64,000 bases of DNA from Hirudinaria manillensis (Eukaryota; Annelida; Clitellata; Hirudinida; Hirudinidae): positions 4,604,501-4,668,500 of the forward strand of contig CM067530.1 of NCBI GenBank assembly GCA_034509925.1. The letters run 5' to 3'. The notes beneath the pieces were generated by a model, which saw nothing but the letters and a program-made list of their open reading frames with translations, was not told where the DNA came from and searched no databases. Made by a program: the position numbers and the translations under genes. Of this stretch, positions 1-64,000 are shown piece after piece; the first letter of the stretch is position 1, and every line of letters begins with the position of its first letter.

Positions 1-205
1 GGCATCCCCAACAATTCGAACATCGAGTTGCGCATCTAAAATTCTTAATGCCTAAAAGTCTGCCTGTCGCACAAATTGTTATTATTATTCACTTATATTT
101 GAATTTAAAAAAACTTTGATGTTTGGATATAATCCCTCTGCTAACAAGTGTTTTGATTTTTAAATTATTAAGTTATTTGTACGTCGCTAGTGATTAGACC
201 TATGA

Positions 206-445
206 TTCGCTGACAAGACTAGCCCTACGTCATCTATTAATAATAAGATATCTTGGCGGCATCACTTTCGATATGCTGGAAGAGAGACATTAGGACAGGC
301 ATTAATTGCTCAAATAAGAAAATTGCCGGGGGAGGAAACAAAGGACTCGAAACAGTTTTTAAGCAGTAATCGGCAAATAATAAAGCCACCAGACACAGCA
401 GAAATCTTAATTAGAACAGGTTTTCATAAATTTTTTAAAAATTAA
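206..445 (+). CDS. Possible terminal exon of an unrecognised gene
   Basis: A reading frame is open from 206 to a TAA at 443-445. It contains no ATG suited to starting a protein, so it would be a last exon; a possible splice acceptor (..gactag) lies near 222. The peptide is basic and mixed in composition, with segments such as GQALIAQIRKLPGEE and PPDTAEILIRTGFHKFFKN, and it does not look like random AT-rich translation. I do not recognise the family. Upstream exons would lie outside the window. Confidence 0.28.
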   Translation, partial: FADKTSPTSSINNKISWRHHFRYAGRETLGQALIAQIRKLPGEETKDSKQFLSSNRQIIKPPDTAEILIRTGFHKFFKN

Positions 446-993
446 AGCATGGCTCAACCAGAAGCCATGATGTAGTGTCCCCCCATCTTTTGCAATTAGT
501 TGGTACTTGTGAAATAGGAGCTATATATAATCAGTATTTATAAATTTATAAATTGTTGAAATACATGTAGAGAATTACCGATTTATGCTCGAGCTAGCTT
601 AAATGTGATTTCACAACATTTTGACGACATAACTCTAACCCGACATTGGTAGAGAATCACAGTAAGCAGCATATTCGATATTCATTTAATTACGGTAATA
701 ATTTTCTTAATTGCATTAACTTAATGTAATCAATATAATTCATCCACGTATAGCGTTTTTACCGGAGATTTAGGAAAATCGGTAATGTATTTTGCCATTC
801 GGAAATTGGTAATGCCAAGCAATGGCTGTGAACAAGCGGTCCCGAGTTACTACTTTATAATGTTAATTAATGTTAGTATCCTTTCCGGTATGTTAAAATA
901 TATTTTATATTTTCTAACACATGATATTTATATTAAGTAATACTAGGGTGACCACGAAAACGTCTTTTCGAAGCTTAAGTATCCTCAAGTGTC
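446..993. other. Intergenic, no gene seen
   Basis: AT-rich sequence with no convincing reading frame, repeat or RNA gene on either strand. Confidence 0.5.
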
Positions 994-1461
994 ATGTGGT
1001 CATCGCTGAAATCATTTGATGATCAATTTTTTGTATCGATTTTAGAAATCCACTGCGACGACTATGTGACATCATCGGTTGACATTTGCTGTCGTCAAGC
1101 ATGGAAGGATAACCAAAGAAATAAAAAGAAACACATTTCTTATTGTACCGACGATGCCAATGTTCGGGACTTTCTTCCGTTGAAATCACTATCTCCACCC
1201 CCATTGTTGACTCAACTCTATCCGTCATCAACGTCATCTTCAACTGTCCCCATCCAGTCTTGTGGTAGTTACCAGACGAGTTTATCAATGCCATTGGAAT
1301 CGTCGTCAACAAGTAGAAGGATGTGCTCATCATTTAATTGCGAAAGTCGAGTCGAGCCACTCGAGGAGCGCAAGAAAAATAAAATATGGTCTATCGACGA
1401 CTTAATATCATCCGCAAATTCCAAAGTGGAATTTGAAAGTTCAAGTTTGGCGTTCGAGTAG
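994..1461 (+). CDS. Hypothetical protein, 155 aa, single or last exon
   Basis: The ATG at 994 opens a 155-codon frame ending at TAG 1459-1461. An in-frame TAA lies 18 bases upstream, and a possible acceptor (cttaag) lies in between, so this may be a complete small protein or a terminal exon. The product is rich in Ser, Thr and Pro in the middle (PPPLLTQLYPSSTSSSTVP) and ends with a charged stretch followed by KNKIWSIDDLISS. That last peptide loosely resembles the short KIWS motif of Iroquois-type homeodomain proteins, but no homeodomain is present, so I assign no function. Two overlapping minus-strand frames are taken as shadows. Confidence 0.4.
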   Translation: MWSSLKSFDDQFFVSILEIHCDDYVTSSVDICCRQAWKDNQRNKKKHISYCTDDANVRDFLPLKSLSPPPLLTQLYPSSTSSSTVPIQSCGSYQTSLSMPLESSSTSRRMCSSFNCESRVEPLEERKKNKIWSIDDLISSANSKVEFESSSLAFE

Positions 1462-3513
1462 TTCTTCATATCATGTGTAGAATGTAGAATTTTTGCGTCT
1501 GACAAACAACGAATGTGATAATTATGGTTGATCTTTTTCTTGTCAAGTAAAACTATTTTTGTTATTTTTTAGTTTTCTACTTAATTTAGCGATGCCCTTT
1601 TAAAAATAAACAATTTTTTTAAAATCTTCAGAATGTTTGAGTGCCGTGAGGTAACTATTACTATAACGTGCGAAATTATTGTAAACAAACGAATCTTCAG
1701 GGATATTTAGATTAGGTGGTCCGGCATAATGGGCAGTTTAGAATACTTTAAAAATATCCGTCAGCCAAATCGACTATAAATTATAGTTTACAACCATGGC
1801 GAAAGTGGTTTGAGGCTTTGAATAACGTTCCGTAAACCCAATCCCTACAATTTCCTGTTTATAAATCAGTTTTTCCATAAGCAAACAAGCGCCTCATCCT
1901 TCCACCGCCACTATAGGCGTGTACATATCATCTTTCAACGCCACACAAATTGTATATTTTCTAGGTCGCCCTTCTGTTTATCTTTACTGTAACCACTTTC
2001 GAAATTTTCAAATGAAGAAGAGAAATGTCTCCTTCAACACCATCGGCACAGATCGGTTCGTTTTCAATGCAAACTGTCTGGAGTTAAAGCATTTTCCCGG
2101 CTCCCGCAATTCCATTCCTTCAACATCTAACCGCAGAATTAAAATGATGGAATTAAACACATATTTTTCAATCGTAAGTTTCAGTTAAATTTGAAAAGAA
2201 ATACAATGCTTTCCTCTTTCTGTTTGCTACTACACATTAGCATAGTTTGTGATCGATATAAAATCATTTTGACCTATTCATCTAGCCGTGCGGACATTAT
2301 TCATTATTAGAAAATCGTGATAAAATACAACTACTATCATCCAATTCGAATCACGGTTCGAATGGTCCAGTCCAAGGCATTTGATAACTCCTTATTGATC
2401 GTGCTAAGGAGATCGATAGAAAAATCTTCCTTATTTCCCATAGGATCTTTATCGCCTTAAAACCACACTGTTAACAAATTTTTTTCGACGATATATTCGA
2501 AGATGCCAAGAAAAGCAAAATCTATATCCTGCTAAAGATTTCTTTGTGACCTTCTGCTTTAACGTGATAGAGCAGAGGTGGGGAAATTATGCGTTTATAC
2601 TATTTGGAATCCATTCACAAGTGGCTCAATGAGTTAAAATCTTAATGAGTTAAGCTTAATGGCTTAATAAAATGACATGGAATGTTTTCCCGTTATATTA
2701 TTTTACCCTTTTCCAATTCACAACATATTATTTTTAAATAAATAACATATTCTTTTATTTTGTTTATCAAGATTATTAGCCTGTCACTGAGGCTATCCTC
2801 GAAAGCATCCGCCAAGTAGCCATATCTATTGTGACAATGCGGCATACTAAGGAAAGTAATCGTCCATCCCTGTACTAGGCACATAATGAAAAAGACTTGT
2901 TCTATCATTAAAAAATCTGCAATTAGTTTGTTGGCTTGCAGTCCTCGTCCATTATAGTCCTCGTAGTTCGTGCCTCATTTCAAAAGTGCCGGTTCGAATC
3001 TTAGAATAAACAAGAAAATCCGATAAATTTTTTTTAGAGCTCTTCGACATGGCTAAATCGCACAGGACAATTTCACATGTCAGCGAAAATGGCGTTCCGC
3101 TTGGTATTTCCGCCACCTCGATTGCCTTAACCGTCCCATTACGTACATGAAAGATTGTCGCTAAACATGCTAGATATAATTTCTAAAGAGAAAAACATCT
3201 GTTTTGAAATATTTTCTAAATTCAAGGTTTGTGACGCATTGCTATTATAATCTTAAAATCCCATCACATTTCAAAATTTAATTAAAAATCGTTTGGTAAC
3301 AATTTTATTAGGCAAATACAAATTAAATATTACAAGTGATGAAAGATGTGAGACTATTTTGAAAATGAAATGCGTAAGTTTAATATGGGTGTCGAGCGGA
3401 AGCCTCGTAATCAAAATTATAATAACGCTTAGCGCCTTGGCAACGACGCGATTTGGAATGTATTGTAAAACTTGTCACGAAGAAAAAGCTTTTTTTTTCG
3501 AATAATTGTCGAC
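1462..3513. other. Intergenic, no gene recognised
   Basis: AT-rich. Short frames exist (for example 1919-2188 +), but none has recognisable content or splice context. A tRNA B-box-like string (GGTTCGAATC, near 2991-3000) has no convincing partner A box or cloverleaf. The promoter of BBIP1 should lie at the right end. Confidence 0.45.
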
Positions 3514-3777
3514 ATGGAAAAGACGCAACTACACGAAGTGCTGCCAAAGCAAGGCTTGCTGTACGAGGATGACGTACCAAACACTATTTTGTGCAAACCG
3601 AAAATTTTATCTCTCAAATCGGTTACGCTAGAGAAGCTCGAGAAAATGCAACAGGACGCAGAAAGCCATCCCAGACTGCACAATATGTCCGAAACGACAG
3701 ATAACGAACTTACGGGCGATTTAAACATATCCTCTACGAGGACCGAAGAACATATTATCAATAGACTCGTCTTGTGA
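3514..3777 (+). CDS. BBIP1: BBSome-interacting protein 1 (BBIP1/BBIP10)
   Basis: 87 codons from the ATG at 3514 to TGA 3775-3777. BBIP1 is the smallest subunit of the BBSome, the coat complex that carries membrane proteins in and out of cilia. The family signature is clear: residues 8-15 read EVLPKQGL and residues 24-46 contain ILCKPKILSLKSVTLEKLEKM, matching the conserved core of animal BBIP1. The length is close to that of vertebrate BBIP1 (about 90 aa). I chose the ATG just before the conserved core because it follows a T-rich stretch with a stop; earlier in-frame codons are not supported by the family. The tail after residue 52 is poorly conserved and acidic. It appears to be a single exon here, facing the DTWD2 gene tail to tail. 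Presence of this gene implies an animal that makes cilia. Confidence 0.85.
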   Translation: MEKTQLHEVLPKQGLLYEDDVPNTILCKPKILSLKSVTLEKLEKMQQDAESHPRLHNMSETTDNELTGDLNISSTRTEEHIINRLVL

Positions 3778-3948
3778 CCTGTTTGACACATCTTGATATT
3801 GAGCATATTTCCAAACTACTCGTGGCAAAAACTTTAAAATTTCTGTTAGCATGCATAAGTACCTTGTAATCATTCAGATTTAAGATAAAAAATGTGAGCT
3901 TGCTTTTTAAACTTTATTTTTTGCAGTGGAATTTGATCCAATGATGTT

Positions 3949-5404
3949 TTACATATTATCTAGAAGACTCATCTTTCCTGGCAGTGAGTCTGCAATATTG
4001 TCACTGTTAACTTGTTTTACCACATGTTTGTTTTTTTGAGGATATTGCAATCCCATTTTGTTTAGATGTTCCTTGCTATGATGGATCACTGCTCCATGTT
4101 GAAGCTGGAAGTTGCACATTGCTTCTAATGGTTTCATCAAAACCTAGAAAATTAAGGCAACTGTAGCCATTTATGTTGGCTTAAAATATGAATTTTAATT
4201 AGTACAGCTATTATGAAACTAAGCAAAAGGGATCATATCAATAATAGTGACACTCATAAAATAAAACTAATGGTCTGAAATGCCCTAAACTTGCCTCATA
4301 AATGTCCAGTCTGTTCTCAAGAAAATTGATAGCAAGTGCCACACTCTCCACTGTCGAAAGACCAGCATCAGTTGGCTGAGTTCTTATTGTATATCGACTG
4401 AGACCTGCATTGCTCAGTCTCACCTTAAAATTATAATAAGGTATACATACTTGGACAACAAGTAATAGGTAATTGAAAAAACTGCAGGGGTTCATTGCAT
4501 TCAAGTTTATTTCTGTTGATATTTTAGATTTCATTGAACATTTAAAAAAAATATTCGTATTAATATATCATTCTTCATATAACAACCTGTTTCATGTCAT
4601 GCAGGAACTCATTCCAAAAGTATATTCCTTTGGCATGAGACCATGTTCCATCCAAAACAAATAAGTTGAATCCTAATCTTTCCAAATTGTCATCAGCATT
4701 ATGATTAACAGAAAAATCTTTCACATCAACTGACATTGTAGATGGGAATAGGAGGATGCTGTTGCTCTGTTTTGCAACTTCATGTAACTCTGGATATCTT
4801 TACATATATAAAAATAAATAACATGGTCATTCCAGTTGAAAAGTTATCTTTGTTAAGTGAGTTATGTTGAATTTCACTTTGTTTTGGAGAAGTGTTTCCC
4901 TCGATATAATTTACAGTGACTTTCCTCAAAAGCTTTTACCAACATGGCAGCTGTCTGAAGACATCTGGATTCCTGATTTTACAATACTAGTATGAGATAT
5001 TTTTCAAAGTATGTTAAGTTGTAATGCTCTAAGCTATCTTTTAAGTTGAATTCGTTTGAACTTCTTTTGCGTCTATATAACACTAAAACTTTTATAGTTT
5101 ACTTGTACAGTTTATACTTTGTGACATATTGAAACAATAAAATTAATACAGTAAAACTTACAAACTTTTCTATGATATTTACCTCATAGGGATGTTGAAG
5201 AATATAAATAGTGGTCCTTATCTGCAATTTTTCTGATGGTAAAAACTGACACCAGCAAACTTTGACCGGCCGTCTGATATTAGAGCACGAACATACTCAA
5301 AGAATCTGCATTAAATGATACAAATTCAAGAAAATTACCTGCCTGCAACTTGGGCACGTTGGCCTTTTAGACTTATTGGAGACGCTTTCCTCAATTCCTT
5401 CCAT
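3949..5404 (-). CDS. DTWD2: tRNA-uridine aminocarboxypropyltransferase, DTWD2-like
   Basis: Six exons on the minus strand: 5343-5404, 5183-5273, 4878-4972, 4587-4797, 4295-4423 and 3949-4143. They join in frame to 783 nt, a 260-aa protein. The family transfers the aminocarboxypropyl group of S-adenosylmethionine to uridine in the tRNA D-loop (acp3U). Seen here: an N-terminal zinc-type Cys set (CPSC..CWC), the QHP segment, the DTW motif as DGTWSHAK in exon 4, IRTQPT and LSTVES in exon 5, and the C-terminal FQLQHG and SKEHL block in exon 6, all in the order found in animal DTWD2. Introns are 69-210 nt. Introns 1 and 5 need GC donors (AG|GCAGGT and AG|GCAAGT) to keep the family's spacing; the others are GT-AG. 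A reverse-complement AATAAA lies near 3913, just past the stop. Human DTWD2 is slightly longer at the N-terminus. Confidence 0.88.
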
Positions 5405-6249
5405 GGTATTACGTATTCTACCTATCCGTCTCGAGCGATAATCAGCGCTATTGCAACTTCATAGTCTGTCATTAAACAATGCATAACCAATAACTATAAA
5501 ATATGCTAATGAAATTTTATCGACCATCTGATAACGCCTGTATGATGTAGATCAAATTATAAAAATAATGTTTAAACTCTCAAAAAAAATCCAAAAATCT
5601 TTACATTAACTTTTCCACTGATTAGTTTTCTTTTTATCTATTTTCGCGCAAATAAAACTGTTCTAAATCAGGCCCAAAGCCTTGTCACTTATATGTAAGT
5701 CACTTTATGCGAGATTGCACCATTCAATCAATTGAAACATCCAGTTTACTGAAACGGAACCTCCTGGGCTCCCTGGGCGCATGACGGAGAGCATTTTGCC
5801 CGGTCCCCTTCCCCCGCAAAACATTCTAAATCTACAGTACAAGTATGTTTGCACACAGAAAGTGCATCTCCACATCGTATAAAACGACCATTATCATTGG
5901 CCAGTGTTGATTCAAGCCATGAAGTCAATCATAATTTCGTTTTGGCTACTGAGCCTCGGCTAGCAAGCTGAAATTCTTTCAAGCCAAGCTGGTTTCTGAA
6001 AAACCTCAGTTCTATTCTGGGTTTTCCCCACATTTAATGAATGCAGATCAATTTAGCCATATCTAACTGCAAAATCAGAGAATAAACTATCACATCTGCT
6101 AATGCCTGAACTTTTCTTGTTGTTCATATAAATTGATGATTCATAAATTTATATTTGTAGCCTAGTATGTAGAAATTGAAGCCACAAAAAGACTGTCAAA
6201 CTTTTTCTTTCCACCATTGTTTAACAATTGTACACAAGAATAAATTGCA
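5405..6249. other. Intergenic between CHID1 and DTWD2
   Basis: Spacer between the CHID1 stop and the DTWD2 start, both on the minus strand. It holds the CHID1 3' UTR and the DTWD2 promoter. A minus-strand frame (5746-5928) encodes a Cys-rich peptide but starts at TTG and has no splice or family support. Confidence 0.45.
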
Positions 6250-9200
6250 TTAAATAAGATCATAAAAATAATCTAATCCTTGACCTAGTTCCCAAATTGA
6301 GACTCCAACACCCAATTTCCTAGCCAACTGAATGCGCATTTCAATGGATTTTAGAGTTGGATAATATATTAAGATTTCTTCAGACTTTGACCTGCAATTT
6401 TCATATATGGTCAAAATATTATGTAGATATGGTATAATGTATAAATAATTAACATGCCACATTAATTTAGAAAATGGTGCATGTTACTTTTTATTTATTT
6501 GTTTATTGATAAAATAAGCTTTTTAATGCTTTTCCACACTTAAGCCATTTAACTAACTCAACCAAATAACCTATCTGAATATTATGAAGGAATTATCCCC
6601 TTAAAAATCATAGGGCATTATCTCATAAAAACATGAGTGGTTTATTAGTCTCCATAAACCACAGTAAATTAATGTCAAGTTAGACCAATTTTAGGTAGAA
6701 AGCCAGTTTACTTGTATTTGACAAAGTGCTCAGCAGATTTTTCATCCCATTGAAGCTTCGGTTTGTGATTGGCTAGAAACTGAATGTATCTGATAAATAA
6801 AATAGCCAATCATTAAATCCAGAAAAGGAAAAATGTACACAAATTTATTATGTCATACATGTTACATATTTAGCTCATATATACAACATGTATTAAATCT
6901 CACAAATTTTAAAGGCATGTGATGCATATAAAAAGGTCATCCTTAATCAGTCACTTTCATTATTAATGAAAGTTTAGGAAATTATGTAACTTTCTAACCA
7001 AGTTCATGTTTCAATTTATAACAATGTTACATTCAGTAAACTTTAATAGCTCCATTCAAGATATCATACATCCTGGCCAAGCTATTATTATTCAATAATA
7101 ATCATGGAGTTGTTCCATACATCTCACGGTAAGAATAATGCATGACCATGATATTAGTAAGCAGTATGCTTACTGTCAATACTGTTCAATTTTGAAGTCA
7201 AGGAACTTAAACATAAAATTTGTCTTAAACTGAATTATTTATTGTAGCATTACAATCCATTTATAATAATATTTTTAAAGCATGGAGCAAAAAGATGTTT
7301 CTGCACTTTCTAAATTCATAGTAACAAAAAGGTAATAACAAGTAGATCCAATACCTTGAATGAAAACAAGGAAACAAATAAAACTTTTCCTAGTTAAAAA
7401 AATAGCTTAACATCATTCCATTGCACTGTATGGAAAATCATAAAAAAAACTTACTGTTCACCAGTAACAGCTCCATTTCTTGGATGAGTGGAATATTGAT
7501 AACCATAAAAATTGAGGCCAAGCAAGATCTTCCTTCGATATGCCGAATGGACATTTGGCTCTAACAATTCTACGCATGATTGTATCCAATTTATTGGGCT
7601 GTTGGGTCCAGGCCTGATCAAAAAGTATTTAAGAAAGACATACAATTAATGCACACTTGGTTATCACCTATAACAGGAACTCGAAACGGCATATTTTCAA
7701 AAGGCTCATGGAAGAAATTTGCATACCAGAAGTAACCTTTCCAAAAATCAAAGTGCTTATGATGGAAACAAGTGTCATATTATGTGTATGAAACCTAGCC
7801 TGAGCTGCCACGAAAAGCACCTTTACCATATGGCACTACATAAATGGTCTAAAAGCCTCCAATGTTCATGATAATGGCCATATACGAATTCACTTACTAC
7901 CATCATGCAAACCAAAATTGATCAATATATATCAATCTGTTTCAAATAAAGAAAGTTATATCATTTTCAGAACCCAGCTTACATCCACAGAATTTGATTC
8001 ACATTTATTGTGAAAATGACCAAATTCCTCTGTTCTTTTTGTGATTTATAAACACATCTATTTTAGAATTTATTTTAAACAATTATATATAAACTACTAG
8101 CACACTTGTTGACATTGCTAAATTAATTATATATTATACCACAGTAGAACTTAACAAGAATCTTTGCTTGACCTATTAGGTTCAGAGAAGTCATAGGTCA
8201 TGAGGCTGATGGCATTGACCAGTGGAGCAACTTTCTCAAAATCTGCTCTTGTCACCAGATTGCTCTTTACGCCACTAAAATTATCAAATATTGTTGTGAC
8301 TGTTATGACCTTGCAAAGTTATGAAAAAGCAATTCTATGGTATGCTTGTTGGCACACTAATAATTTCCAAGAATTAATGTCATACAATTCTTAAAATCAT
8401 CACATACCCTCTAATTAATGGTGGTGGTAAGACAAGAATGAGAGATTTCTCAAATTCTTTCAAGGAATGGCTCAAATGCCCAATGAAATGAAGTGCCTGC
8501 CTGTGTAAAGCTAGTATGTTCAATAATTTTGAAACCACATTTCACAAATGACTCTCATTATACTAAATTAATACAAATTTAAAGTAGGATTGTTAGCCTG
8601 TTACAAATGCAATCACTTTGCAAGTTGACAATATGAACATGATGCTAACAAAATGCAACATTTACACCAAGAGAATCCAAAACTAGAAAATGAAACTAAA
8701 TGTTTGTGATCTTCTAACAAAGTATTGACCTTAGGTTGTAGTGAAGTGAAAAATCACATGATTCCCTATTTTTAAAGTAAGCCTAAGTTTATTTCATTTC
8801 CAAGGAGATATATGTAATTATAAAGTTTTTCTTAGCTATGACAATGACTTATCGATGTGGCTTGTCGATAGTAATATCTGCTTGTGCATTAGTGATTCTT
8901 TTGATGGTGAGATCATAAATGACGTGGACAATATAACAATTCAAAATAGCATAATTAGTTTTCCTGATGAAGCCTCATATGATGTAAATACAATTTTAAA
9001 AATGATTTCAAAGTTGTAGTTACTAATTAATCGACATATGGTACAATAATTTGAATAACATGAAAATATTTGTTAACAACTGAAAAATATAACTACCATC
9101 ACTGACACTTATAAATGCATTAGAATAAACACTCACTCTTTGAATCTAATTATTAGTTGGGACCATATTTCAATGACCACTCCATCAAATTTCTTTTTCT

Positions 9201-12200
9201 GTGAAAATATTTAATGCTTGATACATGAAATGAACAAGAAACTATTATCTGACTAATAATTGGCCAAAAATAGGTTTCGTCAACTTTAGAGTCAGTGCTT
9301 CAGCAATAAATTATTGGTTTTAATTAATATAAACTGCTAAAATTCTAATTGTCAAACCATATTCCTGAATCTTTCACATAACTGGTACCAACACTTACTA
9401 ATAATTATAGTATCAAGGTTCACTATGGAAGTCTGGCACATTTATTCACAACGAACAACGCCAGGGCCTTGAGGAGGTCCTGTCGCAGACTGGAGAGAAA
9501 GTATCATCTTACAAAAGCGGCGTCAGTAAAGCAGGAACTCAAGTCAACCAGACAGAGATTTAATCAGGCAGTATTACAGTCTCGCGCTGATCACCTTAGA
9601 ACCTCACTAGAGAACATTTCAGCCAACCCCCGTCTACTCTGGCAAAACCTAAACAAGATACTCCACTCAAATCCCTCACACAGCCATTCATCGGAGGAAT
9701 GCCAATGAATGGCCGCACAGTTCAGCACATTTTTCAGTGACAAAATCGCCAAGATTCGGTCTGCGATATCCTCTGCCCCCACCAGCACAAATCCTTTCCT
9801 TTCTGCTTTCCGACCTCATCTGGGACCTGTGTTAAGCTCTTTTACTCCAGTCAACCCTGAGGAGGCGTCGAGGCTGATTTCGTCTCTCCCAAATAAGTCA
9901 TCTCCTTTGGACACGGTGGCCACTCCGGTCATCAAGAGCTTTCCTCTAATTTTCTATAGCCAAACTTGCTAACCTTTCCTTCACAAACTGCATTTTCCCT
10001 TCCCCCCACAAGATAGCTCAAGTACTTCCTCTACTCAAAAAACCTGGACTAGACCCACTCATTCCCGCAAATTATAGACCTATATCCAACCTCACTACTT
10101 TCTCCAAGATTATCGAGAGACTTGTACTTCATCACATTCGGCCCCACCTCCTCTCCAATTCAAACTTCCCAAACTTTTAATCTGCATATCGGAAGGACCA
10201 CTCCACTGAAACAGCTCTCCTTCATACCATTGACGGCGTCACTTCAGCTGGTAGAGACGGTTGTACCATGCTGATTACACTTGATCTGTCGGCTGCCTTT
10301 GACACTGTCGATCACAGCATCCTTGCCCAGCGCCTTGATGCTGAATTTGCCATCAGAGGCTCTGCACTGTCATGGCTTAAATCCTACCTTGGCTGCAGGA
10401 AGCAGTTTGTCAAACTTGGCGATAGTTCCACCAGCCTTGTCACCATTGACGTTGGCGTCCCTCAGGGCTCAGTCCTCGGACCTATCCTCTTCATGGCCTA
10501 TACCTCTCCAGTCGGCGACTTGATCTCTAGCTTTGGATTTAGCTATCATATGTATGCGGATGACACCAGCATTCATATACCTGTCTCCTTATCGAACACG
10601 GCAGGGAACCTCCGCAGGGCTGATGAATGGAGGAGCTGACCGGGCTGACGCCATGAGACTGCTACACTGGCTTCCAGTAAGAGAGGGAGTGAATTTCAAA
10701 ATCGCCTTAATTGCGCATAAAGCCCTTAGCACTCGGTCACCACCTTATTTGGCGGAGATGCTCTCACCACACCTGCACTCAAGAAGTCTGAGAGTGGCAT
10801 CCTCAAACTTCCTTAATATCCCCATCCCAAAGACCAGATTCCAGGCTGGCTCGTTCAGATTTGCCGCTCCATCTATATGGAACAGTCTGCCACCCCTGTT
10901 AAGATCTGAAATGTCAACCGCCGACTTTAAGAAGAGACTCAAGACTCTCTTTTTTAGGCGTTTTGATTCTTGTAATTGGCTCGCATGAATTTGACTGGTA
11001 CAGCGCCTCTGTAGCTCATGCGTTCGGCGCTATATAAATGACTTATTATTATTATTATTATTATTATATTACAACTCAAAGCAGCATCTCAATGAAAACG
11101 TACAAATAAGAAAACCCAATTTTATTTGTCTAACCAAAACAAGATCTACCAAGGACTCTACACAAGCTTCAATTTCCTTCTCTGCTGAGAAAAGTTGCTG
11201 AAAGTCTGATAGGTGCCACTCACCAAAGAGGACCCTAGGCACTGAGAAAAACTGGAGGTTTAACTTGGAAATCACTTTTGTCAATATAAAATATGAAACA
11301 CTTTAAAATTTGTGAGATTAAAAAATTATACTGTACAAACAACTTACCTATCAATGCATTTCCAGATTTTGACACCTCGCTCATCCAAGCTGCCACAATT
11401 TTTGAATATAAGTATGCAATAAATTTATATAAATCAATGTTACCAAATAAAGCTTTAGTAGCCAATCTTGCAGGTGTAAAATGAATTTTACCCATGTCTT
11501 GAGTGGCTACGAATTAACTTGTAACTGCATCACAAATGAATGCTCATCTACATATAATTTGTGTTAAAAAATATACTTGAATCAATATCTTGTTTTCCTT
11601 TGATGTCATATAACCCGACACCTTTTCTTTGCATTTGGAACCAAACAGGCGAGATGAAAGAAAACTTGTGCGAGAATAGCTTTGCCACATCATAGCCATG
11701 GCTGTTCCACTAAAAATTATAAGAAAAAGTATAAATAGTGTTATCAATCTAAATCCTTGGCACTTTAGTCAAGTTCTCTCTTAACTTATTTGAAATAAAC
11801 AGCTTCTACCTTTGTCATAATCAAAAGGATTTTATGTCAATCAGGTTTTAAAAGTTTTGACATTGCCCAAAAACCACTGATTTACTGGTAGTGGCCTTAA
11901 AAAAAAATTGATTCATTGTTTGCCACATCTTCTACCTCACTCCCACTGTCTCAACATATTTCAAGAGAAATTCCCTTTACAGAACTCATAAATACTTAGA
12001 TTACATTAATCAAAAAAAAGATCAAGACAAAAAATCAATAGACAAAAAAAAGAAATTGCTGGGCCATTAATTCATAACAAATATAAAAAAAAACTTTAAT
12101 TATAATGAAAAAAAATACATATTTACTGGGGTCACATAGCCTAATGTCATGCCTTCAAACTTTTTGACCTCCCTTTCAACATCACAATAGGAGCTGTGCT

Positions 12201-12668
12201 CTTTAATAATATCTGAAGCCTTGACTGATTCTGACACCAAGCCCCTGATGTATACATTATCCAATGATGGTTCTGCCTGCTGATTTAAGTAAATGAAATA
12301 GGTAGTTCTTAAAATGCTAAAATTATCAAACATTACATGTTTAATATTGCATTTTACCCATGAGAGTGAGTTCAGTTTGTGATAAAATATAGTAGTAATC
12401 AATGACAAAACATCCATTTATTTCTTGCCTCAAGTGTGATCAAAATGCTTCATTTAATTAACTTATTTATGTATTTATTGACAATAAATACTTGACAATA
12501 CATAGCATTGATAAAAATTCTCAGAAAACAAATAAAAAATGGAATAATAAAAATGTTTACTTTTGGAATTTTAGATATCTTTTTCTTATCTGATTTGCTA
12601 AGCGTTGCTTCAGAAATATTAATAAGGACCAGAGTGAGAAGTGAAACCACAGTCCCCAGCACTTTCAT
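6250..12668 (-). CDS. CHID1: Chitinase domain-containing protein 1 (stabilin-1-interacting chitinase-like)
   Basis: Eleven exons on the minus strand: 12561-12668, 12127-12279, 11577-11709, 11348-11389, 11135-11241, 9137-9198, 8408-8500, 8173-8274, 7455-7613, 6712-6789 and 6250-6391. They join in frame to 1179 nt, a 392-aa protein, almost exactly the human length. CHID1 is a secreted or lysosomal glycoside-hydrolase-18-fold protein that binds sugars. Seen: a hydrophobic signal peptide at residues 1-20 followed by TLSKSD; GYVTPWNSHGYDV; the GH18 core FDGVVIEIW with the acidic residue kept; ISLMTYDFS; PGPNSPINW; ILLGLNFYGYQY; and the C-terminal VSIWELGQGLDYFYDLI ending at the stop. The ATG at 12668 is the first that gives a signal peptide. 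The exon 5 donor was placed after 11135 (TTG|GTTAGA) because it preserves the family's spacing; a donor at 11150 would drop five residues. Exon 6 is far away because a LINE sits in the intron. Confidence 0.9.
9430..11066 (+). mobile_element. L2/CR1-type LINE fragment, antisense inside a CHID1 intron
   Basis: A non-LTR retrotransposon remnant in opposite orientation to CHID1. It shows the region before the reverse transcriptase (about 9469-9708), RT pieces with LDLSAAFDTVDH at about 10282-10317, GVPQGSVLGPILF, and YADDTS near 10555, then a jump to the C-terminal domain (LLHWLPVREGVNFKIA, FQAGSFRFAAPSIWNSLP) ending at 10988. Part of the RT thumb is missing at about 10640, so it has an internal deletion, and a stop and frameshifts break the first half. 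The 3' end is GGCGCTATATAAAT followed by repeated TTA, the usual tail of this group. It is 5' truncated; no target duplication could be fixed. Confidence 0.85.
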
Positions 12669-13773
12669 TTCCAACAAAATATCTGTAATGCGTTCACCAA
12701 ACCATTGTTTCAAAATTTTGAAAAAATATTCCGGTATTTATACCCGTTATTACCTTATTTATTAATTAAAAATAAAATCTCCAGTCTAAAATGTTTATAG
12801 GAAGCTTGATATGTTTTGAAATTAATGTACATAGTGTAAGCTACCCATTAGAAAATGAATCTAAACACTATTGCTACAAAAGTCGTCGGATCACTAATAA
12901 CTTGTGCACTCACGCATAGTCGACATCAGCTCGCCAACGATCAAACTTTCGAACAAAAGTAAAAAGTGGAATTAAATATCACAATTAATTTTTGAATTAT
13001 ATTTTTGTTGGAAAATAAAATGTTACTTTATGACCTGAATGAAATATATAGTAAGCACAAGTCACTAAGTGTATGAATAAATTTCAGAAACTTGAATGTG
13101 TTAGCAATCGAATTTGAACAAAATCTCTGTATTTTGTAAAAAAATTGAGACAGGTCAACCCCCTTGAGCCGCTGCTATGTTAATATTTGTCAATCATGCA
13201 ATAAAATTTTTAACCTGCTTGTTCGACTTCCAGATATGTATTTCTGGACCGAATTCCTTAAAATAATCGCAACTTCATTCGTTTGAATTACTAGGTGTTT
13301 GTAATAATTTTGCTATTTTTATGGTTTGTTTTAAATTAGTGTAGTTTTTGGTACTGCTCGTATAATTGATAAGTTAATAATTGATATAATTTAAGCCGAT
13401 GATCGATTCCTCGAAATTTCCAATCGTCTTAAAATAATGGCGATGGTTTCATCTTTCCATCCTTCATGGCTTCACTACCGGAATACTCGGACATATGGAT
13501 TTGTGCTACCGCTGATATTGTTAGCGTCGTGTTATTCTTTTTACAAATTCATGAGTTCCTCTTGACGTGTTTGAGAACAAAACGTTTGATTTGCGTTTTA
13601 TTTGAGAAATACATTCTCCTTAAATCCTAAGACTAACGATTACTAGTAGAAATCAGAACTGTTGCACACAATTGCATATGCATCAAAAACCCTTGAATTG
13701 TCTGGCTATTACGACGATTCATTTATTTTGTATTACGACACGCAATAATTTCTAAAACAATATTAATCCTTGG
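12669..13773. other. Region upstream of CHID1, no gene recognised
   Basis: AT-rich and holds the CHID1 5' UTR and promoter. I see no coding exon or repeat that I can support. Confidence 0.45.
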
Positions 13774-13867
13774 ATGCCCAAGGTATATTTGTACCCCAAC
13801 ATTTGTCCTTTTTTTAAATCCTGGAAACCTGGACGGATACTTGAACTGCATAGAAAGGAAACGTCAA

Positions 13868-14077
13868 CCGGATACTTAAACCGGATGCAGAACCGAACAC
13901 TAAAACCGAATGAAGAACCGGACGTAGTTCCGTCAAATAAATTTCAGAGGATCATGTGTTTCGTGATAATTGAACTGGATACCTAAGCAGGATAGGTACC
14001 GGATACTTAAACGAGATGTAGATCAGGACACTAAAACCGTAGAACCTGTTGTAGTAGTTCCGGTAAATAAATTTCAG
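13868..14077 (+). repeat. Two-copy imperfect direct repeat, period about 131 bp
   Basis: Units at 13868-13947 and 13999-14077 both begin CCGGATACTTAAA and end near CAAATAAATTTCAG or TAAATAAATTTCAG, with an ACACTAAAACCG core. Smaller CCGGA motifs recur inside each unit. Short open frames here translate the repeat and are unlikely to be genes. The repeat lies just outside the 3' tail of R2-like element A. Confidence 0.6.
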
Positions 14078-14267
14078 GAAAAAAAATTATGTACAAAGGC
14101 ACAGTTGCATATTTATTTATTGTATATAATATTATTAAAGTTATTATTTTAATCGTAATAATTTGTTATTATTACCATTATTATTATTTTTTTTCAAAAT
14201 TTTATTCAGCCCGGATTACGTCCGTAAAACCAACACGCAAATCGGAGAACCTCATCACTGTCTTTGG

Positions 14268-14301
14268 AGTCCTCAGACAGGCCCGGGAAAACCCATGGAC
14301 T
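14268..14301 (-). ncRNA. 3' UTR hairpin of R2-like copy A
   Basis: Inverted repeat AGTCC..GGACT enclosing an inner GGG-AAAA-CCC stem, upstream of the AAT-rich tail. Equivalent hairpins occur in copies C, D, E and J with different but still paired stems. Inferred to be part of the 3' UTR structure that R2-type reverse transcriptases bind. Confidence 0.5.
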
Positions 14302-16981
14302 GTATTAACAGTAGCCTATAATGTTATAAATTAGACAAAGTACAGTCAAATAAATGTTCTTCTCGGCCTTCTTCTTTTCCTTGTTTTCCAAGCGTTTGCT
14401 CTGAATGTTCTCCATATTGTATGGGTTTCTGTCAGAGTCTTTATTGATGTCCACGTCAGGAATCGCTTAGACACGCCCAGCTTCTTCCACGAGGTCCAAG
14501 TTTCCATGGCGATTGCTCCTCTCCAGTTGATAATGTAGGCTGTGGCAATCGCCTCCATTTTGCCATTGCTCTGCTTTGGGCTGTTTGCCTTCATCCAGCG
14601 ATGAATGTCCGTGGTGTTGTATTTGTTTGCTTGCTTTGGTGGACTCTGTCTAGGTCCACGTTATCGGACACCACGGCCACGTCACAAATTATGTAACGTT
14701 CATCGCTCCATGCACAAAGATTGGGGATAAGGTCCCGCGGACGGTTGGAATATGAGGCTCTCTTGTTGTCGAGTACTCCATCTGTGTCAGTGCCGTCTCA
14801 AGCATCTTCGCTATGCAGTCGTGCCTTGCATGGCGGGGCCCGTCGGTACTTGGACACTTTTGGACAACATTTATCACAACATCACTTTTTCTGGAAGCCC
14901 GCAATCTGTTGAAAAGTGTTGCCGAGCGGACTTTGACACAGATTATGTATTGGGTGGATGACATTCTGTTGATGCCATCCACCAGCCATTCACTTGGGGC
15001 TATTGCTTCCGGAAATCGCATCAGCCTGTATCCGTCGACCGTTTTATAAAGTTCCCTCGCGGTTGATAGTCCACGAGGAACGTTCGGCTAGTCTTTTTCC
15101 TTTGGCCTCGCAAATCTTTTGACTTCGCTGGCGATCATTGCGTTTTCGCGCAATGCATCCATCAGGAAGTTGTCGTTGCTTTCTCTGGCCTGTTGTAGAA
15201 CTTTTGTCATTCTATGGATTCTAATTTCCGGAATCCATCCTCCCGTTTTGATCGGGGCATGAAAGAATGCATTTGGGGTATCTCTTGGCAGCCGGAGCCA
15301 TTTTCGAACAGACCTCCTTATTGCGACATCAGCAGAATTCAAAGACTTGAGGCTGATCGCTTCGAAGGTGAGGAAGTGAACTAGGGAGAAGATGAGTCCT
15401 TAGGACATACACTCTCTGGCATGGCACGAGCGGAGCCCGCGAAATTGAGTGAAGGCCTTTTTGAATTTTGTCTGCAAGCGAAGCAAATTGCATTCGAGAT
15501 CCGATTCGAACTCCTAAATACTTATAGGTGTCAACTATGGAGAGTGCCCTGTGTTATATCCGTGGTAATGCTTAATTAAGAGATAAGTTGGTGTATTAAG
15601 TGTGTCCCTTTTATTTCCAAAATAAGTATCACAAGCTCTAGTAATATTCATAAAAAAGACTATGAATATTTTATTACTACTTAATACTAAATATTTTATA
15701 AACAATATAATTCGGCCCATAACACCCTGATATCCTTATTTGATTTGATTTTATTGTTTTCTTGGTATCAGCAATAAAACACAAATAACAATATTAGGAC
15801 CGCGATTATATGATACCAAAGGATGCCCGAAGGGAACAATGTTCCCGCTAGATGAGCAACCTATAACCTTATCTTGCAGTATCAGGTACTCTGGGTTGAC
15901 GATCCATTGTCTTTTACGAGTGATGACCTCAGTTCTCATCGAGGCACACTTGGATGCGTTCATGATGAGTCGAACTTTGGCCATCGACACGCCATTTATC
16001 ACAACATCACTTTCATTCCAACGTCTGTGCTGGACAGTAAAAGAAGGTCGTCTGCAAAAGCAATGTAGTTGCATTTTCTGAGGATTTACCGCCTCCCGTA
16101 ACCCCAATTGATCTGTCAATGTCACTGACAACCACGTCAATGACAGCGTTGAATAACATCGGGGACATGGGGTCGTCTTGCCTTACTCCCCTGCCGACCT
16201 GTATGGATCTGCTGAGCTCCTTTCCCATCCTGATGCGGACCTGAGAATTACTGTACATTTCTGACAAATATCTTGTTAACAGGGGTGGTGCGCCGAATCG
16301 TGAGGCTGCCCTGATGATCGATTCGTGGGAAACGGAATCGAACGCCTTAGACACGTCTACAAATGTCATGTTGAGCTTCTTTCTTTCTTGTCTACTTTGG
16401 GCGACAAGCCAGATGTTGTCGGCCAAACCGTTGCCTGATTGGAACGCCATCTCGTTGATAGTGGCCAATATACGGACATGCGTTTGTTGATCACGATGGA
16501 AGAGGCGACTCATGAGCGGCCTCACAGTGATTGGTCCGAATTCACTTGGATCGGCTGTTCCTCTCACCTTTGGAATAAAGCTGACGACGCCAACTTTGAA
16601 GAGAGATGGTGGCAGGCCCGTCAATAACCAGAGGGACAGCAAAGTCGATTGGTTTGATGTTTTCCAAGTGTTTCCTTTTCACTCCATCCAGACCGGGAGC
16701 ACCGTCCTTAAGAACTCGCAGAGCCATTTTTACTTCAGTGCAGCTGACGGGAGCCTCCAAATCATGACAAATACCGCAAACTGAAAACACCGATCTATCG
16801 TCTTTGATTGACTTTTGGGAAAATATTGGTTCCAAAAACTGGAGCAATTGTTCGTGTGGTATGGGTTTAACTTCCTCGTTATATTCTTCATTCAAAACTG
16901 AACGAGCTCCTGAAGATCTATTCTTCCTGAATAACCCTTGGACCTTTGCTCGTTTCATCTTTCTGTCTTCCCTTCTTATCT

Positions 16982-16987
16982 CCTAGG
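16982..16987. repeat. Left target-site duplication of element B (CCTAGG)
   Basis: CCTAGG here and again at 20753-20758 flanks the HERO-like element. Removing one copy and the element rejoins the reading frame of R2-like copy A, apart from a stop, supporting a 6-bp duplication. The site is followed by a run of 15 G (two of them part of CCTAGG). Confidence 0.65.
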
Positions 16988-17086
16988 GGGGGGGGGGGGG
17001 AGAATGACGAGTCCATCAATGTTACAACGGTTACCGACACGGCTAGTCAACGGACTTTGATTTTGGAAACTGCCTCGGACAACGGC

Positions 17087-20000
17087 ATGCCAGGATTCAA
17101 GTGTACTTGCGGGAGATCCTTTAAGGCAGAGAAAGGACTCAAGATCCATCGTAGCAAAAAGGGCTGTGGACTGAAACAGCGTGCTGTCTCGGATTTGCAG
17201 ACAGGTGAAACGTCGAATAGCACCGGGCCGGAGGATAACCACAGTCCTGAGTGCATTTCCGTTCCAGTCCCACAGTGGAGCCCTCCAAAGCAAAGGATCA
17301 AGTTCCCTTCCAGCAGGGAGAAAAAAGCCTGGCAAGAACTCGACAATTCCCTTGGACAGGAACTAAGGAAGAAGATGCGGAAGGAACCGTCGATCAAGGT
17401 TTTCACAGACTGCATCTACCAGACAGGCCTCGAGAAGTTTGGGCCAAAGTCAAACAAAACTCCGAAAGAGCCAAAACGGTCGAGAAGACGGAGGGAACTC
17501 GCAACGCTGAGGAAAGAGAAGAAGGCGCTCAAGCGACGATGGAGGGAGGCTAACACTGACGAGAGAGATGGCCTTGCGGCTCTGTGGAACGACGTCAAAA
17601 AGCGCACCAGCGATCTACGCCGAGCAGAGAAGCTGAGACTCAAGAAATACGAGAGAAGACGTGCGCGACAGAATTTCTTCAGGGATCCGTACGGTTTCGG
17701 AAAGGCACTGCTGGAGCCCCCCAAATCAGGCGTGCTACAGGTGGAGCAGTCAGAGCTGGAGGAGCACCTGTCCAAGACATATAGCGACATTCTCCGCAAC
17801 GTCCCACTGGCCACGAGAGAGGACATCCCGACAATTCCTCTACCGACCAGCTCCTTTGACCTGGCGGCACCATCCTACGAGGAGATCAAAGGTGTGATCA
17901 AGAAGGCCAGGAACAAATCGGCGCCGGGACCTAATGGAATCCCATACCTCGTCTACAAGAAGTGCCCAAGGATTCTAAAAATTTTGCACGGCCTCATCGA
18001 AGCAGCCTGGAAATCCGGAGGAGTTGATGAGGAGTGGAAACGAGCAGAAGGAGTGTACATACCCAAGGAAAAGGACTCCCAGAACCTGAGCTAGTTCAGG
18101 CCGATCTCGCTGCTCAACGTGGAAGGAAAGGTCTTCTTCACAATCATGGCATCAAGGCTCACCCAGTATGTGATGACCAACCAGTACATAGACACAACAG
18201 TGCAAAAAGGAGGAGTTCCAGGAATTCCGGGATGCATAGAGCACACCACCATGATCTGGGAATCAATCCAGCAAGCAAAAAGGAACCACTTGAACCTGTA
18301 TGTCGTTTGGCTCGACCTTGCCAATGCGTACGGATCAGTACCGCATCAGCTCCTATGGAAGACGTTAGAAGACCATCACGTACCAAGAGCCATAATCTCC
18401 ACAATCCAAGACTACTTCAAGGGGTTTTTCATGAGGTTTTCGACGGCGGTTTATACGACAAGGTGGATTCCGCTCCAGGTCGGAATTGCTATGGGCTGTG
18501 CCATCTCCCCGTGTCTTTTTGTGCTGGCAATGCAGATCTTGTTAAATGCAGCAGGGGCCCAAATCTCCAGGGTACACATCGGCCGAAGTTTCTGTACGTC
18601 CTCAATTAAGGCGTTTATGGATGATACAACCCTGGTCATGAACAGGAAACGGACAGTTCAAGAAAGTCTGGATAAACTGAACAATTTGTTGAATTGGTGC
18701 AGAATGGCCTTCAAGCCCACCAAGTCCATAAGTCTAGCCTTGACCAAAGGGAAAGTCCGCAGCGATATCTTCTTCCAAGTCGCGGGGCAAAGAATTCCAA
18801 CCGTTGAGGAAGAACCTGTTAAAAGCTTGGGCAGAGTTTTTGATCAAACCCTCAGGGACGGAAAGCAGGTGGCCGCGGTTGGGGAAATGCTAAAGGAGAA
18901 TATGGCGGTGATCGACGGTGTGTTGCTTCCCGGAAAATTCAAGGTGTGGTTGGTACAGTTCGTGATCCTCCCAAGATTGTTGTGGCCGCTGACAATCTAC
19001 GAATTCAGCCTGACCTCTGTGGAGGCACTGGAGAGGTGCATCAATCGGTTTACCAGGAAGTGGTTGGGCCTGCCTCCAGGACTTTCCTCAATTGCCCTCT
19101 ACAGCAAAAGTGCCAAACTCAGGCTGCCGTTCAGGTCCGTTGCGGAAGAGTTCAGAGTTAGCAAGATAAGAACACAGCTCATGATAAATAGCTCCATGGA
19201 CGACACAATAAGTGGAACGAGGCCGGCACTCAGATCAGGAAGAAAGTTTAATGCCCAGGAGGAGATCGAAAGGTCGTTGGAAGTGCTGGCCTTCGAAGAG
19301 ATACGCGGTCCCATCCAAAACGACCGACATGGGGTCGGATGGAGTCACTTCGCCAGGTTGTCCCAAGTTAGCGCCGCCCAAAGACATTTTGCTCATCATC
19401 CAAGAGAGAAGGAAAGAGATCGAAAATTCCAGGATCACAAAAGCAGTTCAGCAAGCCCAACAAGGGCAGTGGACAACATGGGATCAAGCTCTGCAGAGAT
19501 CACTCTCATGGAACGACATATGGAGAATGCCGCCGCTCAAATTGGCGTTTGTGATCAGATCCCTCTACGATCAGCTCCCTTCTCGAGACAACCTAAGAAA
19601 ATGGGGTCTGGTGGAAGAGTCAGGATGCAAACTGTGCGGAGAGACCCAGACACTTCGGCACGTCCTATCAGGTTGTAAGTACGCCCTGGCAAAAGGCCGG
19701 TACACCTGGCGCCACAACCAGGTTCTGAAGGTGGTTGTGGAGGCAATCAAGTCCGCCAGTGCAAAGGCAAACGCCCGTGAATCGGTTCCGCAAAAGAGAA
19801 CGTATTTTTTGCGAGAGGGCAGGGCGCAGTACGCCAAAAATAGGTGTCAAACGCCGAGGAAAAACATCCTTGAAAGTGCCAACGACTGGCGGATCGCCGC
19901 CGATATCGAGGGAATGAAAGAATACCCCCAGGCCGAGCGTGAAAGTGGGCGAAGACCAGACGCAGTTATGTCATCGGTCAGGACAGATACCATCGTAATG

Positions 20001-20279
20001 GTAGAGCTGACAGTCCCTTGGGAGGACAGAATGGAGCAGAGCAACGTGCTCAAAGAAGACAAATACTCTGAGCTCTCGATGGACCTGACCGACCGGGGAT
20101 ATAAAGTGTACCTCTTCGCCATAGAGGTGGGTGCACGTGGTTTGGTGGGCAGATCCAGCTACAACTTCCTCAGGGAGATTGGACTGCCCAGCAAGGACAG
20201 GAGTGCCACAATGGAAAAACTGTCGGAGGCGGCCGAAACTGCTTCACAGTGGCTGTGGCAAAAAAGAGACAGCCAATAG
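17087..20279 (+). pseudogene. HERO-like ORF: zinc finger, reverse transcriptase, restriction-like endonuclease
   Basis: The frame is open from the 5' junction. The first plausible ATG is 17087, directly before a Cys/His finger (CTCGRSFKAEKGLKIHR, Cys further on). A basic, Lys/Arg-rich linker follows, then the RT domain: APGPNGIPYLVYKK, VWLDLANAYGSVPH (motif A), FMDD at 18614-18625 (motif C). The C-terminus has CKLCGETQTLRHVLSGC (zinc knuckle) and RPDAVMSSVRTDTIVMVELTVPWED (endonuclease). Two lesions: an in-frame TAG at 18092-18094 just before FRPISLLNVEGK, and a frameshift around 19320-19400 that moves the endonuclease half to another frame, ending at TAG 20277-20279. Otherwise the coding sequence is well kept, suggesting a fairly recent insertion. 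Confidence 0.8.
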
Positions 20280-20355
20280 CGTTGCTCCATAAGGCAACCA
20301 ATAGCGAGGCTGAGAAGTACGACCAGGTAACCTCCCTCAACCAGGTCGGCGAAAG

Positions 20356-20439
20356 CCTTCTGAAAGGTCGGCGCACCGGAGCGAGAACCTTCTGAAAGGT
20401 CGGCGCACCGGAGCGAGAACCTTCTGAAAGGTCGGCGCA
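20356..20439 (+). repeat. 32-bp tandem repeat in the 3' UTR of element B
   Basis: Units starting at 20356, 20388 and 20420, each beginning CCTTCTGAAAGGTCGGCGCA; about 2.6 copies with almost no divergence. GC-rich compared with the surrounding sequence. Probably part of the 3' UTR of the HERO-like element. Confidence 0.8.
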
Positions 20440-20925
20440 GGTATCATACCTCTATAAGACCGAAGCCGGTTGTCAGTTTTCACCGGTACTCGGCGGAGAG
20501 AGGAAAGGTGATTTAGGCTGGAAGGCGAAGACTTAAAGACCCAGCAGGGACACCCGACTGATCATCGGGTGCGGCCCAGCCCCCGAGAGCGTAAGGAGAT
20601 CAGGGCCGAAACGCTTGAAGAAGGGGCCACTCCTCTGAGGATTCCCTGCTGGCGCTCCAACAAAGGAGTTTCTTGCATCCTTCTTGGATGGTCGGATCTT
20701 CGTTGTCCGAAATGGTCTGGTCTGATTTCCGCTTTACTTTGGTCAGATGCAACCTAGGAAGTAGTCTCGACCTTCAGAGGCCGATTTTCATATCTGTCAG
20801 CTCCCTTCTTTCCACTATGCACTTTTAAACTCTCCATCCACTGTATGTATTCCTTGTCTATCAAACGGCGCTTTGAGTCGATGTCAGCAACTTGATTTCT
20901 CAACAGTTCGGAAAGTTCCTCGCCT

Positions 20926-21203
20926 TATTTTTTTAATGGCTGCAACACCATTTATTTTCCCGACCAGAACAATCAATGTGATACAAATAATCACGACAAT
21001 CAAGCAAATAAAAAAAAACCCCTCGTAGATTTTTAAAGTCCCCCGCCTGACTCGGGATCTTCACGGGACTGATAAATTATATCTTAATTAACAAACTGTA
21101 TATAAACTGTACATAAACGCTTGCCCCACGTCAAACCGAAAAACAAATCAGATCAGATGTTCATATCAAACACAAAAACCGAGTGTTTTCGACGGTTCAA
21201 ATA
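20926..21203 (-). mobile_element. R2-like copy J, 3' UTR-only fragment
   Basis: A short segment between copy A and the tail of copy C. It has no coding sequence but contains the shared 3' UTR hairpin (21037-21070, AGTCCC..GGGACT) and ends toward copy A in an A-rich tail (about 20926-20940). I read it as an extremely 5'-truncated insertion of the same family, in the same orientation. Confidence 0.5.
21037..21070 (-). ncRNA. 3' UTR hairpin of R2-like copy J
   Basis: Six-pair outer stem AGTCCC..GGGACT with a GGGATC segment inside, similar to the GAGATC of copies D and E. Confidence 0.45.
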
Positions 21204-21342
21204 AAATTATTATTATTATTATTATTTTTTATTTTTTTTAATATTTTTTTTTTTTTCCTTTATTAGCCCAGCCTAAAACTCATACAAAGCAATCAATTCA
21301 TACAATTCATAATCCGATTCGATAATTTTAGGTCCGCCAATG

Positions 21343-21365
21343 GGTCTGGGAAATCCCGTCAGACC
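21343..21365 (-). ncRNA. 3' UTR hairpin of R2-like copy C
   Basis: Stem GGTCTG..CAGACC around an inner GGG-AAAT-CCC stem. Same position relative to the tail as in the other copies. Confidence 0.5.
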
Positions 21366-21425
21366 ATTCAAAAAAAAGAACTTTCAAGTCGATCTTACGA
21401 GTCATTGTACATTCACAAATGTCAT

Positions 21426-24400
21426 TCAATTCAACTTCTTTTTTCTTCTTCTCCAGGCGTTATTTTTATAAGTTCGCCAAATCTTATGGGTCTCCTGCAA
21501 CGTTTTGATGGAGGTCCACATGAGGAACCTCCTCGAGACCCCAAATCTTCTCCAAACCCTCCAAGACTCTTCTGCTATTGCTCCTCTCCAGTTCAAGACC
21601 AGGGCGGTGATGGTACCTTTCTGACTCCGTTGTTCTGGCATCGGATTATTTTCCTTCATCCATTGGTGGATTCCCGGAAGGTCATACTTTGCGACTTTTG
21701 AAGCATGTATTTTATTCAAGTCGGCAATATCCGATGCCACTGCCAGGGCACACGACATATGTGGAGCCTTTCCATGCTCACAAATCAGGAATTTTTGTTC
21801 CTTCTATCGTCGGGATTCTGGGTTCGATGCTGGTAGTAAACCCCATCTTCTCAAGTTTGCTTCCTAACATAGCCAAAATGGAGTTGTGTCTAACATGTCT
21901 GGGACCATCGGTAACATGGCACCGCTGTATAATATGGCCCAGCGACTCCTCAGTCCGGCATCCAGCAGTGCAGAGAGTGCTCAAATACATCTTGTATCTC
22001 GATTCCCGCAATCTGTTGTGTAGGACCGCGGCTCTAACCTTCACGCAGTTGATCCATTGATCTGACGTCATTCTGCTAATTCCATCGATTAGCCATTCTC
22101 TTGGACCAATGGCGTTTGAAAATGATTGCAGTCCATATCCGTCAACTGTTTTGTACAGTTGTTTGGCCGTTCTGATTCCCATTGTTTTGGCGTCTGTACA
22201 ATTCTGTGGGAGACCAAACTTCCTGACTTCTCCCATCACTGTCGTTCCGCCCCCGAGGATGTCCAGCATGAATTGGTCTCTATTCGCTTTGGCTTCTTTT
22301 AAGACCTGCGTCATGCGACGAATTCTTATATTTGGAATCCATTTCCGAAGTTGAAGGATTCCGAGACCTCCTAGTCGGACTGGGGCATACAGGAATGCAT
22401 TGGGGGCGTCCTTCGGCAATTTCAACCAATGTCGAACTGTTCGTCTAATGGTGACGTCTGCGGCATTCAAAGACTTGAGGCTTATTTTTTCGAAGCTGAG
22501 ATGGTGTACAAGGCCAGGCATGAGATGAGTTCTGAGAATGTAGAGCCGCTGATGTGGTTCCAAAGGGGCGCGCGAAATGGAGTGTAGGTCTTTTTGAATT
22601 TTTTCTGCTATTGATTCATATTTTAATCATGCCCCAATCTCAATACCAAGATATTTGTAGGTTTCAATGATATTTAGTGCAGTGATTTTCGTGTGTTGCA
22701 CTTCAAGGTATGGTTCCGGATTAACAATCCACGATCTTTTTGCGATGTTTATCTCGGTGCGGAGAGATGCGCACTTGATTGGATTCATCGCTAATCCCAC
22801 CTTTAACATTCCTCCTTCAAGTTGTTGAAGCATCATCTGCATTCCAACGTCTGTTGTAGACATCAGCAAGAGGTCGTCAGCAAAGGCAACGTAGTTGCAT
22901 TTTATTTTGGACTCAGCGTCTCCTGTTACGCCGATTGACTTGTCCACTTCGTTAAGGACCATGTCAATAACGGCATTGAAAAGCATAGGAGACATTGGAT
23001 CTCCTTGCTTGACGCCTCTGCCCACTTGAATGCGATTACTAATTCCGTCTGTACTCTTGATTTGAACCCAACTATTTCTGTACAGTTCTGTCAAGTAATT
23101 GATAAACAATGGAGGCGCCCCGAGTCGAGAAGCAGCTCTCATGATTGATTGATGAGAAACTGAATCAAACGCTTTGGATACGTCTACGAAAGTCAAATTT
23201 AATTTTTTCAGTTCCTGCTTCTTTTTCTTGATGAGTGACTTCACCAACCATATATTATCGGCCAGACCATCTCCTTGACGAAACGCTTTTTGGCGCGGAG
23301 ACAACGGCAAGAAGGAGATCATCCGTCTGTTGAGGATCCTATGAAACAGTCGACCAATGATTGGGCTCACTGTGATGGGTCTGAACTCGCTTGGGTTGGT
23401 GGCTCCACTTATTTTTGGAATGCATGTGACGATCCCAATTTTGAATGAAGACGGGGACAAACCAGTTAACAGCCACATGTGACATGTGAACTGCAAAGTC
23501 AATGTTCTTGATCCCTTCTATGTGCTCTTTCTTTAATTTGTCGTGTCCTGGCGCAGCATCTCGGAGACCTCTAATAGCAGAATTCACCTCATCGCTGGTG
23601 ACTGGCAATTCTAAATCATACAGAGTTCCGCCAACAACTGTCACTGGTCTATCGTCTTCAACTGACTTTTTTGAGAAGACCTGCTCCCAATAATCGATCA
23701 ATTCTTTTCCTGGAGTTGCCTTTGACTTTTCTTTGAATTCCTCTGCCAACACAGCCCGTGCCCCTACTGCTGGATTTTTCCTGAACAAATCTTGAATTAC
23801 TTTCCTTTCAATGGTTCTCAGTTCTTTTTTGCTGAGCCTAGTCTTTGCTTTCACGAACATTCGACCTTTGGCATTGTTTGGTTTTGTACTTTTCTTTTGT
23901 GTTGGTCGTTTCGAAGTCTTTTGGATGAATCGTTTACCGGTTATTGAAGGGAGAAGATTTTCTGTCCACTTGCTATATTCTTTGTCAATTAGCTCCTGCT
24001 GTGTGGTCTTGTCTGTTGAATTGCGGAGCAGCAAGGACAGTTCTTCGCTAGAAAGATGGATGCATTCATAGCGATTCAGAATGAATTGTTGTAATTTGAT
24101 CTCACTGTTTACCATGTCTTCCGCTGGATCGAAGGAACAAGGAGCTCTTATTTCTTTTGTTTTTGAAGTTATTTCTTGCATCACGATGTCATTAAGAAAT
24201 TGGCGATAACTGGGTTTATTTCTGATTTTCCGAATTGATTTAATTTAAAATTGAGGCACGATTCTGTTTATGGCCAGATTGATTCTTTTCTTTACTAACG
24301 AGTTCAAACTCAACTCTGCTCTGGCAATGCTTTCCAATCGCTCATCATCATCGTTTACGGAAGGAATGGCTGGACAATCTCGTTCGTTGTTTTCCTCACT

Positions 24401-24844
24401 TGATTCCGTAACCTCTCTGTTGTTCGTATCACCAGACTGAGCCCTCAAAATCTTTCGGTAAGACGATTGGCGTCTATGGCTCCTGATGGCTGCTAAGGAT
24501 CGATGTTGAAATCTTTTTTGGGCTTCAATATTTACATTCTTGTAACCTTCCTGCTTTAATTCAACTTCAATTTTTGCAAGCATATGAGATTCTTCTTCCG
24601 ACCAGCGACACTTGGAGTAGCTTTTTCCGGCCCTGTCTCTGTGATATTCAACTGGATGGGCATGGTTTTGACGAATTTTTAGCTCTCGCTCTGTTTTGAA
24701 TTCGGAGCCGCAGAATTTGCACTTTCTTGGCGGACATTCTTGTTGTGCGCTCTCAATGTTCGAACAATGGAGACTGTCGTCGTACACATTTCTCGAACGT
24801 AACGTTCTAACTAACAATTTTTCTCTGGACTGAATGTCTTCCAT
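21426..24844 (-). pseudogene. R2-like ORF: zinc finger, Myb-like, RT, restriction-like endonuclease
   Basis: Read from ATG 24844 downward. First a C2H2-type finger (CKFCGSEFKTERELK, about 24725), then a Myb-like helix set (WSEEESHMLAKIEVEL), both used by R2 proteins to bind target DNA. The RT core follows: FVDVSKAFDSVSHQS, RGVKQGDPMSPMLFNAVID, VAFADDLLLMS near 22880. The C-terminus has the CCHC knuckle (CTAGCRTEESLGHIIQRC) and endonuclease segment (IPDL..ASDIADLNKIHASKVAKYD), ending NAWRRRKKKLN. Lesions: TAA at 24245-24247, a frameshift near 23480 that looks like a 7-bp tandem duplication (TCACATG twice), a stop at 22627-22629, a TGA at 21778-21780 where copy D has a Cys codon, and a frameshift just after. 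Inactive but recently decayed. Confidence 0.8.
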
Positions 24845-25106
24845 ATTTCAACCAAAACCAACAAATTGAACAAACTAACTTGAAAGCCTTTGCAAACTGT
24901 GAAGCCCTATCAACTAAATGACTAGACAATCAACGAAACTGTTGTTTCTAATTCACAGCTTTATTTTCCCCTTTTTTCCAGAAATTATGATCACCAACCA
25001 CGAAAAGATTGGTAGGGGACACAAATTGACCAGATTTCGAAGCAAAAAATCGTTACGTTAAGCAAAAGCAGTAATTTGTAACGAGCAAACGAAATTTCGT
25101 CCGTAC

Positions 25107-25130
25107 CGGTCAACCGCTCGAGCCGCTCTT
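25107..25130 (-). repeat. Shared 5' junction sequence, copy C
   Basis: Contains CGCTCGAGCCGCTCTT (25115-25130), also found at 33017-33032 and 34470-34485. This copy and the one at 33009-33032 share 24 bases. It includes the palindrome GCTCGAGC and the inverted repeat CGGT..ACCG. AT-rich TTA repeats follow on the plus strand each time. Confidence 0.75.
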
Positions 25131-25301
25131 ATTATTATTATTTTATTTTTTATTATTATTTTATTTATTTTTTATTTATTTTTTTAAATTTATTTTTTAT
25201 TTATTTTTTTAAATTTATTTTTAATTTATTTTATTTTTTTTTCTCGGCCTCACACCCAAAACACAAACAACAATATTCCGACGGCCTCTCCAAAGTTTAG
25301 T

Positions 25302-25332
25302 GTCCGCACTAGGGCCCGAGATCACCCTGGAC
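25302..25332 (-). ncRNA. 3' UTR hairpin of R2-like copy D
   Basis: Outer stem GTCC..GGAC with inner stem AGGG..CCCT around a CCCGAGATCA loop. The loop sequence is identical in copy E although the stems differ. Confidence 0.55.
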
Positions 25333-26845
25333 ATTCGGTCAGAAGGTGAAATCACGATCGAACGCGCCGAGTAACGTCAACTGCCAATGTCACTGAGAAT
25401 TCGCAGTCCGAAAAAGTGCGATTGCCCTCGGAAGTGGGCACCTGTGAGCCCTCCAGATTTTGTAACTGTGACTGAGGACCGAGAGCACAACGTACATTAA
25501 ACTCGTCTTCGAAGCGCCGCATTCTCTCCAGAATCTGTATGATTCTGCACTCATGACTCCTCTCCAGTTGCAAACGCAGGCGCCAACCTTCGGAAGCATT
25601 CTTTGGACACCGGCTGGGGCATTCCTCAACATCCAATCATGAACATCTTTAATGTCGTACTTTGAAACTTTGCTCTCATGACACTTGTCTAAATCATAAT
25701 CATCGGATGTCACGGCAACATCAGTCACTATGTAGAGGTCACCTCTCCAGGCACACAAATCAGGAATTTTGAGTCCTTTTTCTGTGGGAATACGGGGCTC
25801 CATTACTGTAGTATAGCCCCTTTTTCGTAGTTCTCTTTCTAATTCCCTAATGACAGCGTTGTCTTTCATGCCTTGGGCCATCCGTTCTCGGGCATCTCTG
25901 GATCATGTGGCCCAGCGATTCGAAAGTATTGCAGCCCTCCCCGCATCTCCTTGAAGCCAGAGGATTCCATCTCGATGCTCGGAGTCTGCAGTGAAGTGCG
26001 GCCGCTCGGACTTTTATGCATTTGATGTATTGGCCAGATGGAACTCTTGGAACCGCTGCTGAAATCCAATCACTCATTCCAATTCCTCAGGTGAATTATC
26101 TTAATCCATAACCGTCTACAGTTTTGTATAGGCTCTTTGAGGCCGCCACTTTCCAATCCAGTTTTGATTGTTTTGCCTCCGACGTTCCAAATTTCCGGAA
26201 TTCTCTCATGATCAGGGTGTTGTTCCTAAGAACATCCAACAGGAATTCATCTTTACGACCACCTGTCTCAGAGAAGATCTCTGTCAATCTATTTATTCTG
26301 AGCCGGGGAACCCATTGTTTAAGTGGAAGTATTCCCAGACCACCGGATTTGACGGGAGCATGGTAAAATGGCTTTGGGACATCCTTTGGAAGATGAAGCC
26401 AATGTCTTGTTGCTTTCCTAATCGCGGTATCTGAGGAACTCAGAGAACCGAGGTTGACCTCGCCAAAGGTAAGTTTGTGAACGAGGCTTGGTATCAGATG
26501 GACTTTTAGAATATATAGGCGTTGGCACGGCTTAATTGGTGCTTTCCAGATGGAGTTGAGAGACTTGAATTTCATAACCGATCGACACTGGCTGCTTTCG
26601 AACTCCAATCTGAATCCCCAGGTATTTGTAAGTCTGTGAGACGTCTATTGCTTTAATATCCTGTGATTGAAATTTAATGTAGGGTGTAGGATTGACTATC
26701 CAGCGTTTTTCCTTGCAATGAGTTTCCGTACGGAGTGTGGCGCACTTGTTTGGATTGATTTTAAGTCTTGCGCTGCCCATTGCAGTTTCAAGTTGCTCCA
26801 TCAACTTCTTCATTCCGATGTCAGTTGTTGACATCATTACCAGAT

Positions 26846-27020
26846 TGTTATAACTTCAGAATATCGAGATCAACACGGTTTATTAGGATCAACGCAATAC
26901 GACACAACTCGACACAACACGACACAGTACGATACGAACACGAGCGGAATTAAAACGGAAAACAAGCGTGCCTCATCGCACGAGGTGCACAAAACCAAAG
27001 ATACGTATAATCCCACAACA
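26846..27020 (-). repeat. 3' LTR of the intact Gypsy element
   Basis: 175 bp, TG..CA ends, flanked on the outside by the target duplication CAGAT (26841-26845). Inside it is bordered by the polypurine tract. By eye it is identical along its length to the other LTR at 31327-31501. Confidence 0.9.
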
Positions 27021-27034
27021 CCTCCCCCCCCTAA
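27021..27034 (-). promoter_or_regulatory. Polypurine tract next to the 3' LTR
   Basis: On the minus strand a run of G and A (AGGGGGGGGAGG type) lies directly before the 3' LTR. It is where plus-strand DNA synthesis would begin. The gag-pol stop codon TAG overlaps its start. Confidence 0.75.
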
Positions 27035-30000
27035 ACGATTAGGTATTTCTTCCTCTGGGGGTCCATCTCCAGCCTTCTTGGAGGTCGGCGGTTCCTTGCG
27101 GATCTTTTCTTTGGTGTCCGTGGTTGCACTGGTGGAATGACAGGCTCTACTTCGCACTCTGGAATTTCCTGTAGTTCCGGCGTGTGCGTGTTTTCTGCGG
27201 TTGTCTGGGACGTCCCACTTAGTGGCAGGAATGGCAAGTCAAATGCCTCACACATCACCTTCAGTGAATCATCCTGCGCACGCTTCCTGAGCTGGTTCGC
27301 GTGGCGATGGAGCATTTTGCCGCTTGCCTCCACTAGGTAGACTTGACGTCCCTGTCTGCGCCTGATCCACCCCTGTATCCACTTCGGGTGACTTGGATCC
27401 TTGTAGTCTCTTACGAAGACTGCGTCTCCCTCGGCAAACTCTCTCATTCGCCTGTGGATAGGTTTCCTTTCTTCCATCTCCTGATCCGCTCTTGGGAGAT
27501 GTTTTACTGGGCTTTTGAGTTGGAGGTCACTCAGGGGAGTTCTCAAAAGTCTCCCTAGGAGTTTCTCTGCCGGCGTCTTCAAATCCGTCAAAGACGTGCA
27601 TGGCGTTGTCCGGTAAGTCAGCAGAAATTTCTGGAGCGCATCCTCCATCACCTCCTCCCCCTGCAGCTTTTGTAGTGTACGCTTGAATGTGTCCACAAAA
27701 CGCTCAGCTTGTCCATTGCAGTGAGGTTGGTAGGGCGGTGACTTGACGTGTTGCATTCCATTCCTCTGACAGAACTCTTGGAACTCCTTGGACGTGAACT
27801 GAGTCCCATTGTCCGAAACTATCACTTTTGGGTATCCCTGCTGCGCAAAAATCCTACCCAGTTCTCTGATTGTGGCAATGGATGTTGAAGTCCTCATCTT
27901 AATAACTTCAGGCCACTTGGAGAAGGCGTCCACCACGATTAAGAACATCACTCCTTCAATCGGGCCGGCAAAATCAATGTGGACCCTCTCCCAGGCACAA
28001 TCCGGTTTCGGCCATGGCGTCAGTTCGTTCCTGACAGGCATCTTTGCAGCCAACTGGCATGAACTGCAAAGTCTTACTCTGTCTTCGATGTCCCTGTCGA
28101 TTCCTTGCCAGTAAACGTGCAGTCGAGCTAGCATTTTCATTCTACTTGTCCCAGGATGTCCCTCGTGCAGCATCTTCAAAATTCGGCCTTGCAGGGCTGA
28201 TGGGATCACGGCTCGTGTTCCCATGAAGAGTGCACCTTCATGGACTGACAAGTCTTTAGAACGGCTGTGGAAGGCGTGCAGAGTCGATCCAGCCCGGAAA
28301 CTAGGCCATCTACCCGTTCTTACACTTTCAACAACCAACTTTAGCTCGGAATCTTCTTCAGTCATCCTCTGAATATCCTCCTTTGTGACTGGCAAGTTTC
28401 GAATGACATCACTCTGAACTGCCTTGACATCCCTTTCGATCTTCGCAATGACGATGTCTTCATCTTCTGGCAGCTTCTTCGTAGCGATGAGACGGGACAG
28501 CGCATCGGCTTGACCAAAGTGAGTGGATCGCCTATACTCGATGACAAAATCATACGCAAGCAAGACGAGTTCCCATCGTTGGAGCCGATTTGCTGAATGA
28601 GCTGATATACCAACCTTGGATCCGAAGATCGACAACAGTGGCTTATGATCAGTCAGCAACAGAAAGCTTCTGCCGTATATGTAGCGATGAAATTTCCTTA
28701 CCGCAAATACTAAGGCCAGAGCTTCTTTCTCGATCTGTCCGTAGTTCTTCTCTGCCTTGGTGAGAGATCTACTGGCGTGTGCGATCGCCTTCTCCGTGCC
28801 GTTCGGGAAGCGATGAGAGATGACAGCTCCCACTCCATAGTCACACGCGTCCGCAGCAACGACGATGTCCAGTGCAGGGTCGAAGTGCGTCAACAACAGA
28901 TCAGACTGCAACACTACCTTGAGCTTGTCCAGCACTCTTTGGTGTTCAGCAGTCCACAAGAATTTGTCTTCTCTTTCCAGATCGTCCAGGAGGCCTCTCA
29001 TTGAACGCATATCTGGCACAAAAGACGAGTAGTAACTTATCATACCTAAGAACGATTTCAGCTGCTTTTGATCCTTAGGCGCTGGCATTCCGACAATTGC
29101 TTGTATTTTCTCGGGATCTGGTCGACGGCCATCTTTTGAAACCACGTGTCCCAAGAAGTTGATTTCAGGTTTTGCGAAGGAGCACTTCTCCATTCTGACG
29201 CGGAAACCATAATCTGCAATTCTTTCAAACAAAGCCTGGACGTTATTGTTGTGCTCTAGAATTGTTGATCCTGTCACGATGACATCATCTAGATATGCCG
29301 CACAGCCATTAAGTCCTGTGATCATTCGATCCATGGCTTCTTGGAAAATGCCAGGTGCGCATTTGACTCCGAAGGGTAACCGCTGGTACTGGAACAGGCC
29401 CTTGTGTGTATTTATCGTCACCAGTTCCTTCGAGTCATCTTCGACTTCCATCTGCAAGTATGCGTCTGCGAAGTCGATCTGGGTAAACCATGCGCCTTGG
29501 TTTAGACGAGCGAAGATTTCGTCGGGTGTTGGCAGAGGGTGACGGTGCATCTCGAGTGCTTCGTTTAATCCTGTCTTGAAATCAGCACAGATACGGACTG
29601 ATCCGTTCTTCTTGGCCACTACAACAATCGGGGCAGCCCAATTGCTATAATCCACTTTCTTCAAGACTCCTTGTTGCACTAGACGCTCCAGCTCTGTGTT
29701 GACTGCTTCCTCCCGGGCGAACGGAATCTTCCTCTGTCGGCAAAAGGTCGGACGAACTCCCTGCCTCACAATCAACTGTGCTCGAGTCTTGCATTTGCCC
29801 AACTCCTCTTCGAAAACATCTGGGAACCTTTCAGCCAAACTCTTGGCAAGTTGTCTCCCTTCTTCTTCTGGCTTCTGCTCAATTTTGCAGCAGATGGCGT
29901 TGAAGGCTTTCTGTAGAGGTGGCAGCTGATTCATCCACTCGATGCCCAACAATTGATCAACGTTTTCAGCCACATAGCAGCGACCGTGGCCTGAAAATCC

Positions 30001-31311
30001 TCCGCAGGTGAACTTAACATCAAATTGACCCAGGACCTCAATCGGCGTTCCATTTGCAGCTCCCAGTGAAGTCGTCGTTCCTTCCAGAGATGGCGAACCT
30101 ATCTGCTCCCATGCGTCTCTGCTTATGACTGTGACGTCTGCACCAGAGTCCAGCTGCATTCTGACCTTGGTTTCTCCGAAGCTAACTTCGGCGTACCTTC
30201 GGTTGGTCCTGACATCTGTGTTAATTTTTCTGACTCGCCCCTTGAATTTCGATTCCTTTCTGTGGCAGTCCTTCTGTGGGCAATCCTTCTTGAAATGTGA
30301 CAAGGATCCACAGATGAAGCAGGCACCCTTGGACGATTCTCGAGGATTTTCTTTGCTAGGGAAAATGTGTCGAGTCTTCTTCCTCTGGTGGCCTCTTTGA
30401 ACTGCATTCACAGCCTGTGTACCGTCTACCATGTCGGCGTCTTTCCTCAGACTGACAATGTTATCACACTCGTTTACCATGTCTTGTAGAGTGCATCCTT
30501 CCTGCTTCTCCAGCTTGGACAGCATTCTAGTTCTGATGTCGGCATACTTTGATCCAGTTAACGCAGTTATGTAGATCAGGCATTTGAAATTTTCCACTGT
30601 CAGAGTGTCGATCCGAGCCAGCGTCACCATTCTATTTATCATCGTACCCAGTTTGCGGAACGTCATGGTGCCGATGCTCAATCGCATGGCGTCGAATCTC
30701 CTCTTGAAAACTGAAACTTTGTCACCGAAAATGTCTTCCAAAGTTTCCTTCGTTTGCTCGTAGGACAAATCACTTGGAGACAGTGGCATGATGTGATCTG
30801 TAAAACTGTGGTATGCCTCTTCATTCAGCTTCGACACGAGTGCGCCTGTCTTGTCTGCATCCGACAACTGCATTGCGTGATTTCCTAGAACTGCTTCAAA
30901 CCGTCCCATCCACTTGGAAAAGGGTGTCCCAGACTCAGGATCATAACTAAACTGCGTTATCTGTCTCATGAGCTCCGGGAGTAGATCTGATTTTCTTTCT
31001 GTCTCTGTGGCTTCTTTACACTGAGGTTTCAGGGACTGGAGCAATTGCAACAATGCCTCTTCCCTTCGACGGTTCTCCTCGTCTCGGCGAAGATCATTCT
31101 CACGGCGGCGTGTTTCTTCTTCGCGACGGCGAGTTTCCTCCTCCTCACGACGGCGAATTTCTTCATCGCGACGGCGAATTTCTTCCTCCTCACGACGACG
31201 AATTTCTTCCTCGCGACGGCGAGTCTCTTCTTCGCGACGTTCATCGTCGCGTCGTCGATTTTCTTCCATGAACATCGTCATCATGGTCAAAAATTTATCC
31301 TCAGTAGCCAT
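27031..31311 (-). CDS. Gypsy gag-pol polyprotein
   Basis: One uninterrupted frame of 1426 codons from ATG 31311, only 15 nt inside the 5' LTR, to TAG 27031. Domains in order: an N-terminal Arg/Glu coiled-coil repeat (about residues 20-95); a gag core; a CCHC zinc knuckle (CFICGSLSHFKKDC, near 30290-30330); an aspartic protease (LDSGADVTVIS, near 30145); reverse transcriptase with FADAYLQMEV and YLDDVIV (near 29290); RNase H (ADACDYGVGAVISH, DHKPLL); and an integrase with an HHCC finger, the first Asp in IDFAG (27970), VSDNGTQF (27810) and the Glu in GQAERF. All catalytic residues that I can place are present. Gag and pol are fused in one frame without a frameshift or stop between them. Confidence 0.92.
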   Translation of the reverse strand: MATEDKFLTMMTMFMEENRRRDDERREEETRRREEEIRRREEEEIRRRDEEIRRREEEETRRREEETRRRENDLRRDEENRRREEALLQLLQSLKPQCKEATETERKSDLLPELMRQITQFSYDPESGTPFSKWMGRFEAVLGNHAMQLSDADKTGALVSKLNEEAYHSFTDHIMPLSPSDLSYEQTKETLEDIFGDKVSVFKRRFDAMRLSIGTMTFRKLGTMINRMVTLARIDTLTVENFKCLIYITALTGSKYADIRTRMLSKLEKQEGCTLQDMVNECDNIVSLRKDADMVDGTQAVNAVQRGHQRKKTRHIFPSKENPRESSKGACFICGSLSHFKKDCPQKDCHRKESKFKGRVRKINTDVRTNRRYAEVSFGETKVRMQLDSGADVTVISRDAWEQIGSPSLEGTTTSLGAANGTPIEVLGQFDVKFTCGGFSGHGRCYVAENVDQLLGIEWMNQLPPLQKAFNAICCKIEQKPEEEGRQLAKSLAERFPDVFEEELGKCKTRAQLIVRQGVRPTFCRQRKIPFAREEAVNTELERLVQQGVLKKVDYSNWAAPIVVVAKKNGSVRICADFKTGLNEALEMHRHPLPTPDEIFARLNQGAWFTQIDFADAYLQMEVEDDSKELVTINTHKGLFQYQRLPFGVKCAPGIFQEAMDRMITGLNGCAAYLDDVIVTGSTILEHNNNVQALFERIADYGFRVRMEKCSFAKPEINFLGHVVSKDGRRPDPEKIQAIVGMPAPKDQKQLKSFLGMISYYSSFVPDMRSMRGLLDDLEREDKFLWTAEHQRVLDKLKVVLQSDLLLTHFDPALDIVVAADACDYGVGAVISHRFPNGTEKAIAHASRSLTKAEKNYGQIEKEALALVFAVRKFHRYIYGRSFLLLTDHKPLLSIFGSKVGISAHSANRLQRWELVLLAYDFVIEYRRSTHFGQADALSRLIATKKLPEDEDIVIAKIERDVKAVQSDVIRNLPVTKEDIQRMTEEDSELKLVVESVRTGRWPSFRAGSTLHAFHSRSKDLSVHEGALFMGTRAVIPSALQGRILKMLHEGHPGTSRMKMLARLHVYWQGIDRDIEDRVRLCSSCQLAAKMPVRNELTPWPKPDCAWERVHIDFAGPIEGVMFLIVVDAFSKWPEVIKMRTSTSIATIRELGRIFAQQGYPKVIVSDNGTQFTSKEFQEFCQRNGMQHVKSPPYQPHCNGQAERFVDTFKRTLQKLQGEEVMEDALQKFLLTYRTTPCTSLTDLKTPAEKLLGRLLRTPLSDLQLKSPVKHLPRADQEMEERKPIHRRMREFAEGDAVFVRDYKDPSHPKWIQGWIRRRQGRQVYLVEASGKMLHRHANQLRKRAQDDSLKVMCEAFDLPFLPLSGTSQTTAENTHTPELQEIPECEVEPVIPPVQPRTPKKRSARNRRPPRRLEMDPQRKKYLIV
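31100..31260 (-). repeat. Arg/Glu-coding tandem repeat in gag
   Basis: Degenerate repeat of units such as CGACGGCGAATTTCTTC (plus strand) that translates on the minus strand as RRREEE-type repeats. It encodes the charged coiled coil at the gag N-terminus. A shorter version is present in the copy at 61.0 kb. Confidence 0.7.
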
Positions 31312-31326
31312 CCTCGTCGCCAAATA

Positions 31327-31501
31327 TGTTATAACTTCAGAATATCGAGATCAACACGGTTTATTAGGATCAACGCAATACGACACAACTCGACACAACA
31401 CGACACAGTACGATACGAACACGAGCGGAATTAAAACGGAAAACAAGCGTGCCTCATCGCACGAGGTGCACAAAACCAAAGATACGTATAATCCCACAAC
31501 A
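31327..31501 (-). repeat. 5' LTR of the intact Gypsy element
   Basis: 175 bp, TG..CA ends, followed outside by CAGAT (31502-31506). On the minus strand it contains AATAAA (in CCTAATAAACCG), a likely poly-A signal. The sequence just inside, TATTTGGCGACGAGG, is the likely primer-binding region and is also present next to the LTR at 60.9 kb. Confidence 0.9.
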
Positions 31502-33008
31502 CAGATCATCAGCGAATGCAATATAATTGCATCTGATCGCTGAATTTCTGCCAGCCGTGACACCAATTGATTGGTCCAGTTCGCTGGTTATCATATCCAT
31601 GACCGCGTTGAATAAGTGGGGGGACATCGGGTCTCCTTGACGAACTCCTCTTTTCACCTGTACCCTTCTACTAAGTACTCCCTCGGCTTTAAAGTGAACC
31701 TCACTTTCTTTTACAGCTCCGCCAGGTAGTTTAAGAGGAGAGGTGGAGTGCCGAGTCTGGCAGCAGCCCTGAGGATAGATTTATGGGATACTGAGTCGAA
31801 AGTGGTGACGTCGACAAATGTCAGGTTAAGTTTTTGGATCCGCTCTTTCTTTTTTTGAATTATTGATTTGATGAGAAAGAGATTTTGTGCAATGCCATCC
31901 CCCGGACAGAAAGCTTTTTGTCTCGATGACAGGGGCCAATTCCCCAACATTCTACTCCCAAGGATGCGATGGAAGAGACGCGCCATAATCGGACCAATAG
32001 TGATAGGTCGATAATCGCTCGGAGTCGAGGCCTCTTTAATCTTCGGAATGAATGTGACGATTCCCGATTTGAATGGTGCGGGAGGTAATCCTGTTAGCAA
32101 CCAGAGAGACATGTGAACAGCGAGATCGTCATAACTGAATTTGGCAAGATGCCTTTTTCGAATGCCATCCTGTCCAGGGCTGCTGTCCTTTAGTCCCCGG
32201 AATGCAATCTCTACATCCCATTTAGTGATCGGATCTTGCATTTCTGTTGCGATGTCTCTGATCGTCACCAGAGGCCTGTCATTCTCCACCGATGTCTCCC
32301 CAAAGATCTCGCTCCAATAGTCCGCCAACCCCGCAGGGAAAGCGCCTGCCTGGACTTCATATTCTCCTTTCAAAACCGAGTGCGCTGCAGATGTTGGACT
32401 TTTTCGGAAAAGTTTTTGCAGACTAGCATAGCACTTCTGTCGCTCTAACTTTTTTTGTTCCTTCTTTGACACCCTGATTTTTGTTTTCCGGAAAGTCCTG
32501 CATTGGTTTTCTGATTTGCTTTGGACATGATCGTTGTTTCTATGCGCCCTCTCAGCACGATCGGCAGGTTGTTTGGGCTCACTGCTATTGATCTTCTGTG
32601 GAATTTGAATGGAGATCCACTTTTCATATTCCTTAGTAATCAGTGAGATTCTCTCTGTTCTCGGGAGCTTCTCGTTTATGAGGTTGGAGAACTCTTCACC
32701 ATCTAGTTGGATCATTTGGTATCTTTCAATCACAAACTGTTTCAACTTTAACTGATTGTCTATAGCGGTTGAGCTACTGACTATTTCCTCGTGCTCCTCA
32801 TTCGTAGGCGGCATTCCTAAAATCTGGTTTTCAGTCTGTCTCAAGGCCACAGAATCCTGAAAGGCATTGCTTAGAAGGCTCTTGTAACCAGGCTTGTTTC
32901 TGATTCTCTTTATGCGCCTAACACTCACATCCAGGAAGTGTCTGGAAAGGGCGATATTGATTCTTTTCCTTTCTTGGTCATTAAGTCCAGCTTCAGCTCT
33001 CGACATAT

Positions 33009-33032
33009 CGGTCAACCGCTCGAGCCGCTCTT
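33009..33032 (-). repeat. Shared 5' junction sequence, copy D
   Basis: Same 24 bases as at 25107-25130; it lies between the tail of copy E and the coding start of copy D. Confidence 0.75.
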
Positions 33033-33124
33033 GTTATTATTATTTTTTTTTTTTTTATTTTCTCGGCCAAAAAAAATCATCCAACAGCAAACGCGATCAT
33101 CAAACACCTCAACTAACATCCACT

Positions 33125-33156
33125 GTCCCCCTCCGGGCCCGAGATCACCCCGGGAC
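33125..33156 (-). ncRNA. 3' UTR hairpin of R2-like copy E
   Basis: Outer stem GTCCC..GGGAC, inner CCGGG..CCCGG type stem, with the same CCCGAGATCA segment as copy D. The outer stem is one pair longer than in D, and both sides changed. Confidence 0.55.
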
Positions 33157-34469
33157 ATATTGCAACCGCATTCCCCAGCGCCAACAACACCGCGCTATAA
33201 ACAAGCGACATCAACCATAATCAATCACTATAGTCCAATTCGCCGGCGCCAACGTTTATGAGTTCTGCGCTTATGGAATTTCCACATAAGGTAGGTGTCC
33301 AGCAAAACCGATGTTGCCAGGTACATCATGCCGTTTCTGGACAGACCGATGCCCCGCCATGACGAGTAAGATCTGGAGGATATCACTCCTCTGAGGTTGC
33401 ATACAAAGGCGGTTACTATGATCTTCGGAGAGAGAGCACCCCCAGGGTTATTGTTAGACATCCAGATGTGGATGTCTTTGGAGTTATATTTTCCTGTCTT
33501 GGATGAGTGGACCTCGTCCAGTGAGGCAGTATCAGAGACAATGGTGACGTCGCATACGATTGAATCGTCCTTACTCCATGCAACTAGATCAGGGACTCTG
33601 ATGCCTTCCTCAACTCGTATCCTCGGCTCGATTTTGGTGAAGTACCCTTTCTCGACCAACTTCGTTTCCAGCCGATGGACGAGGTTGTTGTGCCTCTCTC
33701 GTCTTGATACATCCATTCCTGGACAAACCTGGAAAATGTGATCCAGGCTCTCGTTGACTCTGCAACCGGCGTCACACTTGGTGTTTACCTCTGGATGATA
33801 TCTGGAAACCCGGAGATTGCATGGGAGGACGCCTGCTCTGACCTTTAAGCACTTTAAGTAGTCACTCGGGAACAATCTTGAACGCCCATCCGCGATCCAT
33901 TCACTGATACCGACACCCTGGAAAAAGGACTGGAGTCCAAATCCGTCTACCGAGCTGTAAAGGCTCTCGAGAGTCTCTTCCTTAAGTCGTTTTTTTGGCT
34001 GACGACTCCGAATTTAATTGCCCGAACTTCCTGTGTTCTCCAAGGACGATGCTGTTGTCCTTTAGAGTGTCGAGCAAGAATTCGTCTTCATTGCTTTTCG
34101 AGCGAGCCATCATAGATCTCATTCTGCTGGTTCTGATGAGTGGAACCCACTTTCTGAGCCGCAGTAGTCCCAATCCACCAAACTTCAGCCCCGCATGGAA
34201 GAAGGCGGTCGGCGTGTCTTTTGGGAGGCGCAGCCATTGCCTGACGGCGGATCTTACTTTCGTGTCTGCAGCCTTTAGAGATTTCAAAGAGATTCTATTG
34301 AAGGTAAGATAGTGCACGAGGCTTGGAATAAGGTTCGATCTTAGGGTGTAGAGTTTTTGATTTGGCTTTAAAGGAGCTCTAGATATTGCATGCAAGGATT
34401 TATGCATTCTGTCGCCTAGTGACGCGTATTTCATTTTTGGGCCAATGTCAATTCCAAGATATCGGATAT

Positions 34470-34483
34470 CGCTCGAGCCGCTC

Positions 34484-34485
<2 letters not shown>
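34470..34485 (-). repeat. Shared 5' junction sequence, copy E
   Basis: CGCTCGAGCCGCTCTT, the 16-nt core of the sequence at 25107 and 33009, here joined to a different internal position of the element. Confidence 0.75.
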
Positions 34486-34530
<45 letters not shown>

Positions 34531-34556
34531 GTATTATTATATTATTATTGTATTAT
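34486..34556. repeat. TTA trinucleotide microsatellite
   Basis: GTTATTATTATT.. repeated almost without interruption, then slightly degenerate. It borders the 5' junction of R2-like copy E and may be the target of the array or the tail of a lost upstream copy. Confidence 0.8.
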
Positions 34557-36746
34557 AGCCCCGATCTCTTCTAAGTTTGTTACCCGGTGTGGAATGGATA
34601 GTTCCTCTGATTTCACATCATTTTTTAATTTTTTAAAAAATTAAATGGAAGGGGGTAATAATATTAAGAATAATTAAAAAACAAAATTATAATTTTAGAT
34701 TTAATTTTTTACATACCTTCGGATCACTACATCTCTCTGGTAAATATCATCGGTAATTAGCTTTAGAAATGACGGGTGGTAGGGTTGCCCCGATCACTTA
34801 TAGAAATTTTTGCAGGAATGAAGTTTTCGAATCAATTGACCGAAATTCCTTCATGGTTACTTTTTGAAATGTTTTGGGTGTCCGTAGGGGGTGTCATTTC
34901 AATTGTTAAAAGTTGGTAAAATTCCAAATAGTTTTCGTTAAAGTACTGGTAAAAGGGCCTGGTTACACTTTATTATCCTTCAACCTCATGGGCTAAGGAC
35001 TATCATTGAAATATGGCTGTATATTCCCCTCAAACGATTACGTATTAATATATAATTGTTGTATTAAAATAAGGAAAGCAACATTATGCAAAATATTATT
35101 TTTATTACCATTAACATGTTTTTATTAATCGTTAAACTAGGTTGCTGGGAGTTTATGTGTTTCGTTGGATGAGCTTTTACAAAATCTTTTCTTTTCCAGC
35201 AACTTTAATGAAGTTATGAAAATAAGGTTAGCATTTCATTGTTTCTGAATTGAAGTGCTTAAAAGCCAGACTGCGATGTTATTTTACCCATTTTCTTCTG
35301 GGTCCAGTAAAATTTTGAAACCAATTTTTCTGCTGATGTTGATCAATGTTAGAATGGCAATGCCAAATCTTTGCAATGAAATAGCACACATTAATCAAAA
35401 TTAAAAAGCTATAAGCATTCTATTGCACTTTTGAACGGACTAACACGTAAAGCTTAATCTACCATAGTCACAACAAAGACATTTTTTTAATTTCTAAGTA
35501 ACTTTGGAGTGGCTTCTCAAATTCTACCCCAAATTTTGAAAAGATAGAAGCAATATGATGATAAAATGAAGTTATTGTAGAAATAGGATTTAAATGATTT
35601 AAAGTGGCTCAAAATATTGATTTGTTATCAGAGTACTTCCAAAGTCATTCAAAAAGAGAAATTAATATCTTTAAATTCATTTCTAGAATGAGTGGTTAAC
35701 ACATGGTGGTTTCTTTTATTTGAAGCCTGGGGGAGTTGTAGATTTGTTGAGTTGGGTGAGAGAAATAATATTTTGCAAAAGGTGTTCCTCCAAAATCAAA
35801 TAAATGTAATTTGCTCACAAGTAAATGGGACAGAAGAAATGAAAAACAAAAGATGGCAAAAGCATATCAACAGTTAAAAGAGATATATTGGTTTTGCCAG
35901 ATTTGTAACTTCCATAAATTTGAAGGACTAGCAAAGCATAATGCACACTAATGGTTTGCCTATTGATCCAAATGACTTCAATGTCAACTTTCAGTATAAT
36001 GCCATTGTGTGTCATTGAAGTCTTGAGATAGATTGGAAGATTTTAAAACTTCTTCTTTGCTGATAGATAGCTTTCCACCTCAGCAATACATTGTTAGCTT
36101 TGCCAACAAGCTAATCCAGCCAATAATAATGCTATGTGGATAGTGCTGTACTCTCAATTTAAAAGAGGAGAAACTATGGGATGACTCCAAAAGATACACT
36201 TTTTTCCTTTGATCAGAAACAACCAACCTTGCCTTCATTGTAAACATTTCTGAAAGTAGGGTTACTTTGTATGATCCTATGGGGAAGATTTAGAATATTT
36301 CGCTTGAGTTGAGGTCGTGGTTGAGATCTTATTCTTAACTGCACTTGGATTCTTGTGGTGAAGCCATTTAGATCAGGGGATTTCACTCACAAAAGCAGAT
36401 TGGTTGTCCAAAAGAAGTTGAAAACATCACAATTTGTTTTCTCAGTTTTGGAATTCCAAAATTGCCAATGTCTTTGGGTTCATTTAATAATAATAAGGAA
36501 AAATTAGTTGAGATGACTGCATTTAATATTTTCTTTTAATACAATGATTTTTTATGAATTTATTCTTGGATCCTTGCATGGTGTTGGTGTGAAAATATGG
36601 TTATTTAATTCATTTTGCATCTATAATTTTTCTAATGTTTAAATTTAATGGTTAAATTTTTTCAAATTTTGCAGATGTATTATTATTTTCTATTATGTCA
36701 AGCATATTTTATTTTCAAATATCTTTTCTTTAAATTAATTTTCTAG
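34557..36746. other. Upstream of the KY-like exons, no exon recognised
   Basis: AT-rich. The first exons of the KY/hillarin-like gene should lie here or further upstream, since the exon at 36747 starts inside a codon. I could not identify them. No mobile element recognised. Confidence 0.45.
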
Positions 36747-39700
36747 GGCCATTTTTACCTGGCTTTCTTTTGTCGATGTACATAAATTAGAATTTATTTG
36801 CATTCAAGATGTGGAATTATGTAAAGCTATGAATTGCCTGAAATTTGGAAGCAGTTATGCTGAGGCATTTATGAAGCTAGCAAAGTAAGTAAATTTGGAA
36901 TAATATTTTATATAAACAATCATTTGTTGAAAATATTATAATTATGAATGAGTTAGATTTAAAAAAAAATCAATTGTAGTCATGCATACAGTCAATAATA
37001 TGCATGGACAGTGGCAGAAATAATATTGAGAAATATCCATTTTAGTCTATATTAATCAGCACATGTGACACCAGTGGATTAAGTTATTGAGCTTGTCAAA
37101 GGTTCTTTGGACAATTCTGTTGCCTGGAGTTTATCACTGATCTCTATCAAGGTCTTTCGTTACGTCAATACAACTTTGTGTATTTCTTTCTGTTCTGATA
37201 CATTTCACAAAATAACATTTTTGTCAGCCTAAGCTAGGCACCTTATAAGCTAGTTCATGGTATACCAGAAGCTTGAAAACATCTCTTACTATCGAGCTTC
37301 TGAGTAAAATCAAACTAGGCTCCAGAGTTTCCTTGTATTTACATTGAAGCTGAATCATTTCAAGATATTTGGTTACTATAATAATAATTTAGTTTTATTA
37401 CTATTTCTACATTTTACTTTTCTTTTGACATTTGTGCTATGAGTCTTGTCTGTTTAAACATCTGAATAGATAATGTGCCTAGGACATGGATGGAATGTAA
37501 GCAAAATGGTTAATTGTAACTAATTATAATAATAATAATATATTTATTAATAAATTTAATAATAATAATGATAATAATATAAATTTATTAATAAATAATA
37601 ATAATAATATATTTATTAATAATAATATAAATTTATTAATAAATTTATTATTATTATTATTATTATCATTACCATTATCATTATCATTATTATAGTCTAT
37701 AGTCTATAGTCTAAGTCAGAAAATTCTGAAAATAGATTTGAAAATCAATCAGATTCCTGATGTACTGGAGACAATCATACTTAATAAATCCAATATATAC
37801 TTAATAAAAATACAGAGTTTGTTCTGCACATCATTGATAATCTAAGCAATTTGCATGTAAATATATTTTATTAAAATAAGCTCACTATTTATAAGAGATT
37901 TTTTATTTGTCTGCTTGCAGGATTTTAAGTATATCAAAATTAGAGATGTACTGAATGCCAAATTTCAATGTTCAGCATATAAAGCATACTTTATAATTTG
38001 ACAATTGTTTATTTTAAATGTCCAGTTATATTAAATATTGATTAATTTTGCCATATTAAAAGTTTACATCAGGTTAATATATAAAAATACCAGCATTTAT
38101 GGGTTTTTGAGGCTAAGTCTATTTCTCAGTGATTTGAGAATTTCCAAGTTCTTACTAATGATGGTTAAGCTAAGCAGTTGCATATAGTTTGGGAAACAGT
38201 TTGTTAATCTTCCACCTAGCACATAGGCTTTCACAGATACAGTGATAATAATGCATGCATTCCGGTTTAGGGTAGATGTGTGTCAGTGCAGTGATGAAGA
38301 CAAAAATAGATTTTATAGCATTGTACTGATATGTTATGTATTTATTGTTTATTGTAATTTATAGGGAAAAGATGTAGATCAATATTGCATACATTTCATG
38401 CACCTAATAAGGGCCAAATTTGATTTTACTGAACTTCTGTGCTTCTCTAACCCAAACACAAATGTGAATGATGGAAACTTTAACTGTATTAAAGCTAAAA
38501 AGCAATTGCTTGAGTAAAACTAGTAGCTAACAAAAAACTAAAATAACTATGAGCTATTGCCATAATTGTCAATGATGATGCATTTCTGTTATTTTCTTCC
38601 AGTCACATAGGTGTTAATGCTGTTTGCATAAAGGGATGGGCTAAAGGTCGTTACTTCCTGGAATCTAGTTTGAATCTACAGCCAGCCAATCATTCTTGGA
38701 ATGCAGTTGAGATCAACTGCAGATGGTTTCTTCTTGACTGTTATTGGAGTAAATCAGTCTCAGAAGATGGAAAACCAGAAATGGATGATTTTTACTTTCT
38801 TGTGGACCCAAGAAATATGATATTCAGCCATTTTCCAGAACTGACAGCATGGCAGTTGCTTCCAGAACCAATTTCATTTGATATTTTCATTGAAATGCCA
38901 GCCTTAAAACCAGACTTTTTCAGGTTTAAGTTAAAGCTGCACAAATCTTTACCTCATGTTTCAGAGAATGGTCTTACAGTTTTGAATTTTCTGCATACTG
39001 GGAATATTTTTTTCAAGTATAGAATATTTAAAGTTGGAAGTAACAAATCTGAATGTCATGGACTTAAGCATTTCATTTTTGAAGAAAGGACTAGTAGCTC
39101 CATCACTTATTATTTTCAAGCACCAGAAGAGGGAATCTATGTTCTTAAAATTTTTGCAAACACTACTGATTATTCATTTACTAACAGGTTTTTGATATAT
39201 AAAGAAGTGGCTGACTTCCTTGTAGTGACTGATACTCACTCTCTTGTTACTCCACTTCCTTATTCAACAGATGCTTGCTGGGGAGTCAGCAATCCATATT
39301 TAATTAATATTTATCCTTCTATGGTTTCAGCTTTTGCATTTTGCAACAAAGGGAAATTGGGTTTCTCAATAGAAAAGTTGAGCAAAATATTTTTTGTAAG
39401 AGCTTGTCCATCAAGTCTATCCAAACTGCCTTCAATGACATACTTTGAAGAAGATACAAAATTTAATGTATTTTTTGATGCAAAGGACTTTGAAGCTTGT
39501 GGTATTGAAATATACATGGCAGATACTAATCAGCCAAAGACATTTTTTTTAGTCGGTCAACTTCTCTTCTGCTTTGCTGAATTTTGGGGCAAAACTGTCT
39601 CACCATTAATTGGAAATGGATTACAATCGGTCAACATGGTAAACTTTATACTTTAAGTGAATGCTTGAATTTTTTAATTTACTTATTTATCTGAATAGAT

Positions 39701-42700
39701 GTTAGAAACTCCTTTTCGGAGCTCTCTGACAGGGATCCTCAGAGGAAGTCCCCCATTTTCGAACGTTTCGGCCCTTTGAAACCCCTGATGTTATCCAGGG
39801 GTGGCCCAGAACTTGTCTCGGACAATGAATTGTCTCGGTGGTTCTATTCTGACTGGAGATCAACAGGAAGTAAATCTTCCATTGCTTGGAGATTGCGTGC
39901 GACTTTGCTCTGGATACTGCTGATTTGGTGGCCTCGCACACTTCTCGAAGGACCTGATTGTGTCACATATATCGACCTTGGGCAAAGGCGTATTTGCAGT
40001 TGCTGAGCACATGATGCAATGTCTCGGTTCTGCCACAGAGTCCACATTTGGCGTCTTCTGCTAAACCCCACCTCCTTAAATTGTCCTTGGAATGCAATTG
40101 ATCATAAAGCGATCTTATCGCAAAGGCCAGGAGTGGGGATGTCTCCCATAAGACGCTCCAGGTAAGGGATCACTGGATCACATCTTCCCATGTTGTCCAC
40201 TTGCCCTGTTGTGCTAACTGTATGGCCTTTGTGACTCGATCTTGTTCCTCTCTCCGCCTCTTCTCCCAGCCAATCATCACATCTCTAGTTGATGAGCTGG
40301 CCTGAGACCATTTCTGGAAGTGGTTCCATCTGCATGATGGTCTCTCTCCAGACAGATAGGACCTCTTACTTCCTCAAATATCAATACATTTACTGATTTG
40401 AGGATCTCTTTCTGCGCTCGGAATTTCTTTCCAGATTTGAGCTGTGGATTAACTTCATGGATCCTGTCATCTGCAGAGTTACTGAGCATCCACTGCATTT
40501 GGATTTTTGAGAGTTTGTACTCCTCAATGATGGACCTAAGTGGCACTGTTAAGGCTCGTGCTTTTGCTGTAGAGGGCAACTGATGACAATGCTGGAGGTA
40601 AACCCAGTCATGTTCTGGTGTGTCGGTTGACTTTTCTCTCCAACTCTTCAACCGCTGATAGACCAATCTCATAGATGGTTAATGGCCAAAGGAGTCTAGG
40701 CAGAAGCACAAACTGCAACAGCCACACTTTGAAATGACCCTGGAGTGGCACCACCTCAATTGCTTGCATCCTCTTATTATGGTGTATCATCTATGAATGA
40801 TTATGGTGTTCTTCATGCTTTTGTCGGTAAGCGAGTCATCAAACATCCTTCCTAAAGTCTTCACAGGCTCTTGGGATACTGTGGGGATTCATTGTCTCGC
40901 TACTTCAAAGAACGCGTCTCTGCGAATTTTCCCCCTAACCAAAGAGAGACTCTTGGATTTCGCAGGTTTGAAGGCCATACAACACCATCCTAACAAGTCG
41001 TCCAGCTTCTCCAGAGTTTTCTGAACAATTTCCTTCTTATTCATGGGTGGTGTTGTCCATTAATGCCTTTATTGAAGGCATATAAAACCTTTACCAATGT
41101 GGCCTCAGGAATGTTGGACTCAGATGCCTTCAGTAGGATCTGCATCGCCAGTATGAACAAGGTCGGAGAGATTGTGCCTACGCCATGGCTATCCCAACCT
41201 CCAGAGGAACCCATCTCATTGTGTACGCTTTGGTGGAGAAAGGCATCATGAACCTGTTAAAATATTCCTGGAGGATATGGATAACAGGCTGCAGTACATG
41301 ATGTGCCTCCAACATCTTCCAAAGGAGTTGATGTGGCACCGACCCACATGTGTTTGCTAGGTCCAGCCACACAACGTACAGATTTAACCGGCCCCTCCTG
41401 GCCATCTGGATAGTCTCCCAAATCATAGAGGTGTGCTCGATGCAACCTGGTACACCTGGAACTCCTCCCTTCTGGACAGATATATAAATGTACTGGTTTG
41501 CCATCACAAACTCTGTGAGCCTCGATGCCATTATGGAGAAAAATATCTTGCCCTCTACGTTCAGCAATGATATGGGTCTCAATTGATTCAAGTCCCTGGA
41601 GTCTTTCTCCTTTGGAATGTAGATGCCCTCTGCCTTTTTCCATTCATTTGTGTATCATGGCAGATGACGAGGGAATACAGCAGATATAATGTCTCGGGGC
41701 ACCTCTTGTATAGGAGATATGGAACTCCATTAGGTCCTGGTGCTGGGCATTTCCTGGTTTTCCTAACGACTCTTCTCACCTCCTCGAGCGAAGGAGACTC
41801 CATACAAAAGGGACTGGCCGTCAGCGGCACGCCAGAATGTCCAGCCTTTCCTTCGTGCCAGAGGAGGTCACTAGAGGTTCTGACTAAGTTCTCCTCCAGT
41901 TATTCTTGCTCTACAGTAAACACACCTGATTTTTGAGGATCTAACAGTGATCTCCCATACTTATAGGGATTGCTGGGAAAGCTTCTCATAGCTCTCCTAC
42001 TCTCATACTTCCTCTTCTGTGCTCTTTGAGCTCTGCGCAAGTCCCTCACAGGTCTTTTTACGTCCTCCAGTAGGAAGGAGAGTCCTTTTCTCCCATTTTC
42101 CACTTTCCACTGCCAGCAGAGCACCTTTTTCTCGCTCTTCAAGCAATAAATTGCTCAGATAACACTGAACAATTTTGTTCTCTTCCCAACATGAATTTGC
42201 TTTTTGATAGAGATTGTGATAGGCATGTGGTGCATAAATATTACATTGGAATTTTTAGAAGCAGACAATTTATATTTACTGACAGTAACACTAAATCATG
42301 TTTGTGAAAGGATCCCTGTCAGCAAGATCTGAGGCAGAGTTTTGCTCAACTCTGAAAACATAATAGACTGATTGTCATTCATTGATAGTTTTTGGCTTGC
42401 TAAATGAATTAGAAAAGAAAGCCCAGTGCAATGTTATTCAAAGATTGCCCACCATACTCTAGACAATAATTATTATTACTTAATCCTTTGAGCCCTGACC
42501 ACCAGGAGGGAAAATCCCCAAAACCTCAAAAGACACTATTGACAATGTTACTCCCAACACAAACTCTGCCCAGCAATGTCATTGACAGCAGTGTTGCTGA
42601 TTTAAAGCATATTATATTATTTTATTGAATAAAATATGTTTATTAGTATTTAATTTGTTAGTTTTTGATTGATTAAAAATTTATTCAGTATACTAAATAA

Positions 42701-45700
42701 ATATTTAATATATATTTTAAAGTGGCAATAATTTCAAATTGTGGGCAGTCCTGATGGGCAGAGTTTACATTATGATTAACACTTTTGATGCCCATAGTAA
42801 AAAAGCTTCCTGTTTCAGTCAGGTTGCATACAAGTGTACCACAACACATTTCTTGTTATGGAACATCAACCAAAGAGTTTGTTAAAAGACTAACTTACCC
42901 CTCAATCTGCATCTTTGTATTCCTCAACAATGGATCTGAGGGGCAGCCTCAACCATGTGCTGTTGTTGTACAGGGCAACTGATGATAACAAAGGCAGCAT
43001 CCCAAACCATTTCCTTGTACACTGATTTATTTCCTTTTCCATCTCTTCTACCGACTGCAGGCCTATTTACTAGTTGATGGTTAGTGGCTGCAGCGGTCTT
43101 GGTAGTGGAATGAACTGCAGGAGCCAGACTTTGAATCTGCCCTGTAATGGCGATTCAGCAATCGCCTTCAGACCGTTGGCTCACTGGCTACCTCCTGGTT
43201 TTGTTATGGAGGAACTCGTAGAATACTCTTTCCAAGCTCTTAACTGGCTCTTCTGAGACCGTCAGAATGCTTTGTCCTCTAGCAGTGAAGCACACATCAC
43301 TGCAAACTCTCCCTCTCGTAAGAGAAAGACTCTGGGATTTCACAGGCTTCAGAGCCAGGCAACACCATTGGAGTAGATCATTGATCTTGTCAAGGGCTCT
43401 TTGGACAATCTGCTGCCTGTTTAGAATGATGGTGGTGTTGTCCATGAAAGCTTTCACTGAAGGCATAAACACTTCTCTACCCAAGCACATCTTAGGGATC
43501 TCAGCCCCTATTGCATTTGACTTGGATGACAAGCACAACCAGCGATGGGGAAATGGCACATCCCATGGCTATGCTAACCTGCAGAGGAATCCAGCACATG
43601 GTGCAATCTTTCATGAAATGCATCACGAACCCATTGAAGTATACTTTGAGTACTTCAATTACCATTCTAGTAACATTCTCTAGCGTCTTCCAGGTGAGTT
43701 GGTGGGCCACCAATCCATATGCATTGACCAAATAGAGCCACACAACTGTAAGCTGAGTTGGTTCCTTTTTGCATTCTGGATTGCCTTCCATGTCATTGCA
43801 GTGTGCTCAATGCAACACCTGGCACACCTGTGATACCTCCCTTTTGAACTGCTGTGTTGATGTAGTCGTTTGTTGTCATGAACATAGTGAGCCTTGCCGC
43901 TAGGCATGAAGAATTGATTTTTCCTTTGACATTCAACAACGAAATAGGCCTGAATTTCTTTATGCACTTGGATTCCTTTTCTTTCAAAATGTACACATCT
44001 TCAGCTACTTTCCATTCGTTCTCAACTGATGCATTGACCCAGGTGGAAACTATTTTGATATGGAGCAGTTTGGGCATTCTTGGGTATCTCTTGTAGAGCA
44101 GATATGGGATCTCGTTGGGCCCTGGTGCGGAGCAATTTCTTGCCTTTTTCATGACTCTCTTGACTTCCTCGATTGATGGTGCTGCCTCATTAAATGGATG
44201 ACCCTAGAAAGGTGCTTCAGGAATCTCAGTTCTTTCAGAAAGTGTGATGCGAAGAGCATCATTGTACATCTTGATGAGGTGTACCTCTAACTCCGCTTTG
44301 GAATCAGTAAGAATCCCTGATTTTGGTGGTTCAAGCAGTGACCTCCCTTAGTCTTTCCAACAAACACAGACATCGCACAGACAGTCATGAAAAAAACTGG
44401 AGGGCTCCTCTGTCCAAAAAATCAAAAAAGTTGATATTGGAGAGTTTCTTATTGTTATAACCCTGAAAATAAATAATTAAAAAAGTTATTTAAAATTATA
44501 TGGCGCCATAAAATTAGAACTGTTATACAGAGTCTTCTGTTGGGTTCGATTATGCAGTTAGACAGATCGGGAAAGGGCAAAGCAGAGAACGAGACAGTTA
44601 GGCATTGAATACCTTCCAAAGGCCATCTTGTCAATAAACTAACTTCCATAAATTAGGACCCCGGATTATTACATTATATAAATTTGTTTTAATGATGTCC
44701 GGGTGATTTTTTCATAGCCTTACTCTGGTGTCCCTGTTTGGTGGAGTGGACAGGAATGACTGGCCTCACATTGCCTGGGGTTTACCTGCAATCTTTCATA
44801 GTCCAAATCTAGTGAGAAGCTGATTCTGAAGTCTCAGCTATTTTCTGGACAAAATGCTTTGTCTGTCTGTTTGTAAGCTGTATTGCCTGCAAAAGGCTAG
44901 ATAGACTACCCCTCTCACTCCGACTTCTATGGGCATCACAGATGATGATGGTGTCGATGACGACGACGATGACATCGAGAGTGACACAAGGTTATACTTG
45001 CTACTATCTCTTGCTCACTTTTAGCCCTACCCAGTCTCAACCACCATCGTGTTCCTGTACCATTGTCAGCTCTTCTATCTTCCCATATGACCTTTAGTTC
45101 GACCATGATGAAGGAGTCGGTTGCTGCCGACACCATTACCAAATCAGGCTTCTCGTCACTCTCTCCCTGCAGGTCTGCTGCAAATGTCCAGTCTTTGGCT
45201 GTGGACAGCAACTCCCTCCTTTGGGCCATGTTCTTTCTGAGATGCTGTGTTGAGACCTCTTTTGGGAAGTATATTCTTAGGGCTGCGATTTCTCAGGCAT
45301 TTGCCTGGGAGCATGCTTTTTTGCCACCTCGACCATGACCTATAGGACTATATATTATGTAGACGTTTTGCTAGATATTTAAAAAAAGTGCATTTGCATC
45401 AGTTAATGTTACCCTTCCAATTAGAACTTGGACAGAATGTGAAAACCTATATAGAAGCCATTATTCACCACTATTTCAAAATTGGAAAAATATAGCTCAT
45501 AAGGTGCAATAATTGACTAAGATCACTGCAAGAGCATTGTTATAAATGTTATAAATTTGTTAAAAAAAAGTAGTGGAATTTAATGTGATACTGCATAAAT
45601 AGTAATAAATGATTTATGGCAAAAAAAAGTCCAGTTGGCCAACCTGCGTGCCAGTTGAGAAAGTTCATAATACAGGGACTCTCTCATGATTATTTCTATA

Positions 45701-48700
45701 TTTTATTTACTTGAAATTTTAATTTGATGCTTTCAGAATGTCCTTGGATCAAAATGTGACAGCATTCTTGGGCTAAGGTTGGAATTCCATATCAAAAAAA
45801 TTTTTTTTTTAAGTTTCGGAATGCAAATAGAGATTTAAATGTTGTTACACCATCCTTCACCCTTGCTATATTTATATTGGGAAGATGAGCAGGGCTGTAG
45901 CATCTCAAGACATTATCAAGTCTTGAGGCAGACATCCTCTCCTGGTATAGCCTTGGGGCCAGTATTTCTTTCAGGCTATGTAATTGGGAGGGGGGCATTT
46001 GATACAATCATATGCCAACTCAAACTTAAATAATTCCCCTGTTTAGGAAATCAGATTTATTGATTAAAAGCATAGAAAACATTAAAACTTAGATTTAAAG
46101 ACTAAAAAAATAAAATAAATAAATTTATATAATAAATTTCTTCATATTTTCAGATCTTCTATATAGTAAGCATATAAACTTAATTTAATTGCAATTTACA
46201 GCAATTTAAGCAGACCAAAGTCCATGTAATAAACCACTTATTTTTAAAATGCTATTTTAAATATTTTTACTGAAAGTCTACAACTTCTCAGCCTCTCCTC
46301 ACAACTTAGTTTTCTCATGCCCTTAACCATCCTTGTTGCTATTTATTGTGCTTCCCAAAAATTTCAGTATCCTTCTTTAAGTGGTTCCATACTTGTATTT
46401 CAAGTGGAGTCTAACATTTGGCATTAGCCATCACTAGAAACAAACACCTGAAAGGTCATATCTGAAGGAAGAACAGAGACAAATTTCACACTCTGTAATG
46501 CCTTAATTTCAATCTTCGAAATTCAGTAATTGACTTCTTCAGCAAAACCGCAATTTCCAAAGCATTTCCAAATTGTTGGTGGTTTCAAAAATTATGATAC
46601 TCAATGAAGGTATTGAAACATTTTGAATTCTAGACTTTCCAATCACCTATGACTCTAATTTCTCTCCAGTCATGCTTGCTGCAAACAAAACTTGTGATTA
46701 TGTTTTTTGTCTTCTTGTCTACCTTAACCTTTGCTTATGAAGGACCTGGATGTTAGAAACTTATAGAAGAGAGCAGCATCATCACATTTGAAAATACTTT
46801 CCATGGAGTAGTCCTTGCAAAGATATGAAGGCCTTACAAGTCTGTAAAGGCTTCTGATAGAACAACACCACTTTCACCATTCATAAATGAATACTTAATA
46901 CTATTTCTTTTGTTGAATGTTTCAAAACTTTTAAGCACTTCCATTTTATTTTCGAATGAAAGCCAATGTTTCTCCTGCAAATCTATACCTATTAATTTAT
47001 CGATAAGGAATCCACCTTAAAACACAAGAAATGAAAGACAAAGGAGTCAAAATAAAAGATCAAACATACTTTTCCACAAAAAATGCTTGCAATTTTTCGA
47101 AATTTAAAGGATTTTTGGATAAAGTAAACATCCCTATTTACAGTTTCAGAACCATTTAAGGCATGCTCTTAGGTTTGAGAGATACACTGTAAATAAGAAC
47201 CAAATTGTATTGGTAAAAATTTCCTAGAAAGTGTCCCAAGGACAGGTTTTACCTTGTTCTAGTTGCTCCAATTCAAATGTTTTATTGCTTTTAATTTAAT
47301 TTAAAAGAATACTTTAATTTTTCAGAAAAATCTTTGAGCTTGTGGCCGGGGGAATGCTTCCAAAACAAGGCAGTTATGTAACAGAAAGCTTATTAAATAA
47401 AGTTCAATCTGGAATAGTCACTCATGCATATGCTTTTGAATTATTGTGCAGGTTTGGATTACTATCAGTTATTTTTGTTTAATGTTCCAGCTTAATTAAT
47501 TAAGACAATCATCCTATATATAAAAAGGTTACAAATACTTCTTACTTTTTGCTTAGCTTCTAAAATGTTTTGTCAAAATCCAATCAAGAATTGTAATGTA
47601 TTATACATAAGTGTTGTAGGATTATATGTATATGTAATATTTGATCTTTGGTTTGTGTACCTCGGGCAACGATGCCATGAGATTGAACATCGGCACCATG
47701 ACGTTCCGTAAACTTGGTGTAATGATAAATAGAATGGTGATGCTGGCTCAGACGCCGACATGGTAGACAGCACGCAGGCTATGAATGCAGTACAAAGAGG
47801 CTACCAGAGAAAGAAGACTCAACATATTCTTCCTAGCAAAGAGAATCCTTGAGAATCGTCCAAGGGTGCCTGCTTCATCTGTGGATCAAGAAGGATTGCC
47901 CACAGAAGGACTGCCACAGAAAGGAAATAAAATTCAAAGGTTGAGTCAGGAAAATCAAAACAGATCTCAGGACCAATCACAGGTATGCTGAAGTTAGCTT
48001 TAGATGCAGTTGGACTCTGGTGCATATGTCACGATCATAAGCAGAGACATGGGAACAGATCTCTGGAAGAAACGACGACTTCACTGAGAGCTGCAAATGG
48101 AACACAGATAGAGGTCCTGGGCCAATTTGATGTGGAATTCACCTGCAGAGGATATTCAGGCTTGGTTGCTGCTATGTGGCTGATCAATCGCTCAACTGTT
48201 CGATCAAGGGCTTTGAGTGGATGAACCAACTGCCACCTCTACAGAAGGCCTTCAATGCCATCTGTTGCAAGATTGAGCAGAAGCCAGAAGAAGAAGGGAG
48301 ACTACTTGCCAAGGGTTTGGCTGAACGATTCCCAGATGTTTTTGTAGAGGAGTTGGGCAAATGTAGGACTCGAGCACAGAGTCGACAGAGGAAGATTCCT
48401 TTAGCTTGGGAGGAAACAGTCAATGCAGAGCTGGAATGTCTAGTGGAACAAGGAGTCCTGAAAGTGGACTACAGCAGTTTGACTGCCCCAATAGTGGTAG
48501 TGGTCAAGAACGGATCAGTTCGGATTTGCACTGACTTTAAAGACAGGTTTAAACAAAGCACCCGAGATTCACCATCATCCTCTGCCAACACCTGACAAAA
48601 TCTTTGCTCGTCTAAACTAAGGTGAATGGTTTACACCGACCGACTTTGCAGATGCATACCTTCATTGGAAGTTGAAGATGACTCAAAGGAACTAGTGACG

Positions 48701-51700
48701 ATAAATACATGCAAGGGCCTGTTCCAGTATCAGCGGTTATCCTTTGGACTCAAATGTGCACCTGGCATTTTCCAAGAAGCCATGGATCGAATGATCACAG
48801 GACTTAATGGCTGTGCGGCATATCTAGATGATGTCATTGTGACAGGATCAACAATTCTAGAGCACAACAATAACGTCCAGGCTTTGTTTGAAAGAATTGG
48901 AGATTATGGTTTTTGTATCAGAATGGAGAAGTGCTCTTTTGCAAAACTGGAAATCAACTTCTTGGGACATTCAGTTTCAAAAGATGGCCATTGACCAGAT
49001 CCCAAAAAAATCCAAGCAATTGGAATGCCAGCACCTAAGGACCAAAAGCAGCTAAAATCATTCTTAGGTATGATAAGTTATTATTTGTCTTTTGTGCGTT
49101 CAATGAAAGGCCTCCAGGACAATCTGGAAAAAAGAAGACTAATTCGTCTGGACTGCTGAACACCAGAGAGTTCTGGACAAGCTTGAGATAGTGTTGCAGT
49201 CTGATCTGTTGTTGATGCAATTCGACCCTGGACTGGACATCGTCGTTGCTGCGGACTATGGAGTGGAAGCAATCATCTCTCATCGCTTAGGGGGGAGGTG
49301 TTGTAGGATTATATGTGTATATAATATTTGATCTTTGGTTTATGTACCTCGGGTGATGAGGCACATTTGTTTCCGTTGGTAATTTTGCTCGTGTTTGTTT
49401 CGTACTGTGTTGTATTGCACGGGCTTTAATAAACCGGTTAGATCTTGATTTGCTGGAGTCATAACAATAAGGAATATAAGCTATGACCTTGCACACTTAT
49501 TGAATAGTTTTTTGATTGAATAAACTATGTCAAACAAATTCTTCAAAACATCCTGCTAGACCAGTGATGTCAATGTAAGGATAGTATGGCTGTGACTAAA
49601 GATACAAAACATTGGTCAGGAATGGGATCGGTTATGCCAGAATTGGTGCTGTTATGCCTTTAGAGTTTCAAATGTTTTTTGATAGTCGTTGCCCTAGGTA
49701 AATGATTTGCCCTTGGCAATAAGCTCACACAGATTGTGCAATGTTTGAGAAGTTTGCAACAAATCGTCTGTAACAAATGTATGTACAAAGTCCTATAAAA
49801 CTTTGAAGTTCCTATATATTTTTTGGGGCCAGCCAGTTTTGCCCTAAGAAAACACTATTTGACCTAGGTATTTGACTTCCATTTTGAAAAGTGAGCATTT
49901 CTCAGGATTCAGTTTCATGCCTGCCACTCTAATCCTACTGAACACTCCTCTGAAGTTGTCCGTGTGTTCTTCAAATGTTTTTCCAATAACAATTATGTCA
50001 TCCAAATACACTAAACATGTTTTCCAATTATGACCCTGCAGGATCTGCTCCATTAATCTTTCGAACATGTCAGGGACATTGCACAATCAAAACGGCATGA
50101 CAGTGAATTGCCACAAACCGTCTCGGGCTGAGAAAGCCATTTTTTCTTTGTTGTCATGGTTCAACTCCATCTGCCAATAACTAGTTTTTTGGTCAGAGGT
50201 TAAAGAATTTTTACATCCAGAGGGGGTATCCAAGTTATCCTTGATTCTGGGTAAGAGACAGCTTTAAGTTCTTTAAGTGTTACCTCGTTCAACCTCCAAT
50301 ATAGTCAATGCAAAAACATAGTGATCCATTCTTTTTCTTAGCAGGCACCACCTTTGAGCTGCTAGGGGCTATTCAAGGATTCAATGACTCCTTGATCCTT
50401 CATTTCTTCTACCATTTTTGAACTCTTACTAACAGCAGGAGGCACCGAGGGGCTTGCCATATGGGCTGGTTGTTACCTACAATGATTCGATGCTGAACTG
50501 GTTTAGTTCTTCCAAGTGATGCATCATGCTCAGCCATGATATCATGGTATTCAATGATTAGATCCTTGGCTTTCTGGTACTCTTCTCCTTGTAGTGTTTC
50601 TTTTAAGTTAAGCAAAATCTTTTGTACCAAAGGTCTGATGGTTTTTACTATTTTTATGCCATTCTTCTTCTAATGGTTGTATCCATTGCACAATAGTAGT
50701 GCCCACTTTGAAGTTTTATCCTTGCTCACTTAAGTTCATCACCCTATTAGGTATCTTGTGATTGGAACTTACTTCTAGTACACTGCTAGTGTACGTCTAA
50801 TCAACAGCTCTTTGCGGCATACTTTTCTGTTTCTATTGTAATCAAACTTTTATGTTTCAGGTCTTCCATTCTACCCCATATCATACTTTCTGACAGTGCC
50901 GGAATAATGGAGAATCTGAACGTGGGCTTCTACTGACTCTTCATTGCCGTAACACAAGGGGATTTCTACAAGGCCCTGCCTAAAAGTACCACCTATAAGG
51001 TTTAAATGAATTCCATAGTGCCCCATGAAATCCCATTACATGGGCTGCCAGAAAACTCATGTTCACAGTTCTGTTCTCCTATTTAAAAATGTATGGTGGA
51101 GGATCTCAATACTTGTACCAGCTCCCCCATGGTTGTCTTCAAGGTATATGACCCGTTTTTCTTAATGTTCAATTTCTAGCCATCTGTGGTTGGATTATTG
51201 ACGCTCCAGTGTCAAGGATAAAAATCTGTCTCTTATTCCCTATTCGTCTTTTTACTCCTAGGGTTGTTCCTTTTCTAATGGAAATGACTAGAAGGAAGTT
51301 GAGGAAGCTTTTGTGAATATCTGACCCAGTTTTCATTCCATAAAACCCTGTGGCTCCTGGTTTTCCTGATTCTTATTGTTCCTCCAGTTACACTTCTCCC
51401 ACACATGCATTTCTGAATCTTCTTTCCATAGCCTCTGATAGTTCTGTGCAGTCATGGCAATCCAGCATGGTTTGCAGGAGATCCGCTACTTTCCCTGAAG
51501 AGCTATGGTCAGGATGGTTTAGTGAGTATATTAATATGTTTAAGGCCAAAAATATTGAAGCCAAAGAAATTGTAGGAAACAAAGGCTTCATTCATTATTA
51601 TGAGTCTATTAAGTTTAAAGCTTAATACAATTTTAATTTTTTTGGATAGTGCTTTATAAAAATTTGAATTGGAACAGCATAGTTAAAACCTGATACCCTC

Positions 51701-54700
51701 ATGTAGGACGATATACAAACCCAGGTTTTTTATTCACTGATTTCAGGTGGTAGCAACTACTGAGAATAGAAGGGAGCAAGTGATTATATAATAAAACTAT
51801 AAAAATTGGAATATATGAATCCAAACATAAATATGTATCATAACTACTTAGTGCAATTGCTTACAATAGTATTTATTAAATTTATTGGCAGCAATTTTAT
51901 ACAATTTATCACACAAATAATAAATTTATCAAATTGTATTTTAGTCTTAATGGATATGAATGTATCACTATTTCTGGATTAGTGAAAGGATTACAGAGCA
52001 AATTCAGCCATGGAAAAAGACATTTATGGAATGCAGTACATATTAATGAGTCGTGGCACCTTGTTGATTGCCAACTCGGAAGGAAGTCAGATTTTTTTGA
52101 TAATCTGGTAAACATACATGCATTTTACTTTTCTGTATTTGAAATAAATCCAAACTTTATTTTGGTATTGCATAGGCATTGAAAATACAAAATATGTATC
52201 ATTGGATTTAGTTGGAATCAATTACAATAAATGATATTAACTTGATGTTTGGTCAACTGTTATATATTAAATATGTATTGGACCTTTTGCAAAAATTGTA
52301 ACCTTGGACCCAAATAATTAAGGATAATTAAAATTATATTGTGATTAATTTATAATTAATTACTATTCAGGGTACTATTCAGATTCTTTTGTTATGAATC
52401 TTGACAATAGTATAATGTAGTAAATAAGCAGTGTATGTTAATGGCAAGAGAAAGAGAGATAGCAGACTTCAAGACTTAGACTATTAGGAAAGTTATAACT
52501 TCCAGCCATCTTTAGATCAATTATGTTAACTGAATACTTCCAATAAACCTTATTTTCCATTAATTGGTTTGAGGACCCATGGGTTATAACATTGGTATCA
52601 GGAGTAAGATTTAGAGGCAAAGGGGGATCCAAGAATAAATGAACTAGAGGCTTAGTTGGAAGTAAAAGATGGAAAAATACTTAAAAGAATTTTACATTCC
52701 TGAACTAAGACAAAAACTGAGATATGAAGGCCTTGATTTGAAAGACATGAAAGCTGAGTTACAGGAGCAACTGGGAGCCTGGCTGATAGAGAATGGCTGT
52801 GGGGGATTATGAACCCGGAGGATTATGTTTTTGAAGATACATATTTGGGAAAATTGAATGAAATTTTGGAGAAGCATGGCAGAGCTGAACTGAAAAAGAA
52901 TTCTTAATATGCTTTGGAAGCCACAGTAGTGTTCTAAGCCAGGTTACCTTGTTGGTTTCCATTGAAAACTATACTGAAAAGAGTTCTGATAGGAGCACTT
53001 TGGAGATCAAAGTGATGCTTCCATGTTATGAGTAACTCTGCGAGAAGGGTGGCAAAGAAGAGCAAGTCAAACCCATGACTACAGATGCAGTTTCTGACAG
53101 CATTGAGATTGACTTCTTTGCAGATCCATCCAATCACAGTCTGGGCATCTCTTTGGAAACTCAATCCCTGGTGGCGAACACAGAGGTTGTGGGCAACCAT
53201 GGAGTGACTGAGACTTATGAGGTGAGACACTAGCAATTTTATCAAGAACCCTATTGGGGATGGAGTGTGCAGAGTTATTCAGAGTTAAGATAGCTATAGA
53301 GTCACTGGTAGAGCATGAGGAATCATCAACAGAACTTATAGAATCATCAGTGGAGCAATGGAATCAGCAGAAGAAGTTGAACTTAGAAATGATGATGGGC
53401 TGTTCCAGGAGGTTGGAGGGGCACAGAAGCAGACTGGATGAAAAAGCAGGTATCAAATGGGATGGTGAGACAAGAGATGAGGACAGTGGGATCATCAATC
53501 TAGTGATCCCAGGGTGAAGATGAGCAGATGCCTCTTTGGGATTAACAGATTTAATAAGTAATATATTTAATTTTGTAACCCTGTACCCAAATACAGAAAA
53601 AAAGAATTTCCTATATTGCGATTAATTAATTTTATAATTAATTTTGTAATCTTTGGTTATGAACCTCAGCAATAGTGTAACCTAGCAAATAATCAAGAGA
53701 AAGAAAGATGTCAGACCTCAAGACTTAGATAATTAGGAAACTCCCAGCCATCTCTGGATCAGTTATGTTGACTGAACACTTCCAATAAGCCTGACCTTCC
53801 ATTAATTAGTTTGAGGACCCCTGGGTTATAACAGTATTTATTAATTTTATTATTAAAATTAGTATTATTATTTTTATATTTATCAATTAGATTCTTTTTA
53901 GTTCTTTTGGTAATTGCTTGCTTAATTATTTACAGTCTGAATCTGCCATTGAAGATTATTATTTTCTACCTGATCCAAGGAATTTTATAAACACACATTT
54001 TCCTTTCGATTTAAAATGGCAGTTATTAGAGACACCAATCTCACTTAAGAACTTCCACGATATAGTCAGTGTCAAGCCAGCATACTTTAAGCATGGTCTT
54101 TTATTGGTCCGACCTTTAAAGCATTGCATAAGTATTCAAGGTGAAACCACTGTAGTTTTGAAACAAAATGTTGAGGTATGTGTTTGTTTTTGATGTTTCA
54201 TTACTTGATTCATTTGCTCAATTGATTTTCAGATGGACTTGTCTTTCAAGTGTTCCCTAATTTTTTTGAATGACAATAAATTGGAATTAAATGACTATGC
54301 AATGCATTACTTCAAGGAAGATTTGGTTATATTTCAAATAAGATTTCCTATAAAGGGAGATTATCATCTGGTGGTGTATGTGAAAGATATTAGAAGTGAT
54401 GATAACTATGAAGAAATCTGTGAGTTTATAGTGGAAAATGAAATGGTTTGTAGCCACTTGAAGGCCTTTATACCATCATCTTCTTGTTGGGGTTATTCCA
54501 ATTTTGCCAAAAAGAATGGCATTAAGAGTTCTCTTGAAACACCTTTGATAGAAACTTCTGATGGATCAGCCAAAGTATCAATATACTCTTCACAGAATTT
54601 TAAATTTTCTGTAGAGTTTGAAAATTCTGCTGGACAAGAAGTTAACTGCACTAGTTTGATTTCTAAAATAGATAATAATGTTGAAATATTGGTCAAGTGC

Positions 54701-55483
54701 CCAGAAGTTGGAGAATATTGTTTGAATATCTTTGCAGTTAATCTTGAAGATTGTGATTCAGTGTTTCATAAGGTGTTTCAAATATATGTGGTGTTTCAAT
54801 GTGATAAATTTCATACAGATGAAAAAATATTGGATACAATTATTAAAATACCTTTTGGGTTTCTGGGTCCCCAACCAAGTAACACCCTCTTTGATGTCAC
54901 ATTTTTGGGAGGTTTGAGCACAGTTTTTGAAAGTGCAGAAAATGTTGTTGAATTGAACTTTTGTAACAAAATGGACATTAATTTATTTTGTACACTGACT
55001 AGTGTTAACTCCTTAAACAATTTTTCATCTTTTGTCTTAAAGCAGAAAAAAAAGTGCTTTACTAATTTCATATTGCTATTGCCAGAAGAAGGCTATTATT
55101 TGTTTCAAGTGTATGGAAGTGAACATTCACGTGATTTTCTTAATGTTTACAATGTTTTGATTTTTTGCAAATATGTAAATGTATCTAGGCAGGTTTTTGA
55201 ATTTCCAATTCAGATGAGAGCTTGGAATGGTTTTCTTCATCATCCTCTCCAGAAATGCCTGAAATCAGAGAGTAAAGCAGTGGAGTTTCTGCTTGAAAAG
55301 CCAGATAGTAGTGGCATTTGCATGGTGGTGGATAATATTTCTTTCCCATTTTATTTGACAAGTGGTGTTTGGCATCTGACTGTTAATCTCCACAAATTTT
55401 CACGTGGATGTCAAATTAAGATTTGCGCTTGTGATGATCATGAGGATGTTGTCGATGAGTTATTAGCGTACACGATAATTTAA
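36747..55483 (+). CDS. Kyphoscoliosis peptidase/hillarin-like protein, two transglutaminase-like units (5' end missing)
   Basis: Exons that join in frame: 36747-36884, 38603-39638, 45737-45777 (a 41-nt exon, less certain), 47326-47451, 51945-52107, 53936-54175 and 54233-55483. The family has a transglutaminase-like fold and acts at the cytoskeleton; vertebrate KY is in muscle Z-discs. Unit 1: AIFTWLSF, SSYAEAFMKLA, HSWNAVEI, FLLDCYW, DDFYFLVDPRNMIFSHFPE. Unit 2: KIFELV, HAYAFELLC, RHLWNAVHI, WHLVDC, EDYYFLPDPRNFINTHFP, followed by a long beta-rich C-terminal region. In both units the His and Asp of the Cys-His-Asp triad are present, but the Cys before YA is replaced, so a non-enzymatic role is likely. 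Splice sites are GT-AG; the donor at 39638 is inferred, and otherwise that exon runs on to a stop at 39656. Introns are filled with mobile elements. Confidence 0.8.
37525..37720. repeat. AAT/ATTA-rich simple repeat with internal inverted symmetry
   Basis: Runs of AATAATAAT followed by TTATTATTATCATTACC and three TCTATAG units. The two halves are complementary and could fold. Inside an intron of the KY-like gene. Confidence 0.7.
39700..42145 (-). mobile_element. HERO-like fragment G inside a KY-like intron
   Basis: Minus-strand relative of element B. From right to left: basic linker (42142-41900), APGPNGVPYLLYKR (about 41735), RPISLLNVEGKIFFSIMASRL, VVWLDLANTCGSVPH (41350-41390), thumb and linker (40790-40277), and the CCHC knuckle region (CGLCGRTETLHHVLSNC, about 40010-40060). 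The frame is broken many times, and it loses similarity before the endonuclease, near 39800. Motif A has Cys where B has Tyr. Old and inactive. Confidence 0.75.
42870..44350 (-). mobile_element. HERO-like fragment H inside a KY-like intron
   Basis: A second minus-strand copy with APGPNEIPYLLYKR (about 44110), RPISLLNVKGKI, TAVQKGGITGVPG and an FMDN-type motif C (AFMDNTTIILN, about 43445), where the second Asp of the catalytic pair is Asn. It ends in the linker near 42880 without an endonuclease. Several frameshifts. Confidence 0.7.
44453..44673 (+). mobile_element. Probable solo LTR, SAP-gag LTR family
   Basis: Starts TGTTATAAC and ends ..GGATTATTACA, flanked by TTAT on both sides (44449-44452 and 44674-44677), a possible 4-bp target duplication. 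Its last ~75 bp (GGCATTGAATACCTTCC.. to the end) match the LTR remnant at 58003-58081, which precedes a SAP-domain gag. No internal region is present. Confidence 0.5.
44936..45340 (-). mobile_element. HERO-like endonuclease fragment I
   Basis: Encodes on the minus strand only the C-terminal endonuclease segment (AKDWTFAADLQGE, KPDLVMVSAATDSFIMVELKVIWEDRR), which corresponds to ANDWRIAADIEG and VELTVPWEDR of element B. It lies upstream (in element sense) of fragment H and so is not H's own C-terminus. A 5'-truncated copy, or a displaced end of fragment G or H. Confidence 0.65.
47612..49466 (+). mobile_element. Decayed Gypsy element, same family as the intact one
   Basis: Plus-strand copy with a partial 5' LTR (47612 to about 47670, TGTTGTAGG start), a 3' LTR at 49299-49466 preceded by a polypurine tract (49290-49298), and 5-bp target duplications ATAAG at 47607-47611 and 49467-49471. 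The inside keeps pieces of gag, the protease region (LDAVGLW where DSGA is expected), and RT (48626-48994, with AAYLDDVIVTGS) with many frameshifts. Integrase and most of RNase H are deleted. The 5' LTR jumps directly into gag, so there is an internal deletion. Lies in an intron of the KY-like gene. Confidence 0.85.
49640..51450 (-). mobile_element. Decayed Gypsy-type pol fragment, different family
   Basis: Minus-strand fragments: an aspartic protease motif (ILDTGASIIQP, near 51200-51230), the pre-RT linker (GRTKPVQHRIIVGNNQPIWQAPR, 50440-50520), and RT with CLVYLDDIIVIGKTFEEH (about 49960-50020) and LNPEKCSLFKMEVKYLGQIV. Sequence differs clearly from the intact Gypsy family. Many stops; no LTR found. 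Confidence 0.7.
52297..53833 (+). mobile_element. Short LTR element with SAP-domain gag
   Basis: Two related LTRs, 52297-52591 (295 bp) and 53574-53833 (260 bp), both starting TGTAACC and ending GGGTTATAACA. Directly after the first is TTGGTATCAGGAGTAAG, a primer-binding site of the type seen in other LTR elements. The inner ~980 bp hold only a small SAP-like frame and a downstream acidic frame (53254-53517), with no protease, RT or integrase. It is a non-autonomous or internally deleted element. No clear target duplication. Lies between two exons of the KY-like gene. Confidence 0.72.
52669..52812 (+). pseudogene. SAP-domain gag start of the LTR element
   Basis: ATG 52669, then a SAP-type DNA-binding helix pair (LRQKLRYEGLDLKDMKAELQ, EQLGAWLIENG). 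The stop at 52810-52812 results from a frameshift: the next frame continues PEDYVFEDTYLGKLNEIL, paralleling DPEGYIFDG in the copy at 58138. SAP domains usually bind AT-rich DNA. Confidence 0.6.
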
Positions 55484-56260
55484 AGGGATTGGTTATATTC
55501 TTGCAATTACATATTTTTCTGCTTGAGCTTGGGGTAGATCTCAAAATTGTAGATTCTTGGCAACTGCTTGTTTCCATCGCGAATTTAAATGTTTTATTAA
55601 TTATCAGTAACTTTTAGCGTTATTTTGGTTTCGAGGCTATTATTAAATTTTCTTTATATGAGTTTTTGTGTCATGACAGTTGACCGAGAAATAATGTTTT
55701 GTGGCTTAGACGTACTTTCTAAATTGGACAAGTTAGGAAAAAAATTATGTAATGCATGAGAAAATACGTTCGTTGCTTCAGGGACCTTGTGATTCCCTTA
55801 ACCGCTAGATGCTGCTATTATACGGTCTAGAACACGTGAGAGAAATTTAGAAAATATTAAAGTTGGGACCGAAATGTAATAAATGGAGGCACTGGAACCT
55901 GATAAAATGTGTGAGAATATTAAATTTAAGGGCTGGATCTGCCTCCCTCCCGATCGTCAAGCTTAAAAAAACTTTTTTTTCTTGTGGTTTTATTTACATA
56001 CCTTAAATACAGTCATTTTTCAATTTTTCATTTTATTTTTTTATTTCATTTCATTTTACAATTTTCGTTTACTCCGCACGTTTTGTGCGAAGACGGAATT
56101 TGAAGTGTTCCGTAAAGCCCCGCTCTCCATTACCCTAACACTTATTAATAATATGACATCTCTACGTTTTTTTTGCCTTTACAAACAATGTTAAAATGGA
56201 CATTTTTGTCCTAATGGGTGAAAAAAACCGCGGTGGTTATACGGCGGTAGGCGGCGGTGC
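55484..56260. other. 3' flank of the KY-like gene, no gene
   Basis: Contains the 3' UTR of the KY-like gene. AT-rich with no coding frame that I recognise; a short GC-rich stretch (GGCGGTAGGCGGCGG) lies right before the DNA-transposon end. Confidence 0.5.
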
Positions 56261-56603
56261 ATAGGGTATCGGAAATCTGTAATTATTTCAATTTATAAAT
56301 ATATAACAAGTTGCACATTTTTGGAAAGGGGAGATGATAACCTTTTAGAACATCGTAAAATTATTTAATTTACCTTTTTTTTATTAACGAAAATTTAATT
56401 TAAAAATCAATTATAGCAAAAATAATTTTACTAAAAATGGAAAGATATTGGTTTATATATCATTTTGTAGTACTATTAATTATCTTTAAAATGATATATA
56501 ACATTATTGTATTCTAAGCTTCGGAGCTAAGATAATGCGCTTCAAAGATTTAATTACGAAACGACTACATGAGGTGCTTATTTGTTATGTGCGGCACTCA
56601 AAA
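56261..56603 (+). repeat. Left terminal inverted repeat
   Basis: About 340 bp, starting ATAGGGTATCGGAAATCTG and ending near GTGCGGCACTCAAAAC. Its reverse complement, imperfect with small gaps, lies at 58470-58804. The outer border could be TA|GGGTATCGG. Confidence 0.8.
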
Positions 56604-56784
56604 CGCATGGAAATTCCAATATATCTAGAGGTCTTGTAGTGCTAATGAAACTGTACAAAATAATGTATATGTTTACTGATTTCCAAAGTTTCTGAGTGCA
56701 TTTAAGCCTCTTCATAGTTTCGAATGTACTTCGCTGCGGAATCCGGAGCCAAGTGGGAAAAGAATCTTTCTTTACAGCGCAGTT

Positions 56785-57288
56785 ATGCATTGGCGCTCGG
56801 GAAAGGAAGCCTTTCCACTTTTCGATTTTCTGTCTAGCGACCAATCACAATTATTTATTGGCAGCTTGTTGTATACGGCTGTTAATTTCATTACATTTCA
56901 CTCGAAAAACCCACGATTCTTCAGTACAATCGTGGTAGACTTTTGCCGAGCCTCTTTGAATGCTATTTTGTCTGTGACGACATTTTTAACCATTTCTGAG
57001 TACCTCGGTATGGTTTACCAGAATTGCGTGGAAGATTTGACCTCCACGAAGCCCCGCACGACAGTATTGTTGTGCTGCTCACATTATACTAAAATAATAG
57101 TTGACGATGTGAGAAAGGTCGTCACAGACAAAAGATTTCGACAGTACCACATTTGCGCCTTAATGTCCGCTGACTCCTTCAAATTAGCGGATAGTATAAG
57201 ATCACTTATACTTTCTTTTTTAAATATTTGCCTGACGCCAAACCGAACAAAGGAGCTGCAAACTCATTTCGACGTAATAGGTCGCTGA
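56785..57288 (+). pseudogene. DDE-type transposase fragment (tentative)
   Basis: 167 codons from ATG 56785 to TGA 57286-57288. The segment IVVDFCRASLNAILSVTTFLTISEYLGMVY followed by a C.SH..K block (LLCCSHYTKIIVDDVRKVV) and helices (CALMSADSFKLADSIRSLILSFLNICL) has the order of a large animal transposase family in which an Asp is followed by a Cys/His insertion. Placement next to long inverted repeats supports this. The N-terminal part and the last acidic residue are not seen. The call rests on pattern memory only. Confidence 0.4.
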
Positions 57289-57289
57289 T

Positions 57290-57760
57290 GAGATTCAGAC
57301 CGATGGGGAAACTCTCCAAGAATTAGAAGCTGATGTCAGACGACTTGCATACATAGCCTATCCGCAGTTCCCTACCGTGATACTTGAGACAATCATAAAT
57401 ACAGCTTTCATCGACAGTATCCGAGACGAAGAATTGAAATTAGCGGTAAGGATTAATGGCAAACAAACCAGTCCTGAAGCACTTGCATTTGCGTTGACAT
57501 TCGAGGCATCAAAGGCATCCATCAGAAAGGGTTTGTGCATAAAAAGTACTGACACTCACGTTGAGGAACAGAGTCACCTTGTCAAGAAATTGACAGATTA
57601 AGGAGAATCTGACCAAGTTAAATGCCGATCTAAAGTTTCGAAGGAATGATCAAAGACCAAGATGCTTTCTCTGTAACAAACCAGGCCACATGAAGAAACA
57701 TTGTAGAGCAGTCACGGACGGAGTACCGGAACCAGCATTGGAGGAATAATAAAGAATCAG
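57290..57760 (+). pseudogene. LTR-retrotransposon gag fragment with zinc knuckle
   Basis: Frames cover a gag core (RRLAYIAYPQFPTVILETI, DSIRDEELKLAVRINGK, ALAFALTFEASKAS) and then, after a stop or shift near 57600, a CCHC knuckle (CFLCNKPGHMKKHC, about 57665-57706). The start overlaps the end of the transposase fragment, marking an insertion junction near 57275. Probably the gag tail of the SAP-gag family. Confidence 0.65.
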
Positions 57761-58002
57761 GAAAACTTGTAGACGACGGTTTAATGGAACGAAAATCAGG
57801 ACAACAACTTATGAAAACTCCTTCAACCATTGTAGCAATCACCGCCATTGGAAAAGAAACAACCCTAGGTGTACAAGGCCGAATAAGTAACAAAAACAGA
57901 TTTTCATTCTCGACATCGAGCATCACGATCGATTATCCAACCCCAGATGATTGAACACCATTAAGAAAAACGGGTCATACACCCTAAAAACGGCCACAGG
58001 AG

Positions 58003-58362
58003 AATTAGGCATTGAATACCTTCCAAAGGCCATTTTATCAATAAACCTAACTTCCATAAATTAGGACCTCGGATCATTACATTGGTGTCAGGAGTGGTTT
58101 TCTAATCAGGTGACAAAAAGTTAGATTTGTTATAAATATGGCTAAGTTCTTGGAAGAGTTGACTATGCCCGGAGTGAGATATGAGTTGAAGCAACGAAAC
58201 CTGAACTCAACAGGTCTAAAAGCCGAGTTGCAGGAGCGACTCGAGGCATGGCTGACAGAGAACGGCCATGACCCAGAAGGATACATATTCGATGGGCCAC
58301 CATCAGAGAGAGCGACTGCTTTGCAGAGACAGGTTAATACCGTTACAGAATCTATGGGATAA
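58003..58362 (+). mobile_element. LTR end, primer-binding site and SAP-domain gag start
   Basis: 58003-58081 matches the end of the solo LTR at 44.6 kb. TTGGTGTCAGGAGTGG follows, then ATG 58138 opens a 74-codon frame ending TGA at 58360-58362 with a SAP motif (GVRYELKQRNLNSTGLKAEL, QERLEAWLTENGHDPEG). It is homologous to the frame at 52669. The rest of gag and pol are missing here. Confidence 0.7.
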
Positions 58363-58469
58363 CTTAAAAACCGCCGTGTGTACTAAAATTGAGGAACTGT
58401 GGACAGAGGTGAACCTTTCGAAACACAAACAAACAAACAAAAAAAGAGGAATACCAACCAAAATAACAT

Positions 58470-58804
58470 CAATGGTTTTAAGTGCCGCACATAACAAATA
58501 AGCGCCTCATGTAGTCGTTTCGTAATTAAATCTTTGAATCATATTATCTCAGCTTAGAATACAATAATCTTATATATCATTTTAAAGATAATTAATAGTA
58601 CTACAAAATGATATATAAACCAATATCTTGACCATGTTTAGTAAAATTATTTTTAAATTGAATTTTCGTTAATAAAAAAAGGGTAAATTAAATAATTTTA
58701 CGATATTCTAAAAGGTTATCATCTCCCCTTTATAAAAATGTGCAACTTGTTTTATGTTCATGTTTATAAATATTTCAATTTATTGCAGATTTCCGATACC
58801 CTAT
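58470..58804 (-). repeat. Right terminal inverted repeat
   Basis: Reverse complement of 56261-56603. Ends CAGATTTCCGATACCCTAT on the plus strand. Confidence 0.8.
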
Positions 58805-59641
58805 AAAACTTAAAATGAAATTCAAAATAATCAACTCCGCTTTTGTATAAATGGTGTTACTTCTTCAATTCTATTCTTGCTTAGAACGGTCGTCTTTTGC
58901 TTGCCTAGCTTTATTCTTAAAGCTCTTTTCCTCTTAATACACACATGTATCAAAATGCGTTACCTCTAATTATCCCAAGTTGCCTTCATTTAGCGCTAAT
59001 CAAATGCACGAAAATGTCTGCATGATACGAATTCTCATTGCACCATCCAAATTTTTCGAGTCTTTCAAAATCTAGAACATTAATTGAAATTATTTTTAAC
59101 ACTCTTCTGAACTATTATCCCTTAAATGAAAATATAACTATAGAATGTATTTACTTTTGCTGAAGGAAGTATTTGCTCAAATGTCATCGTTAACAAGAAG
59201 CTCAAGCACGGCCGTGAGAAAATTTAACTAGAATTGAATTTCAAACCATAATCATTTGTTATTTGAGTAAAGAGAATCACAGAAACCAGAAGCTTTTGAA
59301 AGGAGTGATCCCTATGTTGGCCTCTTGCAATATATGCTCCACGAACTAACTTGTAAAGCAAACACGATTACGCGCGAAAGTTATTGGGTAACACAGGCAG
59401 ACACATGCTGTCAAATATGACGAGGGAGGTTGAAATACTTTTATACATTCTAATGTAAGTTGACTTCATGGGGTACGTTCTTTTTTTTCGTTCGTTTGCG
59501 AACTTTGCCTTTCCTTGTTCGCTTGACTTTTATTTCTCGTTGAGTAAACACAATAGTAACTTTTGTTACATTTTATTTCATATTTTTTGCACTTTCAACA
59601 TGCGGAATAAGTATATTCATTTTCATTTCATAAAGATTATC
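58805..59641. other. 3' flank of MORN3, no gene
   Basis: AT-rich spacer between the inverted-repeat element and the MORN3 stop codon. No coding exon or repeat recognised. Confidence 0.5.
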
Positions 59642-60798
59642 TTAAGTTAGATCTTCATCTGCAAGAAATAGTTCAGAGATGGCGTTTTTTAGAACACCGA
59701 GAGGATCCAAAAGTTTTATCTGTTAAAAAATTGAGATACATTAATATTGTACAATTAATATTAACCTGTCCATAAAGAATTTCAACGAGGCACAGTCGCA
59801 GGTTAAAATTTAAAAGTGGAATAAGAGTCTAACATCAGGAATTGCTTGGATTGTGAGGGATGTTACAAATTCCTTTTCAAATTCAACGATTTCTCCACAT
59901 TTGGCCACATCATTAACCCAAACTCCCTCATACAATTGTCCCTTCTCATAATAAAAAAATTTTCCAAAACCGTTTTTCATATCTTTTTGCCATTCACCTT
60001 CATATCTGTTTCCATTAGCTGAAATATCATAAATGTTACAAATTTCTGTATGTTTTCATAGAGGAAGTTTATATAAGTTATTAAAAAGAACTATGAACTC
60101 TCCTTTTGGAAGAACAAAAAGTGTAGATTCTAAACCAATCTAGATTTAGAGATTTTGCATTAATTGTAAAGACATTAACAGCCGTACTGGAATCGTACTC
60201 ATATATAAGCAAGATGAATTATGCAATTTTTAAAAAAATATATTAATATCCGCGAGCCTCACCAACACCACTCGTGGATAAAGCATACTTTTTGAATAAG
60301 GCGATAGAAACAATTTCGAATTCAAGCTGAACGCCTTTCTCGCTTTTAGGGGATTCAAGAATATGATTAAAATTAATTGGTCTTCCTGTCTTGGTTGCGC
60401 CATTGTTACGTTGCTCAAAATAACATGATAGATAATACATGGCGATTATATGGGAAAGTGCTACTTTAACTTTGTGAAGCCATAAGAGGAATATTTATGT
60501 TTATGACAAATTACCTCAATTATGATGCAATTATTGAAAATTATATTAATATCCGCAGCTTCATAACGATATCTATATTTTTTGTTATTTTTATAAATAA
60601 TTTATTTCTAAAATAAGACTGGTGAGAATGAAGCTTACCATACTTCAGTATTCCTTGACCACTTCTTTTACCAAATTTCCATTCTCCTTCATAAACAGAT
60701 GAATCACCGTAAACCATTTTTCCCCATCCATGTCTCTTATTACATATCCAATCTCCTTCGTAGAAAGAGTTATTGCCAAAGTTATAGATTCCATAACC
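59642..60798 (-). CDS. MORN3: MORN repeat-containing protein 3, 3' exons
   Basis: Three minus-strand exons: 60639-60798, 59834-60018 and 59642-59719 (stop TAA). They join in frame to 140 codons. MORN3 is a small protein of MORN repeats (YEGxW..G.G) found in sperm and ciliated cells. Seen: SFYEGDWICNKRHGWGKMVY, SVYEGEWKFGKRSGQGILKY, NRYEGEWQKDMKNGFGKF, QLYEGVWVNDVAKCGEIVEF, then the characteristic end IPDIKLLDPLGVLKNAISELFLADEDLT. These match the last four repeats and tail of vertebrate MORN3 in order. The exons upstream of 60798 are not in sight: a Gypsy element starts only 57 bp away, so they lie beyond it or outside the window. All introns seen are GT-AG. Confidence 0.87.
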
Positions 60799-60854
60799 CT
60801 TTAAAATAGAATAATTAATCTCAAGAAAATAAATGTATTCACAAATATATAAAT

Positions 60855-61008
60855 TGTTGTAGAATTGTATGTTTGTGGTTGTGTACCTCGACGACCAGAC
60901 GCGTGGGTATTTCTGGTTGTGAGTCGCTTGAGTTTTAAGTTCGTACTATGTCGTGTTGCGTTGATTTTAGTAAACCGTTTAGATCTCGATATTTTTGGAC
61001 CCATAACA
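60855..61008 (+). repeat. 5' LTR of a Gypsy fragment
   Basis: 154 bp, TGTTGTAG.. to ..CCATAACA, followed by TTTTTGGCGACGAGG, the same primer-binding region as the intact Gypsy element. Related to but shorter than the 175-bp LTR. Confidence 0.8.
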
Positions 61009-62590
61009 TTTTTGGCGACGAGGATATATTTTTGACCATGGTGACGATGTTTATGGAAGAAAATCGAAGACGCGACTCGCCGTCGTAAGGAAGATCTCCG
61101 CCGAGACGAGGAGAACCGTCGAATGGAAGAGGCATTGTTGCAATTGCTCCAGACCCTGAAACCGCAGTGTAAAGAAGCCATAAAGACAGACAGAAAATCA
61201 GATCTACTCCCGGAGCTCATGAGACAGATAATTCAGTTATGATCCTGAGTCTGGGACGCCCTTTTCCAAGTGGATGGGACGGTTTGAAGCGGTTCTAGTA
61301 AATCACACAATGCAGTTGTCGGATGCGAGCAAACGAAGGAAGCTTTGGATGACATATTCGGAGACAAAGTTTCAGTGTTCAAGAGGAGAGTCGACGCCAT
61401 GCGCTTGAACATCGGCACTATGACGTTCCGTAAACTGGGTGCGATGATAAATAGAATGGTAACGCTGGCTCGACTCTAACAGTGGAAAATTTCAAATGTC
61501 TGATCTTACATAACTGCGTTAACTGATCCAAGTATGCTGACATCAGAACTAGAATGCTGTAAAGTTGGAGAAGCAGGACGGATGCACTCTACAAGATATG
61601 GTAAATGAGAGTGTGAACATTGAAAGAGGAAAGACGCCCACATGGTAGACGGTACACAGGCTGTGAATGCAGTACGAAAAGGCCACCGGAGGAAGAAGAC
61701 TCGACATATTCCCCCCAGCAAAGAGAATCCTCGAGAATCGTCATAGGGTGCCTTCTTCATCTGTGTGATCCACAGGAAGGATTGCCACAGAAAGGAAATA
61801 AAATTCCTGAGTCTGGGCGCCCTTTTCTGATGGGACGATTTGAAGGAGTTCTAGGAAATCATGTAAAGTAGTTGTCAGTAGACAAGACAGGCGCACTCAT
61901 GTCGAACGTGAATGAAGAGGCATATCACAGTTTCACAGATCATATCATACCACTGTCTCCAAGTGATTTGTCTTATGAGCAAACGAAGGAAGCTTTGGAG
62001 GACATATTTGGAGATAAAGTTTCTGTGTTCAAGAGAAGATTCGATGACATGAGATTGAACATCGGCACCATGACGTTCCGTAAACTTGGTGTAATGATAA
62101 ATAGAATGGTGATGCTGGCTCAGACGCCGACATGGTAGACAGCACGCAGGCTATGAATGCAGTACAAAGAGGCTACCAGAGAAAGAAGACTCAACATATT
62201 CTTCCTAGCAAAGAGAATCCTTGAGAATCGTCCAAGGGTGCCTGCTTCATCTGTGGATCAAGAAGGATTGCCCACAGAAGGACTGCCACAGAAAGGAAAT
62301 AAAATTCAAAGGTTGAGTCAGGAAAATCAAAACAGATCTCAGGACCAATCACAGGTATGCTGAAGTTAGCTTTAGATGCAGTTGGACTCTGGTGCATATG
62401 TCACGATCATAAGCAGAGACATGGGAACAGATCTCTGGAAGAAACGACGACTTCACTGAGAGCTGCAAATGGAACACAGATAGAGGTCCTGGGCCAATTT
62501 GATGTGGAATTCACCTGCAGAGGATATTCAGGCTTGGTTGCTGCTATGTGGCTGATCAATCGCTCAACTGTTCGATCAAGGGCTTTGAGT
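60855..62590 (+). mobile_element. Rearranged Gypsy gag fragment with 5' LTR
   Basis: 5' LTR, then gag start (MFMEENRRR.. type, with the Arg/Glu repeat shortened), then two tandem, scrambled versions of the gag core (about 61230-61800 and 61800-62340), each with FGDKVSVFKRR and MTFRKLG segments, and a degenerate zinc-knuckle and protease region. It stops abruptly at 62590, where similarity to the 47.6-kb copy ends. No RT, integrase or 3' LTR. The last 543 bp (62048-62590) pair with 47676-48218. Sits upstream of the MORN3 exons, in antisense orientation to them. Confidence 0.8.
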
Positions 62591-62755
62591 TGGACTGGTT
62601 CGTCTCTTTCCCCAAGGCATCGATGAATCTCCTTCTTCATCGTAAAGTTAAATTTGCGTTTCTGAACTTATTTGTGGCTGAATTTGAAAATAAAACACAA
62701 AGTCGTGGCCAGGGAGATTAGCAAGGGATGGGGCGTCGAAGTTAAGAGAAGAATG
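62591..62755. other. Junction between Gypsy and Copia-like sequence
   Basis: Unassigned 165 bp; may belong to a preceding unit of the Copia-like element. No recognisable domain. Confidence 0.4.
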
Positions 62756-62866
62756 TGTTGGGATGTTCCTGGCGTTGTACATCTTTGGTGTTCTTTGTCC
62801 ACTTGTTTCGGTTTTAAGTTGTTCTAGACGTTGAATAAACTTAGTTTAGACTTTTAGTTTCCAACA
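62756..62866 (+). repeat. Probable short LTR of a Copia-like element
   Basis: TGTTGGGATG.. to ..TTCCAACA, 111 bp, with inverted TGTTGG/CCAACA ends and an internal GAATAAAC poly-A signal near 62833. Followed by GGTTGGAAATTATGG, possibly the primer-binding region. Confidence 0.55.
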
Positions 62867-64000
62867 GGTTGGAAATTATGGTTGGTTGGGCCAAGGAACT
62901 AAATTTCGAAGATTCTGGATTTGATTGACGCTTAATTTTTGTCCGAGTTGACTGATGACCAAGAAAATGGCAAATTCGATAGAGTTGCAGTTGTCCGATC
63001 TTCAACAGAAACTACAGAAACAGAGATTTAATTCATCGATCTGACTCTTTGCTAAAAGTTTGCCTGTAATCAAGCATCTAAGATGGTAGTAATTACAATG
63101 AGAAGTTCTCAATAAAAAATGTTGATGCAGTGTTGTAGCATTGCGTTGAACCAAGAAAGGGACAGAAATAAATCTTGACAAGAACGCATTCAAATCATAG
63201 ACTGAAATCTTCGGTTGCTAAAGTAACAAAGAAATGTGAATCTGCATCATCTGTCTCTCTGATAAATGAATATGAAAGTAACACAATAGTTCGAATCTTC
63301 GAATTTGTTCAACACAAATTTCTAAGACAAAAGTCTTTTCAAGCATAACCGAGTTGTTGTATGTTGACCAAATTTTGGAGTTCTGTGAGGAACTAGAGAG
63401 CCATTTAGAACATAGGAGAACAGGTAGGAGTAATAACTCTTGCTGGTCTTCCAGAAACCTTCACATGATTTTAGGAATTCAAGGTTCCCAGCAGTTAGTG
63501 GTATTTGTGAAACGATTGCTGTTCTCGATGTTTGAATTATGGAAAATGTTTCACAAAAAAATGTTGCAAAAAAAAACAAGCAGTCAAAAAGTTAAGCAAA
63601 AATGGTGCTGATTGTAAATTTTGAGTAAGGTACGATACAAAGAGTATGATGAAAGACTTGAACCAAGTAATTCAGATCGAACAATTCTGAAAAGTGCTGG
63701 TACATGGAAAATCCCAATTCCATTTAGGACCCTTGAAAATTAATTCTTGGAACTGCTACACAGGTGAATGGATTGTTTGTTGTAGATAAAGGAAAAACAA
63801 CTTCTTACCTTCATCGGATAATAACATGCGACATCAAAGACTAGTTCATCTGAATTAGACCTCAATCAATTGAGCAGCGGTGACCACTGGTGTTCGAAGG
63901 AGATAGAACTAGGGAAAACACAGCAGAAAGCCATTCGTGACCTAAAGCTCTTCTAGAACTGGTTCATTCGGATGTTTGTGGGACATGCCGATAGCTTGGA
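62756..64000 (+). mobile_element. Ty1/Copia-like retrotransposon, decayed, cut by the window end
   Basis: After the putative LTR the sequence holds a broken gag (peptides such as IELQLSDLQQKLQKQRFNSS, and later LYVDQILEFCEELESHLE). Toward the end is a pre-integrase pattern (HQRLVHLN..SIN, then GKTQQK) and the start of an integrase core (LLELVHSDVCG, about 63950-63985), typical of the Copia superfamily. Stops and shifts are frequent. The RT, RNase H and second LTR would lie past 64000. Confidence 0.65.

Follow-up and report, generated by a model that had tools for sequence, protein, structure and literature searches.

R2-like retrotransposons of the leech Hirudinaria manillensis insert into (TAA)n simple repeats in the sense orientation and, in all likelihood, renew this target with every insertion, so that later copies come to be stacked before the heads of older ones. 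The evidence comes from the layout of one array, from letters that its copies have inherited from one another as target-site duplications (TSDs), and from the recurrence of comparable arrays elsewhere in the genome.

Layout of the array

The window—the whole 64,000-nt stretch analysed, positions 4604501-4668500 of contig C5 in a genome of 148 Mb and 23 contigs—is free of any N and carries, between approximately 14.1 and 34.56 kb, a minus-strand array of four R2-like insertions arranged head to tail. These copies belong to four related families (A, C, D and E) of R2-like non-LTR retrotransposons with a restriction-like endonuclease (RLE). Read along the minus strand, from right to left, the order is a (TAA)21 tract, E, D, C, another repeat and A; all copies and tails described here lie on this strand. 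The tract (34487-34549, minus strand; identified with TRF and by reading the junction) sits 5' of copy E and is the target at the head of the array. Copy E, 5'-truncated and delimited by genome search, occupies 33060-34485 and ends in a tail that is first A-rich and then AAT (33036-33059, read at the junction). Copy D, likewise 5'-truncated, starts with a 5' part at 31507-33035 (genome search and junction reading) and continues with a 3' part at 25245-26845 that holds the end of the reverse transcriptase (RT), the endonuclease and the 3' UTR, its A/AAT-rich tail (25132-25244) adjoining the head of C. Copy C (21265-25131, with its native head at 25131) is full length with broken frames and is followed by an A/AAT-rich tail (21207-21264) and, up to the 5' piece of A, by another dispersed repeat recognised from its genome matches (20925-21206). 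Finally, copy A comprises a 5' piece (20679-20923; genome matches and junction reading), a main piece (14190-16984; genome search) with an extra insert of ~330 bp at ~15551-15885, and an A/AAT tail (14140-14189). A domain search also detected KY-like Ig domains.

The sequence-only reading had described five copies with every tail abutting the next copy. Its head-to-tail, minus-strand array stands, and the number does not: one copy is split by a plus-strand element and another by an LTR retrotransposon, so the five reported copies are four insertions. Copy A is a single element (14190-16984 plus 20679-20923) cut by an RLE-type non-LTR element at 16985-20678 on the plus strand, with a TSD of ~3 nt (CCT); a relative of A elsewhere (L047) runs uninterrupted across the insertion site. 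The 20679-20923 piece is probably the fragment earlier labelled J; the earlier letters had no coordinates, and we infer which letter belongs to which copy. Copy D is also one element, cut by a 4.66-kb LTR retrotransposon at 26846-31501 (minus strand) with two identical 175-bp LTRs (26846-27020 and 31327-31501) and the TSD CAGAT at 26841-26845 and 31502-31506—a putative Gypsy-type element, judging by its domain order. Two relatives of D (L015 and L023) are uninterrupted at this site. The abutment of tails holds at the E/D and D/C junctions, where, read as sequence, the next head begins immediately after an A-rich to AAT-rich tail, and fails at C/A, where the junction is not a clean tail-to-head one and the repeat at 20925-21206 intervenes; nt 2-286 and nt 288-521 of the query used for this repeat match different places in the genome.

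Insertion into TAA repeats

A TAA-type simple repeat as the target, the first of two alternatives offered by the sequence-only reading, finds strong support genome-wide. By eye, all 26 heads found among 30 D loci lie behind (TAA)n; no head is seen at the remaining four, which include the window's own D. By script, (TAA)4 or longer was present within 100 nt upstream of 25 of 25 C/D copies, and (TAA)3 or longer within 120 nt of the 3' end in 20 of the 23 copies with a readable 3' flank, the exceptions being the copies labelled C2, C3 and C10. The tracts preceding heads read TAA in the element's sense direction. A strict test—(TAA)4 within 30 nt—was passed by 24 of 36 pattern hits between contig C1 and position 6.94 Mb of contig C6. 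One of the 12 failures is the window's TSD copy, and in four others, read as sequence (L022, L026, L036 and L051), the tract lies ~35-65 nt away; the remaining seven, one of them not a C or D head, were scored by pattern alone. For reference, the genome contains ~24,000 (TAA)5 tract ends (12,084 and 11,863 per strand)—a count in which interrupted tracts enter more than once and whose reversed control is itself a TAA pattern—and the chance of a sense (TAA)5 end within 100 nt upstream of a random point is p ~0.008. We take (TAA)n in the sense orientation to be the target of all four families. Their flanks are TAA tracts and not the R2 site of 28S rDNA, and a search of the window with 4227 Rfam families returned no rRNA match at gathering score, in agreement with the earlier remark that no rRNA sequence was recognised.

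The duplications left by insertion were scored by script in the same 23 copies with a readable 3' flank. Matches other than pure TAA were found in nine, and no TSD beyond pure TAA in the other 14. Five of the nine are clear, with lengths of 58 nt (copy C1), 29 nt (copy C3), 78 nt (D26), 19 nt (D40) and 23 nt (D34), and the remaining four (copies C6, C9, D25 and D32) have non-TAA letters at the edge only. The clear TSDs contain interruptions of the TAA repeat as well as non-TAA letters (L026/L066, L048/L049 and L044/L045).

Nested heads and the order of insertion

At its native head (25131), copy C has a private tag, AAGAG, preceding CGGCTCGAGCGG; ten other C heads that were read have different letters where the window's C has this tag. 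Heads of the other C copies coincide from CGGCTCGAGCGGTTGACCG or slightly later and vary in the letters that precede it. Exact matches to the private 16-mer AAGAGCGGCTCGAGCG number three in 148 Mb, all within the array, one each at the start of C, D and E. Two more sites differ from this 16-mer by a single letter: L013, a C copy preceded by a TAA tract, and L012, which has no such tract in front.

The first 24 nt of copy D (33035-33012) are a TSD copy of the C head, followed by 3 nt of filler and by D's own sequence from 33008; among the matches listed, relatives of D begin at nt 28 or later, and nt 1-27 are covered by 0 of the 40 other rows. Similarly, the first 16 nt of copy E (34485-34470) are a TSD copy of the C head, with E's own sequence starting at ~34465; the listed relatives of E begin at nt 26 or later of a query starting at 34490, and 0 of the 39 other rows cover its first 25 nt. 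Since AAGAGCGGCTCGAGCG is the private head of C and is absent from the listed relatives of D and E, both copies carry the C head as duplicated target, and neighbouring copies are separated by this string common to the heads of C, D and E. A reading of the 24-nt string as part of D's own ORF (ERLTDMSRAE, against ERLESIARAE in C) was rejected as a chance resemblance, the string being covered by none of the 40 other listed rows.

Copy C was in place before D and E, and both inserted in (TAA)n at its head. Either D or E perhaps landed at the other's copy of the C head; the length of the TSDs and the TAAC/TAAT variant before the tag are compatible with both orders. The order of A and C may tentatively be judged from divergence (88-93% identity to listed relatives for A, 95-99% for C). 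The second alternative of the sequence-only reading, in which each new copy inserts at the end of the last one, was thus right about stacking and wrong about its direction: the TSDs place newcomers at the older copy's head.

Recurrence of arrays across the genome

The 160 listed copies include 16 pairs no more than 6 kb apart, 15 on the same strand and one on opposite strands. Patterns for the 3'-end tails yielded 160 hits against 1 in the reversed control, and 113 against 7, a few of the hits being due to chance. The array statistics cover contigs C1-C7, with 157 tails and 41 heads; the latter are what remains of 62 pattern hits once those beyond contig C7, one non-C/D head on contig C4 and the window's TSD copy are removed. 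On these contigs, tails no more than 6 kb apart form 23 pairs, of which 22 agree in strand and one does not (sign test, p ~6e-6), whereas random placement (2000 trials) gave a mean of 1.65 pairs within 6 kb and a maximum of 9. The head-to-tail arrangement noticed in the window thus goes beyond chance. For 8 of the 41 heads, a same-strand family tail lies 72-260 nt upstream, and none has an opposite-strand tail within 700 nt; an even choice among TAA tracts, which ignores tract length, would give 0.9 of 41 (p ~3e-6).

Tail-to-head junctions were also read elsewhere in the genome, among them A-C, A-A, C-A, C-D, A-D, D-D and E-C. Contig C3 has an array of four stacked copies (A, C, A and D) at 9.231-9.247 Mb, in which a short repeat with TAA flanks separates D from A. 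Arrays made up of other partners were found on contigs C1, C3, C4, C5, C6 and C7. Single, dispersed insertions sharing no junctions had been named beforehand as the outcome that would speak against the array; the copies are indeed dispersed genome-wide, yet their junctions are of the same kind and the arrays recur, so that, as far as testable, the genome does not present that outcome.

Relatedness, protein and 5' ends of the four families

The genome DNA searches scored the best candidates only, so copy counts are lower bounds. Among the best 40 of 75 candidates scored, D has 40 other rows at 94-98% identity; E has 39 other rows at 97-99% (best 40 of 116), C has 43 rows at 95-99% (among the matches listed, best 40 of 326) and A has 40 rows at 88-93% (best 40 of 171). 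Fourteen other C copies among the matches listed, at 96-97%, extend from nt 1-11 through the 3' end. Among C, D and E, RT identity is 57-60%, and the three RTs form one clade (100/100) in a seven-row tree that carries a long-branch warning, gives this clade no supported place relative to R2Bm and R2Tg, and does not include copy A. The identity of the three RTs to R2Bm, R2Tg and 9nl2 is 31-34%, alongside 35.5% between R2Bm and R2Tg and 30.8% between R2Bm and 9nl2.

An uninterrupted ORF of 1159 aa is present in 16 of the 30 D loci. The D-family protein (L019) matches PDB 8gh6, which we take to be the R2Bm protein, with a phmmer E-value of 1.5e-117, the alignment being co-linear across the CCHH/Myb-like region and again from a point ahead of the RT as far as the endonuclease. 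The D family thus combines in one ORF what we take to be a CCHH finger, a Myb-like region, an RT, a Cys/His cluster and an endonuclease of the RLE type, placed from the R2Bm alignment; the finger and Myb-like region come from that alignment (i-E 2.5e-7) and from motifs recognised by eye. In Pfam, only the RT of the D protein scored above cut-off and neither a finger nor a Myb model appeared at E<=1, and NCBIfam gave RT matches only, far below cut-off. The E family, inspected by eye from the N-terminal part to the RT, also shows a CCHH motif followed by a Myb-like region. Scanning viral contigs for relatives gave 10 pattern matches, none confirmed, and neither the PDB searches nor one viral-contig scan contained R4 or Dong sequences.

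In the 5' UTR, of about 120 nt, TCGAGCG is common to the heads of all four families, as is GTGTCCCCTAC ~80-100 nt further on. Folded separately, each family head is predicted to form a long helix joining the TCGAGCG and GTGTCCCCTAC regions, with paired letters that differ by family. Fold z-scores against shuffles were -2.0 for C, -0.2 for D, -4.7 for A and -2.7 for E, D alone being unremarkable. No Rfam ribozyme was matched at E<=10 in L023 or in positions 24700-25140 of the window, where other RNAs scored far below gathering, and none reached gathering score in the window as a whole.

Proposed mechanism

The two earlier alternatives—a TAA target and serial insertion—can be joined in a single mechanism, with a new TAA tract provided by the tail. 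The RLE would nick the bottom strand inside, or at the 3' end of, a (TAA)n tract, and RNA with an A-rich/(UAA)n tail would be reverse transcribed from the nick. A top-strand cut ~16-80 nt further downstream would then produce a TSD of TAA repeats and following letters. The order of nicks and the biochemistry are modelled by analogy with what is known of R2 and R1. A TAA tract has a strand, so copies in one tract share their orientation; and since each copy has TAA repeats at its end and retains TAA in front, its insertion renews the target. Any of the four families could therefore place a later copy in the tract, just before an older head. In the window, C came first, and D and E arrived later at its head and took up 24 nt and 16 nt, respectively, as TSDs.

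Alternative explanations

Tandem duplication or unequal crossing-over of one insertion, with later divergence, would also yield head-to-tail order on one strand, and contig C11 offers something similar at 1.36-1.45 Mb, where at least seven C tails ~12-19 kb apart resemble a segmental duplication. Such an origin is most improbable for the array described here: C, D and E are different families according to their RT identities, their best listed relatives elsewhere are 97-99% identical, and D and E, behind identical TSD letters, have different truncation points. TAA tracts and high-copy elements are difficult to assemble and the array is known from the assembly alone, which might suggest that copies from separate places were joined in repeats; the uninterrupted sequence of the window, the private tag common to three heads and the arrays with other partners on six contigs make such an artefact scarcely credible. 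The tails, which end in A-rich to (TAA)n stretches, raise a further possibility, that TAA is added at loosely chosen AT-rich sites and that the repeats before heads are merely earlier tails. We regard this as very unlikely too, because heads with no family tail in the flank still lie behind TAA, with other DNA beyond (L018, L029, L041 and L042), and because the clear TSDs hold the interruptions and non-TAA letters described above. Renewal of a TAA target by successive insertions remains our preferred reading of the arrays.

A different matter is whether these are true members of the Dong/R4 clade in which only the arrays are unusual—a classification compatible with the mechanism, and one to which we give slightly less than even weight. 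Targets in this clade are (TAA)n for Dong and rDNA for R4. Dong, an R4-clade element of Bombyx mori and other animals, shares with the leech families a (TAA)n target and a restriction-like endonuclease, and is described as inserting in (TAA)n with TAA at the 5' junction in the relevant parts of two accounts (PMC3774820; PMC7998251). Against membership, R4/Dong elements are characterised in the pertinent part of PMC7998251 by an N-terminal Myb-like domain without zinc-finger motifs, whereas in the D family as in the E family the Myb-like region is preceded by a CCHH motif; in D, both regions align with R2Bm, the finger coming from that alignment and not from Pfam. As to the 5' ends, Dong is credited with a self-cleaving ribozyme in PMC3774820, and the leech families have a predicted shared 5' structure of another kind, with no Rfam ribozyme matched in the sequences searched. 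We classify the leech families as R2-like RLE elements with a TAA-specific target and a Dong-like way of working, and claim membership of neither R4 nor R2.

Comparison with known systems

Our literature search, mainly of titles and the beginnings of abstracts, returned no paper on head-to-tail arrays in TAA tracts, and a search by phrase for a TAA microsatellite element found none. A lineage of the R2 superclade, equipped with finger and Myb-like region, may have left the rDNA and taken to TAA microsatellites independently of Dong, with tails rebuilding the target and families sharing and lengthening tracts; this is a tentative proposal that we consider rather doubtful as a whole. If it were true, older copies would serve as landing pads, and stacked heads and TSDs would record the order of insertion. 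The arrays show how a site-specific retrotransposon can subsist away from the rDNA, in a target restored by its own insertions, and the inherited TSD letters are a readable record of insertion. With uninterrupted frames at 16 of 30 loci, the D family lends itself to testing how a finger/Myb module of the R2 type could recognise a TAA repeat as opposed to 28S rDNA.

R2 elements (R2Bm and R2Tg) have the same order of CCHH finger, Myb-like region, RT, Cys/His cluster and endonuclease as the leech D family. They target 28S rDNA, whereas the leech families use a TAA microsatellite and leave long, variable TSDs; the departures from 28S given in the part of PMC5035012 drawn on here are R8, R9 and two non-specific R2NS families, with no microsatellite R2 mentioned there. 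In Drosophila rDNA, tandem R1 copies are separated by a TSD that renews the target, according to the portion of PMC2718515 concerned with them, and the leech arrays show the same TSD-separated stacking. R1 arrays, however, occupy the R1 site in 28S genes, whereas four leech families share dispersed microsatellites, and the leech TSDs can extend into the head of an older element. Utopia, an RLE element of U2 snRNA genes that is 'occasionally inserted in tandem' in the wording of the passage available from PMC4640811, resembles the leech families in its site specificity and occasional tandem insertion and differs in target and family. SART and TRAS of the R1 group, Zepp and other telomere-repeat elements likewise target a short tandem repeat, as outlined in the relevant part of PMC10088271, but a telomeric one instead of interstitial microsatellites. 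The mechanism is therefore known in parts—TAA targeting from Dong/R4 and TSD-separated tandem insertion from R1—and the leech elements differ from the known systems in joining an R2-type N-terminus to a TAA target and in building arrays of mixed families.

Shared 5′ UTR motif of the R2-like families

The 5′ UTRs of the four R2-like families forming the minus-strand array (A, C, D and E) have a motif in common, TCGAGCG ... GTGTCCCCTAC, seen from window position 25131 downward and at loci L019, L080 and L084. A long helix connects its two parts, with a sequence that varies among the families, and no Rfam match was found for the motif or helix. At another locus (L022, 4006 kb on CM067530.1), the first 18 nt of the D head are doubled upstream of the head (TGTGTCTCGAGCGAGTGG twice), a putative trace of a template jump or nested insertion.

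Elements within and beside the copies

Between C's tail and copy A lies a dispersed repeat (20925-21206), with 91-94% identity to other places in the genome. In the four-copy array on contig C3, an element of ~190 bp, within locus L075 (C3:9242000-9242594), sits between TAA tracts and ends in ATGATAATAAT; it is possibly a short non-autonomous passenger using the same target as the array families. On contig C11 (1362887-1448894), seven C-family tails lie on one strand, ~12-19 kb apart, in what looks like a segmental duplication of a block containing a C copy.

Copy D contains a minus-strand Gypsy-type LTR element (26846-31501) with identical 175-bp LTRs, a single stop-to-stop frame of 1439 codons and a DUF7083 domain; diverged relatives occur at 47.7-49.4 and 61.0-62.6 kb. 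Right of the array, two plus-strand frames with KY-like immunoglobulin domains (38553-39656 and 54209-55483) probably belong to a family of host genes.

A plus-strand RLE-type non-LTR element (16985-20678) of a separate clade interrupts copy A and has a TSD of ~3 nt. A run of 15 G stands at its 5′ end, and it carries a zf-RVT domain, an N-terminal C2H2-like motif (read by eye) and a 32-bp tandem repeat (20349-20439). Minus-strand pieces related to it occur at 40-44 kb. In a seven-row comparison including C, D, E, R2Bm and R2Tg, its RT shared 18-24% identity with the other rows.
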